A stretch of DNA of 64,000 nt from Brooklawnia cerclae (lineage in GTDB: Bacteria > Actinomycetota > Actinomycetes > Propionibacteriales > Propionibacteriaceae), in contig NZ_JAAMOZ010000001.1 of the NCBI RefSeq assembly GCF_011758645.1, positions 682,001 through 746,000 of the forward strand, given 5' to 3'. The translations under genes were made by a program, and so were the position numbers. Positions 1-64,000 of this stretch are shown in pieces; positions within the stretch are counted from its first letter, which is position 1; every line of letters starts with the position of its first letter. The notes below the pieces were generated by a model. It saw only the letters and a program-made list of their open reading frames with translations. It did no database searches and had not been told where the DNA came from.

Positions 1-1
1 C

Positions 2-544
2 AAGGCGCGTGCCGGCACGGAGCACACGGGCCTGCCCACTCTCGCCGACGATTCCGGCCTGTGCGTGGACGCGCTCAACCAGATGCCCGGCGTCCGCTCG
101 TCGCGTTGGGCCGGGCCGGCGCACGAGGACGTCGCGAACCTCGAACTGGTGCTGCGGCAGATCGACGACGTGCCGAAGAACCGCCGCACCGCCCGGTTCG
201 TTTCGGTGATGGCGCTCGTCCTGCCCGACGGCCGCGAGTTCACGACCCGCGGCGAGATGCCCGGACGCATCGCCTTGGCCTCGAAGGGGGCACGTGGTTT
301 CGGCTATGACCCGATCTTCGTCGCGTTCGAGCAGCCGGAGCGTCCGGGGTGTGATCGTCCTCGCACGAATGCCGAGCTCACCCCCGAGGAGAAGGACGCC
401 ATCAGCCACCGCGGGCGTGCCGTGCGGGCCATGGTGCCCATTCTCCTGGAGGCATTCGGCGACGACGCACGTCTCGTCCTGGACGAACCGGACGACGACG
501 CCCTCGATCCAGCCCAGCCCGAGGTGATTGCGAGGAACGCGTGA
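2..544 (+). CDS. rdgB: RdgB/HAM1 non-canonical purine NTP pyrophosphatase (5' truncated)
   Basis: This is the C-terminal part of a RdgB/HAM1-family house-cleaning enzyme, which hydrolyses (d)ITP and XTP to the monophosphates so that deaminated purines stay out of DNA and RNA. The reading frame is open to the window edge, so the start and the N-terminal SHNxxK-type motif are outside. The visible part opens with the family hallmark [12 protein letters not shown], followed by [16 protein letters not shown] and the C-terminal SHRGRA segment. A tail of about 30 acidic residues follows the conserved end. The stop codon overlaps the thyA start (GTGA), so the two genes are translationally coupled and nucleotide clean-up sits beside dTMP synthesis. 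Family assignment is secure; only the length is unknown. Confidence 0.93.
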
Positions 545-1356
545 GGCAGTATCTCGACCTGTTGCGCCATGTGCTCGACCACGGCGTCCACAAGGACGAC
601 CGTACGGGCACGGGGACGACGAGCGTGTTCGGCCATCAGATGCGCTTCGACCTGTCGGAGGGCTTTCCCCTGCTCACCACGAAGAAGGTCTTCACCCGTG
701 GCGTCTTCGGGGAACTGCTGTGGTTCCTCAAGGGTTCGACGAACACCGCCTGGCTGGTCGAGAACAACATCCACATCTGGGACGAGTGGGCGGACGAGCA
801 CGGAGACCTGGGGCCGATCTACGGCTACCAGTGGCGCAGCTGGCCCACCCCCGACGGGGGACACACCGACCAGATCGCCGCGGTGATCGATGCCATCAAG
901 CGCAATCCGAACTCACGCCGGCACGTGGTGTCGGCCTGGAACGTCGCGGAGATTCCGCAGATGGCGTTGCCGCCGTGCCACGCCTTCTTCCAGTTCTACG
1001 TCGCCCCGCCCGCCGAGGGCAGGCAACGGGGACGCCTGAGCTGCCAGATGTACCAGCGCTCGGCCGACCTGTTCCTCGGGGTGCCGTTCAACATCGCGTC
1101 CTACGCCACGTTGACGCACATGGTCGCCCAGGTCTGCGATCTCGACGTCGGCGACTTCGTGCACACGCTCGGTGACGCCCATATCTACGACAACCACCTC
1201 GACCAGGTGCATGAACAGCTGACGCGTGAGCCACGCGCGCTGCCCAGGCTCTGGCTGAACCCCGAGGTGCACGACATCGACGGCTTCACGCTCGACGACA
1301 TCCGTGTGGAAGGCTACGACCCGCACCCGGCCATCAAGGCACCCATCGCCGTCTGA
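541..1356 (+). CDS. thyA: Thymidylate synthase ThyA
   Basis: Folate-dependent thymidylate synthase (271 aa) converts dUMP and methylene-THF to dTMP and dihydrofolate. The nucleophilic cysteine lies in LPPCHAFFQ (about Cys146). RTGTGT near residue 22, the SRR phosphate-binding stretch near 126 and the dUMP/folate segment [15 protein letters not shown] are all present. The length is normal for the bacterial enzyme. The GTG start overlaps the rdgB stop. Dihydrofolate reductase lies 26 bp downstream, preceded by a strong GAGGAGG site, so the two reactions that make and recycle dihydrofolate are encoded together. No anomaly was seen. Confidence 0.97.
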
Positions 1357-1382
1357 CCGACGGCACCAGACGAGGAGGCCGG

Positions 1383-1880
1383 ATGCCGGTTGTCGCCATC
1401 GCTGTCGTGGCCCGCAACGGGGTGATCGGTGACGGTCACGACCAGCCCTTCAAGTTTCGCGAGGACTGGGCGCGGTTCAAGCGCGTGACCATGGGGCATC
1501 CGCTGATCATGGGGCGGCCGACCCACGAGGCAATGGGGCTGCTGCCCGGACGGACGAGCGTCGTGCTGACCCGTCACCCCGAGGGGCTCACGTTCCCCCG
1601 CGCCGAGGACGGGAAGCCGCGCGGATACGCGGTGTCGTCCATCGAGCAGGCCCTGGAAGTGGCGCGCGGTCTGGACGACACGGTCTTCATCGCCGGCGGC
1701 GGGCAGGTCTACCGGCTCGCCTGGCCCCACGTCGACGAACTCGACCTGACGCGGGTGCACCAGGACGCGGCCGGCGATGTGGTGTTCCCCGACGTCGATC
1801 CGGGGGGGTGGCTCGAGGTGGCTCGCGAGCCGCACGAGCAGTTCGATTTCGTCCGCTACCAAAGGAGGAGCGCCCGATGA
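1383..1880 (+). CDS. folA: Dihydrofolate reductase
   Basis: Dihydrofolate reductase (165 aa) reduces dihydrofolate with NADPH and so regenerates the folate consumed by the neighbouring thyA. Family features are the N-terminal VVAIAVVARNGVIG strand, the substrate segment FREDWARFKRVT, MGRPTHEAMG (NADPH-binding helix start) and FIAGGGQVYRLA near residue 104. The ATG start follows GAGGAGG at good spacing. The stop codon overlaps the next ATG by four bases (ATGA), which couples it to the MaoC-like gene. Length is typical. The gene symbol follows function; some actinobacteria use dfrA or folA interchangeably. Confidence 0.95.
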   Translation: MPVVAIAVVARNGVIGDGHDQPFKFREDWARFKRVTMGHPLIMGRPTHEAMGLLPGRTSVVLTRHPEGLTFPRAEDGKPRGYAVSSIEQALEVARGLDDTVFIAGGGQVYRLAWPHVDELDLTRVHQDAAGDVVFPDVDPGGWLEVAREPHEQFDFVRYQRRSAR

Positions 1881-2302
1881 TCCGCAACCTTGCCATCGGC
1901 GACACCGTCGCCTTCACCAAGACGCTCGGCGAGTCCGACGTCTACCTGTTCGCCGGCATCACAGGGGATCTGTCGCCCAACCATGTCAACGAGGAGTACG
2001 GCCGGACGACGCGCTACGGCGGGAGGATCGCCCATGGGATGCTGGTGCTGAGCCTGGCGTCCAACACGTCCACGATGATCCAGGCCAAGGCGCAGCAGGC
2101 GTGCGTCAGCTACGGCTACGACCGTGTGCGGTTCCTGGAGGGGGTCCTCATCGGCGACACCCTCACCGTGACATACCGGATCACCGAGATCGACCAGGAC
2201 GCCGACAAGAGCTTCGCGGACATCGAGATCCGCAACCAGCGTGGGGATCTGTGCGCCGTCGCGACCCACATCCTGAAGTTCTTCGACGCCCCGCTGGCCT
2301 GA
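1877..2302 (+). CDS. MaoC family hot-dog-fold dehydratase
   Basis: A 141-aa single hot-dog domain of the MaoC/R-hydratase family. These enzymes hydrate or dehydrate acyl-thioesters such as enoyl-CoA. The hydratase-2 motif is visible as YLFAGITGDLSPNHVNEEYG, with the catalytic Asp and His in GDLSPNH, then GGRIAHGML. I chose the ATG at 1877 because AAAGGAGGAG lies just upstream and the start overlaps the folA stop; longer upstream starts would run deep into folA. The acyl substrate cannot be told from sequence, and the gene's place in a folate/DNA operon says little about its pathway. It could act on short-chain acyl-CoA or in a PHA-like route. Confidence 0.85.
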   Translation: MIRNLAIGDTVAFTKTLGESDVYLFAGITGDLSPNHVNEEYGRTTRYGGRIAHGMLVLSLASNTSTMIQAKAQQACVSYGYDRVRFLEGVLIGDTLTVTYRITEIDQDADKSFADIEIRNQRGDLCAVATHILKFFDAPLA

Positions 2303-2317
2303 GCGTCCGGGGCTGCC

Positions 2318-3727
2318 ATGCGTCCCACCCCGTCGGTTCTGCACCTCGACCTGGATGCGTTCTTCGCCTCGGTCGAGCAGCGCGACAAGCCGTCGCTGCG
2401 AGGCAAACCGGTGGTGGTGGGCGGAATCGGTGGGCGCGGAGTGGTCGCGACGGCCAGTTACGAGGCCCGCGAGTTCGGCGTCCGGTCGGCGATGCCGACC
2501 GCGGAGGCTCGTCGTCGCGTGCCGCACGCCGCCTACCTCGGGGGGCGGTTCGACGCCTACCGGCAGTCGAGCCGCATCGTGATGGCCCTGCTCCACGAGC
2601 TGAGTCCGCTGGTCGAGCCGTTGAGCCTCGACGAGGCCTTCGTCGACCTCGAGGCCGGGGGCGTGGACGCGTCCGATCCGGGTGTCGTCGAGGCCCTCGT
2701 CGACGAACTGCGCGCTGAGCTCACCCGGCGCACCGAGGGACTCCATGCCTCGGTGGGCGTGGGATCGAGCAAGTTCATGGCCAAGGTCGCCTCGGAGGCG
2801 GCCAAGCCCGACGGGCGGCTCATCGTCCTGGCCGGGCAGGAACTCGATGTCGTCTCCCCGCTGCCCGTGCGTGCCGTGCCCGGGGTGGGCCCGGCGACGA
2901 TGGAACGCCTGGCCAAACTGGGGATCGCCACGGTCGCCGACCTGCAGCATGCCAGCGAGCGCGAACTGGTCCGGGAACTGGGGTCGTCGGCTGGGTCGTC
3001 CCTGCACGAACTTGCCTTCGCACGGGACGATCGTCCGGTGCAGTCGACGCGGGAGGTCAAATCGATCTCGGTCGAGGACACCTTCCAGGTCGACGTCATC
3101 GATCCCGCGCAGCTCGCGGGCATCGTCGACCGGGACGCCGAGTCGGTGGCCGCCCGCCTTCGGCGTGCGGGGTTGTTCGCCCGCACGATCACCCTGAAGG
3201 TGCGGTTGGGCGACTTCACCACGTGGACGCGATCGCGCACGCTCGACGGCGCCACGGACTCCACCGAGCGGATCCGCTCGGTGGCCCACGGGCTGCTGAG
3301 CGACCTGGAGTTGCGTGAGGGCGTGCGTCTGCTGGGCGTGGGCGTCGCCAATTTCACCCAGGCCGCCCAGGAGGAGTTGTTCTGGCCGGACGAGAGCCCC
3401 GCCCCGGTGATCGAGCAGGTCGTCCACACGGCTCCCGCGATGCGTCGCCGGTTCGGTCTCGCGGACCAGTGGATCGCGGGCATGGACGTCGAGCACGACG
3501 ACCACGGGCGCGGATGGGTGTGGGGAGCCGGCCACGGCATCGTGACCGTCCGCTTCGAATCGCGGCTCACCGGCGTCGGCCCGGTGCGCTCACTGGCGGC
3601 CGACGACCCGCGTTTGCGTGCGGTGGGGCCGCTGCCGATGACCTGGGCCGTGGCCGAACCGTCGTTCACCGACAATCAGGATGCGGACGGGCGGGCTGTG
3701 GACGCACAGAGCGCCGACAACCCCTAG
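2318..3727 (+). CDS. dinB: DNA polymerase IV (Y-family translesion polymerase)
   Basis: Y-family DNA polymerase IV, 469 aa, which extends mismatched or lesion-containing primers. The palm carries the first metal-binding motif LDLDAFFASVEQ at the N-terminus and the catalytic SLDEAFVDL near residue 103. The fingers/thumb follow, with the helix-hairpin-helix PGVGPATMERLAKLGI near 190, and then the little-finger domain. QEELFWPD near residue 350 resembles a beta-clamp-binding motif. A further region of about 100 residues (GWVWGAGHG, VTVRFES) is typical of actinobacterial DinB proteins and longer than the enterobacterial enzyme. The gene ends at a strong bidirectional hairpin. SOS control is possible, but no obvious SOS box was seen in the 15-bp gap upstream. 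Confidence 0.93.
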   Translation: MRPTPSVLHLDLDAFFASVEQRDKPSLRGKPVVVGGIGGRGVVATASYEAREFGVRSAMPTAEARRRVPHAAYLGGRFDAYRQSSRIVMALLHELSPLVEPLSLDEAFVDLEAGGVDASDPGVVEALVDELRAELTRRTEGLHASVGVGSSKFMAKVASEAAKPDGRLIVLAGQELDVVSPLPVRAVPGVGPATMERLAKLGIATVADLQHASERELVRELGSSAGSSLHELAFARDDRPVQSTREVKSISVEDTFQVDVIDPAQLAGIVDRDAESVAARLRRAGLFARTITLKVRLGDFTTWTRSRTLDGATDSTERIRSVAHGLLSDLELREGVRLLGVGVANFTQAAQEELFWPDESPAPVIEQVVHTAPAMRRRFGLADQWIAGMDVEHDDHGRGWVWGAGHGIVTVRFESRLTGVGPVRSLAADDPRLRAVGPLPMTWAVAEPSFTDNQDADGRAVDAQSADNP

Positions 3728-3764
3728 TCGGCGTCGGCACCCACCACCGGGTGCCGACGCCGAC
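3727..3764. terminator. Bidirectional hairpin terminator between dinB and the sugar ABC operon
   Basis: A perfect 16-bp GC-rich stem (arms 3727-3742 and 3749-3764) with a six-base ACCACC loop lies exactly between two convergent genes. The left arm begins at the last base of the dinB stop codon. No long U-tract follows, as is common in actinobacterial terminators. Confidence 0.8.
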
Positions 3765-3769
3765 CGGGC

Positions 3770-4762
3770 TCAGGCCCGTTTCTGCTGACGGACGAACAGG
3801 ATGAGCATGAGCAGCAGCACCACGCCGTAGGCGATCTGCTGGCCTGCTTCCGGAAGCCCGACCACCTGCAGGAAGCTCAGCAGGACGACGATGGTGCCGA
3901 CACCCGAGAAGGTGCCGCCGTACCCGCCGACGCCTCCGAAGATGCTCGTCCCGCCGATGACGACCGCGGCGATGGAGCTCATCACGTAGGGGTCGCCGAG
4001 GTTGTAGTAGCTCGATCCCACGTAGCCGGTGAGCATGAGCCCACCCAACGACGCCATGAGTCCCGACACCACGTAGATGGCCACGATGACCAGCCAGACC
4101 CGCACACCCGATGCCTGCGCCGCGCGCCGGCGCAGGCCGACCGCGTACAACTGCATCCCGAAGACCGTCTTGCGCAGGACGAGGACGATGGCGACGCCCA
4201 GGACGAGCCACAGGATCACGCCGCCGGTGAGGACGCCGGCGAACCGGTGCGTGATGAACGCGATGATCGCCGGGCTGGCGTTGCCCTTGTTGACCCCGCC
4301 GGTGACGAGGTAGCTCACGCCCAGCAGGATCGTCATGGTGGCGAGCGTCATGACCATGTCGGGGATCTTGAGCAGCGCGACCCCGAGACCGTTGAACAGC
4401 CCGACCACCAGGCCGATCGCCAGGGTGAGCCCGATGGCCACCGGCATGGTGGCGTCCGTACCCGCCATGACCAGGGCCGTGACCAGGTTGGTCAGAGTCA
4501 TGACCGCGCCGACCGACAGGTCGATGCCGCCGATCAGGATGGCGAGGTTCTGGCCGATCGCCACTACGCCCAGCAGGGCCATCAACTGCAGCAGGCTCGC
4601 GATCTGATGCGCGCTGCGATAGCCCGGTGCGAAGACGAAGGTCACGATGACGACCAGCAGGAAGATCGCGTGCGGCGCGATCTGCACGAGTGTCAGGCGA
4701 GGGCGGGCCGGCGTCCCCGAACCCTGACCATCGGTCACCGGTGTTGCGGTGGTGGCGCTCAT
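3770..4762 (-). CDS. Sugar ABC transporter permease (RbsC-like), second copy
   Basis: A 330-aa integral membrane permease of the ribose/xylose/galactose (BPD_transp_2) family. It begins with a short polar N-terminus (ATTATPVTDGQ), followed by about 8-10 hydrophobic segments and the family signature around NLAILIGGIDLSVG and VVIGGTSIFGG. It ends with a short positive tail (RQQKRA). I chose the ATG at 4762, which overlaps the stop of the upstream permease by four bases; the open frame extends further upstream but only inside the preceding gene. It is the last gene of a five-gene leftward operon and should pair with the other permease (4759-5733) in a heterodimeric channel. Confidence 0.88.
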   Translation of the reverse strand: MSATTATPVTDGQGSGTPARPRLTLVQIAPHAIFLLVVIVTFVFAPGYRSAHQIASLLQLMALLGVVAIGQNLAILIGGIDLSVGAVMTLTNLVTALVMAGTDATMPVAIGLTLAIGLVVGLFNGLGVALLKIPDMVMTLATMTILLGVSYLVTGGVNKGNASPAIIAFITHRFAGVLTGGVILWLVLGVAIVLVLRKTVFGMQLYAVGLRRRAAQASGVRVWLVIVAIYVVSGLMASLGGLMLTGYVGSSYYNLGDPYVMSSIAAVVIGGTSIFGGVGGYGGTFSGVGTIVVLLSFLQVVGLPEAGQQIAYGVVLLLMLILFVRQQKRA

Positions 4763-5733
4763 GCCGCCCTCCTGATGGCTTGTGACGAGTTCTGCCGAGC
4801 GCGCCCGATGAGATACGGGCCTCCGAGGGCCGCGACCAGGATGAGCCCGATGACGACGTACTGCCAGTAGCCGTTGAGCCCGAGGCTGAAGAGCAGGTTG
4901 CCGATCAGCTGAAGGGTCACCGCCCCTGCCACGGCTCCGGCCAGCGTGCCGCGTCCGCCGGCGAGCACCGTGCCGCCCAGGACGGCGGCCGCGATCGCGT
5001 TCATGGTGAACGGGACACCGATCTTGGGGTCGCCCGACATCGCTGTCATCGTCATGAGGATGCCGCCCAGGCACGCGAACACAGCACCGAGCACGTAGGT
5101 GAGCGCGCGGGTGGCCTTCACGTTGATGCCCGACGTGAAGGCGGACGTCTCGTCCTCGCCGACCGCCATGATGGCCGGCCCGAGCTTCGACCTGCGGATC
5201 GGGTACCACACCAGTACGGGCAGCCCGATGAGCAGCACCAGCGAGAACGGGATGGGGCCGATGAGCAGCAGCGGTATGTCGGCGAACCAGCGCGGCACCG
5301 AGCCGCCCGGCTGCGGCAGGATGTACAACGCGCTGCCCGCGAGGATGGACGACGTGGCCAGCGTGATCACCAGCGGCGGCAGGCCCATGTAGGCGATGAG
5401 CAGGCCGTTGATGGCTCCGACGACGATCGCCACGACCAGGGCCGCGACGGCTGCCAGGACGATCGGTACGCCGCGGCCCGCCAGCACGATCACGATCACG
5501 TTGGTGATCGTGAGCACGTTGCCGAGCGACAGGTCGATGCCCTTGCCGAAGATCACGATCGCCATGCCGCAGGCGACCATGGCCAGGGGCAGCACCTGGG
5601 AGATCACGATCGCCACGGACGAGATCGACAGCCGCGAGGTGTTGAGCATCCAGGCGATGACGACCACTGCCATGATCACGTAGGCCGCGACGGCCGGTGG
5701 CTCGCGGCGTGCGAACCGCATGATCGCGTTCAT
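4759..5733 (-). CDS. Sugar ABC transporter permease (RbsC-like), first copy
   Basis: A 324-aa permease of the same family as its downstream neighbour, with hydrophobic segments throughout (for example AYVIMAVVVIAWML near the start), the GKGIDLSLGNVLTITN signature and AAVLGGTVLAGGRGT near residue 245. The ATG at 5733 overlaps the ATPase stop, and its own stop overlaps the next permease start, so the operon is tightly coupled. Two distinct RbsC-type permeases per transporter suggest a heterodimer, as in autoinducer-2 and some erythritol or rhamnose systems. The substrate is not deducible. The neighbouring lactonase points to a sugar whose oxidised lactone form is also handled. Confidence 0.88.
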   Translation of the reverse strand: MNAIMRFARREPPAVAAYVIMAVVVIAWMLNTSRLSISSVAIVISQVLPLAMVACGMAIVIFGKGIDLSLGNVLTITNVIVIVLAGRGVPIVLAAVAALVVAIVVGAINGLLIAYMGLPPLVITLATSSILAGSALYILPQPGGSVPRWFADIPLLLIGPIPFSLVLLIGLPVLVWYPIRRSKLGPAIMAVGEDETSAFTSGINVKATRALTYVLGAVFACLGGILMTMTAMSGDPKIGVPFTMNAIAAAVLGGTVLAGGRGTLAGAVAGAVTLQLIGNLLFSLGLNGYWQYVVIGLILVAALGGPYLIGRARQNSSQAIRRAA

Positions 5734-7292
5734 TCGGCGACCTCCTCCTCGACGCCCTGGAAGGCTGCCCCGGTGATGGCTTCCTCGGTGATCTGGTCGC
5801 CGGTGAGGGTGCGGACGATGCGTCCCTCGGCCATGACGTGAACGATGTCGGCGAGCCCGACCACCTCGGTGAGGTCGGTCGAGAGCATCAGGACCCCGAC
5901 CCCGTCGGAGGCCAGCCTGCGGAGCAGGGTGTAGATCTCCTGCTTCGTGCCGACATCGATGCCGCGTGTCGGATCGGCGCACAGCACCACCTTGGGATTC
6001 GCGACCAGCCACTTGCCGATCACGACCTTCTGCTGGTTACCACCGGAGAGCTGACCGGCTACCAGCGTGGGGTCGGGGGGCCTGATGGCGACCGCCTCGA
6101 TGGCCTGCTTGGTGACCGCGGTCTCCTTGGTGGTGCTGATCCACCCCGCGACGGCCCGCCTCGCCACGGTGGGCAGCGAGACGTTCTGCCCGATTGTCAT
6201 CGGCAGGACGAGGCCTTGGGTCTTCCTGTCCTCCGGGATGAGGACGACGCCGTTGCGGATGCCGGCGGCGACCGACGGGAAGGGCGAGAGCGTGCGTCCA
6301 CCGAGCCTGATGCGTCCTTTGGCCGACCGAAGGCCCGCGATCCCCTCCAGCAAGGGGGTCTGGCCATGGCCGGCCAGACCTGCGAGTGCGACGATCCTGC
6401 CCCTGGGAATCGTCAGCGCCACGTCGTGCACCTGGGTTCCCGTGACGTTGAAGTTCTCGATCTCCATCACGATCTCGTCGGACGCGGACCGCGCGGGTGC
6501 CTTGTCCGGGTAGACCGCATCCAGGTCGCGTCCGACCATGAGCCGGACGATCTCCCGTTCGTCGGTTGCGGCGGTCGTCCGCGTGCCCGCGTGACGGCCG
6601 TCCTTGAGGACCATGATCTCGTCCGACACCTCGAACATCTCGCTCATGCGGTGAGTGACCAGGATGAGGCCGGTGCCCTCGTCGCGGAGCTGGCGGATCA
6701 GGTCGAGCAGCGTCTGCACGTCGCCCTCGCGCAGGCCCGACGTGGGCTCGTCCAGGATGAGGATGCGTGGCGAGGCCACCATGGCCTTCGTGATCTCGAC
6801 CATCTGCTTCTGGGCGAGGGTGAGATCGCGGACCATGGTGTGCGGACTCACCTGCAGGCCGATCCGGTCGAGCAGTGCCGTCGTCTGTTTGTACTGCTCG
6901 CGGCGGTCGACGAAGCCCAGCCGCGTGCGGGGCTCACGCCCGAGCGTGATGTTGTCGGCCACCGACTGGTGGTCGAGGACCGACAACTCCTGGGCCACGG
7001 CGGCGATCCCGAGCTCGCGTGCGAGGGCCGGGGTGAGCGTGCGGGGCTGACCGTCGATCTCGACGGTGCCCTCGTCCGGCTGGTAGATGCCCGTGAGCAC
7101 CTTGATGAGAGTCGACTTACCGGCTCCGTTCTCTCCCGCGATGGCGGTCACCGTGCCGGCACGCACTGTCAGGTCGACCCCCGACAGTGCGTGCACGCCA
7201 CCGAACGACTTGCGGATACCCGAGGCGGCGAGGATCACGGCGCCCCCGGAGGGAACGGAGCCGGCGTCAGTCACGAATGATGAACTGGTCAA
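5730..7292 (-). CDS. Sugar ABC transporter ATP-binding protein (tandem nucleotide-binding domains, RbsA-like)
   Basis: A 520-aa ATPase with two fused nucleotide-binding domains, as in RbsA/MglA. The first half has Walker A GENGAGKST near residue 54, the degenerate signature RDLTLAQKQMVEI and Walker B ILILDEPTSGL. The second half has the substituted Walker A-like GLAGHGQTP, the signature LSGGNQQKV and VLCADPTRGIDVG. A degenerate second site with LAGxxGxGxxxL is normal in this family. It lies 9 bp downstream of the binding-protein gene and overlaps the first permease. It energises sugar import through the two permeases. Confidence 0.93.
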   Translation of the reverse strand: MTSSSFVTDAGSVPSGGAVILAASGIRKSFGGVHALSGVDLTVRAGTVTAIAGENGAGKSTLIKVLTGIYQPDEGTVEIDGQPRTLTPALARELGIAAVAQELSVLDHQSVADNITLGREPRTRLGFVDRREQYKQTTALLDRIGLQVSPHTMVRDLTLAQKQMVEITKAMVASPRILILDEPTSGLREGDVQTLLDLIRQLRDEGTGLILVTHRMSEMFEVSDEIMVLKDGRHAGTRTTAATDEREIVRLMVGRDLDAVYPDKAPARSASDEIVMEIENFNVTGTQVHDVALTIPRGRIVALAGLAGHGQTPLLEGIAGLRSAKGRIRLGGRTLSPFPSVAAGIRNGVVLIPEDRKTQGLVLPMTIGQNVSLPTVARRAVAGWISTTKETAVTKQAIEAVAIRPPDPTLVAGQLSGGNQQKVVIGKWLVANPKVVLCADPTRGIDVGTKQEIYTLLRRLASDGVGVLMLSTDLTEVVGLADIVHVMAEGRIVRTLTGDQITEEAITGAAFQGVEEEVAE

Positions 7293-7301
7293 AGCCGCAC
7301 G

Positions 7302-8384
7302 TCACCCGAAGAGGTTGGTCAGGACGTCGTCCGGCAGGTTGGTGGGCAGGAACATGGCGTCAGACATGTCGGTGCGCACGTAGTCGTCGAGGTTGTCCTG
7401 GGTGATCACGTCGAGCGCAACCTTGGGGGCCTGGCCCGGATCCTCCCCGCGGAGGGCCTTGATGCCGTAGTCGAGCGCGGTCACGACCAGTGCCGGAGAC
7501 TGCGACGGGGCGATCGAGGCCCAGCCGCTGGCGTCCTTGAGTTCCTTCCACTTCTTGAGGAAGCCGTTGTAGCCCTCCCCGGGCATCGGCACGAGCGACA
7601 TGCTGCGCTGCTCCATGACCTCGATCGCGCCGAGGGTCATGGCACCGCCCTGGGAGTAGATGCCCTTGACGTCGGGGTGCGCCGAGAGCAGGTTCGCAGC
7701 CGCGGACTGGGCTTTGGCCTGATCCCAGTCGCCGGCGGCGTTGGCCACGATCTCGATCCCGGCGTCCTCCAGAGCCTTCTGGGCGCCCTCGATGCGTCCG
7801 TTGCTGACCGGGGTGCCCGAGACGCCGTCGAGCATGAACACGGTGTCGCCGCTGGAGAGCTGGCTCGCCAGCCATTCCCCGCCGATCTGCCCGAACTCGA
7901 CCGGATCGGTGTTGACGATGATGTTGTACTCGCTCTCGACGGCATTGTCGAAGGAGACCACCTGGACGCCCTGCTGCTGCGCACGCTCGACGACACCGGT
8001 GAGCGCACTCGCGCTCGATGCGTCGATGAGCAGCAGGCTGACCCCGGCCGTCAGCATGTCGTTGATCTGCGAGATCTGCTTGTCGACCGAGTTGTTGGCG
8101 TCCGTGATGATCGTCTTCGACACGTCGGACTTGTATTGGTTCTCGCAGGCGTACTGGAACTCCGCGACCATCTGCGAGCGCCACGAGTTGCCGGCCCATC
8201 CGTTGGCGAGGCCGACGACCAGCGGCCCGTCCACCGACGGGACCATGTGGTTGGCGCCGGAACCCGCCGAGGAGCCGGAGCCCGAACTTCCACTGCCCGC
8301 AGTGGAACAACTCGCCAGGACGCCTGCGGCGCCCAGGGCGAGTGATGACTGCAGCAGTGCCCTGCGGCTGATCGGATTGGTCAT
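7302..8384 (-). CDS. Sugar ABC transporter substrate-binding lipoprotein
   Basis: A 360-aa periplasmic-binding-protein-like lipoprotein (Peripla_BP_4 type). The N-terminus has a twin arginine (ISRRALLQ), a hydrophobic stretch and the lipobox LASC, then a Ser/Gly-rich linker of about 20 residues. This indicates Tat or Sec export and lipid anchoring. The mature part has the ribose-binding-protein layout: an N-terminal VVGLANGWAGNSW strand, QISQINDMLTAGVSLLLIDASS, VVSFDNAVES and a second lobe with GGAMTLGAIEVM. It is the second gene of the operon, between the SMP-30 gene and the ATPase. The ligand is unknown; the family binds pentoses, hexoses and autoinducer-2. Confidence 0.9.
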   Translation of the reverse strand: MTNPISRRALLQSSLALGAAGVLASCSTAGSGSSGSGSSAGSGANHMVPSVDGPLVVGLANGWAGNSWRSQMVAEFQYACENQYKSDVSKTIITDANNSVDKQISQINDMLTAGVSLLLIDASSASALTGVVERAQQQGVQVVSFDNAVESEYNIIVNTDPVEFGQIGGEWLASQLSSGDTVFMLDGVSGTPVSNGRIEGAQKALEDAGIEIVANAAGDWDQAKAQSAAANLLSAHPDVKGIYSQGGAMTLGAIEVMEQRSMSLVPMPGEGYNGFLKKWKELKDASGWASIAPSQSPALVVTALDYGIKALRGEDPGQAPKVALDVITQDNLDDYVRTDMSDAMFLPTNLPDDVLTNLFG

Positions 8385-8395
8385 GTCTTCCCCCT

Positions 8396-9262
8396 CTAGA
8401 TGCTGGCCGACGTCGCTGCCGGACCAGTGGTTGTTGTCGGAATGAGGAGAACCCTGCCATCGAGTTCGCTGGCACGGGTCGAATCGGGTGGGGTGGCGGT
8501 GGTGACGGCCAGGATCGAGCGATCGGGGCCGACGAAGCAGCAGCTGGTGGGGTTGTTGACGGGCAGGTGCCACACGAGATCGACACGTCCGTCGGGGGCA
8601 TACCGGACGAGCCGCGCCCCGTTCCACTTGGCCGACCAGAAGCAGCCCTCGTCGTCGATCGTGCCGCCGTCCGGGACGTACCCGTCGGGGTCCTGGGCGA
8701 AGACCCGGCGGTTGCCGATCGTCCCCGACTCGTCGTCGTAGTCGAACGCCCAGATCACTCGCGGGATCGAGTCGGTGTAGTAGAAGGTGCGCCGGTCGGG
8801 GGACCAGTCGAGACCGTTCGAGGTCGTGATGCCCGAGACCTGCTGGGAGACCCCCTCGGCGTCCCATCGATAGAGGGCCGACGTGGGCTCGTCCTCGGCA
8901 TAGGTCATCGAGCCGAACCAGACGCGGCCGCGGGGATCGGTCTTGCCGTCGTTGAACCGGTGGGTCGCGGGGGAGTGAGGCGCCTGCCAGATCTGCTCCC
9001 ATCGGGACCCGTCCGCGGAACTACGCCACAGGCCGTCGGTGAACCCGGCCACCCAGCCGCCCTCCGCGTGCGGGACCGCGAAACCGACGAGTTGCGGGAG
9101 GTCGTGGGTGGTGACCTGGGTGCCGTCGAGCGTCGCGGTGTGGAGCTTGCGACCGAGGATGTCGACGAAGCCCAGGCGAGAGCCGTCCCAGTACGGACCT
9201 TCGCCGAGCGCCGTGCTGAACGGAAGGCCGAGGATGTCGGGATTCAGCGTCTTTTCGTGCAT
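8396..9262 (-). CDS. SMP-30/gluconolactonase/LRE family protein
   Basis: A 288-aa six-bladed beta-propeller of the SMP-30/gluconolaconase family, metal-dependent enzymes that open sugar lactones. Family features are the N-terminal GEGPYWDG with its metal-ligand Glu, FNDGKTDPRGRVWFGSM, TTSNGLDWSPD (Asn and Asp ligands) and YVPDGGTIDDEGCFWSA. I use the ATG at 9262 (MHEKTL); an upstream in-frame start at 9286 adds only eight residues. It is the first gene of the transporter operon, 11 bp from the binding-protein gene. That suggests it acts on the imported sugar after oxidation to a lactone by an enzyme encoded elsewhere. The substrate is inferred only as a sugar lactone. Confidence 0.88.
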   Translation of the reverse strand: MHEKTLNPDILGLPFSTALGEGPYWDGSRLGFVDILGRKLHTATLDGTQVTTHDLPQLVGFAVPHAEGGWVAGFTDGLWRSSADGSRWEQIWQAPHSPATHRFNDGKTDPRGRVWFGSMTYAEDEPTSALYRWDAEGVSQQVSGITTSNGLDWSPDRRTFYYTDSIPRVIWAFDYDDESGTIGNRRVFAQDPDGYVPDGGTIDDEGCFWSAKWNGARLVRYAPDGRVDLVWHLPVNNPTSCCFVGPDRSILAVTTATPPDSTRASELDGRVLLIPTTTTGPAATSASI

Positions 9263-9291
9263 CGATCGCCTCTGATCCGGGAGCAACTACG

Positions 9292-9330
9292 GTGTTCACC
9301 TAGCGAAACCTCTGTGTTCGCCTACGCAAC
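9292..9330. promoter_or_regulatory. Candidate operator: tandem repeats upstream of the SMP-30/sugar ABC operon
   Basis: Two near-identical 17-18-bp units of the form GTGTTCRCCTA..R.AAC begin at 9292 and 9314, 22 bp (two helical turns) apart. They lie 30-70 bp upstream of the SMP-30 start. Each unit is partly palindromic (GTTC...GAAAC). This layout suits a dimeric sugar-responsive repressor bound twice, but no regulator gene is adjacent. Confidence 0.45.
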
Positions 9331-9421
9331 ATACTCTGTGATAGATCCTGGAGGCAACTCTTCTGACGTGGAAATGTGTGAGAATTGCGCACGTAGCGAC
9401 CGCCGGATTCTTGGGGGCGTC

Positions 9422-9772
9422 ATGACCGTCATGGACGACTACATCGCCCGTCATGAGGGCGCGAAGGCCGGGCTCATGCGAGAGCTGGCCGATCTGGTCC
9501 GGGCACTCGTGCCCGACGCGGGGGAGAAGATCTCCTATGGCATGCCGACCTTCACCCTGAACGGTTATCTGGTGGCCTTCGGGGCGTTCGCGAAACACAT
9601 CGGGCTCTATCCGGGCTCCGAGGGCGTCGCAGTGGTGGCCGACGAACTCGACAGGCTGGGGCTCAAGCACGCCAAGGGCACCGTGCAGTTCCCGCTGGAC
9701 CACCCGCTGCCGAGGGATCTCGTGACGAGGATCGTCGAGTTCCGCGTCACGCAGCAGCGCGCGAAGAGGTAG
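9422..9772 (+). CDS. DUF1801 (YdhG-like) domain protein
   Basis: A 116-aa protein of the DUF1801/YdhG family. The N-terminal helix MDDYIARHEGAKAGLMRELADLVRALVPDAGEKISYGMPTF is typical, with the conserved ISYGMP turn and the later GLYPGSEGV and KGTVQFPLDHPLP segments. Relatives include the Bacillus frataxin-like iron chaperone, but most members are uncharacterised, so no iron role is claimed. The ATG at 9422 was chosen because the conserved domain starts there; 9431 is an alternative. It is a single gene divergent from the SMP-30 operon, and it ends just before the palindromic repeat at 9791-9905. Confidence 0.8.
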   Translation: MTVMDDYIARHEGAKAGLMRELADLVRALVPDAGEKISYGMPTFTLNGYLVAFGAFAKHIGLYPGSEGVAVVADELDRLGLKHAKGTVQFPLDHPLPRDLVTRIVEFRVTQQRAKR

Positions 9773-9790
9773 GCGCTCGGCGGCTTCAGT

Positions 9791-9905
9791 TAGGGAAACG
9801 CTGATCAATGATCCCTGAGCCTGTCGAAGGGTCGCGGAACTGTCGTCCGGAAGCGGGCTTCGACAGGCTCAGCCAGCGTTGCTCGCATTGATCAGCGTTT
9901 CCTTA
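9791..9905. repeat. MITE-like nested palindrome
   Basis: A 115-bp element bounded by 20-bp terminal inverted repeats (9791-9810 and 9886-9905) that differ at one position. The outermost base pairs are TA, consistent with insertion at a TA dinucleotide. Inside is a second inverted pair of 14 bases, TGAGCCTGTCGAAG (9816-9829) and its complement (9858-9871). It contains no open frame. It sits between two convergent genes and could also act as a terminator. The structure suggests a miniature inverted-repeat element mobilised in trans; the parent transposase family cannot be decided here. Confidence 0.65.
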
Positions 9906-9916
9906 GCGGGAGCTGA

Positions 9917-10837
9917 TCAGCCGAGGTACGCGTCCGCCAGCAATCGGGCGATGACCCAGTCCTGCATGGCGATGCCCACCGACTTGAAGACCGTGCGCGG
10001 AGCACGGGTCGACGGGGCGGATCGCAGTGCGGAGCCCAGCTCGACGAGGTCGTCGACCGCCAGAGCTCCCGCCCGCAGTGCGTGGATGATCTCGCCCGAC
10101 TCCTCCAGGATCGCCCCGATCTCGTCGACGACGATGAAGCTGTCGGCGAGTAGTTCGTCCGGGAGCTCCCGCATCGTGGGGCGGTAGGCTCCGATGGCAT
10201 TGACATGCACGCGTCGGGGCAGCGCGGAGGCAGGGAACAGCGGTTCGGACGTGTTGGTGGCGCAGCAGACCACGTCGGCATCCGCCACGGCCTCGACGGG
10301 ATCGGTCGTGATGCGGACGTCGATGCCCGACAGCTCGGGACCGAGTGCTTCCAGGAACCTCCGGGCGCGGCCAGGATCGGTGTTCACCACCGTCAGCCGG
10401 TGGATCGGCCGGACGGCCCGGACGGCACGTACCTGGTCGGCGGCCTGCCCGCCGACACCGAACAATGTCAGACGGCTCGCGTCCGGCACGGCCAGCAGAT
10501 CGGTCGCCACTCCCACTGCCGCGCCCGTGCGCAACGCGGTGACCACGCCCGCTGGGGCGACCAGGTGGTCGGCGCGGGCGGCCTCGCTCCACACCACGGT
10601 GCCCGAGATGGCAGGCACGCGAGAGAAGTTCAGGCTCAGCGTCTTCACCATCGCAGTCGCGCTGGGGCGATGATGCGCGGACATCACGAGGAACTGTCCG
10701 TCCCGCAGCACTGTTCGCACCGGCATCTCGAACTCACCCGCGGCCAGGCCTACGAAGCCGCGCCGTATCGCGTCGATGGCGGCGGGCATGCTCACAGCCT
10801 GCCGCACATCGTCCTCGTCGAGGGTGATGGTGGTCAT
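9917..10837 (-). CDS. Ornithine cyclodeaminase/mu-crystallin family protein
   Basis: A 306-aa member of the ornithine cyclodeaminase/mu-crystallin family, NAD(P)-dependent enzymes that act on amino acids or imines (ornithine to proline, alanine or ketimine reduction, 2,3-diaminopropionate synthesis). The N-terminal DEDDVRQAVSMPAAIDAIRRGF and the Rossmann motif GVGGQAADQVRAVRAV (near residue 128) are clear, as is VHVNAIGAYRPTMRELPDELL, which carries a conserved Asp of the family. The gene is monocistronic, with tRNA-Leu 31 bp upstream on the same strand. Which reaction it performs cannot be told from sequence. Confidence 0.85.
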   Translation of the reverse strand: MTTITLDEDDVRQAVSMPAAIDAIRRGFVGLAAGEFEMPVRTVLRDGQFLVMSAHHRPSATAMVKTLSLNFSRVPAISGTVVWSEAARADHLVAPAGVVTALRTGAAVGVATDLLAVPDASRLTLFGVGGQAADQVRAVRAVRPIHRLTVVNTDPGRARRFLEALGPELSGIDVRITTDPVEAVADADVVCCATNTSEPLFPASALPRRVHVNAIGAYRPTMRELPDELLADSFIVVDEIGAILEESGEIIHALRAGALAVDDLVELGSALRSAPSTRAPRTVFKSVGIAMQDWVIARLLADAYLG

Positions 10838-10868
10838 GGCTGTGTTCCTGTGATCTCGATCGGGCTTG

Positions 10869-10950
10869 TGCGGGAGAAGGGACTCGAACCCTCACGCCTT
10901 TCGGCACAGGAACCTAAATCCTGCGTGTCTACCAGTTCCACCACTCCCGC
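10869..10950 (-). tRNA. tRNA-Leu (anticodon UAG)
   Basis: An 82-nt class II tRNA on the minus strand. The acceptor stem is GCGGGAG paired with CTCCCGC, with discriminator A at 10869. The anticodon stem is CAGGA/TCCTG around the seven-base loop TTTAGGT, giving anticodon TAG (reads CUA). The long variable arm and the GGTTCGAGTCC T-arm are present. The 3' CCA is not encoded. Confidence 0.95.
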
Positions 10951-11030
10951 GCTGCCGTGACGGCGGGCACCAGTGTAGGGCATGGTCCCCTATGAGCCAC
11001 GGGGCGACAGGGCGGGACGGGTCACCGCCG

Positions 11031-11516
11031 TCAGATGTGAAGCAGCCCGAGGTCGCGGCGCAGGCGGTCGACGTGCCCGGTGGCGCGCACGTTGTACTGT
11101 GCCAACTCGATCGTGCCGACTCCCTGCTCGTCCACATCGACCAGGAACGTGGAACGCAGCACGCCGTCGACGGGCTTGCCGTAGAGCACCTTGGTGCCCC
11201 AAGCGCCGTAGGCGCTGATGACCTGGCGGTTCTCGTCCGACAACAGGGTGACCTTGAGATCTTTGCGGGTGCGGAACTTCTGGATCTTGTCGGGGGAGTC
11301 CGGGGAGATGCCGACGACGTCGATCCCGGCCTCCAGGAAGTCGTCGCGAGCCTGAGTGAAATCGATCGCCTCGGTGGTGCAGCCCGGCGTCATCGCTGCG
11401 GGGTAGAAGTAGACGACCACCTTTCGTCCCTTGAAATCGGACAGTGAGATGTCGCGTCCCTCGGCGTCCGGAAGGGTGAATGGCGGTGCCGCGTCGCCTG
11501 CTGCCAGTTGCGTCAT
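11031..11516 (-). CDS. bcp: Thioredoxin-dependent thiol peroxidase, Bcp/PrxQ family
   Basis: A 161-aa peroxiredoxin of the Bcp/PrxQ type that reduces peroxides in the cytoplasm. The thioredoxin fold shows PPFTLPDAEGRDISLSDF near the N-terminus. The peroxidatic cysteine is in MTPGCTTEA (about Cys45), where the preceding Pro and Thr form the active-site loop. Many Bcp proteins have a resolving cysteine five residues later (CxxxxC); here that position is not cysteine, so a one-Cys mechanism with an external thiol is likely. The start is at 11516; a longer open frame exists upstream but conservation begins here. Confidence 0.9.
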   Translation of the reverse strand: MTQLAAGDAAPPFTLPDAEGRDISLSDFKGRKVVVYFYPAAMTPGCTTEAIDFTQARDDFLEAGIDVVGISPDSPDKIQKFRTRKDLKVTLLSDENRQVISAYGAWGTKVLYGKPVDGVLRSTFLVDVDEQGVGTIELAQYNVRATGHVDRLRRDLGLLHI

Positions 11517-11611
11517 GGCCCAACCATAGGCCATGGGTATGACGGGTGCACCGACTCGCTCGCGGGCATTAGGCTTGGGACACTGACTGTCGAGACTGGG
11601 TGGAGGACAAC

Positions 11612-11950
11612 GTGGCTTCCAGGCAACGCACACCGGAGCAGATCCGAGCCGACATCGCCGCGACACGGCACACGATCTCGACGGGGGTCGAGGGGCTCGT
11701 ATCCGAGGTCCATCCCACCACGCTCAAGAACCGGGCCGTCGACGATGTCAAGCAGACCATCAAGCAGACCTTCGACGACACCAGGAAGGTGATCTTCGAC
11801 ACCGTGGACGAGACGAGGAACTGGTTCGTGGACTCCGGTGGTGTCCGCTGGAACAACGTCGGCACCGTCGCCCTGGTCGTGGGCGGGGCCGCCGCCGTGT
11901 TCGGTGCCTTCGCGGGTGCGGGCGCGCTGATCCGCAGGGCGACGAAGTGA
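11612..11950 (+). CDS. DUF3618 membrane-anchored small protein
   Basis: A 112-aa protein with the actinobacterial DUF3618 start (TPEQIRADIAATRHTIS). An amphipathic, charged helical middle containing DDVKQTIKQTFDDTRKVI follows, and then one hydrophobic segment near the C-terminus (VALVVGGAAAVFGAFAGAGAL) closed by Arg-Arg-Ala-Thr-Lys. It is probably a single-pass membrane protein with a cytoplasmic coiled coil. The GTG at 11612 follows GGTGGAGG at good spacing; a GTG at 11600 is possible. The stop overlaps the GroES-like gene, so the two are co-translated. Function is unknown. Confidence 0.78.
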   Translation: MASRQRTPEQIRADIAATRHTISTGVEGLVSEVHPTTLKNRAVDDVKQTIKQTFDDTRKVIFDTVDETRNWFVDSGGVRWNNVGTVALVVGGAAAVFGAFAGAGALIRRATK

Positions 11951-12375
11951 GTCGTGCGGACGCCGACGCTCCGGAGTCGCCGCAACCCGAGGAGGATGCG
12001 GACGTAGACGCCGCCGAGGTGGCATTCGACGAGCCGACCGGCGGGGCCGGTGAGTCCCAGGCCGCGTTGCCGATCCGCATGCTTCACGACCGCGTCCTCG
12101 TCGATCCGGACGACGAGCAGGGTGAGCGCCGAAGTTCCGGTGGCATCCTGATCCCCGCCACCGTGCAGATGGGACGCAAGCTCGCCTGGGCGAAGGTCGT
12201 CGCCATCGGATCGAACGTCCGGTCGGTGAGGCTGGGCGACCGCGTCCTGTTCGATCCGCAGGAGCGGGCGGAGGTCGAACTGCGCAACAAGACCTATCTG
12301 CTGCTCAGGGAACGCGACCTGCACGCGGTCGCGGCAGAGCGTCTTCAGGACTCCGGCACAGGCCTGTATCTGTGA
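11947..12375 (+). CDS. GroES-like co-chaperonin family protein
   Basis: A 142-aa GroES-family protein. An acidic, probably disordered N-terminal extension of about 40 residues precedes the Cpn10 fold: LPIRMLHDRVLVDPD, the mobile-loop region ERRSSGGILIPATVQM, AKVVAIGSNVRSVRLGDRVLF and a C-terminal strand KTYLLLRERDLHAV. Normal GroES is about 97 aa, so the acidic extension and divergent loop mark this as a paralogue rather than the main GroES. The GTG start overlaps the DUF3618 stop. Whether it caps GroEL is unknown. Confidence 0.8.
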   Translation: MSRADADAPESPQPEEDADVDAAEVAFDEPTGGAGESQAALPIRMLHDRVLVDPDDEQGERRSSGGILIPATVQMGRKLAWAKVVAIGSNVRSVRLGDRVLFDPQERAEVELRNKTYLLLRERDLHAVAAERLQDSGTGLYL

Positions 12376-12450
12376 GGCGTGCCCATCGGCGCGGGGCATC
12401 GTGATGATTTCGTCTTTTCCCGGCCCCTGCGCTAAAGTAAATCGTCGCGC

Positions 12451-12985
<535 letters not shown>

Positions 12986-12994
12986 GACCGAACC

Positions 12995-13942
12995 CTAGTC
13001 GCGGGTCTTGGCCATGGTGTTCGCCGAGGAGGAACCGCCCTGGCCGAAGCCGTGGTAGCCGGCCCTCCCGGCGGCAAGCGCTCTGGTGGACGAGCCGTCC
13101 GGGACGTGTGTGACGAGCCGGTCGACGTCGAACCAGTCGAAGAACGCGTCTGCCAGATCGAAGATCTCGGACACACGGACGAGGTCCTCGTAGTCGGGCG
13201 GAAGACCGAGGCGCAGCAGCGCCCACCGGAGGTCGCTGTGGTGATCGGCGGGATGGGCGGACACCTCGATGATTCCGATGGCTCTTCCGGACGACCTGTC
13301 GACCACCGCGAAGTCGACGCATCCGTGCTCGGTTCCCTCAGCCAGCCAGGAGGCGATGGTCGCCCGCATCTGCTCGGCTGTCGTGCAGGGCGGGCCGGAG
13401 GCGCGGTCGGGTGATCCGGGCACCGCCGTGATCGCCGAGTCGATGTGGTACGTCAGCAGATCGTCGGCGTCCTGCAACCGCACCAGCCGGAAGCGAAAAT
13501 GCTCCGACTCCAGGACGGGAGGGGTGGCCACGGGGTTCACGTGGGCAGGGGCGAGCGTCGCGGACGTCAGCAGGCGTAGCCAGGAGTGATCCGACTGCGC
13601 AACCAGGCAGAACTCGTTGGCCTCGGGGTCGTGCATCACCACGAACCCGCTGTCGTCGTCCTCGTGATAGTCGCTGATGCGGCGGCCGCCGAGAGCTTCG
13701 GCGCGGTCGACCGCCTCGCGCAGGTCGTCGACCTCGATGTCGAGGTGCAACCGATTCTTCGGGGACCCCTTCGGCTCCGGCACCACCTGGAAGTACAGCT
13801 TGACGGCCCCGGCGTCCACGACACCTCCCAGGCCCGGGCGGAAGCCCCACGGACGATCCAGCAGGTTCCCCCAGAACGAGGCCGTTCCGGCCGCGTCGGA
13901 GCAGTCGAAGGTGACTTCTTGAATCGTGGGTCTGACAGCCAT
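12995..13942 (-). CDS. VOC (glyoxalase-like) - GNAT-like acetyltransferase fusion
   Basis: A 315-aa two-domain protein. Residues 1-125 form a vicinal-oxygen-chelate domain: TIQEVTFDCSDAAGTASFWGNLLDRPWG, then RLHLDIEVDDLREAVDRAEALGG and HDPEANEFCLV. Both conserved halves of a Glyoxalase_6-type domain are present. Residues 150-305 resemble a GNAT acyltransferase: FRFRLVRLQDADDLLTYH at its start, DFAVVDRSSGRAIGIIEVSAH as the beta4-like strand, and SSTRALAAGRAGYHGFGQ near the acetyl-CoA end. Such pairs are often resistance or detoxification modules, but no substrate is inferred. The gene lies 9 bp upstream of the YjbR frame on the same strand, so the two are probably co-transcribed. Confidence 0.72.
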   Translation of the reverse strand: MAVRPTIQEVTFDCSDAAGTASFWGNLLDRPWGFRPGLGGVVDAGAVKLYFQVVPEPKGSPKNRLHLDIEVDDLREAVDRAEALGGRRISDYHEDDDSGFVVMHDPEANEFCLVAQSDHSWLRLLTSATLAPAHVNPVATPPVLESEHFRFRLVRLQDADDLLTYHIDSAITAVPGSPDRASGPPCTTAEQMRATIASWLAEGTEHGCVDFAVVDRSSGRAIGIIEVSAHPADHHSDLRWALLRLGLPPDYEDLVRVSEIFDLADAFFDWFDVDRLVTHVPDGSSTRALAAGRAGYHGFGQGGSSSANTMAKTRD

Positions 13943-14127
13943 GACGACATCCTGGCAGAGCCGTCCGACATTGTTGGGCGCGCCTCAGCGACCCGATTCC
14001 TCGCCGGCGAAGCAGGCGGGGAAGACCTCTGATCATCGGCAATCCGCTGCTGGTGAGCCTCCGGCCTGATTGAATCGTCCAGTCAGCACCACAACCGCAG
14101 TGGTCGTCCGCCGAGGGGGAGGCCGTC

Positions 14128-15117
14128 ATGACGACTGAGCAGAGCAGGACTCGCGCTCGCGAGCGTCACGCGCGCCCGCATGTCGAACTGGCTCCGACGG
14201 GGCTCGTCCGGCCCCTCGCCGACCACAGCGTTCAGCCACCGAGTTCGCCGAACCTGTCACCGAGCGCACTGCTCGTCCAGACGGTGGAGCAGCCGTCGGC
14301 CGCTCCCATGCGGCGCATCGACCCCTTCGACCTCGTGTTCCCGGGGATGAACTCGCTGGGCGCCGTCCTCGCGTTGAGCGCGGCGCTGGTCGCCGTGATC
14401 GCCGGGCCCGGTGCCGAGATCACCACCGGCATGTTCGGATCGGGCGCGGGACTGCTCTCGACCGGGCCCGAGGCCTTCTTGATCTGGTGGGCGGTCAGCG
14501 CGGGGCTGGTCGCCTTCCTCGTGTGGCAGTGGATCCCGGCCCACTGGGCATCGCCGCGGCTCATCCTGCTCACCCGGCCTTCGGTCGTGGCGGGTCTGGC
14601 ATTGCTCGCGTGGGTGATCCTCGGCCGCGAGGGCCATGTGGTCGGGGCCGTGACGTGCCTGTCCATGGCGATCGGCGCCTTGTGCGTGCTCGTCTGGCGC
14701 CTCGCCCGGAACCCTGCGTCCACAGTGCTCGAACGATTCGCGACGGACGTGGGGTGGGGGCTCCTGCTCGGCTGGAGCTGTGTCGAACTGCTCATGTCGG
14801 TCGGTGTGGTGGTGGACGCGTTCAGCCTCGTCGAGGACGATCAGGCGCTCCTGGTGGCGCTCGGCGCGTTCTGTGTGTTCATCGCCGGCAGCCTGGGCCT
14901 GGCTGGAAAGCTGTATCGCCAGTACTGCGTCGGGTTGGCGGTGCTGTGGGGGTTCGGCTGGATCGGCCACGAGCGGTTGCTCGGGTTGCCCCGCGACTAC
15001 CTGCTGGGCGGCGTCGCCGTCTTCGGGGTGTTCATCATCCTCGCAGCCTTCTACGCGTCAGGACGCCGGGTGCGGCACCGTGTCGCAGGTCTGGGCGGAC
15101 GACCGCCCGCGTCCTAG
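14128..15117 (+). CDS. Multi-pass membrane protein of unknown function
   Basis: A 329-aa protein not assigned to a family. A hydrophilic, Arg-rich N-terminus of about 65 residues (ARERHARPHVELAPTG) is followed by roughly eight hydrophobic segments, including NSLGAVLALSAALVAVIAGPG, FLIWWAVSAGLVAFLVWQWI and LLGGVAVFGVFIILAAFY, and a short basic C-terminus (RRVRHRVAGLGGR). No catalytic motif or transporter signature was recognised. It faces the gatD-murT operon across a 12-bp convergent gap. The start follows GAGGGGGAGG. Probably an inner-membrane protein of actinobacteria; nothing more can be supported. Confidence 0.7.
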   Translation: MTTEQSRTRARERHARPHVELAPTGLVRPLADHSVQPPSSPNLSPSALLVQTVEQPSAAPMRRIDPFDLVFPGMNSLGAVLALSAALVAVIAGPGAEITTGMFGSGAGLLSTGPEAFLIWWAVSAGLVAFLVWQWIPAHWASPRLILLTRPSVVAGLALLAWVILGREGHVVGAVTCLSMAIGALCVLVWRLARNPASTVLERFATDVGWGLLLGWSCVELLMSVGVVVDAFSLVEDDQALLVALGAFCVFIAGSLGLAGKLYRQYCVGLAVLWGFGWIGHERLLGLPRDYLLGGVAVFGVFIILAAFYASGRRVRHRVAGLGGRPPAS

Positions 15118-15129
15118 CGGGTGCCGTCC

Positions 15130-15879
15130 TCAGCGGGTCTGTTCGGCGCGGTTCCTCGTCGTCCGGACGATGCGGATCCGCTCCTGGCGCAGTCGTTCGT
15201 GCTCCGCGTTCAACTCCGGCCGATCGATGGGCTCCAGTTTCGTCCCCAGCGCGAGTTCCAGCAGATGGTCGGCGAGCGCCGGGTTGCGGGGGAGGATCGG
15301 GCCGTGCGGATACAGGCCGATGACACGGTCCTGCACCGCCCCGTCGTGCCCGTCGGTGCCGTTGCCCACCCCGACCTCGACCGAGGCGAACGGGGTGGCG
15401 TCCGAACCGAGCGAGGTGAAACCCCCGTGGTTCTCGAAGCCGGTGATGAGGTCCTCGGTGCCGTCGGGACGCGTCCAGTGTGTGAGTATCTCACCGACCG
15501 CCCGCTCGGAGCCACGGCGGGTCTCCACGTCGAGGAGCCCGAGCCCGCCGAACACCTCGTCGTTGTCGCCCACGGTGAAGCTGTGCCCGCACAGCTGATA
15601 GCCCGCGCACACGGCGAACAGGACGCCGCCGGCGTCCAATCCCCGGTGCAGACCGCCGTCGGCCTCGAGAGCCTTCACGGCCGCGATCTGGGCGAGGTCC
15701 TCGCCGCCGCCGAGCAGGTAGATCAGGCCGTCGTCCGGCACCGGTTCGCCGGGCTCGACGTTGACCACCTCTGCGTCCAGATCACGCCACTGGAGTCGCT
15801 TGGCGAGCACCATCCCGTTGCCGCGGTCGCCGTAGATGCCGAGCAGTGATTGATAGACGACGACGATCTTGTGGCTCAC
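15130..15879 (-). CDS. gatD: Lipid II isoglutaminyl synthase, glutamine amidotransferase subunit GatD
   Basis: A 249-aa CobB/CobQ-type class I glutamine amidotransferase. With MurT it amidates the alpha-carboxyl of D-Glu in peptidoglycan lipid II, using ammonia released from glutamine. The catalytic cysteine is in FAVCAGYQLCG (about Cys91), the oxyanion region is YLLGGGEDLAQ near residue 54, and the catalytic His is probably in LYPHGPILPRNP. The GTG start at 15879 (VSHKIVVVYQS) overlaps the murT stop by four bases, which decides it over a start nine codons upstream. The arrangement murT-gatD is the standard operon in actinobacteria and firmicutes. Confidence 0.92.
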   Translation of the reverse strand: MSHKIVVVYQSLLGIYGDRGNGMVLAKRLQWRDLDAEVVNVEPGEPVPDDGLIYLLGGGEDLAQIAAVKALEADGGLHRGLDAGGVLFAVCAGYQLCGHSFTVGDNDEVFGGLGLLDVETRRGSERAVGEILTHWTRPDGTEDLITGFENHGGFTSLGSDATPFASVEVGVGNGTDGHDGAVQDRVIGLYPHGPILPRNPALADHLLELALGTKLEPIDRPELNAEHERLRQERIRIVRTTRNRAEQTR

Positions 15880-17171
15880 TTGAGCTCCACCCCTCCCATG
15901 CGGCACAGCCGCAGGAACGCCGAGTAGGTCGACAGCACGTCGACGGTGCTGTCGAAAGGTCCCTTCAAGGCCTCCGCCATGTCGGGGATCACCTCATGAT
16001 CGACCTCGGCGTAGCTGAGCCGCACCGCGAGGTCGCTCGCCCGCGGCCCGGTGGCGATCACGCGCCGACCGCGCAATCGCTCGTACTCGACGTCCCACAT
16101 CCAGCTGACGTCGGTGCCGTCCGCGATGGCCGAGTCGACCGCGAGCACCACGGGATCGGATTCCATGACGAGCAGCGATTCGGCCCAGCCGGCGGGGTTC
16201 TTCGCCAGGACGAGGCGTGCCTTCGTCGGACGAGCGCCCGCGGACGCGTACGTGCCGATCGCGAACCTGCCGGCAGGAGCCTCGACCGTGCGCATGCCGT
16301 GCAGGGCGACCGGCTCGTAGACGCCCATCTCGACCGCTGCGGCCAGGGCACATACGGCGTTGCCACGATTGAACCGGCCCGGCACCTTCAAGCCGAGTTC
16401 CTGGCGCTCGCCGTCGGCTCGGACGACGTCGCCGCCGTCGACCCGGTAGTCGGGGGGCATCTCGGTGAGTTCGCAGCCCGGGCAGTCCCAGTTCTGGTCG
16501 GCGTCGTGGGTGAGTACCGCACCGCAGTTGGGACACAGGGCGGCGTCCTGCGCCCAGCCTGTGCCCATGTCGATCCACACGGCGCGGTGCGCGGCGGACG
16601 CGGCCCACACCACCAGGGGGTCCTTCGTGTTCGCCACGACCACCGGCCCCTGGTCGCCGGCCGCCAGCAGGGCCTCCCGCCACTTGCGACCGAGAGCGTT
16701 GATCTCGTGATGCCGGTCGAGCTGGTCGCGACTGAAGTTCAGCATGATGAGCACCTCGGGGTGCCCGTAACGAATCATGTCGGGGACGACCTGCTCGTCC
16801 ACCTCGAGGATCGCGATCGGTGCCTTCGGGCGCGTCGACAACGCCGAGACGACTCCCTCGCGCAGGTTCGCCCCGTCGGGGTTGGTGACGACGTCACGCG
16901 GATCGTGCACGGATTCGCGCAGGGCCGCGGTGAGCAGATGCGTCGTGGTGGTCTTGCCGTTCGTCCCCGACACGACGCCGATGCGCTTGCCGGCCAGCAG
17001 GCGCCGGAACAAGCCCGGGTCGATCTTCATCATGATCGCGCCCTTGATGGACGCACCGGTGCCGCGCCCGGTCACGCGGGAGGCGAACGCCGCGGCATTG
17101 CCCAGGCCGAAGGCGAGTGCCTGGCGGGCCAGAGTCAGCGGTTGGGGAGTTTGTGAAACGGCTGGAGCCAC
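15876..17171 (-). CDS. murT: Lipid II isoglutaminyl synthase, Mur ligase-like subunit MurT
   Basis: A Mur-ligase-family protein (431 aa from the GTG at 17171) that forms the MurT-GatD complex and activates the D-Glu carboxylate of lipid II with ATP. The P-loop is VVSGTNGKTTTTHLL (about residues 69-80). A four-cysteine zinc-ribbon insertion (CPNC...CPGC, near 200-225) is characteristic of MurT and absent from MurC-F. The C-terminal DUF1727 domain begins near NPAGWAESL. The start is uncertain: the frame stays open to 17249, but those residues are not Mur-like. murT precedes gatD with a four-base overlap. Confidence 0.9.
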   Translation of the reverse strand: MAPAVSQTPQPLTLARQALAFGLGNAAAFASRVTGRGTGASIKGAIMMKIDPGLFRRLLAGKRIGVVSGTNGKTTTTHLLTAALRESVHDPRDVVTNPDGANLREGVVSALSTRPKAPIAILEVDEQVVPDMIRYGHPEVLIMLNFSRDQLDRHHEINALGRKWREALLAAGDQGPVVVANTKDPLVVWAASAAHRAVWIDMGTGWAQDAALCPNCGAVLTHDADQNWDCPGCELTEMPPDYRVDGGDVVRADGERQELGLKVPGRFNRGNAVCALAAAVEMGVYEPVALHGMRTVEAPAGRFAIGTYASAGARPTKARLVLAKNPAGWAESLLVMESDPVVLAVDSAIADGTDVSWMWDVEYERLRGRRVIATGPRASDLAVRLSYAEVDHEVIPDMAEALKGPFDSTVDVLSTYSAFLRLCRMGGVELK

Positions 17172-17327
17172 CAGGCCATTGTGGCAGACCTTGGAAGTGG
17201 GGACGGGGGCGTGACACTGGGGCATGTCGCGATGGAGAGCAGAACGCACGATAGTGGCAGTCTGCGCTTCGCAGGGTCCCTGGCCATGTCTGTCTGCAGC
17301 GGCGCAGTGGGGAGCCGTGGTCGGCCG

Positions 17328-18821
17328 CTAGCCCGCGGCGGTCTCGCGAGATGTTTCACCGGTGCTCTCCCAGCGGACGGACCCACCTCCCTCCAGCAGG
17401 AGGGTCCGGTCGGCGCAGAACCGGGCGACGGCCGCGTCGTGCGTGATGACGAGGAGCGCCAGCCCACGCTCTCGCCGAAGCGAATCCAGCAACTCCAGTA
17501 CGGCTCGCTGAATGGTCGGATCGAGTGAACTCGTCGCCTCGTCGCAGAGCAGAATCCCGGGCTCGTGGGCAAGTGCTCGGGCGATAGCGACACGTTGTGC
17601 CTGGCCGCCAGACAACGTCCGGGGTAGCGCACCGGCGGTCTCGGGAGCCAGGTTGACAGCATGAAGCAACCGCTCGACCTCGCAGGTGACCTGTTCGCGG
17701 GACAGCCCCGGCCGCGAGCGCCTCACCGCGCGGCGCAACTGACGGTCCACCGAGATCGCGGGATTCAGGCTGCCAGCCGGGTCCTGACTGATCAGCTGGA
17801 TTCGACGACGCTGGGCAGGAGTGCGCGCCGACATCGGCCAGGGCACCGGAGCGCCGTCGACGTCGAGTGTTCCGCCATCTGGGAGGTGAGTACCGATGAG
17901 GGTCCGCACCAACGTGGTCTTGCCGATTCCCGAAGGCCCGAGGAGGGCGATGCTCGCTCCTTTCGGTAGCTCGAGACTGAGATCCGTGACCACCGCCTGG
18001 CCTGACGGTGCCTGGACGGTCAGCCGGTCTGCTCGGAGCAGTGGTTCTCCGGCCCGGTCGTGTTGCCGAGGACGGTTCTCCAGCCGCGCCGCAGCCAGCG
18101 CCCGGCGCACTGTCACCGAAGTGGCATCCTCCAACTGGGCGACCGGATGCGATTCGGCGATGCGCCCCTCGTGCATGAACGAAACCACATCTGATACCCG
18201 CCGCGCGAAGCCGAGGTCGTGGGTGATCAACAGCACGGTGAGCCGGCGTTGCGCGCGAAGCGCATCCATGGCCCAGGCGACTTGGGCGATCGCGTCGGCG
18301 TCGAGCCCGTTGGTCGGTTCATCGAGTACGAGTATCTCGGGTTGGGAGGCCAGTGCCCGGGCGAAGGCGGCTCGACGCCGCTGACCGCCGGAGAGCTGGC
18401 CAGGGCGGCGCCGAAGTAGGTCCGGGACGTCGTCCAAGCCGAGTGATGCGACCAACGTGAGCAACGTCTCGTCACTGGTGTGGTTCGGGGCCACCTCGCG
18501 CAGCAACTCGCCGATCGTCACGTGTGGTGTCAGCGCCAGGGCGGGATCTTGGCCGAGCCAGGCGAGCCGTTCGCGGCGGAATCGTCGTAGCGCAGAGCCG
18601 CGGAGTCCGAGTGGCTCCGCTCCGGCGACACGGATGGTGCCTGCCGTGACCCGCAGCCCGCGACGGATCAGGCCGAACAGGGCAAGGGCGGCTGTCGTCT
18701 TACCTGACCCCGACTCTCCGACGAGAGCATGTGTCTCACCGTCGCGTACGCTGAGGCTCGCGTCGTCCAATATCCGGGTTCCGGACTCTGTTTCAATCGT
18801 GAGGCCCGTCAACTCGATCAC
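17328..18821 (-). CDS. ABC transporter with two fused ATP-binding domains (nickel/opine/peptide family)
   Basis: A 497-aa fusion of two DppD/DppF-like ATPases. The first half has Walker A GESGSGKTT near residue 32, signature LSGGQRRR and Walker B ILVLDEPTNGLD. The second half has GPSGIGKTT, LSGGQAQRVAIARAL and LLCDEATSSLD. In most peptide/nickel systems these are two genes; fusion into one chain is common in metallophore importers of actinobacteria. The GTG at 18821 overlaps the upstream permease stop (GTGA), which fixes the start. Last gene of a four-gene leftward operon whose promoter carries an iron-box-like site, so its likely cargo is a metal-metallophore complex rather than food peptides. 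Confidence 0.88.
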   Translation of the reverse strand: MIELTGLTIETESGTRILDDASLSVRDGETHALVGESGSGKTTAALALFGLIRRGLRVTAGTIRVAGAEPLGLRGSALRRFRRERLAWLGQDPALALTPHVTIGELLREVAPNHTSDETLLTLVASLGLDDVPDLLRRRPGQLSGGQRRRAAFARALASQPEILVLDEPTNGLDADAIAQVAWAMDALRAQRRLTVLLITHDLGFARRVSDVVSFMHEGRIAESHPVAQLEDATSVTVRRALAAARLENRPRQHDRAGEPLLRADRLTVQAPSGQAVVTDLSLELPKGASIALLGPSGIGKTTLVRTLIGTHLPDGGTLDVDGAPVPWPMSARTPAQRRRIQLISQDPAGSLNPAISVDRQLRRAVRRSRPGLSREQVTCEVERLLHAVNLAPETAGALPRTLSGGQAQRVAIARALAHEPGILLCDEATSSLDPTIQRAVLELLDSLRRERGLALLVITHDAAVARFCADRTLLLEGGGSVRWESTGETSRETAAG

Positions 18822-19600
18822 GACATCACCCGTCGCATCACACGGTCGGCCAAGAGGTTGGCTGGGATCGTGACGGCTGCTATGGCCAGCGCGGGCGCGA
18901 GGCTCGCCCAAGGGTTGAGCCTGATGCCTTCGAGCCCTGCTTGCACCATGGTCGCCCAGTCACCGTCCCCGCCCAACGGGGAGAAACCGAGGAATCCCGC
19001 TGCGGCCACGAGGTACAGCGCGCTGATGAGCCGAGTTCCGGCGTCAGCCAGCAGGGGAGGGGCGAGATTCGGCAGCACCTCGCGACGGAAGACGGTGTAC
19101 CACGAATCGCCTGCCGCGCGGGCAGCAAGGACGTAGTCGCTGCCGAGAACGGGCGTTGCGATCGACCGCGTGAAACGTGCGACGAAAGGAACGCTCGCCA
19201 CGGTCATGATCAGCACCATCGTCCACACGCCGGACCCGAGCCCGAAGACCAGCACCATCATGGTCAGCATCGACGGGATCACGAGCAGCAGATCGGTCAG
19301 CAGGCCGAGGAGTCGTGCGACCAGGTTGTGTGCCGTCAGCGTCAGCCCGAGCACGATACCGATGAGCATTGCTGCGGCCGTCGCGATCACCGCAACGAGC
19401 AACAGACCTGCACCTCCGTGGGCCAGCCGCAGCCAGACGTCACGACCGAGACCGTCAGTGCCGAGCGGGCCGTGTTGGGCTGGCGACAAGTAACCGGTTG
19501 CCACAGTGGCATCGGCTCCGTCGGCGAACAACGGGCCCACGAGTGCGAGCCCGAGGACGGCCAGGAGCAGGGTGAGCCAGACGCGGTCGGTGCGCCTCAC
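18818..19600 (-). CDS. ABC transporter permease, DppC/NikC type
   Basis: A 260-aa permease of the binding-protein-dependent (BPD_transp_1) family. It has a short N-terminus, a first membrane segment LTLLLAVLGLALVGPLF, the conserved LGTDGLGRDVWLRLAHG characteristic of DppC, and the cytoplasmic EAA loop DYVLAARAAGDSWYTVFRREVLPN near residue 160. About six hydrophobic segments are visible. GTG at 19600 overlaps the DppB-type stop and its own stop overlaps the ATPase start, so all operon members are coupled. It forms the transmembrane pore with the product of 19597-20550. Confidence 0.9.
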   Translation of the reverse strand: MRRTDRVWLTLLLAVLGLALVGPLFADGADATVATGYLSPAQHGPLGTDGLGRDVWLRLAHGGAGLLLVAVIATAAAMLIGIVLGLTLTAHNLVARLLGLLTDLLLVIPSMLTMMVLVFGLGSGVWTMVLIMTVASVPFVARFTRSIATPVLGSDYVLAARAAGDSWYTVFRREVLPNLAPPLLADAGTRLISALYLVAAAGFLGFSPLGGDGDWATMVQAGLEGIRLNPWASLAPALAIAAVTIPANLLADRVMRRVMS

Positions 19601-20550
19601 GAGGTCTTCCCCCGGGACAGGTCGGCCAACCGGTAGGCGAGCACCGTGAGCGCGATGACGACGCCGGCGCAAGCCATGAGCAGATCCGGTTCTCGATTGC
19701 TGACGGCTTGCACCATGAGGCTGCCGAGGCCCGGGTAGGCGAAAGCTCGTTCGATGACCACGGTGCCTCCGACGAGATAAGGCACGATCATGGCGCTCGC
19801 TTGGGCTGCTGGGGCGATGGCACCGGGAAGAAGGTGACGCAGAAGCACGCGTGCCGGGGAGAGCCCGGCGAGTCGCGCTGCCTCCACGTGGAGACTGACG
19901 GATTGACGAGCGATCACCGGTCGCACGAGCCGCATCAACGTCCCGCTGCCCACGATCACGATGCTCAGCGTCGGTAGTACGAGGATCTCGGGATGGGCGA
20001 GCACCCCTCCGTCGGCGGGGACCAGGGAGACAGCCGGGAGCCATCCGAGTACGGACGCGAAGACGACGATCAGCAGAGTGGCCACGACGAACTCCGGAGT
20101 GCAGATCGCTGCGAGTGCTGACGAGCTTAGAACCCGGTCGAGGACGGAGCCCGACCTCGACCCCGCCAGGATGGCCCCGCCCCAGCCGAGCACCATGATG
20201 CCGATGGACGCCAGGGCGGCGAGCAGCGCCGTGCGACCCAGCGCTGAGGTCAATATCGGGGCGACCTGAGTGTTGGTCAGCAGCGTCGTCCCTAAGTCGC
20301 CGGATGCCAGGCCCCGGAGCCAGTTCGCCAGCCGTTCCAGCACGGGACGATCCAGACCGTATTGTGCCCGGAGTTGCGTGAGAGCCTCCGGCGTTGCGTA
20401 CTGCCCGAGCCGCGCGCTCGCTGCGTCGCCCGGCAGCGCGTCGAGCAGAAGGAACACGACGACCAAGGCCGCGAGCGTCCACGCAGCCCAGACGAGCAGC
20501 CACCAGATGATGGCTGCCGTCCGGGCTGCGGCTGAGCGGAGAGACCTCAC
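19597..20550 (-). CDS. ABC transporter permease, DppB/NikB type
   Basis: A 317-aa DppB-type permease. It has an N-terminal membrane anchor (IIWWLLVWAAWTLAALVVVFLLLDALPGD), the periplasmic segment LRAQYGLDRPVLERLANWLRGLASGDLGTT that is diagnostic for DppB/NikB, and the EAA loop HVEAARLAGLSPARVLLRHLLPG near residue 215. About six membrane helices are present. The GTG start overlaps the stop of the substrate-binding gene. Partner of the DppC-type permease just downstream. Confidence 0.9.
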   Translation of the reverse strand: MRSLRSAAARTAAIIWWLLVWAAWTLAALVVVFLLLDALPGDAASARLGQYATPEALTQLRAQYGLDRPVLERLANWLRGLASGDLGTTLLTNTQVAPILTSALGRTALLAALASIGIMVLGWGGAILAGSRSGSVLDRVLSSSALAAICTPEFVVATLLIVVFASVLGWLPAVSLVPADGGVLAHPEILVLPTLSIVIVGSGTLMRLVRPVIARQSVSLHVEAARLAGLSPARVLLRHLLPGAIAPAAQASAMIVPYLVGGTVVIERAFAYPGLGSLMVQAVSNREPDLLMACAGVVIALTVLAYRLADLSRGKTS

Positions 20551-22085
20551 TGCTGGTAGGCGGCCTGGGAGAACAGCGGGACGCTCATGGTCATTTGTAC
20601 ATCGGTGAGTGTCTCCTTGTGGGCCGCGAGTACCGGCTGGAAACCCCAGACGGCATCGGTACCGGACTCCCAGACCAGTTGTTCGGCCTGATGGAGCAGG
20701 TCGGTGCGTTGTGCCTCGTCGGTCTGCGCTTGTGCCTCGGCGATCAGGTTCGTCAACTCGGGGTCCTGGCTGCCGAAGTAGTTGCCGGGGGCGCCGTCGG
20801 TGAGGAACATCGTCGCGTGTGCGGCGAACGGCCGGTTGATCGCATAGAACGAGAAGATGTCATTGGCCGCGACAACGCTCAGGTCATTGAACAGGGTTGT
20901 CGGGTCGGCCTCGTTGACGGTGACCTCGACCCCGGCTTCCTCCAGTTGTTGGGCCATGAGCTTGGCCGCGTCGGTGATGCCCGGAGTCATCTCCGAGGCG
21001 AGCACACTCAGACTTGTGACACCTTTGGCGGCGAAGATCTCCTTGGCCTTCGTGACGTCGCGCTCGCGCTGCGTCAGCGAATCGTCGTAGCCGAGCATGC
21101 CCTTGCCAACCACGTCGTTGCCGACGACGCCCTTGCCGCGGAACACCACATCGACGAGCGCCTGCCGGTCGATCGCGAGCCGGAACGCTTCGCGGACTTC
21201 CGGATCGTCGAAGGGGGCCTTTGCCTGGTTCATCATGAACTCGAATGCGCTGGACTCGGATGCTCCTGGGTCTTGCACCGTGATCCCGGAGCCTTCCTGG
21301 ATGGTTTCGATGCCCGTGGGAGTAACGCCCACGGCGTAGTCGATCTGGCCGCTGGTCAGGGCGGACATGCGCGCTGTGGCATCAGCTATCGGCAGGAATT
21401 CCAGGCGGTCCAGCGTGGCCTTCTCACCCCAGTAGTCGTCATTGCGCACGAGGACGGCGCCGGTTCCGGGCGTGTACGACTCGAGCTTGAACGGTCCTGA
21501 CCCGATGGGGTGATCGAAGTCGGTCGTTCCCGCGGGGAAAACAACGCTGATCTGCGCCAACACGGACTCGACGAAGTCGGCGCGCGGCTGCAGTAACGGC
21601 AACGTGACTGTGAGCTCGCCGTCGCTGGTCGCGTTGGCGAAGTCAATGTCGCTGAACATAGCGCCGTAGTTGGGCGCGGTGCCGAGGTAGCTCAGTGAGG
21701 CGAGCACGTCGTCGGCGGTGAGTGCGGTGCCGTCGTGAAAGGTCACACCGTCGTGAATGGTGATCGTCCATTGCGTGGCGTCGGCGTTCGAGGTGATGGA
21801 CTCGGCGAGTTTCAGCTGCGGTGAGCCGTCGATCACAAGTACCAGCGAGTCGTAGACATTGAGAGCGACCCCGTAGACCAGGAAGGACGAGGCCTGGGTG
21901 ACGTCAAGGCTGTCGGTGGTGCCGCCGAGGATGCCGACCCTGACCGTCCCGCCGGTGGCGACCGTACCTGAATCGGCGGCGCTGGATACGGTCGGGGCTT
22001 CGGAGGATGAACCGCAGGCGGTGACGGCAAGGGCTATGCCTGCGGCGATGAGGCCTCGCGCAACCCTACGAAAGGCTGATGCCAT
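20547..22085 (-). CDS. ABC transporter substrate-binding lipoprotein (SBP_bac_5; nickel/opine/peptide family)
   Basis: A 512-aa lipoprotein with a signal sequence and lipobox (LAVTAC, Cys near residue 24) and a Ser-rich linker. The mature part follows the peptide/nickel/opine binding-protein layout: TDSLDVTQASSFLVYGVALNVYDSL, GVTFHDGTALTADDVLASLSYL, GSGPFKLESYTPG and the late AKEIFAAKGVTSLSVLAS. It is the first gene of the importer operon. The promoter region carries an iron-box-like sequence (22121-22139), and the divergent neighbour is a TetR regulator. Together with the ABC/MFS genes downstream this suggests import of a metal-loaded metallophore; nickel or peptide uptake are alternatives. 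Confidence 0.88.
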   Translation of the reverse strand: MASAFRRVARGLIAAGIALAVTACGSSSEAPTVSSAADSGTVATGGTVRVGILGGTTDSLDVTQASSFLVYGVALNVYDSLVLVIDGSPQLKLAESITSNADATQWTITIHDGVTFHDGTALTADDVLASLSYLGTAPNYGAMFSDIDFANATSDGELTVTLPLLQPRADFVESVLAQISVVFPAGTTDFDHPIGSGPFKLESYTPGTGAVLVRNDDYWGEKATLDRLEFLPIADATARMSALTSGQIDYAVGVTPTGIETIQEGSGITVQDPGASESSAFEFMMNQAKAPFDDPEVREAFRLAIDRQALVDVVFRGKGVVGNDVVGKGMLGYDDSLTQRERDVTKAKEIFAAKGVTSLSVLASEMTPGITDAAKLMAQQLEEAGVEVTVNEADPTTLFNDLSVVAANDIFSFYAINRPFAAHATMFLTDGAPGNYFGSQDPELTNLIAEAQAQTDEAQRTDLLHQAEQLVWESGTDAVWGFQPVLAAHKETLTDVQMTMSVPLFSQAAYQQ

Positions 22086-22106
22086 GGAAAGTCCTATCGG
22101 AATATA

Positions 22107-22139
22107 GTAACTATGTACACTTAGGTTAGGATAACCATA
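22107..22139. promoter_or_regulatory. Iron-box (DtxR/IdeR-like) and shared promoter block, importer/tetR side
   Basis: Positions 22121-22139 read TTAGGTTAGGATAACCATA, matching the DtxR/IdeR consensus TTAGGTTAGGCTAACCTAA at 16 of 19 positions. The box lies midway between the divergent importer operon (start 22085) and tetR gene (22173). The adjacent bases 22107-22120 contain GTAAC and TGTACA, shared with the block at 22854-22886. This predicts repression under iron-replete conditions. Confidence 0.72.
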
Positions 22140-22172
22140 CATACGAGAAGAAGTGAAATCTGCGCAGGCACC

Positions 22173-22808
22173 ATGGATGAGATGACCACGCCTCGTCGCC
22201 GTCGTGCCCGCGATCCCCTGACGGCGCAGAAAATCGTGACCGTCGCTCTCGACATTGTCGAAGGGGAGGGTTTGCCCGCGCTGACCATGCGCCGAGTGGC
22301 CGACGATCTGGGCGTGGCGCCGATGTCGCTGTACCGCCACGTGGGTGATCGCAGAGGGCTTCTGGTGGCGATGCTCGACGTGGTGGCACTGGCAATGCCG
22401 CCGGTGCCGCATTCTGAACCCCGCGAGGAGGTCGTCCAGATTCTGAGCAGGCTTCATGAGACGTTCAGGGCACATTCGTGGGTGGTGTCCGTCCTGTCGG
22501 GGGATGGCCTGGCGAGTTCGCACGTCATGCCCCTCATGGACCAGCTCTTCGATTGTTTCGATCGGGCCGGCCTCGACCCCTTGGCGGCCATTCGCGCCTG
22601 GCAGGTGCTGTTCTACTACCTGGCTGGAGAATCGATCTTCGCCCATGTCGGGGCTGTCGCGCAGTCGCGCGAGGTGTTCCGCTCCGTGGATCCGGCGGAG
22701 CTTCCCGCGATTGGCCGGTTGCACGACTTCGCGGGTAGGCGCGAGGAACAGGCCGACTTCGCTCATAACCTGGCCTGCCTCGTCGACTTGCTGCTGCCTG
22801 GTTCCTGA
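22173..22808 (+). CDS. TetR/AcrR family transcriptional regulator
   Basis: A 211-aa TetR-family repressor. The N-terminal HTH is RDPLTAQKIVTVALDIVEGEG, then LTMRRVADDLGVAPMSLYRHVGDRRGLL, with the recognition helix in VAPMSLYRHV. The remainder is an all-helical TetR_C-like ligand domain containing GLDPLAAIRAWQVLFYYLAGESIFAHVG. It lies between the leftward importer operon and the rightward ABC/MFS operon, in an ideal position to regulate both, possibly sensing the metallophore or its export load. An 11-bp palindrome ATAGTAACTAT at 22104-22114 is one possible operator. Its ligand is unknown. Confidence 0.88.
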   Translation: MDEMTTPRRRRARDPLTAQKIVTVALDIVEGEGLPALTMRRVADDLGVAPMSLYRHVGDRRGLLVAMLDVVALAMPPVPHSEPREEVVQILSRLHETFRAHSWVVSVLSGDGLASSHVMPLMDQLFDCFDRAGLDPLAAIRAWQVLFYYLAGESIFAHVGAVAQSREVFRSVDPAELPAIGRLHDFAGRREEQADFAHNLACLVDLLLPGS

Positions 22809-22853
22809 GTCGTTCGGCCCTGGTGCGTCGCCGGTTCGTGCAGCGAACGTTAA

Positions 22854-22886
22854 TTAGGTATGCCTTGCCTTTGTGTACATTGTTAC
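22854..22886 (+). promoter_or_regulatory. Shared promoter block with iron-box-like sequence, upstream of the ABC/MFS operon
   Basis: Positions 22854-22886 match, in the same orientation relative to the downstream gene, the complement of 22107-22139 at 23 of 33 positions, including an identical GTGTACAT core and a terminal GTTAC. The iron-box part (22854-22872) matches the DtxR/IdeR consensus at about 12 of 19 positions. The TACAT core may be the -10 element. It lies 42 bp upstream of the ABC gene at 22928. Confidence 0.6.
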
Positions 22887-22927
22887 GCAATGGGGCTTGA
22901 CGGCTCCGCGAGCGCACGAGGAGAGCC

Positions 22928-24784
22928 ATGACCGCAGGCACCGTAGTCGATGAGGCAAACCGTACTTGTCTTCCGGAGGAGATGCGCTTCGAGGAACTGA
23001 GCCCGCCGCAGGCTCTCATGCGACTGATCGCGCCGGTGAGAGGCCGCCTCATCCTCGCCGGGGTGCTCGGGGTGCTCGGGGCTGCTCTCCGCGTCACCTC
23101 GCTTGTGCTCAGCGGCCTGCTTGTCTCCGCCTTGTTGCAAGAACCCGACGCTGCCACCGCTGTCCGGTGGCTCGCCGGCATCGTCTGCTCGATGATCGGT
23201 TCGGCGGTATCAGCCCAAGCAGGCATGGTGGTTGCACACCAAGCAGCTTTCGACCACGAATCCATGATGCGGCGAGCGATCTCGGAGCGCCTCGGCAAGA
23301 TGCCGCTCGGCCGCGTCCAGGCCCTCGGGGCGGGTGGAATGAAGAAGATCGTCCAGGGAGACGTCCGAGCGATGCACTCCGCCGTTGCCGATTCGCCTTC
23401 CCAACTCGGATCAGCGTTGGGCGGCATGGTCTCCGCGCTCGTTGCGCTCGGGATGATCGAGTGGAGGTTGCTGTTGGTCGTGCTCGCGATCGTCCCGATC
23501 GTCGCGGTCGTGGCCAAGATCGCCATGAAGGACTACGGCGCGGAACGCAGAGCTTACGACGAGGCGCTTGAGGCGATCGACGCTACAAGCGTCGAGTACG
23601 TGCAGGGGATGCAGGAGGTGCGAGCCTTCGACGGCGGGTCCGAGTCGTTCGGACGCTACGCTGAGCGCGTCACAAGGTTCACGGACCGATACCGGGCGTG
23701 GAGTGAGCGCAGCAAGGCGGGGGCGTTGGCAACCCGGCTTCTCATCGCGCCGCTGCCGGTGACCGTGATGGTTGCTGTCGGAGGGTTCGCGATGTCGATC
23801 GCGGGCTGGATCGACCCGGTGTCCGTCGTCGTCGCGCTTCTGGTCGCGTCGCTCCCCGTCGATTCCTTCACGCCGATCATGTTCCTGACCGAGTCCAACA
23901 ACAAAGCCATGGCTGCAGCACTGCGGATCTGTCAGGTGCTGGACGAGCCGATCCTGCCGGAGGCTGCACATCCGCAAGCTCCGCAGCATGGTGGGGTCCG
24001 CCTCGACGACGTCACGTTCTCGTACGACGCGCAGCGCGCGCCCGCGTTGCGGCATGTCACCATCGACATCCCCGACGGCACCGTGTGCGCCCTCGTCGGG
24101 CCGTCCGGTTCCGGGAAATCCACCATCGCCAAACTCGTGCCGCGCTTCTTCGATGTCGACTCGGGGGCAGTGAGCATCGGCGGCGTGGATGTTCGCGAGA
24201 TCGATCCCGCCGAGTTGCTCCGCCGTGTCGCACTGGTCTTCCAGGAGCCGTTCCTGCTGCACGCGAGCATCCGCGAGAACATCACGATCGGCGCGCGGGA
24301 CGCAACCGAGGAGCAGGTCGTCCGGGCGTGCCGGGCGGCGCGCATCCATGACGAGATCGTTGCGCTACCCAATGGGTACGACAGCGTCGTCAGAGAGCGG
24401 GGCTCCAGCCTGTCAGGAGGGCAGCGGCAGCGCGTGACGATCGCTCGCGCTCTGCTGTCGGATTCCCGAGTGGTCATCCTCGACGAGGCAACGGCCTTCG
24501 CAGATCCGGAGAACGAAGCGGCCATCCAGGACGCCATCGCCGAACTCACCAAAGGACGCACGGTCATCATCGTGGCGCACAGGTTGAGCACTATCGTCGG
24601 CGCCGACCAGATCGTCGTGATCGACGGTGGACGGGTAGTCGAGAAGGGGACGCACGACAAGCTCGTCTCCGCGGGTGGTCGCTACGCCCGGCTTTGGGAA
24701 CGCCACACGCGCGCTCAGGGATGGGGCATGAGATCCGGATCTCGTACCGAGACCACCGCGCACACCCAGGAGGTCGGCGCATGA
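22928..24784 (+). CDS. Exporter-fold ABC half-transporter, IrtA/YbtP-like (first subunit)
   Basis: A 618-aa half-transporter with an N-terminal six-helix membrane domain (about residues 35-320, for example RLILAGVLGVLGAALRVTSLVLSGLLVSALL) and a C-terminal ATPase. Walker A is GPSGSGKST (near 395), signature LSGGQRQR, Walker B VVILDEATAFADPENE and the H-loop VAHRLSTI. Exporter-fold pairs beside iron-regulated promoters import siderophores in IrtAB and YbtPQ; sequence alone cannot fix the direction of transport. No FAD-binding SIP domain is fused, unlike mycobacterial IrtA. The stop overlaps the second subunit (ATGA), implying a heterodimer. Confidence 0.82.
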   Translation: MTAGTVVDEANRTCLPEEMRFEELSPPQALMRLIAPVRGRLILAGVLGVLGAALRVTSLVLSGLLVSALLQEPDAATAVRWLAGIVCSMIGSAVSAQAGMVVAHQAAFDHESMMRRAISERLGKMPLGRVQALGAGGMKKIVQGDVRAMHSAVADSPSQLGSALGGMVSALVALGMIEWRLLLVVLAIVPIVAVVAKIAMKDYGAERRAYDEALEAIDATSVEYVQGMQEVRAFDGGSESFGRYAERVTRFTDRYRAWSERSKAGALATRLLIAPLPVTVMVAVGGFAMSIAGWIDPVSVVVALLVASLPVDSFTPIMFLTESNNKAMAAALRICQVLDEPILPEAAHPQAPQHGGVRLDDVTFSYDAQRAPALRHVTIDIPDGTVCALVGPSGSGKSTIAKLVPRFFDVDSGAVSIGGVDVREIDPAELLRRVALVFQEPFLLHASIRENITIGARDATEEQVVRACRAARIHDEIVALPNGYDSVVRERGSSLSGGQRQRVTIARALLSDSRVVILDEATAFADPENEAAIQDAIAELTKGRTVIIVAHRLSTIVGADQIVVIDGGRVVEKGTHDKLVSAGGRYARLWERHTRAQGWGMRSGSRTETTAHTQEVGA

Positions 24785-26517
24785 GGCGCATCATGACGAT
24801 GATGGACGAGGCCGCCGGCTCCTATCGGAGGCAGTGGCACCGCAGCGTCCGGATCACAGTGGTGGGTGCTCTGCTGAACGGGATTGCACTGATCCTGCTA
24901 CTCCCGTTGGTCCAAGCGCTTCTGCGAGGCGATACCGATACCGGCTGGTGGTTGCTGGCCGGCTTGGTGGTCGTACTGATCGCGGAGGCCTTCGCCCGGC
25001 TCGGTGAGCTGAGCTTCGCCTACAACCTTCACCCGGATGTGATGAAGGAACTACGGATGCGGCTCGGCCAGCATCTGCGGGGCATCCCCGCAGAGGAACT
25101 TGCGCGTCATCGATCCGGGGGATTGGCGACGGTGCTCAATCAGGATGTGACGACCGGCCTGTTGTCCGTCAGCGACGTCGCGTCCCTGTTCCTGCGGCTG
25201 ATCGTGATTCCGATCGGATTCGTGGTTGCCCTGATCGTCATCGACTGGCGGCTGCTGGTGGGTGCTCTCGTCGGTGCGGCGATCGCAGCCGTGGCGCTCG
25301 CCAGGCAGAACTCCGTCATGCTGAGATCACAACGCGAACTCGGCAAAGCCGATGCTGAGACCGCGGATCGGATCGTCGAGTACGTGCAGGGCTTGCCGGT
25401 ACTCAAAGCCGCAGGCCAGGTGGGCGACCGCTCCGAGCGTCTGGTTGCTGCGATGCAGAGCCAGGGCAAGGCCCTACGAGCTTCGATCGACGAGATGACG
25501 TATTCATTGACTGGGGCTGCGGTCGGAGCCAACCTCGCCGTTGCAGGGGTGGTTGCGGTAGCTGCGGCGCTCGCGCTCGGCGCACAGATGAGTCCGATCA
25601 CCGTGGCGGCCGTCGTGGTGGCGGCTGCCGGGCTGGCGGAACCGTTGGCCCGGGCCGCGTCGTTGTCGGCGGTCTTCGAGGCGTCCGAGGCAGCCATGGA
25701 GCGTGTCAACGGAGTACTCGCGATCGAACCGCTGCCTGAACCATCCGAACCCCGGACGCTCACCGGCCATGACATTCGGTTCGATCACGTGACATTCGCC
25801 TATCGCGGTGCGCAGGCCCCCGCTGTGCGTGACATCAGCATCACGATGAGAAGCGGGACGCTCACCGCGTTCGTCGGTCCATCGGGCAGTGGGAAGACGA
25901 CCATGACGAAGCTCATCACGCGTTTCGCGGACCCACAGGAGGGATCGGTGAGCATCGGGGGGACGAACATCCGCGACGTCACCGAGCGTGAGCTGATGAG
26001 CCATATCGCCGTCGTCTTCCAGGACGTCTACCTGTTCAACACGACGATCTACGACAACGTCGCGATGGCGAGACCGGGAGCGTCCAGAGAGGACGTGCTC
26101 GCGGCGCTGCAGGCGGCCAACTGCGGCGAACTGCTCGCACGGCTGCCACAGGGCGCCGACACCCCGGTGGGAGAGATCGGAGGCCAACTCTCGGGAGGCG
26201 AGCGACAGCGCGTGGCCATCGCACGCGCGCTGTTGAAGGACGCACCGATCGTCCTGCTGGACGAACCGACGTCTGCTCTCGACACCGAGTCGGAGGTGAT
26301 GGTGCAGGAGGCGATCGACGCGTTGGTGGCCGACCGGACGGTCGTGGTCATCGCGCACAGACTGTCCACGGTTGCCGCCGCGGACCAGATCGTTGTGCTG
26401 GAGGACGGTGCGGTTGCAGAGATCGGCGATCATGAATCACTGCTGCGGGCCGAAGGCCGTTACGCCTCGATGTGGGCGGCCCAGACTCGGGCACGTGGTT
26501 GGACGGTCGTCGCATGA
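24781..26517 (+). CDS. Exporter-fold ABC half-transporter, IrtB/YbtQ-like (second subunit)
   Basis: A 578-aa half-transporter, partner of the preceding one. Membrane domain residues 20-310 include ALLNGIALILLLPLVQALL, and the intracellular coupling region holds RLGQHLRGIPAEELARHRSGGLATVLNQDV. The ATPase has Walker A GPSGSGKTTMT near 370, signature LSGGERQR, Walker B IVLLDEPTSALD and VIAHRLSTV. The start at 24781 overlaps the first subunit and the stop overlaps the MFS gene. YbtQ-like heterodimers use both ATPases for ferri-siderophore uptake; drug or peptide export is the alternative reading. Confidence 0.82.
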   Translation: MRRIMTMMDEAAGSYRRQWHRSVRITVVGALLNGIALILLLPLVQALLRGDTDTGWWLLAGLVVVLIAEAFARLGELSFAYNLHPDVMKELRMRLGQHLRGIPAEELARHRSGGLATVLNQDVTTGLLSVSDVASLFLRLIVIPIGFVVALIVIDWRLLVGALVGAAIAAVALARQNSVMLRSQRELGKADAETADRIVEYVQGLPVLKAAGQVGDRSERLVAAMQSQGKALRASIDEMTYSLTGAAVGANLAVAGVVAVAAALALGAQMSPITVAAVVVAAAGLAEPLARAASLSAVFEASEAAMERVNGVLAIEPLPEPSEPRTLTGHDIRFDHVTFAYRGAQAPAVRDISITMRSGTLTAFVGPSGSGKTTMTKLITRFADPQEGSVSIGGTNIRDVTERELMSHIAVVFQDVYLFNTTIYDNVAMARPGASREDVLAALQAANCGELLARLPQGADTPVGEIGGQLSGGERQRVAIARALLKDAPIVLLDEPTSALDTESEVMVQEAIDALVADRTVVVIAHRLSTVAAADQIVVLEDGAVAEIGDHESLLRAEGRYASMWAAQTRARGWTVVA

Positions 26518-27752
26518 GTGCGGGGGCATCGCAACTGCGAGCGGTCAGCCTCGTGGTGCTGCTGGTCTACATGGGCCAGATGGCGCTCAACCCTGTCATT
26601 GCGCCGCTCGCCCGTGAGGTGGGGCTGGCTGAGTGGCAGATCGGACTCACGATCAGCGTGGCGGCGGTCACCGTGGTCGTGCTGAGCCAGTTCTGGGGTC
26701 GCTTCGCGCAGACCCACGGTGCACGCCGTGTGCTGATCCGGGCGGTGGGGCTCACCGCCGTGGCGATGATCGCCTTCTTCCTTACCGCTTGGGCGGGGAC
26801 GCGCGGTCTGCTCGGCGGCACGATCCTGTTCGTCCTGTTCGTTGTGCTGCGCGGCATCATGTTCGGCGCCGGAATCTCGGCGGTCCCACCTACGGCACAG
26901 ACCTATGTGGCGAGCGTCACGACTTCCGAGCCCGAACGGGTCAAGGGCATGGCCGGCATCGGTGCGGCCCAGGGGATGGCCATGATCCTCGGAGCTGTGG
27001 TGGGTGGGGCGCTCGCAGGCCTCGGGTTGCTCGTTTCGATAGGTGCGGTGCCGATCCTGCTTCTGGCCGCGATCATGGTGGCAGCGAGCCTCAAACCTGA
27101 GGCTGCCCCGGTCGGTCTCGCCCGACCGGCGAGAATCAGCCCGTTCGATCCGAGGGCGTGGCCCTTCCTGGTCGCCGGTTTCGGAATGTTCACCTCGCTC
27201 GGATTCATTCAGGTGATATCGGGTTTCCTCGTCCAGGACCGTTTCCATCTCAGTTCCGAGAGCACCGGGCTGGCGGCGGGCGGGGCACTGCTGGCGGCCG
27301 GCATCGGGCAGGTGCTCGCGCAGGTTGTCATCGTCCCTAGGAGCGGCTGGTCGCCACTGACCTTGCTGCGGAGCGGGGGAGTGATCACGCTGGCCGGCTT
27401 CGTTGCGCTTCTGCCGGACGCCGGGATGGGCGTGTTCGTGGGTGCACTGTTCCTGATCGGGCTCGGTCTTGGTATCGCGACACCCGGCTACACCGCAGGT
27501 CCGTCGTTGCTCATGCGACCGGAGGAGCAGGGCGGGCTGGCCGGCGTCATCGGGATGACCAACGGACTGACGTTCGTGTTGTCGCCCAGCCTCAGCACCC
27601 TGGCGTACGGTGTCGCACCGGTGCTGCCCATCCTCATTTCGGCCGGACTCATGGGGATCGTTGTGGCCTTCGTCCTGCTTCATCCGGGGGTGCGGCAACG
27701 ACCGGTGGCAGAAGTGACGGGTCCGGAAGCGCTCAGCGGCGAAGCGTCGTAG
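26514..27752 (+). CDS. Major facilitator superfamily transporter (YbtX/CntE-like context)
   Basis: A 412-aa, 12-helix MFS protein. The first loop has the degenerate motif A QFWGRFAQTHGARRVLI, and helix 5 contains GIGAAQGMAMILGAVVGGALAGLG, an antiporter-like motif C region. It is the third gene of the ABC operon, overlapping by four bases. In yersiniabactin and staphylopine loci an MFS protein beside the ABC genes exports the newly made metallophore (CntE) or has an accessory role (YbtX), so export of a metallophore is the best contextual guess. No biosynthetic genes are present in the window, so the siderophore may be made elsewhere or taken from other species. Confidence 0.78.
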   Translation: MSAGASQLRAVSLVVLLVYMGQMALNPVIAPLAREVGLAEWQIGLTISVAAVTVVVLSQFWGRFAQTHGARRVLIRAVGLTAVAMIAFFLTAWAGTRGLLGGTILFVLFVVLRGIMFGAGISAVPPTAQTYVASVTTSEPERVKGMAGIGAAQGMAMILGAVVGGALAGLGLLVSIGAVPILLLAAIMVAASLKPEAAPVGLARPARISPFDPRAWPFLVAGFGMFTSLGFIQVISGFLVQDRFHLSSESTGLAAGGALLAAGIGQVLAQVVIVPRSGWSPLTLLRSGGVITLAGFVALLPDAGMGVFVGALFLIGLGLGIATPGYTAGPSLLMRPEEQGGLAGVIGMTNGLTFVLSPSLSTLAYGVAPVLPILISAGLMGIVVAFVLLHPGVRQRPVAEVTGPEALSGEAS

Positions 27753-27955
27753 GCAAGGGGACGAGGCTCAAACCGGGACCACGAAGTGGCGCCATGCATC
27801 AGAACTTCGTGATGATGACGGTGGGGTCCCTGCGTAGCACGTTCGGCAACTTTTCCCCGAAGGCGAATACGCTGGTCAGGCGCCTGAACCGTGGGGTTTA
27901 CCGGGTCTGCAACCGGCCCCGGAACACCGCTCCGCGAGACCATCGGGGCCCTGTT

Positions 27956-28285
27956 GTGAGGACTGTTGGGATCGCTCAAACTTTTCTCACCCCCTCCGAG
28001 GTGGACCAGATGGTCGCCGATTATGAGGCTGGATCTGGCGTCCAGGAGCTCGCTTCCAAGTACGGTATCCACCGCGCCACGGTCTTCTCGCACCTCCAGC
28101 GGCGGGAGGTTCCTCGGCGGCGTCCTGGGCTCAACGAGCAGGAACAAGCCGAGGCGGTGCGCCTGTCACGGGAGGGCATGTCGATGCGAGCCATCGGACG
28201 CCAGATGGGGGTGGACCGCAAAGCCGTACGAGCGGCGCTGGTTGAGGCGGGCATCGTCCTGGACGAAGCGGCATGTCCTGCCTGA
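27956..28285 (+). CDS. Helix-turn-helix protein resembling a recombinase C-terminal domain
   Basis: A 109-aa protein with two consecutive HTH units of the Hin/resolvase type: LTPSEVDQMVADYEAGSGV with ELASKYGIHRATVFSHLQRREV, then LNEQEQAEAVRLSREGMSM with AIGRQMGVDRKAVRAALVEAG. Serine recombinases end in such a domain, but no catalytic N-terminal domain is visible upstream. The start is uncertain; the frame is open from 27794, but those residues look non-coding. It lies exactly where iron-transport genes give way to accessory DNA, so it may be a remnant of an integrase/resolvase or a small regulator. Confidence is low beyond the fold. Confidence 0.55.
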   Translation: MRTVGIAQTFLTPSEVDQMVADYEAGSGVQELASKYGIHRATVFSHLQRREVPRRRPGLNEQEQAEAVRLSREGMSMRAIGRQMGVDRKAVRAALVEAGIVLDEAACPA

Positions 28286-28360
28286 AGCTCTCACAATGGT
28301 GGATCGAGCGTTCCGAGCCAACCGAAGAGTGACCAGCTGAAGTCTCCACCGCAAGCAGAG

Positions 28361-28388
28361 TTGACGGTCTCGTGCACAAAACTAAAGT
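28361..28388 (+). promoter_or_regulatory. Candidate promoter of the XRE-ImmA/helicase cluster
   Basis: TTGACG at 28361-28366, a 16-bp spacer and TAAAGT at 28383-28388 form a plausible sigma-A-type promoter. It is AT-richer than its surroundings, 40 bp upstream of the first gene of the cluster. Confidence 0.5.
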
Positions 28389-28427
28389 AGCGTGGTAGAG
28401 TTCTTCTCAACGACGAAGGAGGGCGCA

Positions 28428-29174
28428 GTGACTCAGCAGCTCGACGGCAACGACTGGCGCGACGACTTTCAACCAGCAGAACTCGCGGCGCTGCGTGAAC
28501 GCATCCCGGTCGCGATCCAGCGAAGCCAGGACCGCTCAGCCCGCGCACACGAAGCGTACGACGATCCCGACGGCGACCAAGACGTCTATGGCGCTGGCAT
28601 GGCTCGGGGTGTTCAGAAAGAACTCCGGTCGCTCTTGTCCGACCTCCCCTCTTACCGGGAGTCGAGGGCACCCTCTACGAGACGGATGCTCACTTTCGTT
28701 GGAAACGCCCTTATCTTCCCGCATCGCGTGGGGAAACAGATGCCGCGCAACTTCCGGCGCGTTCGACTCAGCTACCTGCCTGACTCGCGCCGTGAGCTCC
28801 TGTCGAAGACGAGCAATGTCAAATACTCAGACCCCGGGCTTTTCGACATCGATGACGTTCTCGAAACAGATCAGCCTGCATCGCTTGAGGACGCACTCAT
28901 CCACGTCGAGTTGGCTGTGCCTCGCACGACTCTCTTCGTCCCCTACTACAGCAGTACGCCACAGGGCGTGGGAACGATCTACTTCGCACCTGCGCGACTG
29001 AACGGTCGATACCTGGAGTTTGCCGACCCCGAGCGACTTGCCTACGAGCACAGTCCATCTTCGGTTGATGCTCCGCGCACCATGCTGAAGCCTGTGGCTG
29101 GGTTCAACAGTGGAGACCGCCCACGGACCTCGGTGAAGCTGCGCCAGCGGCCGTCCGAACAGGAAGGCAGCTGA
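28428..29174 (+). CDS. Uncharacterised protein, first gene of the XRE-ImmA/helicase cluster
   Basis: A 248-aa protein I do not recognise. GTG at 28428 follows GAAGGAGGGCG, better than the in-frame GTG at 28392. The N-terminus is acidic and helical (DFQPAELAALRERIPVAIQRSQDRS), with GMARGVQKELRSLLSDLPSY in the next helix. The middle is basic (FPHRVGKQMPRNFRRVRLSYLP), and the C-terminal half looks beta-rich (VELAVPRTTLFVPYYSS, GTIYFAPARLNGRYLEFADPERL). No signal peptide or membrane segment was found. It ends 2 bp before the XRE-ImmA gene, so the two are one unit. In analogous pairs the ImmA protease acts on or responds to its partner, but that role is only inferred from context. Confidence 0.75.
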   Translation: MTQQLDGNDWRDDFQPAELAALRERIPVAIQRSQDRSARAHEAYDDPDGDQDVYGAGMARGVQKELRSLLSDLPSYRESRAPSTRRMLTFVGNALIFPHRVGKQMPRNFRRVRLSYLPDSRRELLSKTSNVKYSDPGLFDIDDVLETDQPASLEDALIHVELAVPRTTLFVPYYSSTPQGVGTIYFAPARLNGRYLEFADPERLAYEHSPSSVDAPRTMLKPVAGFNSGDRPRTSVKLRQRPSEQEGS

Positions 29175-29176
29175 TC

Positions 29177-30334
29177 ATGTCGACGGCACACGAAGGCAAA
29201 GGTGACCTTGCCGGAGTCGCCAGGATGTTTGACCCAGCCCGGTTGGCTCAGGCTCGCCGGATCAACAAGATGTCCAAGGCTGACCTCCATCGCAGGGTCG
29301 GCGTGTCTGCTGCCGCGATCGGTCAGTACGAGCGCGGAGAAGTGCGTCCCCGCGCAGAGACTGTCGCTGCTTTGGCTACAGCGCTTGGTGTCCCCCCGGG
29401 CTTCTTCGCACTTGGGCGTCCACGCGTCCAAGTGGATATCGCCGAAGCATCGTTCCGGCGCCTCCGTTCGACCACGGTTACGCAACAGCAGCAAGCGACT
29501 GCGTATGTTGAACAGGCCTGGGAACTCAGCTGCTACCTCGAAGAAAGCGTGGAGTTCCCGGAACTCGACCTTCCTGCCTGGGCGCACGCCGACTCACTAG
29601 ATGTGCCGGACCCCGTGACCGCAGCGCGAGCGATCCGCCAACACTGGCTGCTCGGAACTGGACCGATAGAACACCTCGTGTACCAGCTCGAACAGCACGG
29701 CATCTTGACGGTATTTTTCTCCATGAAGGAGGACGTCGCGCTCGACGAGAAGAGTCGCATCGACGCTTTCTCGACCATCGCGCTGCCGCGTCCCATGATC
29801 GTGCTGACCCCAGACAAGGCCAATGATGTGATGCGGCATCGGTTCTCCGCGGCGCATGAGTTGGGACACATCGTCCTCCACCACGGTCGGCAGGGCACAG
29901 ACAGCCAACTGGAGCGGCAAGCGGACATGTTCGCTGCGGAGTTCCTCACTCCAAGAGAGGTGATCCGTGATCAGCTGCCTCGGCGGATCAACTTCAACCG
30001 GTACGAGGAACTGAGCCAGTTGTGGGGAGTCTCCATCAACTCACTGATCTTCAGGTCGCGAGAACTTGACCTCATCTCAGAATCCACTGCCAGGCGCGCG
30101 TACATCACGCTGAATGGGATTTCACGGAGGGCCATGCCTGTCCATGACTATCCCGGCGAGCGACCCGAACTTCTCAAAACCGCACTTGAACTGCTCGACG
30201 GAGCAGGTGTCTCACTTGCTCAGGTCGCAGAGGACCTCCAGATGACACCACGGCATATACGACGGCTAGCTGACATCGACGATCCCCAGCCCAAGCTGAC
30301 GCTGGTGAAAGACCATCCAGACAACTGGAAGTAG
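29177..30334 (+). CDS. XRE-family regulator fused to an ImmA/IrrE-type metallopeptidase
   Basis: A 385-aa protein. Residues about 15-75 are an XRE helix-turn-helix (ARRINKMSKADLHRRVGVSAAAIGQYERGEVRP). Residues 150-280 form an IrrE_N_term_ImmA peptidase domain with the zinc motif SAAHELGHIVLHH near 233 and the downstream ERQADMFAAEFLTP Glu-containing helix. The C-terminal part (SLAQVAEDLQMTPRHIRRLADID) is a second HTH-like helix pair. Such fusions act as stress- or phage-sensing switches: cleavage of a bound partner relieves repression. It follows the unknown gene by 2 bp and precedes the DUF2188 gene by 32 bp. The target is unknown. Confidence 0.88.
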   Translation: MSTAHEGKGDLAGVARMFDPARLAQARRINKMSKADLHRRVGVSAAAIGQYERGEVRPRAETVAALATALGVPPGFFALGRPRVQVDIAEASFRRLRSTTVTQQQQATAYVEQAWELSCYLEESVEFPELDLPAWAHADSLDVPDPVTAARAIRQHWLLGTGPIEHLVYQLEQHGILTVFFSMKEDVALDEKSRIDAFSTIALPRPMIVLTPDKANDVMRHRFSAAHELGHIVLHHGRQGTDSQLERQADMFAAEFLTPREVIRDQLPRRINFNRYEELSQLWGVSINSLIFRSRELDLISESTARRAYITLNGISRRAMPVHDYPGERPELLKTALELLDGAGVSLAQVAEDLQMTPRHIRRLADIDDPQPKLTLVKDHPDNWK

Positions 30335-30366
30335 TGGGACGCAATCCCATCGAGAAAGGAAAAATC

Positions 30367-30606
30367 ATGACACAGCCCTCCAAGCGAGTAGTGCAGCGCC
30401 GAAGCGATGGCGACTGGGAGGTACGGAAGCCAGGAGCTGATCGTGCCAGCGCCATCACATCAACACAGGCCGAGGGCATCCAACGCGCCCGTACCATCCT
30501 CGGAAACGATGGGGGCGGCGAGTTGCAGGTCCGTTCACTCAAGGGGACGATCCGCGCGCAAGACACGGTTGCGCCAGGGAATGACCCAAGGGCTTCCAAG
30601 GGGTGA
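30367..30606 (+). CDS. DUF2188 domain protein
   Basis: A 79-aa protein built of one DUF2188 unit: KRVVQRRSDGDWEVRKPGADRASAITSTQAEGIQRARTIL, then a glycine-containing turn and LQVRSLKGTIRAQDTVAPGNDP. The fold is two short beta-strand pairs around a helix. These small proteins are scattered through accessory regions and have no known function. The ATG at 30367 follows GAGAAAGGAAAAATC. It lies between the protease/regulator and the large helicase and is probably co-transcribed with both. A role as an accessory or inhibitor of the helicase is only a guess. Confidence 0.7.
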   Translation: MTQPSKRVVQRRSDGDWEVRKPGADRASAITSTQAEGIQRARTILGNDGGGELQVRSLKGTIRAQDTVAPGNDPRASKG

Positions 30607-30666
30607 CCTCGGCGCACACGTTGGTAATGGCGTTCCTTGCATAGGCGAAGGCGAAAGAGGCTCGAC

Positions 30667-33600
30667 ATGGGATACCGGACCGAAGAGGTTTGGGCGAAGC
30701 AGCATGTTGCGGGCAAGAACGCAGTGCGCCAGCTGCTGGTTCCGGCTTACGACAATGTTGAGGTACTTGAGACCGAGTTGGGCCACCAGGTGGTGAGCAC
30801 GCCATTCGGCCAGTGGCCCGTGACCCGCACCGCTGAACTCCCAACGGAGGGACCGCTTGCAGCGAGGCTTCCGGCCCGACGATCAAAGAACTCCCGGATC
30901 ACATGGGTAGGTGATCGAGAGGCAGTGCAAGCAAGCGACGTCGTCCGATCCTTCGAAGGTGCCATTGGATTCACCGCGCATGACCAGCCACATAGTCTGA
31001 GGCGTCCGCAGATTGCGGCGCTCCACTCAATCGTTGGCTATCAGTCTTCTGGCCTATCCGAGCCCGGGATCGTCGTCATGCCAACCGGCACTGGCAAGAC
31101 TGAGACCATGCTGGCGTGGCTGGTCGCCCAGCGGCCAGAACGTGTGCTTGTGGTCGTTCCTTCCACGGCGCTTCGCGATCAGATCGCTACCAAATTTGAG
31201 ACCCTGGGAATTCTTCAACTCGAAGGCATCGTCGACCGCTCTGCGCTACGCCCAAGGGTCGGGCGGCTGGAGGGACGGTTTGCCAGCGAAGCCGAAGCAA
31301 GAGCGTTCGTCGAGATGGCGAACGTCGTTGTGGCGACGCCAAGCGCGATCCACGCCAACGATCCGGAAGTGCGTGAAGCCTTCTTCCAAGGCTTCACGCA
31401 TCTACTCGTTGACGAAGCGCATCACGCTCCTGCTCGTACATGGACAGAGATCATTCGAGAATTCGCGAACAGGCCGACGCTTCTGTTCACCGCAACGCCG
31501 TTCCGTCGTGACGGGCTGACTCTGCCCGGTCGCGTTATCTTCCGCTTCCCGCTACGCGAAGCTCAGAAGGAGGGGTATTTCAGCACCATCGACTTCAGTG
31601 CGGTGCTTGATCTGGACGATGACGACGAGGCATTGGCGATGGCCGCGATCTCTCGGCTTCGAGAAGACTTGGCCGCTGGTCACGAGCATCTGCTCTTGGC
31701 GCGGGTGGGATCGAAGGCTCGGGCAGATGAGGTTCATGCACTCTACTCGCACATTGCCCCCGAACTTTCGCCGAAGGTCATCTACGACTCGATGTCGGCC
31801 CGCCGAAGAGCAGAGGCGCTGAACGCGATGCGAGACCGGACCAGCCGGGTAATCGTTTGCGTTGACATGCTCGGAGAAGGGTTCGATCTACCAACTTTGA
31901 AGGTAGGGGCATTCCACGACACACACCGATCGCTGAGCCCAATGGTGCAACTCATTGGCCGTCTTGCCAGAACTTCGTCTCCACTGCCGATTGGTAGAGC
32001 GAGCGTGTTCGTACGCCAAGACCCGAGCCAGGCGCTCTCGCCCATGCGGTTCCTTCTCCGCGAAGATCCGGACTGGGACAAGGTTATCAGCGATGTCACG
32101 GAACGGGCCACTGAGCGTGCGAACGAGGTCAGCGAGTTCGAGGCTTCGTTTGTTGACAACCCTCCGGATGTGCCCGTCGGGCTACTGGAACCGAAGATGA
32201 GTGCCAAGGCCTTCGCGACCTCTACGATCGACTGGAATCCGCTGGCGGCGCGCGACGTTTATGGGGCCACCGTCTTGGACAATCTCATCAGCGTCAACGC
32301 CGACAACTCCATTGCCTGGTTCGTAATCGAATCCATCGGGGACGTGCGATGGGGAGACATCCCGTCACTTCGTGCCACTGACTACACGCTCGTTACCATG
32401 TACCTCGATCGTGGCCGAGGCATGCTCTATGTGCACTGTTCTGACACGAAGCACAGTCTGGACAAGCTGGTCGAGGCAGTTCTCGGCCACGAGCCAAGAC
32501 CAGTCAACGGGTACGAAACTTTCAAGGTCTTCTCGAAGCTTGACAGGTTGATACCCACCAACATCGGCCTTCTCGACGCCCGCGACCGCGACAAGCGATT
32601 CTCCATGCACGTCGGCAGCGACGTAGAGACAGCTCTCACGGAGGCTGAGCGCACGCACAAGTCCAACACTCATGTCGCAGCGAAGGCCTTTGAGGAAGGC
32701 GAGCGTGTCACCATCGCTGCGTCGCTCTCAGGACGGTTCTGGTCCATGCGGACAGCGCCGAACCTCGCAGAGTGGCGCACCTGGTGTCAGCAGCAAGGTG
32801 CGAAGCTGAGCGACGGCAGCATCGATGTTCACTCGCTCTTCCGATCCATGATCATCCCGATTGACGTGAGGGAACGACCAGCATTTCCAGTCCTCGCGAT
32901 GGAGTGGCCCTGGGAGCTGTACCTGGGGAACGGCACGTCGTCCAACCTCAGCTACCAAGACTCAAGCGTCCTTCTGACCGATGCTGAATTCAGGATCGAC
33001 GACTTCGGCACCAGTGGTCCACTCGGCTTCTCGATCGTGGCTCCCAGCTGGGAACTCGCCTATGAGGGACACTTTGGGCAGCAGGGCTTGCGCTACCGTC
33101 CGAAGGGCGACGACGCCGAAGTCGTCGGCTCGCGAGATGAAAGGACTCTCTTCTCGACCTGGCTCAACAACCACAAGCCGACCATCTTCCTGTCGGGAGA
33201 TCGGATGGTGACCGGAGACGATCGGCTCCTGGCGCCGAGGACCGAGTTGGCTCCATATCCACGCGACCAGCTCCGAGCACTCGACTGGGTGGGCGAAGGC
33301 GTTGACATCACAGTGGAGTCGCAAGGAACAGAGCGCAAAACGAACTCCATTCAGGCATGCATGGCCCGATACCTATCGCAACACCAGACCTTCGACATTC
33401 TCATCGATGACGACCGCGCTGGCGAAGCCGCCGACCTCGTAGGTATCCGCGTGGACAAGGGCGATCTTTACGTCACGCTCGCGCACTGCAAATACTCATC
33501 AAAGCCCACCCCTGGATCACGTCTCAGTGACCTGTATGAAGTATGTGGGCAAGCAATGCGAGGAGCACGATGGCGCGACAACGGGGCGCTTCCGCTATTG

Positions 33601-33855
33601 GAGCACCTTGACCGCCGCGCGAAGGCCTATACGAGAAGGACCGGTCTCAGTCCCTTCGAGATCGGCGACCGAGAAACCCTATTCCGAATCCGGCAGCAAG
33701 CTCCCCAACTCTTCCCTCGGATCTCGACCGTCATTGCCCAACCAGGACTCAGCATCAAGGCATCCACGAACGAACAGCTCAGGCTGATCGCAGGTGCGGC
33801 ATCCTACGTGCAGAGCGTCACGAAAGGCACTTTCGATGTCTACGCGTCTGCATAG
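30667..33855 (+). CDS. Large DEAD/DEAH helicase with C-terminal nuclease-like domain
   Basis: A 1062-aa SF2 helicase/translocase. Walker A MPTGTGKTE is at about 138-146, the DEAH box (LLVDEAHHA) at 249-252, motif III FTATPFRRDG follows, and motif VI is QLIGRLARTSSPLP. A middle region of about 450 residues has no obvious motif. The last 150 residues resemble a PD-(D/E)xK nuclease: IDDDRAGEAADL (D914-D916, E920) followed by LAHCKYSS (H940-x-K942) and DLYEVCGQA. The usual (D/E)xK is HxK, as in some related families. The ATG at 30667 follows AGAGG. The likely role is DNA translocation and cleavage of invading DNA. The 3' end overlaps the convergent small membrane protein by 16 bp. Confidence 0.85.
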   Translation: MGYRTEEVWAKQHVAGKNAVRQLLVPAYDNVEVLETELGHQVVSTPFGQWPVTRTAELPTEGPLAARLPARRSKNSRITWVGDREAVQASDVVRSFEGAIGFTAHDQPHSLRRPQIAALHSIVGYQSSGLSEPGIVVMPTGTGKTETMLAWLVAQRPERVLVVVPSTALRDQIATKFETLGILQLEGIVDRSALRPRVGRLEGRFASEAEARAFVEMANVVVATPSAIHANDPEVREAFFQGFTHLLVDEAHHAPARTWTEIIREFANRPTLLFTATPFRRDGLTLPGRVIFRFPLREAQKEGYFSTIDFSAVLDLDDDDEALAMAAISRLREDLAAGHEHLLLARVGSKARADEVHALYSHIAPELSPKVIYDSMSARRRAEALNAMRDRTSRVIVCVDMLGEGFDLPTLKVGAFHDTHRSLSPMVQLIGRLARTSSPLPIGRASVFVRQDPSQALSPMRFLLREDPDWDKVISDVTERATERANEVSEFEASFVDNPPDVPVGLLEPKMSAKAFATSTIDWNPLAARDVYGATVLDNLISVNADNSIAWFVIESIGDVRWGDIPSLRATDYTLVTMYLDRGRGMLYVHCSDTKHSLDKLVEAVLGHEPRPVNGYETFKVFSKLDRLIPTNIGLLDARDRDKRFSMHVGSDVETALTEAERTHKSNTHVAAKAFEEGERVTIAASLSGRFWSMRTAPNLAEWRTWCQQQGAKLSDGSIDVHSLFRSMIIPIDVRERPAFPVLAMEWPWELYLGNGTSSNLSYQDSSVLLTDAEFRIDDFGTSGPLGFSIVAPSWELAYEGHFGQQGLRYRPKGDDAEVVGSRDERTLFSTWLNNHKPTIFLSGDRMVTGDDRLLAPRTELAPYPRDQLRALDWVGEGVDITVESQGTERKTNSIQACMARYLSQHQTFDILIDDDRAGEAADLVGIRVDKGDLYVTLAHCKYSSKPTPGSRLSDLYEVCGQAMRGARWRDNGALPLLEHLDRRAKAYTRRTGLSPFEIGDRETLFRIRQQAPQLFPRISTVIAQPGLSIKASTNEQLRLIAGAASYVQSVTKGTFDVYASA

Positions 33856-34184
33856 TCGGCCAGTGACGGAGTATCTCCTGAGCGACGCTCACGCGAACGA
33901 GCCTTCACCAACAGGACGACGCTGACAGGGCCGACCCAGAGCATCTTGAATGCGCTCCACAGACACACGAAGACGACGAGGTAGAGCCAGTCGGGGCCAC
34001 CCGCGTCGATGAACGCGGTGAGCCAGTAGCCCGCCGCGGCGTAAGGGATGGCCAGCAGCATGGCCAGGGCTCCCCACTTCAGTCCCCGGCGCGTGCGGAC
34101 ACGGTCGAGAATGATGTTGCTGGGCATGAATCGGCGCATGAAGGCGCGGGTGTGGATGCTGGCGATCCAGAGTACACGGAACAT
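33840..34184 (-). CDS. Small membrane protein of conjugative elements
   Basis: A 114-aa protein with a basic N-terminus (SNIILDRVRTRRGLKWG) and two hydrophobic segments: GALAMLLAIPYAAAGYWLTAFI, then WLYLVVFVCLWSAFKMLWVGPVSVVLLV. It ends in a basic cytoplasmic tail. Small proteins of this type accompany MobF relaxase genes in actinobacterial elements and are sometimes labelled sulfate permease without support. RBS AGAGGAGAACATC lies before the ATG. It is 146 bp downstream of traA on the same strand, so probably in its transcript. Function unknown. Confidence 0.7.
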   Translation of the reverse strand: MFRVLWIASIHTRAFMRRFMPSNIILDRVRTRRGLKWGALAMLLAIPYAAAGYWLTAFIDAGGPDWLYLVVFVCLWSAFKMLWVGPVSVVLLVKARSRERRSGDTPSLADYADA

Positions 34185-34330
34185 GATGTTCTCCTCTTAC
34201 GCACGTGCTTCGGCGGTGACGGTGCGTGGTGAGGGGCTCGGAAGCCTGCCGCAAGCGGCCCAAAGTGAAGGAGAAATCCGTCTTCCTCAACTCTACGCCC
34301 GGAGCCTCCCCAGCGATAGAGCTTGGGCGT

Positions 34331-37300
34331 TCAGAGACTCCTGCCCATCGACGGGGCGGCCCGGCGGGTCTCGTCTACGTCCTGGGCGTTCTTCGTGAGC
34401 GTGCGTGCGAGATCGAGCGCTGCCCGGGCGCGCGCTGCGTCGACCTTCTGGGCGACGGAATCAACCTGGGTGTCGAGTGCCGTGTCTGCGGTGACTTGGT
34501 ATCGGTCCCGGTAGGCGGCAACAACTCGGGCGGAACGTCGCCAGGTAGACAGCTTCCGCACCTCGGCGGGTTGCGGCCCCAGCTCTGCGGTCCACGGCGC
34601 TGCCTCATTGAGTGCGCGGTCGAGGACGGCGTCGGCTCGTGCTTCGATGAGGTCGCGGCGTTCGTTGAGCGACTGGCGCATGTCGTCGTTCATGGTGCCG
34701 GTGGCTTCCGGGACGAGACCGACAATCAGCCGTGGAGTCTTGCGAGTGCGTCCTGATCCGGCTGGGCGTGCGGTGGCCATGGCGACGCGGTGGTGGAGGA
34801 CAGCTGCGACGTCGTCAGCATCGTCGAGCCGTCGCGCACGCACCAGCTTCGGCAGAAGAACGTCGACGTTGTAGTGGTTGGCTTCCGCTCGGCGCAGTTC
34901 TGCGGTGAGTGGCCCGAAGGCGTCGGAGGCGAGTGCCTCGGCGGCCTGGGCATCCGTGAGGCCGGAGTGTTGGATGAGGGTGGCCCAGCGGTCATGTTGC
35001 GCGGCCGCGGCGATGGTCTCGTACTCGGCAGCCAGCTGAGCAATCGAGCCCCAGGTTTCTTGCTCGGCGACGGTCGTCTCGTGAGCCGAGAGTTCTGCGC
35101 CTGCGTGTTGCAGGACTCCGTAGAGGACGCTTCGGCCGGTGGCGGCCTGGTTGTCGCCGGGGTGTGGAACGTCGTGGGCGGTGTCGGGCTGGTCGACGGC
35201 GACGTAGGCGGCATTCGCGTCCCGTCCGCGGGTCATGGCTACGTACAGGTTCTCGCGAGTCATAGCCGAATCGACGAGGACGTGGGCGGTGTCGGTGGTG
35301 ATGCCTTGCGCCCGGTATGAGGTGACCGCGTACCCGAGTTCCACATGCTCGGCGACGTAGTCGGCCGGAACAATAGCGGTCGCACCCCACTTTGCTCCGG
35401 CGCGTTGGAGGGCGATGGAGCCATCGTCACGCACGTCCATCACGTTCCAGCGGTCGCCGTTGCGCACCCATCCCCGCCCGGCACGCAGGCGCCGATCATT
35501 GCGTCGGGTGATGACGACATCTCCAGTGGCGGCGCGAGTGCCATCATGGAGGTCAACTTCGTGAGGTCCCCGGACGACGCCGTCAAGGATCAAGTCGGTG
35601 CGGGCTCGGGTGTTCAAGGCGGTGACGGACTCGTTGGAGTCCGAAACCAAAACGGTGGCTTTGCCTGCCAGCAGATCTGCGCGCCAAGCGGTGTAGGCGG
35701 AGTCGATCATCTCCTCGGTCTCCCCATCGTGGATGCGGCCGTGAGCGTCGTAGGTGTCGATGATGTCGGTGCGTCCGTGCCGCAGGTCCAGAGAGGCGGT
35801 CTTCTCCCACGCATGGGTGAAACGGTGGACGTCGACAAGTTCGGGGGCATCTCCTCGGTCGTGGACCAGCAGTCCGAAGCCGCCGCCCGCATCAACGGAC
35901 TGGAGCTGGGCGTAGTCACCGACCAGCAGCACCTTCGCGCCTGCCTCGGCTGCGAGGCCGGTGATTCGCTCAAGGGAGAGCGTGCCTGCCAGTGACGCTT
36001 CGTCCACGATGACGAGTTGACCGGGTTCGAAGGTGGCGCCGGTGGTCTGGTGGGTCTGCCACCATTTCGCCGTGTTCTCCGTCGCGATCCCCAGGTCCTC
36101 CGCCAGAACCTGGGCGGCACCCGCGGACGGCGCCAGCCCGACCACCGAACCTGTGCCGTGTTCGCTTTCCCATGCTCGGCGCAGGGCGTTCATCGCGGTG
36201 GTCTTTCCAGCGCCTGCGGGGCCGACCAGCACGTCCAGGACGCGGCCGGAAACCGCGATCTGCGCGAGGGCCTCCGCCTGGTCCTCACCCAGCACGCGGC
36301 CGTCAGAGTCCGGACTCCGTGCGACGCGTTCCATTGTCCCCAGGCTGACCGTCGGCCCGGTCGTGTCGTGGCTGCGCTCAAGGAGCCGGTCCTCAGCGAC
36401 AAGGAGCTGGTGGGAGGAGTAGATGGTGGAGTTCTTGGGCCGGAAGACCGAGGTGGCGTCTGGGCGGCGAAACGCTGCCGGACTGGAGGCCAGCTCGAAC
36501 GGTGTCAATCGCAGCGAGACCGTCTCGGCGGCATCCACAACCAGGCCGACCAAGGCTTCGCGGTCCTGGGTGGTGGCGAATCGGTAGTCCATGGTCTGGC
36601 GGGCGGCTTCGGCGGTGAGGTTCCAGCGTCGCCACGTTGAGCGTTTCTCGCCGACCGCAGCGACGACGTTCTCACCGAGGTTGCGGACAATGTCGAGGGG
36701 AATGTCGTCGGCCCGTAGCAACAGCGGCTGCTCGTAGACTGCAACCCGGCGTGCCCACCCGGTTGCATCCTCACCCAGCACGGTGGCGGCTCGGTTGCGC
36801 CAGCTTGCGGTGAGGTCGGCCAGGGAGTGCACCGTCTTCTCGGGGCGTGTGGAGAGCGTTGCTTGGGCGCGCAGCTTCATGATCGTCGTCGCCGACGGGC
36901 GCCGCCCGCGCTCGGCCACGTACTTGTCGATCAGCCGATCGGTTGCCTCGTCGATGTGGCGTGCACGAGTGGAGAACTCCGCCACCAGCTCTTCGGAAAC
37001 CCCAACAATCGCCCATGCTGGGTTGCGGTCCCGGCTGCGGGCCCGTGCCTCCCACTCCACGCCGAGCATTCGCGTCAGGTGGTCGGCAAAGACGGCCTCG
37101 TGCAGCTCCGAAAGTGCCACAGCGGCCGCGTGCATCGGCCGTCCGTCCAGGGATCTCCACTTCCCGTCCAGGACGGTCTGGACCTTGTTACTGATCACCA
37201 CATGCGTGTGAAGGTGCGGATCACCAGCGCGCGAGTCATAGTGGTCGTAGGCGGTGGCAATGACACCGCGAACATCGACCTGGGCAACAGCACCGTCGCC

Positions 37301-37882
37301 AGCGTTTGCACCGGTGCGAGTGGCTGCAACCTCGCGCTCCATGTAGGCGATCATGTCCGCAACCGCGTCGTGATGTGCGTGGGCGATCAGGGATTGCGTG
37401 CCAGCATCCGCAACCGCCCAGAGCACGCTGGCGGATTTGGGGATCGAGAACGTGAAGTCGAATCCTGCAACCGCCCGTCGCGTCCCGCGTTCGGCTTCCT
37501 CGGCCTCGATTGTAGCCATTGCGCGGGCACGTGCTGCCGGATCAAGGTGCGAGTCAAGGGTTGCGGTCCGCTCTTCGATGCGTTGCGCGATGGTCTTGTA
37601 GACCGGATAGGCGCGGCCCAGGGGTGCACCCGTCACGGGGTCGCGGCCCATCCCTACCAGTAGCTGGAGCTGAGCTTCGCTGACCTCGTCGCTAGAGGCA
37701 ATCTGCCCAGTCCCGAGAGCTGGGAGCCCGCTGCCCATCCACCGGCCGGGAGGAGTGCCCTCGGCGTTGTAGTAGCGGGTCAGTGGCGTGGACAGTGACC
37801 GGTCCCCGTCCCCAGCGGCGACGGTCCGCAGGAGGTACTTGTAGCCGTCCCCGGCCGACATCACCCGCATCGACACCGTCAC
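34331..37882 (-). CDS. traA: MobF-family conjugative relaxase (TraA/TrwC-like)
   Basis: A 1183-aa relaxase that nicks the element at oriT and leads the transferred strand. The N-terminal TrwC domain (about 1-380) has a candidate catalytic tyrosine in MSAGDGYKYLL and the metal-binding triad DPHLHTH (H223, H225, H227). The helicase part has Walker A GPAGAGKTT near residue 560 and the UvrD-like VTSYRAQGITTDTAHVLVD near 865. The C-terminus contains a coiled-coil-like, Arg-rich region. GTG at 37882 has a strong GGAGGTG site 7 nt away, and that site lies wholly inside an 11-bp hairpin (37890-37915). oriT is probably nearby but was not identified. Confidence 0.93.
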   Translation of the reverse strand: MTVSMRVMSAGDGYKYLLRTVAAGDGDRSLSTPLTRYYNAEGTPPGRWMGSGLPALGTGQIASSDEVSEAQLQLLVGMGRDPVTGAPLGRAYPVYKTIAQRIEERTATLDSHLDPAARARAMATIEAEEAERGTRRAVAGFDFTFSIPKSASVLWAVADAGTQSLIAHAHHDAVADMIAYMEREVAATRTGANAGDGAVAQVDVRGVIATAYDHYDSRAGDPHLHTHVVISNKVQTVLDGKWRSLDGRPMHAAAVALSELHEAVFADHLTRMLGVEWEARARSRDRNPAWAIVGVSEELVAEFSTRARHIDEATDRLIDKYVAERGRRPSATTIMKLRAQATLSTRPEKTVHSLADLTASWRNRAATVLGEDATGWARRVAVYEQPLLLRADDIPLDIVRNLGENVVAAVGEKRSTWRRWNLTAEAARQTMDYRFATTQDREALVGLVVDAAETVSLRLTPFELASSPAAFRRPDATSVFRPKNSTIYSSHQLLVAEDRLLERSHDTTGPTVSLGTMERVARSPDSDGRVLGEDQAEALAQIAVSGRVLDVLVGPAGAGKTTAMNALRRAWESEHGTGSVVGLAPSAGAAQVLAEDLGIATENTAKWWQTHQTTGATFEPGQLVIVDEASLAGTLSLERITGLAAEAGAKVLLVGDYAQLQSVDAGGGFGLLVHDRGDAPELVDVHRFTHAWEKTASLDLRHGRTDIIDTYDAHGRIHDGETEEMIDSAYTAWRADLLAGKATVLVSDSNESVTALNTRARTDLILDGVVRGPHEVDLHDGTRAATGDVVITRRNDRRLRAGRGWVRNGDRWNVMDVRDDGSIALQRAGAKWGATAIVPADYVAEHVELGYAVTSYRAQGITTDTAHVLVDSAMTRENLYVAMTRGRDANAAYVAVDQPDTAHDVPHPGDNQAATGRSVLYGVLQHAGAELSAHETTVAEQETWGSIAQLAAEYETIAAAAQHDRWATLIQHSGLTDAQAAEALASDAFGPLTAELRRAEANHYNVDVLLPKLVRARRLDDADDVAAVLHHRVAMATARPAGSGRTRKTPRLIVGLVPEATGTMNDDMRQSLNERRDLIEARADAVLDRALNEAAPWTAELGPQPAEVRKLSTWRRSARVVAAYRDRYQVTADTALDTQVDSVAQKVDAARARAALDLARTLTKNAQDVDETRRAAPSMGRSL

Positions 37883-37889
37883 GCCTGTT

Positions 37890-37915
37890 CACCTCCCTCC
37901 ATCAGGAAGGAGGTG
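37890..37915 (-). promoter_or_regulatory. Hairpin sequestering the traA ribosome-binding site
   Basis: On the traA mRNA, 37915-37905 pairs with 37900-37890 in eleven consecutive pairs (one G-U) around a TGAT loop. The downstream arm contains the whole Shine-Dalgarno GGAGGTG, seven bases before the GTG start. This would hold relaxase translation off unless the stem is opened. Confidence 0.65.
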
Positions 37916-37977
37916 AGCTACCGGAACCACCGGGCCTCGATCTGCAAGAGGCGTGGAAGCTCTACGAACGGACTAGG

Positions 37978-39246
37978 TCAGAGGAAAATATCTACGCTGG
38001 GATGCCGCGGTGCATAACGAACTCCGAGTCGATCGGCGGAGTGCGAGAGTACCTTGGAAGGGACCCGAATGTGTTTCAATATCAAGAGTGATAGAACTAT
38101 CCAGTTCGCGTCTCTCACGCCTCGTAACAATTGCGAATCATCCCAGATTTCATTTTGAGCCGCGTGGGCGATGGTGTTGCGCACACGAATGAGCGCCTTC
38201 GTCCATTCCGAGGTTGATATCCGGGCCTGTTGCCAGACATCAACAGGAACCGATTCCACTAGCTGTTCTACCTTGGATCTGAATGTGGTCCTCGACAATT
38301 CACTCTTCAGTATGCCACGCATGTCTTTTTGTGCGGCGTTTAGATCCTTCAGCGAGTTAAGCGCATCGAGGAAAGGCTGCCGTTCGTCAGCATCCAGTCG
38401 CGGAGGCGCGTCTTGTTTCAACTTCGTTGCGAGGGATTCAATAGCTGCAGAACTCAGGATTACGTCGGCGTCAACATAGCCTGGCTGATATCGAAGACCG
38501 CTGATTATCTGTAGAATCGGCTTCCAGTCCGTATACGAGTTCCACCATTCATCGATCGTTTCTTGTAGCCAATCGCCAGAAAATCGCAATGATTGTTCGA
38601 CCGAGGGTCGCTCCTTGCGGCGGAAAGGAGAATACTTGTCGCGGCCAAATATCTGAACACGAACGTCGGAAGCGTCAGTAGCGATCATTGAGAGCTGACC
38701 ACAAGGGAGGTCCGTTGCGAGTACTAGCAATGCTTGGAATACCGCGAGTTGCGACTCGAACTCTTCAAGAGGTACGGCGGTCGATGAGGTCAATTCGATA
38801 GTATTGCCATCCGTAGGAAAAACTGCCGACATCTCAGACGCACCCTCTACGGCCGGAAAAGTAATCCGCTGCGACAAACTGCGGGCAGGTCCATCTTCCG
38901 GCCGGTACGCGCATACTGCAGATAGGTGTTCGAATACGGCTTGAACCTTCACATATGAACCGTCAGGAGTTTCGGAGCCAACTCTGAGCTCATCGATGCG
39001 CAGACCTAGATCGCCTTCTATAGCTGCCACCTCACCTCGAATGAACGTTGGAGTATTCTCCAAACGCGTCGTAAGACTCCGCGTGCCCGACTTTCCGCTG
39101 GTATATGAAAAGCTGCCAGGAGACTTCAGATACCATCTACCGGCACGCTCTACGATATCGGCTGAGCCGTCGCGTGCTCCCTCACACGCGGATCGAAATT
39201 CGATCGATTTAGATGGCCAACTGTAGCTCTCTGAGAAGAACGTCAA
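37978..39246 (-). CDS. HEPN-domain protein, ApeA-like (predicted abortive-infection RNase)
   Basis: A 422-aa protein, last gene of the defence operon. The C-terminal region carries the HEPN ribonuclease motif R-N-x3-H in RVRNTIAHAA (R356, N357, H361), preceded by helices ADVILSSAAIESLATKL and TEWTKALIRV-like segments as in ApeA/Apea-HEPN proteins. The N-terminal 200 residues are beta-rich, compatible with an ApeA N-terminal domain. HEPN proteins of this kind cut RNA and arrest infected cells. The probable TTG start at 39246 is 10 bp after the Res stop. The gene is clearly AT-richer than its neighbours, a sign of separate acquisition. Its ApeA relation is by motif and layout, not alignment. 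Confidence 0.68.
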   Translation of the reverse strand: MTFFSESYSWPSKSIEFRSACEGARDGSADIVERAGRWYLKSPGSFSYTSGKSGTRSLTTRLENTPTFIRGEVAAIEGDLGLRIDELRVGSETPDGSYVKVQAVFEHLSAVCAYRPEDGPARSLSQRITFPAVEGASEMSAVFPTDGNTIELTSSTAVPLEEFESQLAVFQALLVLATDLPCGQLSMIATDASDVRVQIFGRDKYSPFRRKERPSVEQSLRFSGDWLQETIDEWWNSYTDWKPILQIISGLRYQPGYVDADVILSSAAIESLATKLKQDAPPRLDADERQPFLDALNSLKDLNAAQKDMRGILKSELSRTTFRSKVEQLVESVPVDVWQQARISTSEWTKALIRVRNTIAHAAQNEIWDDSQLLRGVRDANWIVLSLLILKHIRVPSKVLSHSADRLGVRYAPRHPSVDIFL

Positions 39247-39256
39247 CTTCTTGCCT

Positions 39257-42200
39257 TTACGCGGTAACTAGCCGCATCAGCTCGGTGTAGTCGGTGACGA
39301 CGTCGTAGGTGACGTCGCCGTCATTCTTCTTGTTGAGGGAGGCGAAGAACTTGCGGGCGCACTCGATCTTCGCGTCCTCGACGCCCTTCAGCTGGAGAGT
39401 TGAGAGTGAGCCCTTGGTCTCCGCGACGAAGTAGACGTGCTTGACGCTGCCTTCCTTGAACGCGATCGCCCAGTCCGGGTTGTAGTCCCCGACCGGAGTC
39501 GGGATGAAGAACCCGCGCGGGAGCTTCGCGTACACGGCGACCTCGGTGCTGGTGTCAAGGTCGTTGACGAAAGCACGCTCGATCTTCGAGTCGGTCACAA
39601 CGTAGTCGTAGATGTGCTTCGTGAGCTTGGTACCGGCGTGGGTGAGGTCTTGCTTGGTCTGGTTCTCCGTGAAGATAGCAGAGTCGAAGGTCTCGTCCAG
39701 AGCGTCGTATGCGAGGTGCTCCACGATGACGGTCGCCTTCTGCTCGTTGATCAACCGCGCAGCTTCGGTGATGAACTGTTCCGGGTTCAGCCTGAACTTC
39801 CCGAACGTATCCGGCCGGATGCCCTTGAGGATCGCTGCGACCGTACGGCGGGTCAGCTTCGTCTTCTCGGCGATCTCACCCAACAGGTCGTACTTCACGT
39901 GCGACCCAGCCGTCACCGCCTCGGTCACGGTCTCCGTGGTAGACGCCGCGAACCCCGAGCCCTTCGACAGATCGTCCGCCTCTAGCTCATCACGCTGCTT
40001 GCCCGACTGGATGACGTACTGCATGGACGCAACGTTGAGGTGCTTGTCCATGTGGTCAACAGCCTTGCGGATCAGCTCGTCTGAGTCGAACTCGACCTGA
40101 TAGACCGCCTTATGGTTGATCCGGCCCCACAGGCTCTGGAACTCCTTGCGCGCGAAGTTGGCCTCGTTGAGGGGAACCTTCTTCGGCTTACGGTCATCGG
40201 TGGGCTTCGGTACGTCGATGTACAGCGAGTCGACCAGCGGCCAGATGAAGTCCACCACCGGCAACAAGACCTCAGATGTCGGGACAGCAAGCGTCCCTTC
40301 AGCCTTGGCCTCCTTGTAGGTGGGCGTGATGTGGCCGTCATCGTCGATGTAGTCGTTGCGTGCCAGGTAGTTGTAGAGGGACCGGGCCAGTTGCTCCTCC
40401 ACGATCGACTCGCCCGCGGTGGTCTGGATGGTCTTGCCCTTGAAGAAGTTGACGCTCGCCTTGCGCGGACGGGCAGCCAAGGACTCCGAGATCTCCTTCT
40501 GGAGCCCGTCAACGAAGTCTGTGTAGGACTCGTCGGTGACGACGGTCAGCTCGTTGATGTCGTGGACCCGAGCACCAACCGTTGCTTCATCCATGCGCTC
40601 GCCCCGCTGGTCAACAGCCAGGCGGAGGCCACGGCCGATCTCCTGACGTCGGGAGACGGTGTTGTCGCTCTTCTTCAGCATGCCCATGACGAATACGTTG
40701 GGGTTGTCCCAACCCTCGCGCAGCGCGGAGTGGGAGAAGATGAACCGCACGGGCTCGTCAAAGGAGAGCAGCCGTTCCTTGTCCTTGAGGATCAGGTCGT
40801 AGGCGTCGATGTCGGTGGACTGGCCCTTGTCATCACCCCGGCCGGAGACCTTGCCGTCGACCTGGTGCTTGGACTTCTTGTCGATGGAGAAGTAGCCCTG
40901 ATGGATCTCTCGGATCTCGTCGCGGCGCAGGTAGGCCTGGTAGGCGGCAGTCGCCTGGTCGAGGGCCAGCTCGCTGAGCACCTCGTCGCGGATCAGCGTG
41001 TACTCCTCCTCGAACATCCGCGCGTACTCACCGAGCGTGTCTTCTCGGGAGTAGTCACGGTACTTCGCCACCTCGTCGATGAAGAACAAGGACAGCACTT
41101 TGATGCCCTGGCTGAAGAGTTCCCGTTCCTTGTCCAGGTGGGCGCGGATGACCTCCCGGATCTGGATGCGTCGCTTGGTGTCCTCCGTGACGTCGCGATC
41201 GGCGAGCTGACCGGCGAACACGATGTCCCCATTGCTCAGCTCGATCACATCACGGTTCGCATCGATGTCGACAACGACGAGGGACTTGCCGTCGGGACGA
41301 TAGGCCTCCAGCCCATTGGAAAGATCGTGGAGATTCGTCCCCTTCTCCACCCGCTTGACCTGACGTTTGATACCAGTCTTGGTCTGGACCTCGATCTCGA
41401 CGCGAGCGCGCGGTAGTGCACCCTTCGCGATCTCTACTGCCTCCAGGTAGAGGTAGGCAGTAGACCCTGCTAGACCTTTCACGGTAATGCCACGAACGGC
41501 AATCTGCTTGACCAGCTTCTGGTTGTAAGCATCCAGTGCATCGAGCCGGTGTACTTTGGTATGCTCCACCTTGTGGGTTGCGGAGTACCGCAGCATCATC
41601 AGCCCGTTGAAGTTCGCCAATGCCTTGAGAGACTTCTCCGCGCCGATCTTCTGTGGCTCATCGATGATCACGATCGGCCGGTTCGCCGCGATCACATCGA
41701 TCGGCTTTCGTGACTGGAAGTCGTCCAGCACGTCGTAGATTCGCCGGTTGTCTTTGCCCGTCGCATTGAAGGCCTGGATGTTAATGATCATCACCTGGAC
41801 GCCAGCATCCGAGCTGAACCGCTCCAACTCGTGTAGTTGAGACGAGTTGTAGACGAAAGATCGCGGCTTGGTCCCGTACATCTGCTGGAAGTGTTCAGCG
41901 GTGACGTCGAAGGACTTCTTCACACCCTCGCGGATCGCGATCGACGGCACGACGATGATGTACTTCGACCAGCCGTACCGCTTGTGAAGCTCCATGATCG
42001 TCTTGATGTAGACGTACGTCTTGCCGGTACCAGTCTCCATCTCAACATCCAGGTTTGGAGCGTGGGGCGCAGCTTTGCTGTCCTTCAGCGTGGAGGAGAA
42101 CGGCAAGTTCCGAGTCTGTTGGACCTTGTGGACGTTCGCCAACAGCTGGGTGTCGCTTAGGAGGATCTCGCTGTTACGTAGACCAGAGTCTGGACGTTCA

Positions 42201-42355
42201 TCTGCTTCAAAGAGCGCCGGATTCGTGACCGGCGTCACCTTTCCAGGATCGATCCGGTACGCGACCCCTTCACGCTTGGGCTGGCCTTCGAAGACATCAA
42301 CCACCGAATCCACGGCTTCTGTCTGATACTGCTGGACCTTGAACTGAAGCTTCAT
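39257..42355 (-). CDS. Type III-like restriction endonuclease subunit (Res)
   Basis: A 1032-aa restriction-helicase. Walker A is METGTGKTY (about 106-114), the helicase box IIDEPQKIG (DEPQ 232-235), then RYSATHK as motif III and SRRQEIGRGLRLAVDQ as motif VI. The C-terminal nuclease has NPDWAIAF (D961) and FVAETKGS (E979-x-K981), a PD-(D/E)xK active site. Res subunits use ATP to communicate between recognition sites and cut unmodified DNA. The ATG lies 5 bp after the Mod stop, as in standard mod-res operons. All catalytic residues expected of a functional enzyme are present. Confidence 0.92.
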   Translation of the reverse strand: MKLQFKVQQYQTEAVDSVVDVFEGQPKREGVAYRIDPGKVTPVTNPALFEADERPDSGLRNSEILLSDTQLLANVHKVQQTRNLPFSSTLKDSKAAPHAPNLDVEMETGTGKTYVYIKTIMELHKRYGWSKYIIVVPSIAIREGVKKSFDVTAEHFQQMYGTKPRSFVYNSSQLHELERFSSDAGVQVMIINIQAFNATGKDNRRIYDVLDDFQSRKPIDVIAANRPIVIIDEPQKIGAEKSLKALANFNGLMMLRYSATHKVEHTKVHRLDALDAYNQKLVKQIAVRGITVKGLAGSTAYLYLEAVEIAKGALPRARVEIEVQTKTGIKRQVKRVEKGTNLHDLSNGLEAYRPDGKSLVVVDIDANRDVIELSNGDIVFAGQLADRDVTEDTKRRIQIREVIRAHLDKERELFSQGIKVLSLFFIDEVAKYRDYSREDTLGEYARMFEEEYTLIRDEVLSELALDQATAAYQAYLRRDEIREIHQGYFSIDKKSKHQVDGKVSGRGDDKGQSTDIDAYDLILKDKERLLSFDEPVRFIFSHSALREGWDNPNVFVMGMLKKSDNTVSRRQEIGRGLRLAVDQRGERMDEATVGARVHDINELTVVTDESYTDFVDGLQKEISESLAARPRKASVNFFKGKTIQTTAGESIVEEQLARSLYNYLARNDYIDDDGHITPTYKEAKAEGTLAVPTSEVLLPVVDFIWPLVDSLYIDVPKPTDDRKPKKVPLNEANFARKEFQSLWGRINHKAVYQVEFDSDELIRKAVDHMDKHLNVASMQYVIQSGKQRDELEADDLSKGSGFAASTTETVTEAVTAGSHVKYDLLGEIAEKTKLTRRTVAAILKGIRPDTFGKFRLNPEQFITEAARLINEQKATVIVEHLAYDALDETFDSAIFTENQTKQDLTHAGTKLTKHIYDYVVTDSKIERAFVNDLDTSTEVAVYAKLPRGFFIPTPVGDYNPDWAIAFKEGSVKHVYFVAETKGSLSTLQLKGVEDAKIECARKFFASLNKKNDGDVTYDVVTDYTELMRLVTA

Positions 42356-42360
42356 CCTGA

Positions 42361-44244
42361 TCAGATCGCCTTCACTTCAGTCGAAGGGGAAACTTCACGG
42401 AAAATCTGCTCAGCGTTGATCCGAGCGGCGTCAGACTCGAACCCATCGTCACGGAAAACTGCGCGAAGAGGTTGCCGCCGCGCCATCTCGCGGATCGCCT
42501 CTGAAGTCAAATTGCGATCAAAACAGGCAAGGAGCATACCGTCCTCGACATTGAACAAAGTGTAGGTGGGGAAATCCTCTTGGACAATCGACATGGTGGG
42601 CTCTAGTCCCCAGTCCAACATCACCTGGAACAGCAGATCCAGTCCGCTCCGGTCATCCCTAATACTTGACACTAAGGTGTCAATGCTCAGCTGCTCCAAA
42701 GTGTCAGCAGATTGCAACACTGCATTTCGGTTCGAGTTATCCACCCTCAACACGCGGAATCCCGTATCCAAAGCCAATGATTTCTTGGTGGCTTCGCTTG
42801 ACGCTCTTGAGCCAGCGCGACGGATCCGTTCCTTCGAGATTTCTGCCACAGTGTGAGGGGCTCCGATTGAGTTCGTGAACTCAATACCAGTTCGGGCGAC
42901 GGATTCTGCCGGGCCTGAGACGCTATTCAATTGGACATCGAGATCCTCGGGAATCTGCATTGCTATAAATGAGCGTGGCACGCCGTCGGCGACTGACTGA
43001 TCAAAGAGACCATGTACTGTAGATGCAGATCCGGAGAATAGGTCAATGACAATATCGCCTGGAGAGGAAGCGGTTGCTTGTATGAGTTGGCGCATTAGAC
43101 GCACTGGCTTCGGGTAAGAAAACGTCCCTGCCATCTCTAGGGACTCAAGATCAGCGGTACCCTCTTCCGAAAGAACCTTAATTATCGAGTACAGTTTTGA
43201 CTTTGCCTCATTGAGCGGTGTGCGCTTAGCGACGATGTGCCCTCCCTTCCAGGGCATAAGGAATAGCGTCCCAGCCTCCAGCTGAGAGTCAATCTCGTCC
43301 TTCTTAGCCTGGCCTTTATAGGTAACAATCTCTTCGTATAGACAACGACGTTCCGTGCCTGTCTCGTACTTGCCGAAGGTCTTTCTTAGGACGTCATCAT
43401 CGATGAGGTATTGCACACCGTCGATGATTTCGGTTCGTCCCTGCACAACTTTGTCTCGACGGAGCGGCTCGACAGAATCGATATTCCGAGCGATTGTAAG
43501 AATGTAGTCATGACCGCGAACAAGGTTCTTAGCATTTCCTCCACCTTTGGCTCGTTGATGGATCAGAGTTCCAATGAAGTTGCCTCTTCCGAACAACTCG
43601 TCAAGCAGCAGCCGGAGACCCGCAACTTCTCCATCGTCGATGCTGACCATTAGGACACCTTTGTCGCTGAGCAGCGAGCGTGCTAGCTTGAGTCGCGGAT
43701 ACATCATATCGAGCCAGTCGGAATGAAATCGCCCGTTAGACTCCGGGTTTGCATTGAGCAGTTCGCCGTTCTCCCTGGCTTGTCCTGAACGCAGTAGATA
43801 CGACTCTGCATCCTCCGCAAAGTCATCGTCGTAGATAAAATCGTTGCCAGTGTTGTATGGAGGGTCGATGTAGATGAGTTTGACCTTGCCGAGGTATGAC
43901 TCCTGGAGTAGCTTGAGCGCCTCCAAGTTGTCCCCCTCGATGAAGAGGTTCTTGGTCGTGTCGAAATCGACAGATTCCTCGCGGATCGGACGGAGCGACT
44001 TGGCGATCGGCGCGTTCGCTGCGAACGCTGCTGCGCGCTTGCCCGGCCAGTCGAGTCGGTACCGCTCTTGCGGTCCGTCGACGATGTGATCGGAGAGTTC
44101 CTGGCGGAGGAGGTCGAAGTCGACGGCCCGCTGCGGATTTCCGTCGGCATCGAGAGTCTCGGTGATGACGGTTGGGAACAGTTCGGCGAGCTTGTCGATG
44201 TTCGCCTCGGTCAGGTCGGGCGATGTCATGCGCAGTTTTTCCAT
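42361..44244 (-). CDS. Type III-like site-specific DNA adenine methyltransferase (Mod)
   Basis: A 627-aa beta-class N6-adenine methyltransferase. The catalytic motif IV DPPYNTG is at 127-133 and precedes the cofactor motif DLFSGSAS (401-408), the beta-class order. The target-recognition region lies between and after them. In this part the DNA is AT-richer than in the amino-terminal third (44244 to about 43900), which suggests a replaced recognition domain. The ATG (MEKLRM) is 5 bp downstream of the DUF4391 stop. It modifies host DNA at the site recognised by the Res partner just downstream and should be lethal to lose alone. The site itself cannot be read from sequence. Confidence 0.9.
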   Translation of the reverse strand: MEKLRMTSPDLTEANIDKLAELFPTVITETLDADGNPQRAVDFDLLRQELSDHIVDGPQERYRLDWPGKRAAAFAANAPIAKSLRPIREESVDFDTTKNLFIEGDNLEALKLLQESYLGKVKLIYIDPPYNTGNDFIYDDDFAEDAESYLLRSGQARENGELLNANPESNGRFHSDWLDMMYPRLKLARSLLSDKGVLMVSIDDGEVAGLRLLLDELFGRGNFIGTLIHQRAKGGGNAKNLVRGHDYILTIARNIDSVEPLRRDKVVQGRTEIIDGVQYLIDDDVLRKTFGKYETGTERRCLYEEIVTYKGQAKKDEIDSQLEAGTLFLMPWKGGHIVAKRTPLNEAKSKLYSIIKVLSEEGTADLESLEMAGTFSYPKPVRLMRQLIQATASSPGDIVIDLFSGSASTVHGLFDQSVADGVPRSFIAMQIPEDLDVQLNSVSGPAESVARTGIEFTNSIGAPHTVAEISKERIRRAGSRASSEATKKSLALDTGFRVLRVDNSNRNAVLQSADTLEQLSIDTLVSSIRDDRSGLDLLFQVMLDWGLEPTMSIVQEDFPTYTLFNVEDGMLLACFDRNLTSEAIREMARRQPLRAVFRDDGFESDAARINAEQIFREVSPSTEVKAI

Positions 44245-44249
44245 GGGTC

Positions 44250-44921
44250 TTACCTTTGCTGTTCCAGCTGTGCTTGTTTGGTCTTGAGGGTGCGGCGCAG
44301 TTCAACCTTGCGGTTGAACTGCTTCTCGGTGCGGAGCTTGCGCTCCAGTGTTTTGATCTCGCGTTCGAGCTTGCCGACGGTCTTCAGTCTGTCAGCGACC
44401 TCCGACATTCCTTCGCCTGGACGAACCTCGACATCGGCGAGCGGTTCTAGAAGGGCTGCGTAGAGGGCAGGCAAGGTAATGGCGGTCGGTAGCGGTTGGC
44501 GCTCGGTGTCAGCGGGCTGCCAGCCGGTGCTGAAGTACTGGCTGATCTTCGGGGCACCCGCACCGAGTTGCTTGTGGGCTGCGACCATGCGAGTCGCGCG
44601 TACGCCGGCGTCGTCGCGGTTGACCTCGAAGATGATCGGGCGCGGGATGGACTTGTCGATGGCGCCGAGCACCTGCTCGGAGACGTCGGTCCCTTTGGTA
44701 TCGACCTGGAAGATAGCGATGTCGGGGACCTCAGCAGTACTCTCCAGGTTGATGCTCGCTTGAGCCAAGTCATAGGCCCAGATCACGCGATCGACCTCGG
44801 AGATAAACTTCTCCCGCAAGGCACTGTTCACGCTGGCGTGCTCGTAGAACTTCTCCTTGGGCACCCGTCGCCCGAAGTGGGCGGCGCTCGGCCACTGGTA
44901 CAGCAGGTCAGTCACCGGCAC
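44250..44921 (-). CDS. DUF4391 protein
   Basis: A 223-aa DUF4391 protein. The N-terminus has LLYQWPSAAHFGRRVPKEKFYEHASV, then SEVDRVIWAYDLAQASINL, VPDIAIFQVDTKG and RPIIFEVNRDDAGVRATRMVAAHKQLG. The last 55 residues are a predicted coiled coil (RLKTVGKLEREIKTLERKLRTEKQFNRKVELRR in pieces). DUF4391 genes recur between SNF2-type helicases and adenine methyltransferases in defence operons, but no activity is known. GTG at 44921 follows GGAGGAGG; 44915 is an alternative. It overlaps the helicase stop and lies 5 bp before Mod. The coiled coil suggests a bridging role between the two enzymes (inference). Confidence 0.8.
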   Translation of the reverse strand: MPVTDLLYQWPSAAHFGRRVPKEKFYEHASVNSALREKFISEVDRVIWAYDLAQASINLESTAEVPDIAIFQVDTKGTDVSEQVLGAIDKSIPRPIIFEVNRDDAGVRATRMVAAHKQLGAGAPKISQYFSTGWQPADTERQPLPTAITLPALYAALLEPLADVEVRPGEGMSEVADRLKTVGKLEREIKTLERKLRTEKQFNRKVELRRTLKTKQAQLEQQR

Positions 44922-47900
44922 TCGCCTCCTCCGTGGAGTCGACGACGGCGATGAAGGCGGTGAGTTCGAAGTCATCGAGTCCGGCGATGGTCTGAGTGAG
45001 GGCGGTGGTGGGGCCGGGGGTGAACAGGCTGTCGATGTCGCGTTCCTCGGTGACGTTGATCATCGAGTGGATCGCATCCGTCAGCAGCTGCGAGTACGCG
45101 CTCATGTCGGCGCCGTCGCGGGTCGCCTCGTTGAACGCGCGAACCGCACTGGGGACGGGCTGGTCATAGGGGCGGCAGCCGCTGCGCAGGAGGTCGAGCA
45201 GGTGCTTGGCCTCGGTATGGTCGGCGATCACCTGGCCGTCCTCGTTGAGGTAGACGAGGTAGTGCGGGTGGAGACGGTTTCCACGGTTCATGTGCTCGTC
45301 GGCGTTGACGTTGCGCAACGCGAAGATCACGCCGGGCACCAGCCCCTTGGCGGGGTCGGCGGGGACGACGGCATGCAGGCCCTTCGGGACGGTGGCGAGG
45401 TCGCCGTACTGCTTGATGTAGCCGAGCAGGTCCATGCGGAAGTCGTTGAGTCCGAGGTCGGTGATGGAGACCCCGGTGCGGACGTCTTCCAACTCAATGA
45501 CTTCATCTTGGAGCTTGCGGAGCTGTTCCTTGCGGAATGCAGCGTCCGGGTCTTCCTGCGTGAGGACGTTGTCGTCGGCGGTGCCCGCGATGTCGGCGAT
45601 CACCATCCGGTTCTCGACGCGTTCCTTGAGGTTAATGTACTCGTCCAGTGAGATGTCGGGCCAGAAGTTCACCAACTGGATGACCTGGTTGGTGGACCCG
45701 ATGCGGTCGATACGTCCGAACCGTTGGATGATGCGTACCGGGTTCCAGTGGATGTCGTAGTTGATCAGGTAGTCGCAGTCCTGGAGGTTCTGGCCCTCGC
45801 TGATGACGTCGGTGCCGATCAACACGTCCAGCTCGCGGGTCTCTCCGGGCATGGTCAGCTCGCGCTGCTTGGAGCGCGGGGAGAACAGGGACATGATCTG
45901 CTGGAAGTCGTACCCCTTCCCCAGGGTGGTGTGGGCACGGTTGCCGCCGGTGATGACCGCCGTCTCCAACCCCGCGGTGGCAAGTGCTGGTGCGAGGTTC
46001 TTGTAGAGATAGTCGGTGGTGTCAGCGAAGGCGGAGAACACCAGGACCTTACGGTTGCCGGGGTTGATTGGATGCTGCTCTTTGGAGCGGATGATGTCTT
46101 TGAGCTTGCGGAGCTTCAAATCGTGGTCGGGGGTGACCTTGTTCATCTCGTCGAGGAGTTCACGCAGAGTCTCGCGATCGTTCCACAGGTCCCGTTGCCA
46201 GGACTCGATGTCGAGGTCGTCCAGGTCGATGCGGATCTTCTCTCCGAAGGAGAGGGCCTCAATGTTGGCGTCGTCCTCGTCGTCGATGTCGAAGTCTTGC
46301 CCCGCCATGTCCGGGACAAGATCGGCGAGGTTTCCAGCGTGGTTGCTGATCCGGGACAGCGTGTGCGTGACAGAGCCTTGGACCTTGCCCAGCGTCAGGC
46401 GGAACGCCTCAACCGAACTCTCCAGACGCTTGAGGAGGTTGACGGTCATGAGCTGCTTGAGTCCCTGCTCGCGGCCCGCCTGCCCCAGATTCGACCGGGC
46501 GCTGCCTGTGGTGACGTCGTAGAGGTCCTCGTACTTGCTGCGACGGGACGGGAACACGTAGGCCAGCGGGGTGTAGACGGCCAAGGTGAGGGCCTGGAGC
46601 TGTTCGAAGATGTCGTTGAAGCCCGGAACGTCCGGGAGGTCGGTGAGCGGTTCACGCACGGAGATGGGCGTGAGGCGTTCGGGGAAGGCGCCGATCTCGG
46701 TCGTGTCGTAGAAGGCCTGGATGTGCTTGCGCGACCGGGCGATGGTCACCGAGTCCAGAAGTTCGAAGAAGTCGAAGTCCAGCATCTTCAAGATCCGGTC
46801 CGTGGTGCGCTGCTCGGCGTCGAGCTTGGACCATTCGTTGAAGACCCGCTGGGCGTCGGAGAAGACCTTCTCCACGCTGGTGGAGATGTTCAGGTGCTTG
46901 GCGAGATTCTCCGACTCGCCCTCGTAGGCGAGCTGGAGCTGGTTTTTCAGGTCGTTGAACCGGTTGTTCACCGGGGTGGCCGACAGCATGAGAACCTTGG
47001 TCTTCACGCCCTCCTTAATGACCTGGCGCATGAGGCGCTGGTAGCGCGACTCCTTCTCCTCCGCGTAGTCGGCATTGCGGAAGTTGTGAGACTCGTCAAT
47101 CACCACCAGGTCGTAGTTGCCCCAGTTGATGCGGGCCAGATCCAGGCCAAGGGACTCGCCCTTTGTTCGCGATAGGTCGGTGTGGGCGAGGACGTCGTAG
47201 GCAAAGCGGTCCTCGCGGAAGAGGTTGGTGGTGTAGTTGGAGTTGTAGTTCGTCCAGTTCTCTGCCAGCTTCTTGGGGCACAGGACCAGCACGGACTTGT
47301 TGCGTAGCTCGTAGTACTTGATGACGGCCAGCGCGGTGAAGGTCTTACCGAGACCGACGGAGTCGGCGAGGATACAGCCGTTGTAGGTTTCCAGTTTGTT
47401 GATGATGCCGGTGGCGGCGTCATGCTGGAAGTTGTACAGGCTCTTCCAGACCTTGGTCTCTTGGTAGCCGGTGCGGTCGTTGGGGAGGACGTCGTCGTTG
47501 ATGTCGTCGAGGAAGTCAGCGAACAGGTTGTAGAGGATGAGGAAGTAGATGCGCTCTGGGGAGTTCTCCGCGTACACCGTGGCGATGTGGTCGCAGACCG
47601 CCTGTGTGACGTCGTCGAGCTGCTCAGGGTTGTTCCAGATCTGGTCGAACAAGGCAAGGAACGATTGGGTTTCAGCCGCGCCCTCGAATTTGGTCACGAC
47701 GTTGGAGACGGCCGGGCCCTTCTCATAACCCAGGTCAGTGGTCGTGAATCCTTGGATCGGAAAGTAGGCGGCACGGTCATCTACCGCTGCCAACGGCTGC
47801 ATGGGGCTGCCCGTGGCGTTGGAACGGAAGGTGACCTTGCTGCGCACCCAGTCCGCGCACTCCCGCGCGATGGCCTTCTGGGTGAGCTTGTTGCGCAGCC

Positions 47901-48180
47901 GGATCTCGAACTCTGACCCAGCGATCGCCGACTCGGCATGCCCGGCAGGGATGAAGAACTGACGGCGCTCTTTGCGGATCTTGTCGGTCACATCCTCGGC
48001 TACGAACGATGGGGACGTGAAGATGAACTCCAGCTCGTCGACCCGCTCCAGTTCCTTCTTCAGTGCCTCGAAAGCGAAGATGGAGAACGTGGAGGCAGCG
48101 ATCCTGACCTTCGACCCGCTGGCCAGAACCGTCTTCAGGTCATCGCCCAGACGGTCGTTGACGTTGTCGATGATGCGCAC
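44908..48180 (-). CDS. SNF2-family helicase with PLD-like N-terminal region
   Basis: A 1090-aa SF2/SNF2 ATPase. The first 200 residues (KVRIAASTFSIFAFEALKKELERVDELEFIFTSPSF pattern) resemble the phospholipase-D-like N-terminal region found in such helicases, but no complete HKD motif was seen. Walker A is LADSVGLGKTF (271-281), the DESH box IDESHNFRN (362-365), motif III LSATPVNN. The second RecA lobe has DVLIGTDVISEGQNLQDCD and QRFGRIDRIGS. The GTG start is 5 bp after the HTH gene stop. It probably remodels or translocates on DNA to license the Mod/Res pair. Related helicases occur in DISARM-like systems, but the DUF1998 partner (DrmB) is absent here. Confidence 0.87.
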   Translation of the reverse strand: MRIIDNVNDRLGDDLKTVLASGSKVRIAASTFSIFAFEALKKELERVDELEFIFTSPSFVAEDVTDKIRKERRQFFIPAGHAESAIAGSEFEIRLRNKLTQKAIARECADWVRSKVTFRSNATGSPMQPLAAVDDRAAYFPIQGFTTTDLGYEKGPAVSNVVTKFEGAAETQSFLALFDQIWNNPEQLDDVTQAVCDHIATVYAENSPERIYFLILYNLFADFLDDINDDVLPNDRTGYQETKVWKSLYNFQHDAATGIINKLETYNGCILADSVGLGKTFTALAVIKYYELRNKSVLVLCPKKLAENWTNYNSNYTTNLFREDRFAYDVLAHTDLSRTKGESLGLDLARINWGNYDLVVIDESHNFRNADYAEEKESRYQRLMRQVIKEGVKTKVLMLSATPVNNRFNDLKNQLQLAYEGESENLAKHLNISTSVEKVFSDAQRVFNEWSKLDAEQRTTDRILKMLDFDFFELLDSVTIARSRKHIQAFYDTTEIGAFPERLTPISVREPLTDLPDVPGFNDIFEQLQALTLAVYTPLAYVFPSRRSKYEDLYDVTTGSARSNLGQAGREQGLKQLMTVNLLKRLESSVEAFRLTLGKVQGSVTHTLSRISNHAGNLADLVPDMAGQDFDIDDEDDANIEALSFGEKIRIDLDDLDIESWQRDLWNDRETLRELLDEMNKVTPDHDLKLRKLKDIIRSKEQHPINPGNRKVLVFSAFADTTDYLYKNLAPALATAGLETAVITGGNRAHTTLGKGYDFQQIMSLFSPRSKQRELTMPGETRELDVLIGTDVISEGQNLQDCDYLINYDIHWNPVRIIQRFGRIDRIGSTNQVIQLVNFWPDISLDEYINLKERVENRMVIADIAGTADDNVLTQEDPDAAFRKEQLRKLQDEVIELEDVRTGVSITDLGLNDFRMDLLGYIKQYGDLATVPKGLHAVVPADPAKGLVPGVIFALRNVNADEHMNRGNRLHPHYLVYLNEDGQVIADHTEAKHLLDLLRSGCRPYDQPVPSAVRAFNEATRDGADMSAYSQLLTDAIHSMINVTEERDIDSLFTPGPTTALTQTIAGLDDFELTAFIAVVDSTEEASAGD

Positions 48181-48185
48181 GCGAA

Positions 48186-48386
48186 TCAGCCACCCGCCTT
48201 GGTGGAGTCCGAGTCGGCGGCGCCGTCGTTGCGGACCCAGTCATCGACCTCGGTGGCTTGGAACTTCCAGAGGCGGCCTATCTTGTGGGCGGGCATGCCC
48301 TTGTCGGCGATCCACGCGTAGACGGTGTCTTTGGTGACGCCGAGGTGGGCCGCGATGTCGTCTGCTGACAGCCACGGCTCGGTCAC
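48186..48386 (-). CDS. Excisionase-type (MerR-like) helix-turn-helix protein
   Basis: A 66-aa DNA-binding protein of the excisionase/HTH_17 type: WLSADDIAAHLGVTKDTVYAWIADKGMPAHKIGRLWKF in pieces, then EVDDWVRNDG. GTG at 48386 has a good GGGAGG site. It is the first gene of the defence operon, 5 bp before the helicase gene, so it is better read as its autoregulator than as the element's excisionase. A near-perfect palindrome (48434-48451) just upstream is a candidate operator. Confidence 0.8.
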   Translation of the reverse strand: MTEPWLSADDIAAHLGVTKDTVYAWIADKGMPAHKIGRLWKFQATEVDDWVRNDGAADSDSTKAGG

Positions 48387-48433
48387 GTTGGTCCTCCCTC
48401 GACGGTGCGGGCCCCACCAGCTGGGACACCGTG

Positions 48434-48451
48434 CTGATTCTACCGAATCAG
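48434..48451. promoter_or_regulatory. Palindromic operator candidate between the defence operon and the AraC gene
   Basis: CTGATTC TACC GAATCAG is a perfect 7-bp inverted repeat with a 4-bp centre, in the 134-bp divergent region (48387-48520). It lies 48 bp upstream of the HTH gene and 70 bp from the AraC gene. It suits a dimeric HTH regulator controlling both directions. Confidence 0.5.
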
Positions 48452-48520
48452 ACCCCGTTTGTGCGGAGATGTCCCACCCAAGCGGGGTGCACGCCACAGG
48501 CCCATGAGCGAAAATGAGGT

Positions 48521-49489
48521 ATGGAGCGAATCTTCCCTGACGGTGTGGAGGCCGTCCGTGAGCGGGCTCCCGGGCCAATCCATGTCGAGACAGCGACGTT
48601 TGACCAGGTCGTGGACCCAGTCGCGTACACGTGCTTGAAGTTCATGCTGTTCCGGGAGGGTGCCTGTATGGTGCACGCCGCCCAGGGCAAGGTGAGCGCT
48701 CGTCCGGGATCGCTGGTGATCGTCTGTGCGGGGACGCTGTGTGGCGGCATCCCTGAGCCCAGTGTGAGGGTCACGACGGCCTACGTGAGCTTGGACTATC
48801 TGCTGGATCAGCTGACGTGGCGGCTCAACGGCCTGCTGCTGGACCGCCATGAGGCCGAGGCGATCGCGGCGAAGGCGTTCCGCGACAACATGTGGGCGAC
48901 CAGCCTCGGCTCTGACGTCGCAGCTGAGATGGGCAGGCTGCTTGACCGGGTCGAACAGGTCCAGAGCGAGGGCGGCGGCTTCTATGACATCGAGGCCACG
49001 TTCGCTTCCCTCCTGAGCTTGCTGGTCCCGCTCCTGCCCTACGAGAACATCTCGAAAGGCCCAGTGCGGTCCTTGGCCGACGAGGGCGAGGGCGGGCGGT
49101 TCCCGCCGCTGCGGCGGGAGATCGTCTCCGTCGGTCAGGCCGTGCAGAGCGAGCTTTCTCGCAGATGGACGCTCACGGATCTGGCAGGGATCGCTCACCT
49201 GTCGGCGCGTCAGCTGGGCCGGGCGTTTCGCGAGTCCTACGGCTTGCCGCCGATGTCGTATGTGGCGATGTTGCGGGCCAAGGAGATGGCCCGCCTGCTG
49301 CGCGATGAACCGGACTGTTCGGTGGAAGCGGTCGGGCGTATGGTCGGTTGGAGAGGCCGCTCACACGCTCGAGAGAAGTTCACGGCTCTGCTGGGGATCG
49401 GCCCGGATGAGTACCGGAGGCGGGCTCGTGGTCTGGATCTGGCCACGCCTGGACCGGATACGGCCGAAACCGCCGCTGAGGGCTCGTAA
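48521..49489 (+). CDS. AraC family transcriptional regulator
   Basis: A 322-aa regulator. The C-terminal 110 residues carry the two-HTH AraC domain: SRRWTLTDLAGIAHLSARQLGRAFRESYGLPPMSYVAMLRAKEMARLLRD in pieces, then CSVEAVGRMVGWRGRSHAREKF and IGPDEYRRRARG. The N-terminal 200 residues are a cupin-like effector domain. It is divergent from the defence operon and is the first gene on the transfer-operon side. Its position suggests that it controls conjugation genes in response to a signal, but that is contextual. The start at 48521 was chosen from the open frame. Confidence 0.86.
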   Translation: MERIFPDGVEAVRERAPGPIHVETATFDQVVDPVAYTCLKFMLFREGACMVHAAQGKVSARPGSLVIVCAGTLCGGIPEPSVRVTTAYVSLDYLLDQLTWRLNGLLLDRHEAEAIAAKAFRDNMWATSLGSDVAAEMGRLLDRVEQVQSEGGGFYDIEATFASLLSLLVPLLPYENISKGPVRSLADEGEGGRFPPLRREIVSVGQAVQSELSRRWTLTDLAGIAHLSARQLGRAFRESYGLPPMSYVAMLRAKEMARLLRDEPDCSVEAVGRMVGWRGRSHAREKFTALLGIGPDEYRRRARGLDLATPGPDTAETAAEGS

Positions 49490-49684
49490 TCCGCCCGTCT
49501 GCTTGCTTTTCTGGTAGTGCGTCAGGTGTCACGCCGGGTCCCTGACGGCCAACCCCGCCAGCGACCCCGAGCGCTGCACCACTCCTACCCTTTTTGACCG
49601 TCGTCTTCTCGTTGGACTCCTCGGCGCACCTCATTGCCACAGCCCCACCCCGGGGCACAGGCCGTGAGGCGGGAGGAGCGCGAG

Positions 49685-50764
49685 ATGGCGACACGACGAG
49701 AGGACCAGCAGGCGGCCCGTGAGGCGCGCCTGGATGAGCTGCACGGCAAGCTCACCGCTGCCGTGGACCAGCTCGTTTCTGGTGAGGACTGGAAGCGTGC
49801 GTTGGCGTTTGCGGCGAACTTCCGCTCGCGCAGTTTCAACAACACGCTGCTGATCTGGGCCCAGCACGCCGCGGCCTATGAGCGCGGCCTGGTGCCCGAG
49901 TCGACGCCGTCGTATGTGGCGGGGTACAAGCAGTGGCAGGGGCTGGGGCGTCAGGTGCAGAAGGGTCAGCCCGGGTATCAGATCATCGCTCCAGTGACCG
50001 GCAGGTTCGCTTCGGCCACCCCACAGGATGCCGACTCGTGGCGCAGGTTGGGCAAGTTCGAGAAGCCCCGGCCCGGTGAGGCGGTGCGCTCGAAGATGGT
50101 CGGGGTGCGCCCGGCCTACGTGTGGGACGCCTCCCAGACTGCGGGCGACGACATTCCTGAGCCCCCACGTCCCAAGCTGCTGGAAGGCGAAGCACCCACC
50201 GGATTGTGGGAGGGGCTGGCCTCGCAGGTGAAAGCCGCCGGATTCGACCTCGTCGATGTTGTCGCGGCGTCGGAGATCTATGGGGCGAATGGGGTCACCG
50301 ACTACGCCGCGCACACGGTCACGGTGCGCGGCGACATGGATGCCGCGGCCCGGGTGAAGACTCTGGCGCACGAGTTGGGGCACGTCCTCATGCACGGCCC
50401 CGAGAATCAGGATGCGCGCCAGCATCGGGGGATCAGCGAGGTAGAGGCCGAATCGGTCGCCCTCATGATCTGCGCCGCGCACGGCATAGACACCTCCGGC
50501 TACACGATCCCGTACGTCTCCGGCTGGGCGGGCCAAGTGGAGGGAAGCGAGCCTGCCGAGGTCGTCAAGTCGACGGGAGAACGCGTCCGCACTGTCGCGC
50601 TGAAGATCCTCGACCAACTCGACACCACGCAGGTCGGCAACGGCACGCCACCTGGACTGGAACGTGACACCCCAGCACGAGAGACCACGCGGCAGGCGGT
50701 GGCCGCCGACCGAGCAACACCGGTAGGGCGCGAGCCCGTGCTCGCTGAGGCCAGGAGTCTGTGA
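49685..50764 (+). CDS. ardC: ArdC-like antirestriction protein with zincin domain
   Basis: A 359-aa ArdC-family protein. Residues 1-130 form the N-terminal ssDNA-binding domain (FRSRSFNNTLLIWAQHAAAYERGL, YVAGYKQWQGLGRQVQKGQPGYQI). A C-terminal metallopeptidase-like domain has the zinc motif LAHELGHVLMHGP near residue 225 and the ISEVEAESVALMICAAHGI helix with the third ligand. ArdC protects single-stranded DNA entering a recipient from restriction. The ATG at 49685 follows GGGAGGAGCGCGAG and overlaps no other gene; an upstream TTG frame exists but is not needed. First gene of the long plus-strand transfer operon. Confidence 0.9.
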   Translation: MATRREDQQAAREARLDELHGKLTAAVDQLVSGEDWKRALAFAANFRSRSFNNTLLIWAQHAAAYERGLVPESTPSYVAGYKQWQGLGRQVQKGQPGYQIIAPVTGRFASATPQDADSWRRLGKFEKPRPGEAVRSKMVGVRPAYVWDASQTAGDDIPEPPRPKLLEGEAPTGLWEGLASQVKAAGFDLVDVVAASEIYGANGVTDYAAHTVTVRGDMDAAARVKTLAHELGHVLMHGPENQDARQHRGISEVEAESVALMICAAHGIDTSGYTIPYVSGWAGQVEGSEPAEVVKSTGERVRTVALKILDQLDTTQVGNGTPPGLERDTPARETTRQAVAADRATPVGREPVLAEARSL

Positions 50765-51702
50765 TGCCTCACCTCTCCGCATTCACACAGACGCTGATAC
50801 GCATGCCGCCCGGAGCGTCGACGGGCGAGGCCGCAGTGGCGCTGGCATCTGATGGAGTTCCCGTGTTTCCAGTCACGGTAGGTGGGAAGCAGCCACTAAC
50901 CCGGCACGGCTTCCACGACGCCACCACGGACCTCGATCAGATCCGCCGGTGGTGGTCGGCGACCCCTGGGGCGAATATTGGGATGCCGACCGGTGCCGCC
51001 TCGGGTCTCGTTGTCGTCGACGTGGATGTCCACGGGCCCGTCAACGGGTACGTCGCCCTGGACCGCGCCGATCGCGCAGGACTCCTGGCCGGGTGGGAAG
51101 CCCTCATCCAGACGCCCACCGACGGGCTCCACGCCTACTACCCAGCCACCTCAGGCAACGAGCAACGATCGTGGCAAGCCGCACGGGCTGGGATCGATTT
51201 TCGTGGCGACGGCGGATACATCATCGTCCCGCCCTCCAGCCGCATCATCGACGGCCAGCGGTGCGTCTATCGGTTGAAGCAGGTGACCCGCGACCAGCCT
51301 CAGCCTCTGGAAGCGGGGCGGCTCCGCCGCTTCCTCGATCCGCCACCGCCGCGGACACGTGGCCCGCAGTCGCAGGCGCAGGCGATGGATCACGGGGTGA
51401 ATGTTGAACGTCTCGCCGCCTGGGTGGGGCGCCTTCAAGAGGGCGAACGCAACCACGGATTGTTCTGGGCCGCCTGCACCATGGCCGAACACCACGTCCC
51501 GCCGGGGCAAACACTCGACGTCCTCACTACTGCCGGTGGCCAGGCGGGGCTCTCCGTGCGTGAAGTGACCGTGACGGTGCGTTCGGCCTACCGCACCGTC
51601 ACCGCCGCACCCATCAGCAGCTCTGTGGACAGCTCACCGGCGCCAGCGGCCTCATTGGACCGCTCACCACCGCTGCCTCCTCCTGTCCGGAGCCTGTCAT
51701 GA
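50764..51702 (+). CDS. Bifunctional DNA primase-polymerase (Prim-Pol) domain protein
   Basis: A 312-aa AEP-family primase-polymerase. The N-terminal domain has GVPVFPVTVGGKQPLTRHGFHDATTD, IRRWWSATPGANIGMPTG and the catalytic VVVDVDVHG (DxD). A second active-site region RAGIDFRGDGGYIIVPPSS lies near residue 140. The C-terminal third (AAWVGRLQEGERNHGLFWAACTMAEH) is a helical PriCT-like domain. In mobile elements these proteins prime the entering strand or the episomal form. ATG at 50764 has AGGAG at ideal spacing; the GTG three bases earlier also overlaps the ardC stop. The 3' end overlaps the DUF2637 gene. Confidence 0.88.
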   Translation: MPHLSAFTQTLIRMPPGASTGEAAVALASDGVPVFPVTVGGKQPLTRHGFHDATTDLDQIRRWWSATPGANIGMPTGAASGLVVVDVDVHGPVNGYVALDRADRAGLLAGWEALIQTPTDGLHAYYPATSGNEQRSWQAARAGIDFRGDGGYIIVPPSSRIIDGQRCVYRLKQVTRDQPQPLEAGRLRRFLDPPPPRTRGPQSQAQAMDHGVNVERLAAWVGRLQEGERNHGLFWAACTMAEHHVPPGQTLDVLTTAGGQAGLSVREVTVTVRSAYRTVTAAPISSSVDSSPAPAASLDRSPPLPPPVRSLS

Positions 51703-52460
51703 ACGCCCAGGATGGGACCCGCTGGGCCGTCATGACGGCCGTGGCGGGGACGGTGTCTATCGCGGTGGGGGCCTTCTGGTTGTCCTTCACCTCGCTGGCC
51801 GACCTGGCGCGGCGCTCGGGGATTGGGGCGAGCCAGGCGTGGGCGTGGCCGCTGATCGTGGACGGCATCATCGTCGTCGCGACCGTCGCCGTCGTTGCCC
51901 TGGCCGGAACCCGCACCTCCTGGTATCCGTGGGCGCTGCTGATCGGAGGAGCCAGCGTCTCGGTGACAGCGAACGCGATCCATGCCGTCATCGCCGCCGA
52001 TAGCGATGTGCCGGGCATCCTCGCGGGCGCTGTCGCCGCGGTCCCGCCCGTGGTGCTCCTGGCGATCACCCACCTGACTGTCATCCTCACCCGACCGCCC
52101 GAAGCTCAAGCCGATGCGAATCCCTCCGACGTCCCGGTGCACCTGGGGCCCGACGCCGATGACGAAGCTCCGACCTCACCCGTGCTGATCGCGGCCGGGA
52201 CAGGCACCGAATCTGCATACGACGACGACCTCAACCTGGCGCCGTCAGTGGATCGCCGCGTCCGGGCTGCGGACCTTCACGAGGCGGGCTGGTCGAACAA
52301 GCAGATCGCCCGCGAGCTGGGCGTCCATCCCTCCACGGTCGGCCGCTGGCTCACCACCCTCACCGAACAGGCAGACGACGAGTCTGCCGATGGCTCGGAC
52401 ACCTACGACAAACCAGAAGGCCTGAGTGATCAGGCACCCAATAAAGAGGAGAACTCATGA
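51699..52460 (+). CDS. DUF2637 membrane protein with C-terminal HTH
   Basis: A 253-aa protein. The first 130 residues contain about four hydrophobic segments (AVMTAVAGTVSIAVGAFWLSF, DGIIVVATVAVVALAG and others) typical of DUF2637, a family related to plasmid-spread proteins of Streptomyces. The C-terminal 60 residues have a resolvase-like HTH (AADLHEAGWSNKQIARELGVHPSTVGRWL). A membrane protein carrying a DNA-binding tail could tether the element near the transfer channel; this is inference. It starts with a four-base overlap on both sides, so it is translationally coupled. Confidence 0.8.
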   Translation: MNAQDGTRWAVMTAVAGTVSIAVGAFWLSFTSLADLARRSGIGASQAWAWPLIVDGIIVVATVAVVALAGTRTSWYPWALLIGGASVSVTANAIHAVIAADSDVPGILAGAVAAVPPVVLLAITHLTVILTRPPEAQADANPSDVPVHLGPDADDEAPTSPVLIAAGTGTESAYDDDLNLAPSVDRRVRAADLHEAGWSNKQIARELGVHPSTVGRWLTTLTEQADDESADGSDTYDKPEGLSDQAPNKEENS

Positions 52461-52828
52461 GTACTGATGAGCAGACCCCAGACCCTGTGGCCGGTGACAT
52501 CGCTGGCGCCAGCGGAACCCCAGACGCCATCGAAGCCACCAGCATCCGGCGCCACGACCCAGCCATCGACCCGGCCTCCAGTCCGCACCAGCGTGTGGGC
52601 CGCGGCGTGGACTGGGTGCGCCCTACCGAACTGATGGCCCGCAGCGGCTCACGGGTCGCGGGCGCCGGGATCGACTTCCAAGCAGACATGGCCCGCCGCT
52701 CCCGTCACGCCGCAGCCACCAGCGCCCGAGCTGTCGCTGCGAGGGCCCGCAGCCTCCCGCCGGTCTCCGCGTTCGGGCGAGGCCACAGCACCCAGCCGAT
52801 GACGAGGGATTCGGTCGGCATTCCCTGA
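52457..52828 (+). CDS. Small uncharacterised protein of the transfer operon
   Basis: A 123-aa protein, not recognised. The N-terminus is acidic (DEQTPDPVAGDIAGASGTPDAIEATSIRRHDP), and the middle has RVGRGVDWVRPTELMARSGSRVAGAGIDFQADMARRSRHAAAT in pieces, with an Arg-rich helix. Neither signal peptide nor membrane segment is present. It overlaps the DUF2637 gene by four bases (ATGA), so it is co-translated. Similar small basic proteins occur at this place in related elements, and a DNA- or membrane-protein-binding role is possible but untested. Confidence 0.6.
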   Translation: MSTDEQTPDPVAGDIAGASGTPDAIEATSIRRHDPAIDPASSPHQRVGRGVDWVRPTELMARSGSRVAGAGIDFQADMARRSRHAAATSARAVAARARSLPPVSAFGRGHSTQPMTRDSVGIP

Positions 52829-52924
52829 CCTGAGGAACCACGACCACCAGGCCGCCTCGACCCGCCGCCATCGTGCGGTGTGGGGGCGGGTGCGCACCTG
52901 TTGGTCAAGGAGGTAGCAGCAACC

Positions 52925-53791
52925 ATGACCACCACCACGACACCACGATCAGAATCGGGCGAGGACTTCACGACCAGTGAAGGACTCCGCCAGGTCCTTA
53001 TCCGACTCCACGAGGCAGGACCGACCAGTTGGGAACACGACCGCACCGCCGACGCCCTCGTCGCCTATGCGGCCGAGAAGTACGCGGGGCTGGCTCGAAA
53101 GCACGGGCTGGACCCGTGGGAGGCTGCCAGTGCCGCCTTCGAGGCGATGCGCAACGAATCCACCCGCACCGCGCGGGACCCCTGGGCCGTGGTCACTCAC
53201 GCCGTCCAACTGTCCTGCATGGCCGAGGAACGCGGCCAAGGACTCTTGTGTTCGACGCATCAGGCCCGCCGCAAGAAGTACGAGGCCTTCCACGACCCCG
53301 AGCGGATCTCAGATCGGGAGACACCGCTACCGGACTACCACCCGTCCTTCCAGGTCTACGACCACATCGACAACCCCACCATCGACGACCGCGATGAGAG
53401 CACGAAAGCGGCGTCCGAGGAGGCGATGTCGGCACTGAACGCGGTCGACGAGTGTGTCGCGTTGTTCATCGGGCTCGGCTGGCCACCCGACGCGGCCCGC
53501 ACCGCTATCCACTACGTGACCACGGCTCTTTCACGCACCCATTCCAGACTCTCCGCCTACGAGGGACTGCGCCGCGACAAATACGCGCTCGCGTTCCTGG
53601 ACCTGCCGCAGAACTCCTGGCGAGTCCTGTTGCACGCCCTGTTGGGCTACCCGCATCCCGCGTTACAGGCCACCCCGGCCGGGCGCGGGATTCTCATGCG
53701 CCTGGTCATCGGCGAACCCATCCGCTCGATCCTCCACGACGAGGACCTCATCCTCGCCATCGCGCTCGCCGCTCCGGGCAGGGCCGGGTGA
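52925..53791 (+). CDS. Uncharacterised transfer-operon protein
   Basis: A 288-aa cytoplasmic protein with no recognised domain. The N-terminal 60 residues are Thr/Ser-rich and acidic; the rest is helical: WEHDRTADALVAYAAEKYAGLARKHGLDPWEAASAAFEAMR, LYSTHQ-like and a C-terminal FLDLPQNSWRVLLHALLGYPHPALQATPAGRGI in pieces. It looks like a nucleoid- or replication-associated helical protein. The ATG at 52925 follows AAGGAGGTAGCAGCAACC; an upstream in-frame start at 52880 is weaker. It precedes parB by 6 bp, so a role with the partition protein is plausible. Confidence 0.6.
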   Translation: MTTTTTPRSESGEDFTTSEGLRQVLIRLHEAGPTSWEHDRTADALVAYAAEKYAGLARKHGLDPWEAASAAFEAMRNESTRTARDPWAVVTHAVQLSCMAEERGQGLLCSTHQARRKKYEAFHDPERISDRETPLPDYHPSFQVYDHIDNPTIDDRDESTKAASEEAMSALNAVDECVALFIGLGWPPDAARTAIHYVTTALSRTHSRLSAYEGLRRDKYALAFLDLPQNSWRVLLHALLGYPHPALQATPAGRGILMRLVIGEPIRSILHDEDLILAIALAAPGRAG

Positions 53792-53797
53792 ACGACC

Positions 53798-54817
53798 GTG
53801 GGCACGAGCAGCGGGCATATCGAACTGGAACGAGCCGTCAGTTCGATCCAGGTCGGGGCGCGTCACCGCCGCGACCTCGGAGACCTTGACGGGCTCGCCG
53901 CCTCGGTCCAGACGTATGGTCTGCTCCAGCCGATCACCATCACGCCCGATGGGGTCCTGGTCTGTGGGGCCAGGCGCCTGGCAGCGATCAAGCAACTCGG
54001 GTGGGACACCGTGCGCGTGTGGGTGCGCTCAGGAATCTCGGACCCGCTGGCCTACCTGTTGGCCGAGCAGGACGACAACGTGCTGCACAAGCCGCTCACC
54101 CAGTTGGAGCAGGCCGGACTCTACCGAGAGATCAACGAGCTGCTGCGTGAGGACGCCGAACGACGCCAAGAAGCGACCCGGTTCTCCCGTGAGCATCAGC
54201 CTGGGGATGACGGTCCCGCAAATTTTGCGGGACCGTCAGAGTCTTCTGGGGACCGCCGCAAGCAGGCGGCCGACATGGTCCCCGGCGGTGCCTCCTATGC
54301 CACGCTGGACAAGGTCACCTGGCTCCAAGACGTCGCCGTCGATCCCGACCAGCCCGAGGACGTGCGCAGTCAGGCTGCCCAGGAGTTGGCGAGCATTGAG
54401 CAGGGCGCTCCCGTGCATCCGGCCTGGCAACGCGTCCGCGACCTCACCACCGCAGCTACAACCTCCCGCTCGGAGAACGCCGCGCATCTGGCCGAAGAAG
54501 CACTCGCGAAACTCCAGGCTGAGCAGCGCACCGCAGGCAAGAAGCGTCCGGCCACGACCAAGCCGAAAGCACCTATCGCCTCGGGGCCTGAGGCCTGGCC
54601 GCCGCGTACCTTCGTCCGCACGTGGCAAGGATTCGCGCCCGGCTGGTGGGACCACTTCGACGTCCTCATCCTCGTCGACAAGCTCACCACGACCGAGATT
54701 GACGAGTTCTTCACCTTCGTCGACGAGGCCACGGCCTTCGCCGAACAGATCCGCGCCGCCCTCACCACGCCCACGCTCACTGGCGTGGAACAGCGCCCCC
54801 ACTTCAAGGCCATCTGA
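53798..54817 (+). CDS. parB: ParB/RepB-family partition protein
   Basis: A 339-aa ParB-like protein. The N-terminal ParB nuclease-like domain has ISSIQVGARHRRDLGDLDGLAASVQTYGLLQPITIT-type sequence, VLVCGARRLAAIKQLGW (the conserved GxRR motif) and VLHKPLTQLEQAGLYREI. A linker of about 60 residues contains a perfect 29-nt palindrome at 54209-54237 (encoding GPANFAGP). A C-terminal domain near WPPRTFVRTWQGFAPGWWDHFDVLILVDKLT-type sequence resembles the dimerisation region. Such ParB proteins on conjugative elements bind near the origin. The GTG at 53798 lies 6 bp after the previous stop. Confidence 0.85.
   Translation: MGTSSGHIELERAVSSIQVGARHRRDLGDLDGLAASVQTYGLLQPITITPDGVLVCGARRLAAIKQLGWDTVRVWVRSGISDPLAYLLAEQDDNVLHKPLTQLEQAGLYREINELLREDAERRQEATRFSREHQPGDDGPANFAGPSESSGDRRKQAADMVPGGASYATLDKVTWLQDVAVDPDQPEDVRSQAAQELASIEQGAPVHPAWQRVRDLTTAATTSRSENAAHLAEEALAKLQAEQRTAGKKRPATTKPKAPIASGPEAWPPRTFVRTWQGFAPGWWDHFDVLILVDKLTTTEIDEFFTFVDEATAFAEQIRAALTTPTLTGVEQRPHFKAI
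54209..54237. repeat. Perfect 14-bp inverted repeat inside parB
   Basis: Arms of fourteen bases (GACGGTCCCGCAAA and its exact complement) surround a single central T. The sequence lies in the coding region of parB and encodes DGPANFAGPSE. It could be a self-binding site of ParB or an RNA hairpin; no other copy was noticed in the window. Confidence 0.75.
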
Positions 54818-54848
54818 GCCTCAGGAACCCGCGGCGCACCTGCTGGGT

Positions 54849-55529
54849 ATGAAGACTCCAGCCGACTCGCGCGCCCGACGCCGCCTCATCACCCTGATCG
54901 CCGGCACCGCACTGTTGGTGCTGGTGGCGTTCGGCGTCTACGGCCTTCTCGCCGGACCAGCGAAACCGTCGAGTCAGACCTCGACGCCAGCGCCCTCCGC
55001 GTCAGCATTGCCCGCTCCCGGTGACACCTGGGCGTCGCCGCAACCGACGGTGCCTATGGTGCGAGGAAGCCGGGACCCAGAGACATTCGCAGGTAATGTC
55101 GCCGTCGCCCTGTTCACCTGGGATACCTCCACCGGGCTCATGCCCCTGGACTACACGTCTGTCCTCCTTGACGTCGGCGACCCGACCGGCCAAGAGCAAG
55201 CGGGGCTGGCCGCCGACATCGCCACCTACCTGCCCACCCGCGACGCGTGGGCCCAGCTGCGCCCCTACGCCACCACTCAGACCCTCAGCATCACCTCGAT
55301 CCGGGTCCCGGACTCGTGGGCGCAGGCCCTCCAGCAGACGCATCCCGGCCAGCTCCCCGAAGGCGCCACCGCCTACACGATCCACGGCACCCGGCACCGC
55401 GACGGCACGTGGAATGGGAAACCGGCCTCGGCCGAACGGGACGTCGCGTTCACCGTGTTCATCGCCTGCCCTCCCGGCAAGGACTGCTACCTGCTGCGCC
55501 TGTCCGGGCTCGACAACCCCCTGAAATGA
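54849..55529 (+). CDS. VirB8/TcpC-like conjugation protein
   Basis: A 226-aa bitopic membrane protein. After a basic stub (KTPADSRARRRLI) comes one membrane segment (TLIAGTALLVLVAFGVYGLLAG), then a Ser/Pro-rich linker and an extracytoplasmic domain of about 160 residues with NVAVALFTWDTSTGLMPLDYTSVLLDVGDPTG, an NTF2-like pattern seen in VirB8/TcpC family proteins. Such proteins bridge the membrane and scaffold the mating channel. The start at 54849 is 31 bp after parB. The stop overlaps the hydrolase gene start (ATGA). The family assignment rests on topology and context, so VirB8-like is a moderate call. Confidence 0.68.
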   Translation: MKTPADSRARRRLITLIAGTALLVLVAFGVYGLLAGPAKPSSQTSTPAPSASALPAPGDTWASPQPTVPMVRGSRDPETFAGNVAVALFTWDTSTGLMPLDYTSVLLDVGDPTGQEQAGLAADIATYLPTRDAWAQLRPYATTQTLSITSIRVPDSWAQALQQTHPGQLPEGATAYTIHGTRHRDGTWNGKPASAERDVAFTVFIACPPGKDCYLLRLSGLDNPLK

Positions 55530-57181
55530 GCGGGGGCCACGTCATGTTGAAGAAGCTCGCCATCCTCGCCGCCGCCCTCATGTTCCTCGGGCCCACCCTC
55601 GGACTCGTCGGCGTCGCCCTGGTCATGAACCCCGCCGCCAACGCCGCCTGCACCACCACCGGCGGCCCGGGCGTCGGCGTCGGGAACGTCCCGGAATCGC
55701 TGAAGGTGACCACCGCGGCCGGGGAGACGTTCACGCTCAACCACCAGCAGCTCACCCACGCGGCAACCATCATCACTGAAGGCTCAAAGATCGACGGCGT
55801 CACCCGGGCCGGGCTCAAGATCGCCCTGATGGCTGCGCTCACCGAGTCCACGCTGCGGATGCTCGCCAACACCGGCACCTACCCCGAATCCGGGGACTAC
55901 CCGAACGACGGGAACGGCTCCGACCACGACAGTCTCGGCCTGTTCCAGATGCGCCCCCAATCCGGATGGGGCACCGTCAAGCAGCTCATGGACGCCACCT
56001 ACCAGGTCAAGGCATTCTTCGGCGGCCCCACAGGCCCCAACTACCCCTCGCCCCGCGGCCTGCTGGACATCCCCGGCTGGGAACAGATGGGCACAGGCGA
56101 GGCAGCCCAGGCCGTAGAAGTCTCCGCCTACCCCGACCGGTACGACAACTATGCGCCCGTGGCCGAAAAGATCCTCACAACGCTCACCGCTGGTGGCACG
56201 GGTACCGGCAACGGCGCGAAGCCGGTGGTGACGGGTCAGACCTCCCGGGTCGTCTTCCCGCTTCCGGAGGGCACCTGGGTGCAGACCTCGCAGTTCGGGC
56301 CCCGGCTCGACCCGATCAACGGGGAATCCCGCATCCACTCCGGCATCGACCTCGCTGCCCCGCAGGGCACGCCCATCATGGCCGCCGCCGACGGCACCGT
56401 CACAGTCGCCCGCTACACCGAGACGGGCGGCGGGATCATCATCATCGAACACCACATCGACGGCACCACCCTGGCCACCGTCTACATCCACATGTGGCAA
56501 ACCGGCATCCACGTCACCGCAGGACAGAGTGTGACCGCGGGTCAACACATCGGCGACGTCGGATCGTCTGGGCACTCGACAGGGCCGCACCTGCATTTCG
56601 AGGTCCGCCCGGGCGGGACCGACAGTGAGGCCATCGACCCGGCACCCTGGCTGAACCGGCACCACGCCGCCGACCTGCCCGAAGCCACCGGCGGCACCGA
56701 CAGCCACGGCTGCTCAACCTCCAGCACCGCGGGCGACCCTGCCGCCTTCCCCGGAGGCAACCCCGACAAGCTCGTGGACGATCCGACCACCGATGGGCAG
56801 ATCACCGCGCGCATGGCCTACGTGATGGCCCAGACCCAGCAGGCCTTCCCCGACACCTCCTGGTCCTGCTACTCACCGCGCACTGGCACCAAGTCCGAGC
56901 ATCCACTCGGGCGGGCCTGCGACATCACCTTCGGCAACCCCATCGGGAAGCGCCCAACGTCGGCGCAGTTGGAGGACGGGTGGGAGGTCACCAACTGGGT
57001 CAAAGACCACGCCGACACCCTCGGCGTCCAGTACCTGATCTGGCAGGGCACCATCTGGAACTTCGACCGCGACGCGGAGGGCTGGCGCCCCTACAACGGC
57101 GGCGGCATGCACGACCCGTCAGACATCACCGGAGGCCACTACGACCACCTCCACATCACCGTGAAAGAAGGAGCCCTGTGA
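55526..57181 (+). CDS. Secreted multi-domain peptidoglycan hydrolase (SLT-like + M23 + C-terminal domain)
   Basis: A 551-aa secreted enzyme that opens the cell wall for the mating channel. A signal peptide (KKLAILAAALMFLGPTLGLVGVAL) is followed by a lysozyme-like domain with a candidate catalytic Glu in AALTESTLRMLA and SLGLFQMRPQSGWG (about 90-190). The M23 peptidase domain has RIHSGIDLAAPQGTPI and the HLHFEV zinc-ligand pair (about 265-380). A C-terminal domain has SEHPLGRACDI and HYDHLHI (about 430-545), resembling an M15/ARB-type peptidase. The start overlaps the VirB8-like stop; an internal ATG at 55544 is an alternative. The presence of three wall-cutting domains in one protein is notable. 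Confidence 0.87.
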   Translation: MSGGHVMLKKLAILAAALMFLGPTLGLVGVALVMNPAANAACTTTGGPGVGVGNVPESLKVTTAAGETFTLNHQQLTHAATIITEGSKIDGVTRAGLKIALMAALTESTLRMLANTGTYPESGDYPNDGNGSDHDSLGLFQMRPQSGWGTVKQLMDATYQVKAFFGGPTGPNYPSPRGLLDIPGWEQMGTGEAAQAVEVSAYPDRYDNYAPVAEKILTTLTAGGTGTGNGAKPVVTGQTSRVVFPLPEGTWVQTSQFGPRLDPINGESRIHSGIDLAAPQGTPIMAAADGTVTVARYTETGGGIIIIEHHIDGTTLATVYIHMWQTGIHVTAGQSVTAGQHIGDVGSSGHSTGPHLHFEVRPGGTDSEAIDPAPWLNRHHAADLPEATGGTDSHGCSTSSTAGDPAAFPGGNPDKLVDDPTTDGQITARMAYVMAQTQQAFPDTSWSCYSPRTGTKSEHPLGRACDITFGNPIGKRPTSAQLEDGWEVTNWVKDHADTLGVQYLIWQGTIWNFDRDAEGWRPYNGGGMHDPSDITGGHYDHLHITVKEGAL

Positions 57182-57447
57182 TAGGCGTGTTCCCCAACTT
57201 TGACGGCCTGAGCGGCATCGGCGACCTCAAGACAGTCATCGGCGCCGCCCTCACCATCGTCCTCGTCATCGCGGTCCTCATGATCATCGTCTCCGCCATC
57301 ATCTGGGCCATCGCCAGCAGCACCGGAAACACCAGTGTCGCCACGAAAGCCCGCGCAGGCGTCCTCGTCGCACTGGGCGCCGCGGTCCTGGCGGGGGCCG
57401 GGGTCACCTGGATCAACTGGCTCATCAATCTCGGCGAACAACTCTGA
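57178..57447 (+). CDS. DUF6112 small membrane protein (first copy)
   Basis: An 89-aa protein with two hydrophobic segments (VIGAALTIVLVIAVLMIIVSAIIWAI, VLVALGAAVLAGAGVTWINWLI). GTG at 57178 overlaps the preceding stop (GTGA). It resembles the next small protein (57586-57906) and a DUF6112/TrbC-pilin-like family seen in actinobacterial conjugation operons. A pilin or channel role is possible because size and topology match VirB2-like pilins, but cleavage is not evident. Confidence 0.7.
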   Translation: MIGVFPNFDGLSGIGDLKTVIGAALTIVLVIAVLMIIVSAIIWAIASSTGNTSVATKARAGVLVALGAAVLAGAGVTWINWLINLGEQL

Positions 57448-57585
57448 ACTGACCCGGCTTTGGCCCGCCTCGGATCGTCTCCCGTGGCGGGCCTTCTGGC
57501 GCCGTGGGGAGGCAGGTGCACCTGCTGGTCGACCATGTTTCTCGTTTGCCGCCCGCCGGGTGGTTCTGATCTTTGGGAGTTCATC

Positions 57586-57906
57586 GTGATCGACCTCGCA
57601 TCCGTCCTCGTCCAGCTGCCCGCCGTGCTGCCGATGGACATCGACATCAGCCCCAACGACTCCGGCCTGCCCGGGATCTCTCAGCTGCGCACCATCGTCG
57701 GTGCCGTCATGACCATCGGACTGATCCTGTCCGTCCTCGCGCTCATCATCTCGGCGATCGTGTGGGGCTTCGGCTCCAACTCCTCGAACCCGCACCTGGC
57801 CGGGCGCGGCAAGATCGGCGTCCTCGTCTCCTGTGGTGCGGCCGTGGTCTGCGGTGCCGCCGTCACGCTCATCAACTTCTTCTGGAACGTCGGCCAGCAG
57901 GTCTGA
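57586..57906 (+). CDS. DUF6112 small membrane protein (second copy)
   Basis: A 106-aa protein with two hydrophobic segments: IVGAVMTIGLILSVLALIISAIVWGF, then VLVSCGAAVVCGAAVTLINFFW. The N-terminal 35 residues (VLVQLPAVLPMDIDISPNDSG) are followed by the first segment, as in its neighbour. GTG at 57586 follows CTTTGGGAG. Duplication of this small gene suggests that two related subunits are needed, as for pilin-like proteins. The 138-bp gap before it holds one copy of the recurrent GCACCTGYTGG motif. Confidence 0.7.
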   Translation: MIDLASVLVQLPAVLPMDIDISPNDSGLPGISQLRTIVGAVMTIGLILSVLALIISAIVWGFGSNSSNPHLAGRGKIGVLVSCGAAVVCGAAVTLINFFWNVGQQV

Positions 57907-57942
57907 GGCCAGCCACGTCCGTTTCACCTTGGGAGGTTTGTG

Positions 57943-59343
57943 ATGGGTGTCTGCGATGTTCCCGTCATCTCAACGGTCTGCGATGCCGCCGGAGAAGCCG
58001 CCGCCACCCTCGTGTCGGCCCCGTTCGACTGGCTGGCCTCCACCATGGGCCAGGCCGCAGGATGGCTCATCGAGGCCATGTGGAAAGTCTTCGACTCCAC
58101 CACCCTCGTCGACGTCACCGCAGACGGCTACCTGGACGTGTACAACCTGCTCTTCGGCATCGGCGTATTCATCGTCCTGCTCTTCTTCTGCTTCCAACTC
58201 ATCCTCGGCCTCATCCGCCGCGAACCCTCCGCCCTCTCCAGGGCAGCCCTCGGCGCAGGCAAAGCCGTACTCGGCTCCTTCCTCGTCATCACCCTGACCG
58301 CCACAGCCCTGGAGATCGTCGACCAACTCTCAATCGGCATCGTCCAAGCCGCCGGGGAAACCACCGGGACCATGGGCGACAAGATCGCGCTCCTCACCGC
58401 GGGCCTCACCGCGATCAACATCAGTGCCCCAGGAGTTGGCGCCATCGTGACGATCTTCCTCGCCGGGCTCATGATCTGCGCCGTCGCCATCGTCTGGTTC
58501 TCCCTCTTGATCCGCAAAGCACTGCTGCTGGTGGCGATCGTGCTGGCCCCGGTCGCCTTCGCCGGTGCCGCGTGGGATGTCACCCGCTCTTGGATCGGCA
58601 AGTGGGCAGCATTCGTCGTGGCCTTGATCGTCTCCAAGCTCGTCCTTGTCGTCGTGTTCCTCATCGCGATCACACAGGTCGCCACACCCATCGAGGCGGA
58701 CCTGTCGGCAGTGACCGAACCCATCACAGGAATCGTGCTGCTGTTCATCGCCGCGTTCGCCCCCTACATGGTCTACCGGTTCATCTCCTTCCTCGGCTTC
58801 GACCTCTACCACGCCATGGGCACCGAGCAGGAAGCCAAGGGAGCACTCAACCAGCCCGTCCCTGTCCCGTCGAAGCCGCAAGCCGACGGGGTGAAGAAGG
58901 TCCTCGACGGCGGTGACGGAGGAGGCTCCGGATCAGGCGGAGGGGGCGGAGGAGGAGGCGGCGGTGGTTCTGCACCACCCACGCAGGCCGCACCCACGTC
59001 AGGCTCCGCTGCCACCACTGAAGCTGCGGGAGCCGGTGGGGGTGCCGCCGCGGCAGCAGGGCCCGCAGCGGCGGTCATCGTCGGCGCCGAAGTCGCTGAA
59101 ACGGTTGCCGAGGCCGGGCCCACGCTCGGCCACGAGGTCGGCGACCAAGCCGAGTCGGCCGCTGACGCTGCCGACCAGCCAGGAAGCACCCCACCACCTG
59201 AGCAGAGTGACCCCGGTGCGCCACCACCGTCGACGCCGCAGCCGAACCCGCCATCGAGTGACCCCGCACCACCGCAGAGCCCGCCACCCGCCGAGCCGAA
59301 GCCACCGGCTGACCCGCCCGCACCCCAGCCACCCAAGGAGTGA
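57943..59343 (+). CDS. VirB6-like inner-membrane conjugation protein (SCO6881-type)
   Basis: A 466-aa polytopic protein. An N-terminal Cys-containing segment (GVCDVPVISTVCDAAGEAA) precedes about 6-7 hydrophobic helices (for example YNLLFGIGVFIVLLFFCFQLILGLI and LLVAIVLAPVAFAGAAWDV), giving the TrbL/VirB6 layout of a translocation-channel component. The last 160 residues are extraordinary: a run of Gly with few Ser (near 325-345), then Ala-rich and Pro-rich (QPNPPSSDPAPPQSPPPAEP) sequence. This is a flexible tail, probably outside the membrane. ATG at 57943 follows TTGGGAGG. It sits between DUF6112 and SCO6880, the standard order. Confidence 0.83.
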   Translation: MGVCDVPVISTVCDAAGEAAATLVSAPFDWLASTMGQAAGWLIEAMWKVFDSTTLVDVTADGYLDVYNLLFGIGVFIVLLFFCFQLILGLIRREPSALSRAALGAGKAVLGSFLVITLTATALEIVDQLSIGIVQAAGETTGTMGDKIALLTAGLTAINISAPGVGAIVTIFLAGLMICAVAIVWFSLLIRKALLLVAIVLAPVAFAGAAWDVTRSWIGKWAAFVVALIVSKLVLVVVFLIAITQVATPIEADLSAVTEPITGIVLLFIAAFAPYMVYRFISFLGFDLYHAMGTEQEAKGALNQPVPVPSKPQADGVKKVLDGGDGGGSGSGGGGGGGGGGGSAPPTQAAPTSGSAATTEAAGAGGGAAAAAGPAAAVIVGAEVAETVAEAGPTLGHEVGDQAESAADAADQPGSTPPPEQSDPGAPPPSTPQPNPPSSDPAPPQSPPPAEPKPPADPPAPQPPKE

Positions 59344-59348
59344 GCACC

Positions 59349-60809
59349 ATGACGTCAAGCAATACTCCCGGGTCCGACCTGGTGCCGGTGAAGTTCTCCA
59401 GGCTCACCCGCCGCGGGGTCCTCCTGGGACTCTCACTGTCACAGCTCGTGACGTTGGGTGTCGGGATCGCCACCCTGGTGTGGGCGTTCTACGCAGGCGG
59501 CGGCATCCTCATCGCGCTGACCGCACCCGTCTGGGTCCTCGCAGCGGCCCTGACCTGGATACCGCTGGCCGGACGACCGATCGTTGAATGGGTGCCCGTG
59601 GGTTTCTGGTGGATGTGGAAAACCACCGGCGGCCAACTCCTCTACCGCCGCCGCATCATCCGCCCACGCCCCGAGGGCACCCTCGCCCTACCCGGGGACA
59701 CCGCACGGCTACGCGAATACCGCGACCCCATCACCGGGGCAGGAATGATCCACGACCCAGCTGCCGCCACACTCACCGCCGTCATCTCCGTCACCCACCC
59801 AGCATTCGTCCTGCTTGACCCCGGCGAACAGGAACGACGCGTCACCTCCTGGAGCCGAGTGCTGGCTACCGTATGCCGCTCCGGGCGGGTCTCCATGCTC
59901 CAAGTCCTCGAACGCACCCTGCCGGACTCGGGCACGGGTCTCGCCGAATGGTGGTCCACCCACGGCGCCCACGACACCACCTGGGCATCGACCACCTACA
60001 GTGAGCTGATCGACCGGGCTGGACCCGCAGGCGAACGCCACGCCACCACCCTGTCGCTCTCGCTGGACATGAAGGCCGCTGCCCGGCAGATCCGCACCGC
60101 AGGTGGCGGCATCCGCGGTGGCGCCGCCGTCCTCCGCCAAGAAATGAACACCCTCGTCGCCGCCTTACGCTCCGCCGACCTGGCCCCGTCGGCGTGGCTG
60201 AGCTGCGGGCAGATCGCGGTTATCCTGCGCTCCGCCTACGACCCCGCCATCGCCGCCACCCTGGAACGTCACGGGGAACTCGGCCAGAACCTCGCCACCG
60301 CAGGACCCGTCGCCGTCAACGAATCCTGGAACCGGCTGCGCACCGACTCCGCCCACCACGCCGTCCTCTGGATCTCAGAGTGGCCGCGTTCCATGGTCTA
60401 CCCAGGATTCCTCGCACCCATCCTGCTCTCCAACGGCATCCAACGATCCTTCTCCCTCCTGTGCACACCGATGCGCTCCGACCAGGCCGCCCGCGACATC
60501 CGCAAGAAGAAGACCGAGTACATCTCCGACGCCGCGCAACGCCAGAAGATCGGGCAGATCGAGGACGCGAGCCAGACGGCCGAATACCACGACGTCCTCA
60601 AGCAAGAAGCCGACCTCACTGCAGGCCACGGCATCCTCCGCTACTCCGGCCTCATCAGCGTCTCCGCCACCACCAACGACGACCTCGACAGCGCGGTCGC
60701 AGCCATCGAACAAGCCGCCATCCAAGCCTCCTGCGAGACACGGCTCCTCGTCGGCCAGCAAGCCCAAGCCTTCACCGCCGCAGCGCTACCGCTGTGCCGG
60801 ATCGTTTGA
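59349..60809 (+). CDS. SCO6880-family conjugal transfer protein
   Basis: A 486-aa protein of the SCO6880 family, which occurs only in actinobacterial conjugation operons. Two N-terminal hydrophobic segments (VLLGLSLSQLVTLGVGIATLVWAFYAG, IALTAPVWVLAAALTWIPLAG) precede a large cytoplasmic domain (YRRRIIRPRPEGTLALPGDTARLREY, EWPRSMVYPGFLAPILLSNG, DAAQRQKIGQIEDASQTAEYHDVLKQEADLTAGHG in pieces). The protein is thought to be a component of the coupling or channel complex near VirB4. Its ATG is five bases after the VirB6-like stop. The next plus-strand gene is displaced by an antisense insertion. Confidence 0.85.
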   Translation: MTSSNTPGSDLVPVKFSRLTRRGVLLGLSLSQLVTLGVGIATLVWAFYAGGGILIALTAPVWVLAAALTWIPLAGRPIVEWVPVGFWWMWKTTGGQLLYRRRIIRPRPEGTLALPGDTARLREYRDPITGAGMIHDPAAATLTAVISVTHPAFVLLDPGEQERRVTSWSRVLATVCRSGRVSMLQVLERTLPDSGTGLAEWWSTHGAHDTTWASTTYSELIDRAGPAGERHATTLSLSLDMKAAARQIRTAGGGIRGGAAVLRQEMNTLVAALRSADLAPSAWLSCGQIAVILRSAYDPAIAATLERHGELGQNLATAGPVAVNESWNRLRTDSAHHAVLWISEWPRSMVYPGFLAPILLSNGIQRSFSLLCTPMRSDQAARDIRKKKTEYISDAAQRQKIGQIEDASQTAEYHDVLKQEADLTAGHGILRYSGLISVSATTNDDLDSAVAAIEQAAIQASCETRLLVGQQAQAFTAAALPLCRIV

Positions 60810-60812
60810 TCC

Positions 60813-61670
60813 CTATCCGACGTGAAACTCCTTTGTTTTTTCCTCTCCGCTTTCTTTCCAGTGAATCCGGATAATGTCCGGATCGCCGCCACCCATGTGA
60901 TGGAAGACATTGAGACGCCGCGTTTGCCCAGCGTGGATTGTGGTGGGCTCTTCCGCGTTCGTCAGCATCATGCTGGAGTGCTCACCGACAACCTCGAACT
61001 CGACGTCGGTGGCATCCTCAGTGCCGGAGTTGGTGATCTCGATCCAATGCCTCGTCGTGTATCTTGGCTTCCCCTTCTTGTCGTAGTCCTTGATCTCGCG
61101 TTCTTGATGGGGTTGAGCCGCTAACTTCACTCCGCGCGACGACGAACTGAGCACTGGGACGCCAAGATTGAGCTTGTCGATGTCGAACTCGATTGCCCTC
61201 CAGACCTCGTGCTCCAGTTGGCCTGAGTTGGCGAACTCACCCAAGAGACCTCTCTGGCTGATCTGCTCTCGGAACTGTCGCAAGCCTTCGAGCTGCGATG
61301 TGTCCACATCGTGTGGGAGCGGTGCCGTGGAAAAGTAGAGGTGGACAGGTTTTCCTGTGGCTAAAGACCGCTCAATCTCCTCGACTGTTCCCGAAACCGC
61401 ATCGGGTATCGGAGAGCCCAAGCGGCTGCCGAACAGGGCAATCACGATATCGGCACCGTCGACGCCTTGTTCGTTGATTTGGGCCTGTGGGTGTCCTCCG
61501 AGCAATGGCACGGAGGAGGTCTCCCAACGCCAGGGCAGCAGCACGACCTGCTTCGAGACGGTGTTGGCGTCGTTCCAGTTGTGAAGTGCTTTCTCGACGG
61601 CGTCGCGGGCATCAGTGGTGTCGGAGGGCGAAGCGATAGCAACGCGGAGTACGGAGGCTGGGAAAGTCAT
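60813..61670 (-). CDS. DUF4062/TIR-like domain protein inserted antisense in the transfer operon
   Basis: A 285-aa protein. Residues 1-120 match DUF4062, a TIR/NDRT-like alpha-beta fold: VLRVAIASPSDTTDARDAVEKALHNW, the substrate-pocket-like ADIVIALFGSRLG and SGTVEEIERSLATGKPVHLYFS. The C-terminal 100 residues look like a beta-sandwich (HWIEITNSGTEDATDVEFEVV) ending in DIIRIHWKESG. TIR-like proteins with a sensor domain often act in NAD-depleting antiphage defence. The gene is AT-richer, on the opposite strand, and only 3 bp from the SCO6880 stop, so it has been inserted into the operon. The catalytic Glu typical of TIR NADases is not certain here. Confidence 0.65.
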   Translation of the reverse strand: MTFPASVLRVAIASPSDTTDARDAVEKALHNWNDANTVSKQVVLLPWRWETSSVPLLGGHPQAQINEQGVDGADIVIALFGSRLGSPIPDAVSGTVEEIERSLATGKPVHLYFSTAPLPHDVDTSQLEGLRQFREQISQRGLLGEFANSGQLEHEVWRAIEFDIDKLNLGVPVLSSSSRGVKLAAQPHQEREIKDYDKKGKPRYTTRHWIEITNSGTEDATDVEFEVVGEHSSMMLTNAEEPTTIHAGQTRRLNVFHHMGGGDPDIIRIHWKESGEEKTKEFHVG

Positions 61671-61753
61671 ACCTCAAGCGTACGGACAGGCACCGACATC
61701 TTGTCGGGACGTCCGGCGCACCTGCCTCCCACACGACCATGAGGGAGGCTGTC

Positions 61754-62533
61754 ATGCCGACGTTCTACGATCCCGGCGCGGACGCCGGGGAAGCTTCGGA
61801 GGCGCTGCGCGGGCTTGCCCACGCCACCCGGAGCATCGAGCATCCGCAGGACATGTACTCGGTCCTCGGTGATCTTCTCTCTGGGGTGCGGTCGCTGCGG
61901 CAGGTCCTTGACCAACTCGCATCGGCTCACGCTAGCGGCCGGGAACTGGCCTTCGACGACTACGGGGATCACGCATCTGGTTCGGCCGATGCTTTGGCCG
62001 CAGCTGACGAACTCCACCAGACCGCGACCCTGATCGACCAGGCGGAGGACCGGCTCAACGTCGCGATGTCGGCAGCCGGGCGGATCGCCTGGCACACCGA
62101 ACCTGCCACCGAACAGGTACCCGTGCGTCGTTGGATCTCCGTGGTATTCCTCCAGGGTTCGGAGGCCGATGAGGTGCTCGACATGATCGACCGCGACGGC
62201 CCCGACACCGCGATGGAGCACTTGAAGAATTGGGACTACGGGGACGAAACGACCGACGCAGCGATGGAAGACGGCCACGTCTACGACCTGCCACCCGCAG
62301 GGATACTCGACCGTGAAGTCCGAGATGGGGATTACCAGATGACCTACAACCACTCCTTCGGCCACGTCGGCCTCTACCGCCTCCACACCATCGAACCAGG
62401 CGACGTTCTCGACGACGAACCCACCCGTCCGGCAACGGCTCATGCTGACGCTATGAGGATGGTGCCCGACGGGTCCTGGTTCGAACACCCGGGCGTCACC
62501 GCGGTCAAGCAGTCACGGGGGCTAGGACTGTGA
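61754..62533 (+). CDS. Uncharacterised transfer-operon protein
   Basis: A 259-aa protein with no recognised domain. The N-terminal half is helical (EASEALRGLAHATRSIEHPQDMYSVLGDLLSGVRSLRQVLDQLAS in pieces) and coiled-coil-like. The second half is acidic with RRWISVVFLQGSEADEVLDMIDRDGPDTAMEHLKNWDYG. No signal or membrane segment. The start is at 61754; its stop overlaps the VirB4 start (GTGA), so it is coupled to the ATPase. A role as ATPase partner or DNA-processing adaptor is inferred only from position. Confidence 0.6.
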   Translation: MPTFYDPGADAGEASEALRGLAHATRSIEHPQDMYSVLGDLLSGVRSLRQVLDQLASAHASGRELAFDDYGDHASGSADALAAADELHQTATLIDQAEDRLNVAMSAAGRIAWHTEPATEQVPVRRWISVVFLQGSEADEVLDMIDRDGPDTAMEHLKNWDYGDETTDAAMEDGHVYDLPPAGILDREVRDGDYQMTYNHSFGHVGLYRLHTIEPGDVLDDEPTRPATAHADAMRMVPDGSWFEHPGVTAVKQSRGLGL

Positions 62534-64000
62534 CCGGCGAAGAACCCGAGACCCTCCACACGGCAGTGCTCGTTGCCCCAGCCAAGGAACGACGACGTCT
62601 GCGCAAACAGCGCCGTCAGGCTGCGGCCAGGCTCCAGGCCGAACAGCGAGCCGCCGAACGCAAGGCGGCCCGTACGAAGGCCGACGCGGAGCGCGCCGAG
62701 CGGAAAGCGACCACGTACCTGCCTGCCGCAGGTGAGCCCGGGCCCGCTCAGTTGCGTTCACCCGGCAAGTTCCGGCTCCCACACCATCAGGACACATCCG
62801 CCACCCTGGCCGGGGCCTACCCGTTCCTAGCCGAAGGCGGTCTGGGCTCCGATGGCGTCTTCGTTGGGCAGGACCTCTACTCGGGAGGCAGCTTCGTGTA
62901 CGACCCGTGGGTGCTCTACGCCCGCGGCATCATCACCGCCCCCAACCTGGTGCTCGCGGGCATCGTCGGCTCCGGCAAGTCATCGCTGGCCAAGAGCCTC
63001 TACACCCGCTCACTCCCGTTCGGGCGCCGCGTCTACGTGCCCGGGGACCCAAAAGGCGAACACACCGCCGTCGCCGAAGCCGTCGGCGGCCGGGCCATCA
63101 TCCTCGGACACGGCATGTCGACCCGACTCAACCCGCTGGATGAGGGATACCGGCCCTCCGGCATGGACGATGTCGAATGGGCCTCCACCATCGCATCCCG
63201 CCGCCGCGACCTCATCGGGGCCCTCGCAGAAACCGTGCTCACCCGGCCCCTGTCGCCGTTGGAGCACACCGCCATCGACACTGCCCTGACCGAGACGGTG
63301 CGCGGCAATGACGTGCCGATCCTGCCCATGGTCGTCGACCACATCCTCAAACCCAGCAAGTCAGCAGATCCGGATGGGCGGCTTGCCGAGGACGGGCGCC
63401 TCGTCGGCCACGCCCTACGCCGACTGGTCGCAGGCGATCTGGCCGGACTCTTCGACGGCCCCTCAACCGTCACCTTCGACCCCACGCTGCCGATGATCTC
63501 CCTCGACCTGTCCCGGGTCGCCGAGAACTCCACGTTGATCTCCGTGCTGATGACCTGCTCCAGCGCGTGGATGGAGTCCGCCCTGCTGGACCCGGCCGGT
63601 GGGCAACGGTGGTGCATCTACGACGAGGCCTGGCGCCTCATGTCCCACCCCGCCCTCTTGAAGCGCATGGACGCCCACTGGCGGCTCGCCCGCCACTACG
63701 GCATCGCCAACATGCTGATCTTCCACAAACTCACCGACCTCGAAAACGTCGGCGACCAAGGCTCCGCCATGCGATCCCTCGCCAACAGCCTCCTGGCCAA
63801 TGCGGAGACCCGGATCATCTACCGGCAAGAATCAGATCAGCTCGGAACCACAGCCCGCACCCTTGGGCTGACCGGCACGGAGCAGAAACTCCTGCCCGGC
63901 CTCGGCGTCGGTCAAGGCCTCTGGCGCATCAAAGACCGGTCCTTCGTCTGCCAGCACCAGCTCCACCCCGACGAACTCGCCCTCTTCGACACCACCACCC
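62530..64000 (+). CDS. VirB4-like conjugation ATPase (3' truncated by window edge)
   Basis: The frame is open to the end of the window (490 codons seen). The first 65 residues are very basic and charged (RRRLRKQRRQ, ERKAARTKADAERAERKA), a likely coiled coil or DNA-binding tail. The ATPase shows Walker A GIVGSGKSSLA near 144-154, DPKGEHTA near 173, and Walker B RWCIYDEAWRLM near residue 358. These fit the VirB4/TraC family that powers channel assembly. The GTG start overlaps the preceding stop. Further transfer genes, probably the VirD4-type coupling protein, are expected beyond the window. Confidence 0.88.
   Translation, partial: MTGEEPETLHTAVLVAPAKERRRLRKQRRQAAARLQAEQRAAERKAARTKADAERAERKATTYLPAAGEPGPAQLRSPGKFRLPHHQDTSATLAGAYPFLAEGGLGSDGVFVGQDLYSGGSFVYDPWVLYARGIITAPNLVLAGIVGSGKSSLAKSLYTRSLPFGRRVYVPGDPKGEHTAVAEAVGGRAIILGHGMSTRLNPLDEGYRPSGMDDVEWASTIASRRRDLIGALAETVLTRPLSPLEHTAIDTALTETVRGNDVPILPMVVDHILKPSKSADPDGRLAEDGRLVGHALRRLVAGDLAGLFDGPSTVTFDPTLPMISLDLSRVAENSTLISVLMTCSSAWMESALLDPAGGQRWCIYDEAWRLMSHPALLKRMDAHWRLARHYGIANMLIFHKLTDLENVGDQGSAMRSLANSLLANAETRIIYRQESDQLGTTARTLGLTGTEQKLLPGLGVGQGLWRIKDRSFVCQHQLHPDELALFDTTT

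Follow-up and report, generated by a model that had tools for sequence, protein, structure and literature searches.

The six-gene operon of Brooklawnia cerclae analyzed here is quite probably a mobile, expanded type III restriction-modification (RM) operon with a standing core and an exchange slot for its last gene. The core would consist of an SNF2 translocase fronted by a non-catalytic PLD-like region, a DUF4391 protein, the methyltransferase Mod and the nuclease Res, and a small HTH gene leads it here. The exchangeable middle part of Mod would determine the sequence at which the enzyme methylates host DNA, and Mod-Res, judged by its homology to EcoP15I, would cut unmethylated phage DNA. The SNF2 and DUF4391 proteins most likely share their DNA substrate with Mod-Res and may, e.g., load, clear or regulate that complex by moving along the DNA. 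The slot directly behind Res would take a co-transcribed second-line defence gene; its present occupant, an ApeA-like HEPN protein, most likely cleaves RNA and halts growth once restriction fails, by analogy with PrrC.

Gene content of the operon

The window (the whole stretch of 64,000 nucleotides that was analyzed) carries six tightly spaced leftward genes, as the initial annotation had described; all ORFs were found at their positions on the minus strand, and the SNF2, Res, Mod and HEPN motifs were recovered in them. The intergenic spacing in operon order is 5 bp, an overlap, 5, 5 and 10 bp. The HTH gene (48186-48386, minus strand; 66 aa) has a GTG start with GGGAGGA upstream. Its product matches HTH_17 (53.1 bits) and TIGR01764 excise (57 bits) and reaches 73.5 bits against NF047737 (MAD1; cut-off 80), and this excisionase/MAD1-like protein is likely the operon regulator. 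A search of the open-licence literature for MAD1 yielded nothing.

The SNF2 gene (44908-48180, minus strand) encodes a protein of 1090 aa that matches SNF2-rel (47.9 bits) and, over residues 3-1047, the PADLOC family C3a139 'HKD+Snf2' (409 bits). It contains a Walker A motif (GLGKT) and a DESH box, and the motor motifs show little or no variation across 109 rows. The PLD-like N-terminal region (approximately residues 1-240; 47461-48180, minus strand) is without the catalytic HKD motif, and HxKx4D was found in the first 260 residues of 0/109 SNF2 homologues; an active PLD nuclease on the helicase was rejected because this motif is lacking. Neither this region nor the TrwC/MobF relaxase gene directly downstream of the HEPN gene (34331-37882, minus strand; PF08751, 302.9 bits), which belongs to the carrying mobile element, had been mentioned in the initial annotation.

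The third gene (44250-~44921, minus strand; 223 aa) encodes a DUF4391 protein (PF14335, 171.8 bits). Its start most likely lies at or near GTG 44921 and not at ATG 44975, since homologues align from there; with a start at 44921, the overlap with the SNF2 gene is 14 bp. The AF2 model (mean pLDDT 93) consists of an alpha/beta domain and a C-terminal helical hairpin. A PD-(D/E)xK nuclease had been suspected from the topology and was not borne out: Foldseek searches against the PDB with the whole model and the N-terminal domain gave no matches at E ≤ 0.001. For the N-terminal domain, VIA-align yielded weak rows, the best with Z 4.9 (109 residues, rmsd 3.9) and one for a Holliday-junction resolvase with Z 4.0; those for the whole model covered the helical hairpin. 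No family in PADLOC-DB 2.0.0 matches DUF4391, which appears in one of the open-licence papers searched, as a table entry. We regard the protein as a putative adaptor.

The next two genes encode Mod (42361-44244, minus strand; 627 aa), a beta-class DNA methyltransferase, and Res (39257-42355, minus strand; 1032 aa), a fusion of SF2 motor and PD-(D/E)xK nuclease. Mod matches N6_N4_Mtase (90.1 bits) and PADLOC MTase_III (PDLC03634, 599 bits), and its residues 55-257 match EcoP15I Mod (4zcf_A, E 4e-42); the DPPYNTG motif is invariant in 108 rows except for T132, which is conserved at 97%. Res matches PF19778 RE_endonuc (114.9 bits, residues 913-1022) and PADLOC REase_III (PDLC03647, 1096 bits), with residues 59-759 matching EcoP15I Res (4zcf_C, E 4e-67). 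Its TGTGKT and DEPQ motifs are invariant or nearly so in 96 rows, and the PD...ETK nuclease motif is invariant in the same rows. Judged by sequence, Mod and Res are an EcoP15I-type (type III) RM pair. Type III systems characteristically methylate one strand and cut, with ATP, between two asymmetric sites in inverse orientation.

The last gene (37978-39246, minus strand; TTG start; 422 aa) encodes the ApeA-like HEPN protein. Its HEPN_Apea match (22.5 bits) is below the Pfam cut-off of 24.4, the same family is matched at E ≤ 0.01 by 6/6 members of the HEPN family, and the PADLOC Cas13-ApeA profile gives 27 bits (E 9e-7). The R-x4-6-H motif is present as RNTIAH, of which R356, N357 and H361 are invariant in six rows, two of them near-copies. 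The protein is a putative RNase. Homologues were detected neither in plasmids (0 at E ≤ 1e-5) nor in phages (0 at E ≤ 1e-3), nor in IMG/VR by a close-relative search, and the HEPN profile matched no solved structure at E ≤ 1.

Conservation and spread of the core

SNF2, DUF4391, Mod and Res constitute a single conserved module. They occur in the same order in 103 of 117 distinct DUF4391 loci, a sample including the best 80 of 400 loci from a scan of genome contigs; the association of helicase and DUF4391 with Mod/Res, a preset test of the initial annotation, was thereby borne out. The 80 loci were ranked nearest to the window first, so the sample is skewed toward Actinomycetota. Five of the 39 plasmid records with DUF4391 were also included, and 138 loci were deduplicated to 117, with short duplicate loci and HEPN-only loci left out. 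Among the 14 loci without the full four-gene core, nine are interrupted by contig ends.

The arrangement extends to Pseudomonadota, Chloroflexota and Bacillota. Plasmid searches with SNF2, DUF4391 and Res returned the same 38 records as top matches, and on a Listeria plasmid the equivalent position is taken by a diverged DUF4391 protein (hhalign 97.9%). The SNF2-DUF4391 pair is conserved across several phyla beside type III Mod-Res while PADLOC-DB lacks a model for DUF4391. It was also detected in 10 of 5426 complete E. coli genomes, with approximately 98% identity to one plasmid copy, and is therefore accessible in a laboratory host. The available portion of PMC12757443 describes a Cronobacter integrative element with a type III REase, Mod and an SNF2 helicase and names no system; the portions available of PMC2292703, PMC8565338, PMC11090510, PMC9122601 and PMC10952713 contain no mention of the SNF2-DUF4391-Mod-Res module.

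It is improbable that SNF2 and DUF4391 form a separate two-gene defence system standing by chance before a type III RM pair. Each gene is individually plausible as a defence gene, and Mod-Res of the same type occurs without the pair on Staphylococcus hominis and Aeromonas veronii plasmids; however, only two of the 117 sampled DUF4391 loci (L068 and L081) lack Res despite enough sequence, and the gene order is constant from Actinomycetota to Bacillota.

Exchange of the Mod middle and the last gene

Two parts of the operon differ between relatives. The first is the middle of Mod (approximately residues 143-585; 42489-43819, minus strand), presumed to recognize the target. The nucleotide match to eight relatives ends at 43813-43831; seven of these match again from 42436-42489, and L050 from 42356. 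GC3 is 0.56 in this middle part versus 0.82-0.88 in Res and SNF2. These alignments indicate that the presumed target-recognition part of Mod is swapped between relatives.

The second is the position behind Res, an exchangeable slot of which the HEPN gene is no fixed member. In the closest relative (L042; SNF2 97% identical), a DUF3644 HEPN gene (RNHVEH) occupies precisely the position of the ApeA-like gene in the window. Identity between the two loci is 92/90/89%, except in the middle of Mod and in the HEPN gene. The cassette unmatched by L042 spans 37962-39261 (minus strand), with matches of 89.7% up to 39261 and 89.0% from 37962, and these break points coincide with the borders of the HEPN gene itself. 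Two other close relatives have HEPN_Swt1 (RNRWAH; L028) and a broken DUF3644 gene (L030) in the last slot. Further occupants include OLD, GmrSD, SIR2, AAA_13 and other genes, and no gene of at least 180 aa is found in the slot in 50 of 96 testable operons. TrwC/MobF relaxase homologues or fragments lie 3' of the operon in L042, L045, L049, L056 and L114, and recombination within Res on one side and the relaxase gene on the other probably exchanges the cassettes.

The initial annotation had proposed one layered six-gene system; its four-gene core is indeed conserved, but the last gene is exchangeable and replaced in the nearest relatives. An obligate set of all six genes is highly improbable. 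The operon is tight, and besides the window, ApeA-like HEPN genes follow Res in five other loci (L045, L049, L050, L056 and, frame-broken, L114). Other genera have the gene at this position too, yet it is one of several occupants: of the 96 testable operons, only five (window included) have the intact arrangement, and relatives whose SNF2 and Res are 91-97% identical have other genes at its position. Moreover, the five ApeA carriers are not monophyletic on the core tree (AU test, p-AU 1.3e-7), and the survey already contradicts an obligate set. A small tree gave four changes for ApeA versus a shuffled mean of 4.7 (148/500 as low) and hence no sign of clustering, in a comparison of five rows with little power; the large tree comprises 92 of the 96 loci and was used for placement, not for change counts. 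Bootstrapping of the HEPN tree placed the operon copies together on a single side in 46% of replicates. The window matches L045, L049, L056 and L114 across the Res-HEPN junction, so an old Res-ApeA pair that was later replaced in some relatives is as possible as repeated gain.

Occupancy of the slot is a weak signal in comparison with other genes. A gene starts within -20 to +100 bp behind Res in 46/96 cases versus 176/467 behind other genes of the loci (p 0.067), and tight spacing (start within 17 bases) was found in 35/96 versus 101/467 (p 0.004). Random same-strand points were followed by a gene in 1022 of 1920 cases (511 tight), a figure of little use as a control because internal start codons were counted. 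The case for a slot therefore rests on exchange.

Possible link between the last gene and restriction

Within the 117 sampled loci, ApeA homologues occur behind Res only (6/6 loci), and in each the HEPN start lies 9-11 bases past the Res end, which implies a shared transcript and probably coupled translation. This spacing speaks against an independent abortive-infection gene that rides behind the operon at a cargo landing site with no functional link to Mod-Res, as does the window's core clade, in which 4/4 loci have HEPN genes (three Pfam families, one copy broken). Nevertheless, we give such a passenger gene almost an even chance. ApeA-like genes also occur away from Mod-Res (L179-L186 and L039-L041), the slot occupants are highly diverse with half of the operons having none, and the HEPN gene has a low GC3 (0.52 versus the values of Res and SNF2 given above). 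In addition, the slot takes non-RNase defence genes too and is therefore compatible with plain cargo.

A fail-safe coupling of HEPN to restriction, as in PrrC, is plausible by analogy. In its specific form, the core proteins would keep the HEPN RNase inactive until a phage blocks restriction, and would then set it free; we consider this possible, though somewhat doubtful. It is favored by the PrrC-PrrI precedent, by a proposal made for HEPN genes of RM operons in general (excerpts of PMC3710099 and PMC3506569) and by the turnover among HEPN families inside one core clade, whereas one core would have to recognize each different fold in the slot. More speculative, and rather unlikely, is a type III RM chassis that offers two ports for exchange, in which the Mod middle would set the target and the last slot how the cell stops if attack on that target fails; SNF2-DUF4391 would then read the state of Mod-Res and hold or fire whichever effector is plugged in (HEPN of several families, OLD, GmrSD, SIR2 or AAA_13 ATPase). 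If the last slot is such an effector port, a long-standing proposal, namely that restriction systems guard suicide genes of their own, can be tested directly by comparing three natural HEPN effectors on a near-identical core.

Comparison with known systems

DISARM includes DrmD, the PLD protein DrmC and a methyltransferase. The present operon likewise unites an SNF2 motor, a PLD fold and a methyltransferase, but its SNF2 protein is without the PLD HKD motif. The DrmD equivalog NF038317 scores 166.4 bits against a cut-off of 610, a search of the six proteins for DUF1998 (DrmB) gave no match, and among the PADLOC matches listed, DrmA was hit by the SNF2 protein alone, with 78 bits, far under its own C3a139 match. 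The initial view that the locus is neither DISARM nor BREX agrees with the family matches of the six proteins, which fit neither. The HTH protein is near MAD1 of MADS but scores under the cut-off, and no other MADS protein was found among the six with NCBIfam.

PrrC-PrrI, a type Ic RM system with a HEPN anticodon nuclease (excerpts of PMC3710099 and PMC3506569), resembles the operon in linking a HEPN RNase gene to RM genes; here, in contrast, the RM system is of type III and the ApeA-like HEPN protein is without an ABC ATPase. A suicide-backup role for HEPN genes in RM operons was proposed in these two papers in 2012-2013, as their excerpts show, and is not original to this locus. Table 1 of PMC3710099 contains ApeA HEPN genes embedded in RM operons of epsilonproteobacteria; the HEPN type is the same and the table row contains neither SNF2 nor DUF4391, whereas the present operon is from Actinomycetota and its last gene is exchanged. 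Finally, the operon shares with EcoP15I-type RM systems the beta-class Mod and a Res composed of SF2 motor and PD-(D/E)xK nuclease, and differs from them by the addition of HTH, SNF2, DUF4391 and a variable last gene.

Organization and surroundings of the operon

The six open reading frames proposed in the initial annotation (37978-48386) were confirmed in position, minus-strand orientation and spacing (gaps of 5 bp, an overlap, then 5, 5 and 10 bp), with the DUF4391 start better placed at or near 44921. Family scans assigned them to HTH_17, SNF2, PF14335 (DUF4391), N6_N4_Mtase, ResIII plus RE_endonuc, and ApeA-like HEPN, the last scoring slightly below Pfam's cut-off in the window protein. 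HEPN_Apea was matched at E ≤ 0.01 by all six members of the close family of this HEPN protein, and R-N-x3-H is invariant among them. The operon resides in a 3.8 Mb genome assembly. A TrwC/MobF relaxase gene flanks it on one side and genes of AraC-type regulator, ArdC-like and prim-pol kinds on the other; with such neighbors, a mobile element probably carries it.

The same region contains a likely second defense locus at 28392-33855 (+), which encodes a protein of 260 aa with no family match, an XRE-ImmA/IrrE protein that matches PADLOC RmrA at 297 bits, and a ResIII/DEAD helicase of 1072 aa. In addition, a 285-aa protein at 60813-61670 (-) has a weak DUF4062 match (21.9 bits, below cut-off) and a PADLOC PDC-S60 match (72.9 bits).

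A conserved SNF2-DUF4391-Mod-Res core

Loci of relatives were collected with DUF4391 alone as the seed, from the window's family and class, Microbacteriaceae, GTDB genomes (best 80 of 400 relatives), IMG/VR (18) and plasmids (39 records, 5 of them loaded). A total of 138 loci including the window were used, 117 of which were distinct after deduplication. SNF2, DUF4391, Mod and Res were all present in that order in 103 of the 117 distinct loci, which bears out the proposed co-occurrence of helicase and DUF4391 with Mod/Res elsewhere. Among the 14 exceptions, nine are cut off within the operon where the contig stops (L055, L071, L084, L085, L090, L118, L127, L128 and L138), two have broken frames (L114 and L119), one lacks an SNF2 gene next to its DUF4391 (L038), and two lack Res despite sequence to spare (L068 and L081).

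On plasmids, the top 38 SNF2 records are the same ones that make up all but one of the first 39 Res records and all but one of the 39 DUF4391 records. The exception among the Res records comes from Aeromonas veronii and reads Mod - AAA ATPase - DUF4276 - Res, and a Staphylococcus hominis plasmid has Mod-Res with no SNF2 or DUF4391 annotated. On a Listeria plasmid, helicase and Mod flank a "hypothetical" protein of 185 aa, which hhalign identifies as a diverged DUF4391 (97.9%, E 6e-13). Therefore, SNF2-DUF4391 accompanies Mod-Res, and Mod-Res is able to do without SNF2-DUF4391. Two further plasmid arrangements were observed. The A. veronii gene pair is set between Mod and Res (L210:5310-12060; SNF2/DUF4391 not annotated), and an Enterococcus plasmid has a "hypothetical" protein of the same length as the Listeria one in the DUF4391 place, separated from the helicase by a transposase gene.

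Mod and Res are homologous to the EcoP15I subunits 4zcf_A (E 4e-42) and 4zcf_C (E 4e-67), respectively, and by this homology would modify and restrict DNA. Less firmly, SNF2-DUF4391 may work with them, because it is rarely found without Mod-Res. The PADLOC "HKD+Snf2" model covers nearly the whole SNF2 protein (409 bits). Since HxKx4D is absent from the first 260 residues in all 109 SNF2 homologs while the motor motifs are kept across them, the front end probably serves for binding rather than as a nuclease. DUF4391 has a confidently predicted fold (pLDDT 93), an alpha/beta domain plus a C-terminal helical hairpin; structure searches found no good match to its main domain among solved structures, and no PADLOC model matched it in the family scan.

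More than one Mod ORF was seen in 18 of 96 operons (L043, L044, L050, L076, L095, L112 and others), a few of which may be split frames (cf. L075); such operons perhaps combine two recognition specificities on one Res.

Variable genes behind Res

The slot directly behind Res could be examined in 96 loci (Res of at least 900 aa, with at least 400 bp beyond it). An occupant was defined as an ORF on the same strand, 180 aa or longer, whose start falls between -20 and +100 bases relative to the end of Res. It was filled in 46 loci, 35 of them with a tight start (within 17 bases). Of 467 other genes in these loci with a length of 200 aa or more, 176 were followed by such a gene and 101 tightly; the difference in occupancy was not significant (p 0.067), whereas tight spacing was commoner behind Res (p 0.004).

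The 46 occupants were grouped by sequence clusters, and cluster representatives rather than each member were scanned. HEPN kinds comprised ApeA-like HEPN (5), DUF3644 (2, one broken) and HEPN_Swt1 (1). The others were AAA_13 or PDC-S06 ATPases (7, of which L062 and L095 match PrrC weakly), GmrSD (6), PDC-M36A (5), OLD (3), SIR2 (3), PDC-S14 (3), and TIR, Mrr, PDC-S68 and PDC-M68A (1 each); seven were left unassigned, including L026 and L076, which were outside the scanned set. One of the HEPN families tabulated in PMC3710099 (Table 1) overlaps with DUF3644, and the motifs RNHVEH and RNRWAH occur in the DUF3644 protein of L042 and the Swt1-like protein of L028, respectively.

The Mod-Res interval is a second insertion position, occupied in 13/96 loci. 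One cluster accounts for 8 of these 13 insertions, and its scanned member, in L043, is a Schlafen AlbA_2/HATPase protein. Proteins of about 550-580 aa recur at this position: the L043 protein (L043:14687-16432; Schlafen AlbA_2 + HATPase_c_4) has nine homologs (L006, L026, L029, L044, L052, L058, L078, L192 and L201).

Exchange of the HEPN gene and the Mod middle

In Brevibacterium senegalense (L042), the nucleotide match to the window is 91.9% over a stretch that opens upstream of HTH and runs to Mod residue 142, is lost over the Mod middle, the presumed target-recognition part, and resumes at 89.7% through the Res end. The HEPN gene likewise has no nucleotide match, and homology returns at 37962 into the relaxase gene (89.0%); the unmatched stretch, 39261-37962, is thus the HEPN gene (39246-37978) plus a few flanking bases. 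Protein identities are 97% for SNF2, 94% for Res and 51% for Mod, with no match for HEPN. Within the window's genus, L028 has a Swt1-type gene in the slot, and L030 has a DUF3644 gene of the L042 type, interrupted some 170 codons in by inserted DNA. By eye, this DNA resembles a transposase gene; the neighboring SNF2 and Res are full length.

The core tree joins the window with L042 and L028 in one clade (99/99), to which L030 is nearest (100/100), and forcing the five ApeA carriers together cost 1605.7 log-likelihood units (AU p 1.3e-7). Gain and loss are not separated by the tree: homology of the window with L045, L049, L056 and L114 continues through the Res-HEPN junction, so the Res-ApeA pair may be old, with HEPN replaced in L042, L030 and L028. 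Window GC3 values are low in the HEPN gene (0.52) and the Mod middle (0.56) compared with Res and SNF2 (0.82-0.88); likewise, in the four other intact ApeA carriers, L042 and L028, GC3 of the slot gene is below that of its own SNF2 and Res. Thus, by exchange pattern and low GC3, both variable parts behave as cassettes. Relaxase homologs (66-91% in aligned parts) lie behind the operon in L042, L045, L049, L056 and L114, so exchange could proceed through the homologous Res and relaxase sequences on either side of the slot.

Association of HEPN with the operon

ApeA homologs were found in 6/117 loci, every one behind Res, as were both DUF3644 genes (2/117); a Swt1-like gene lies behind Res in 1/117, with three further matches elsewhere in two other loci. 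The HEPN protein matches 4/198 genomes of the window's family, its own counted, the other three matches being weak and away from Mod-Res. Its profile matched 2/394 class genomes (own genome counted) and 14/398 Microbacteriaceae genomes. HEPN was not found in plasmids, phages or IMG/VR. The best Microbacteriaceae match (G939) is inside an operon of this kind. G943, second at 45% identity, and seven more do not adjoin Mod-Res within the surroundings collected (L179-L186, about 6 kb each side), five weaker matches lying outside this set. So the operon HEPNs are members of a family that also stands alone.

The initial annotation had proposed one layered system with HEPN as a suicide back-up. The recurrence of ApeA behind Res speaks for HEPN as part of the system, but other genes occupy that place in close relatives and ApeA only 5/96 loci, so HEPN is an exchangeable occupant and not a fixed member. 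HEPN might cut RNA and stop growth, a role less secure than that of Mod-Res.

Comparison with known systems

The anatomy of the operon, in gene order, motifs, conservation and exchange, is established. The locus would fit a PrrC-like guard model, the main rival being an independent passenger gene. In that model, PrrC is held by PrrI and freed by anti-restriction; PMC3710099 extended the scheme to HEPN genes in RM operons, and PMC3506569 to RM of types I and III. In the literature searched, we found neither the SNF2-DUF4391-Mod-Res module as such nor an earlier demonstration that its last gene changes from one HEPN family to another while the core stays nearly identical. The RM part itself is familiar, RM operons with ApeA HEPN genes have been reported before, and suicide genes linked to RM operons are an old proposal.
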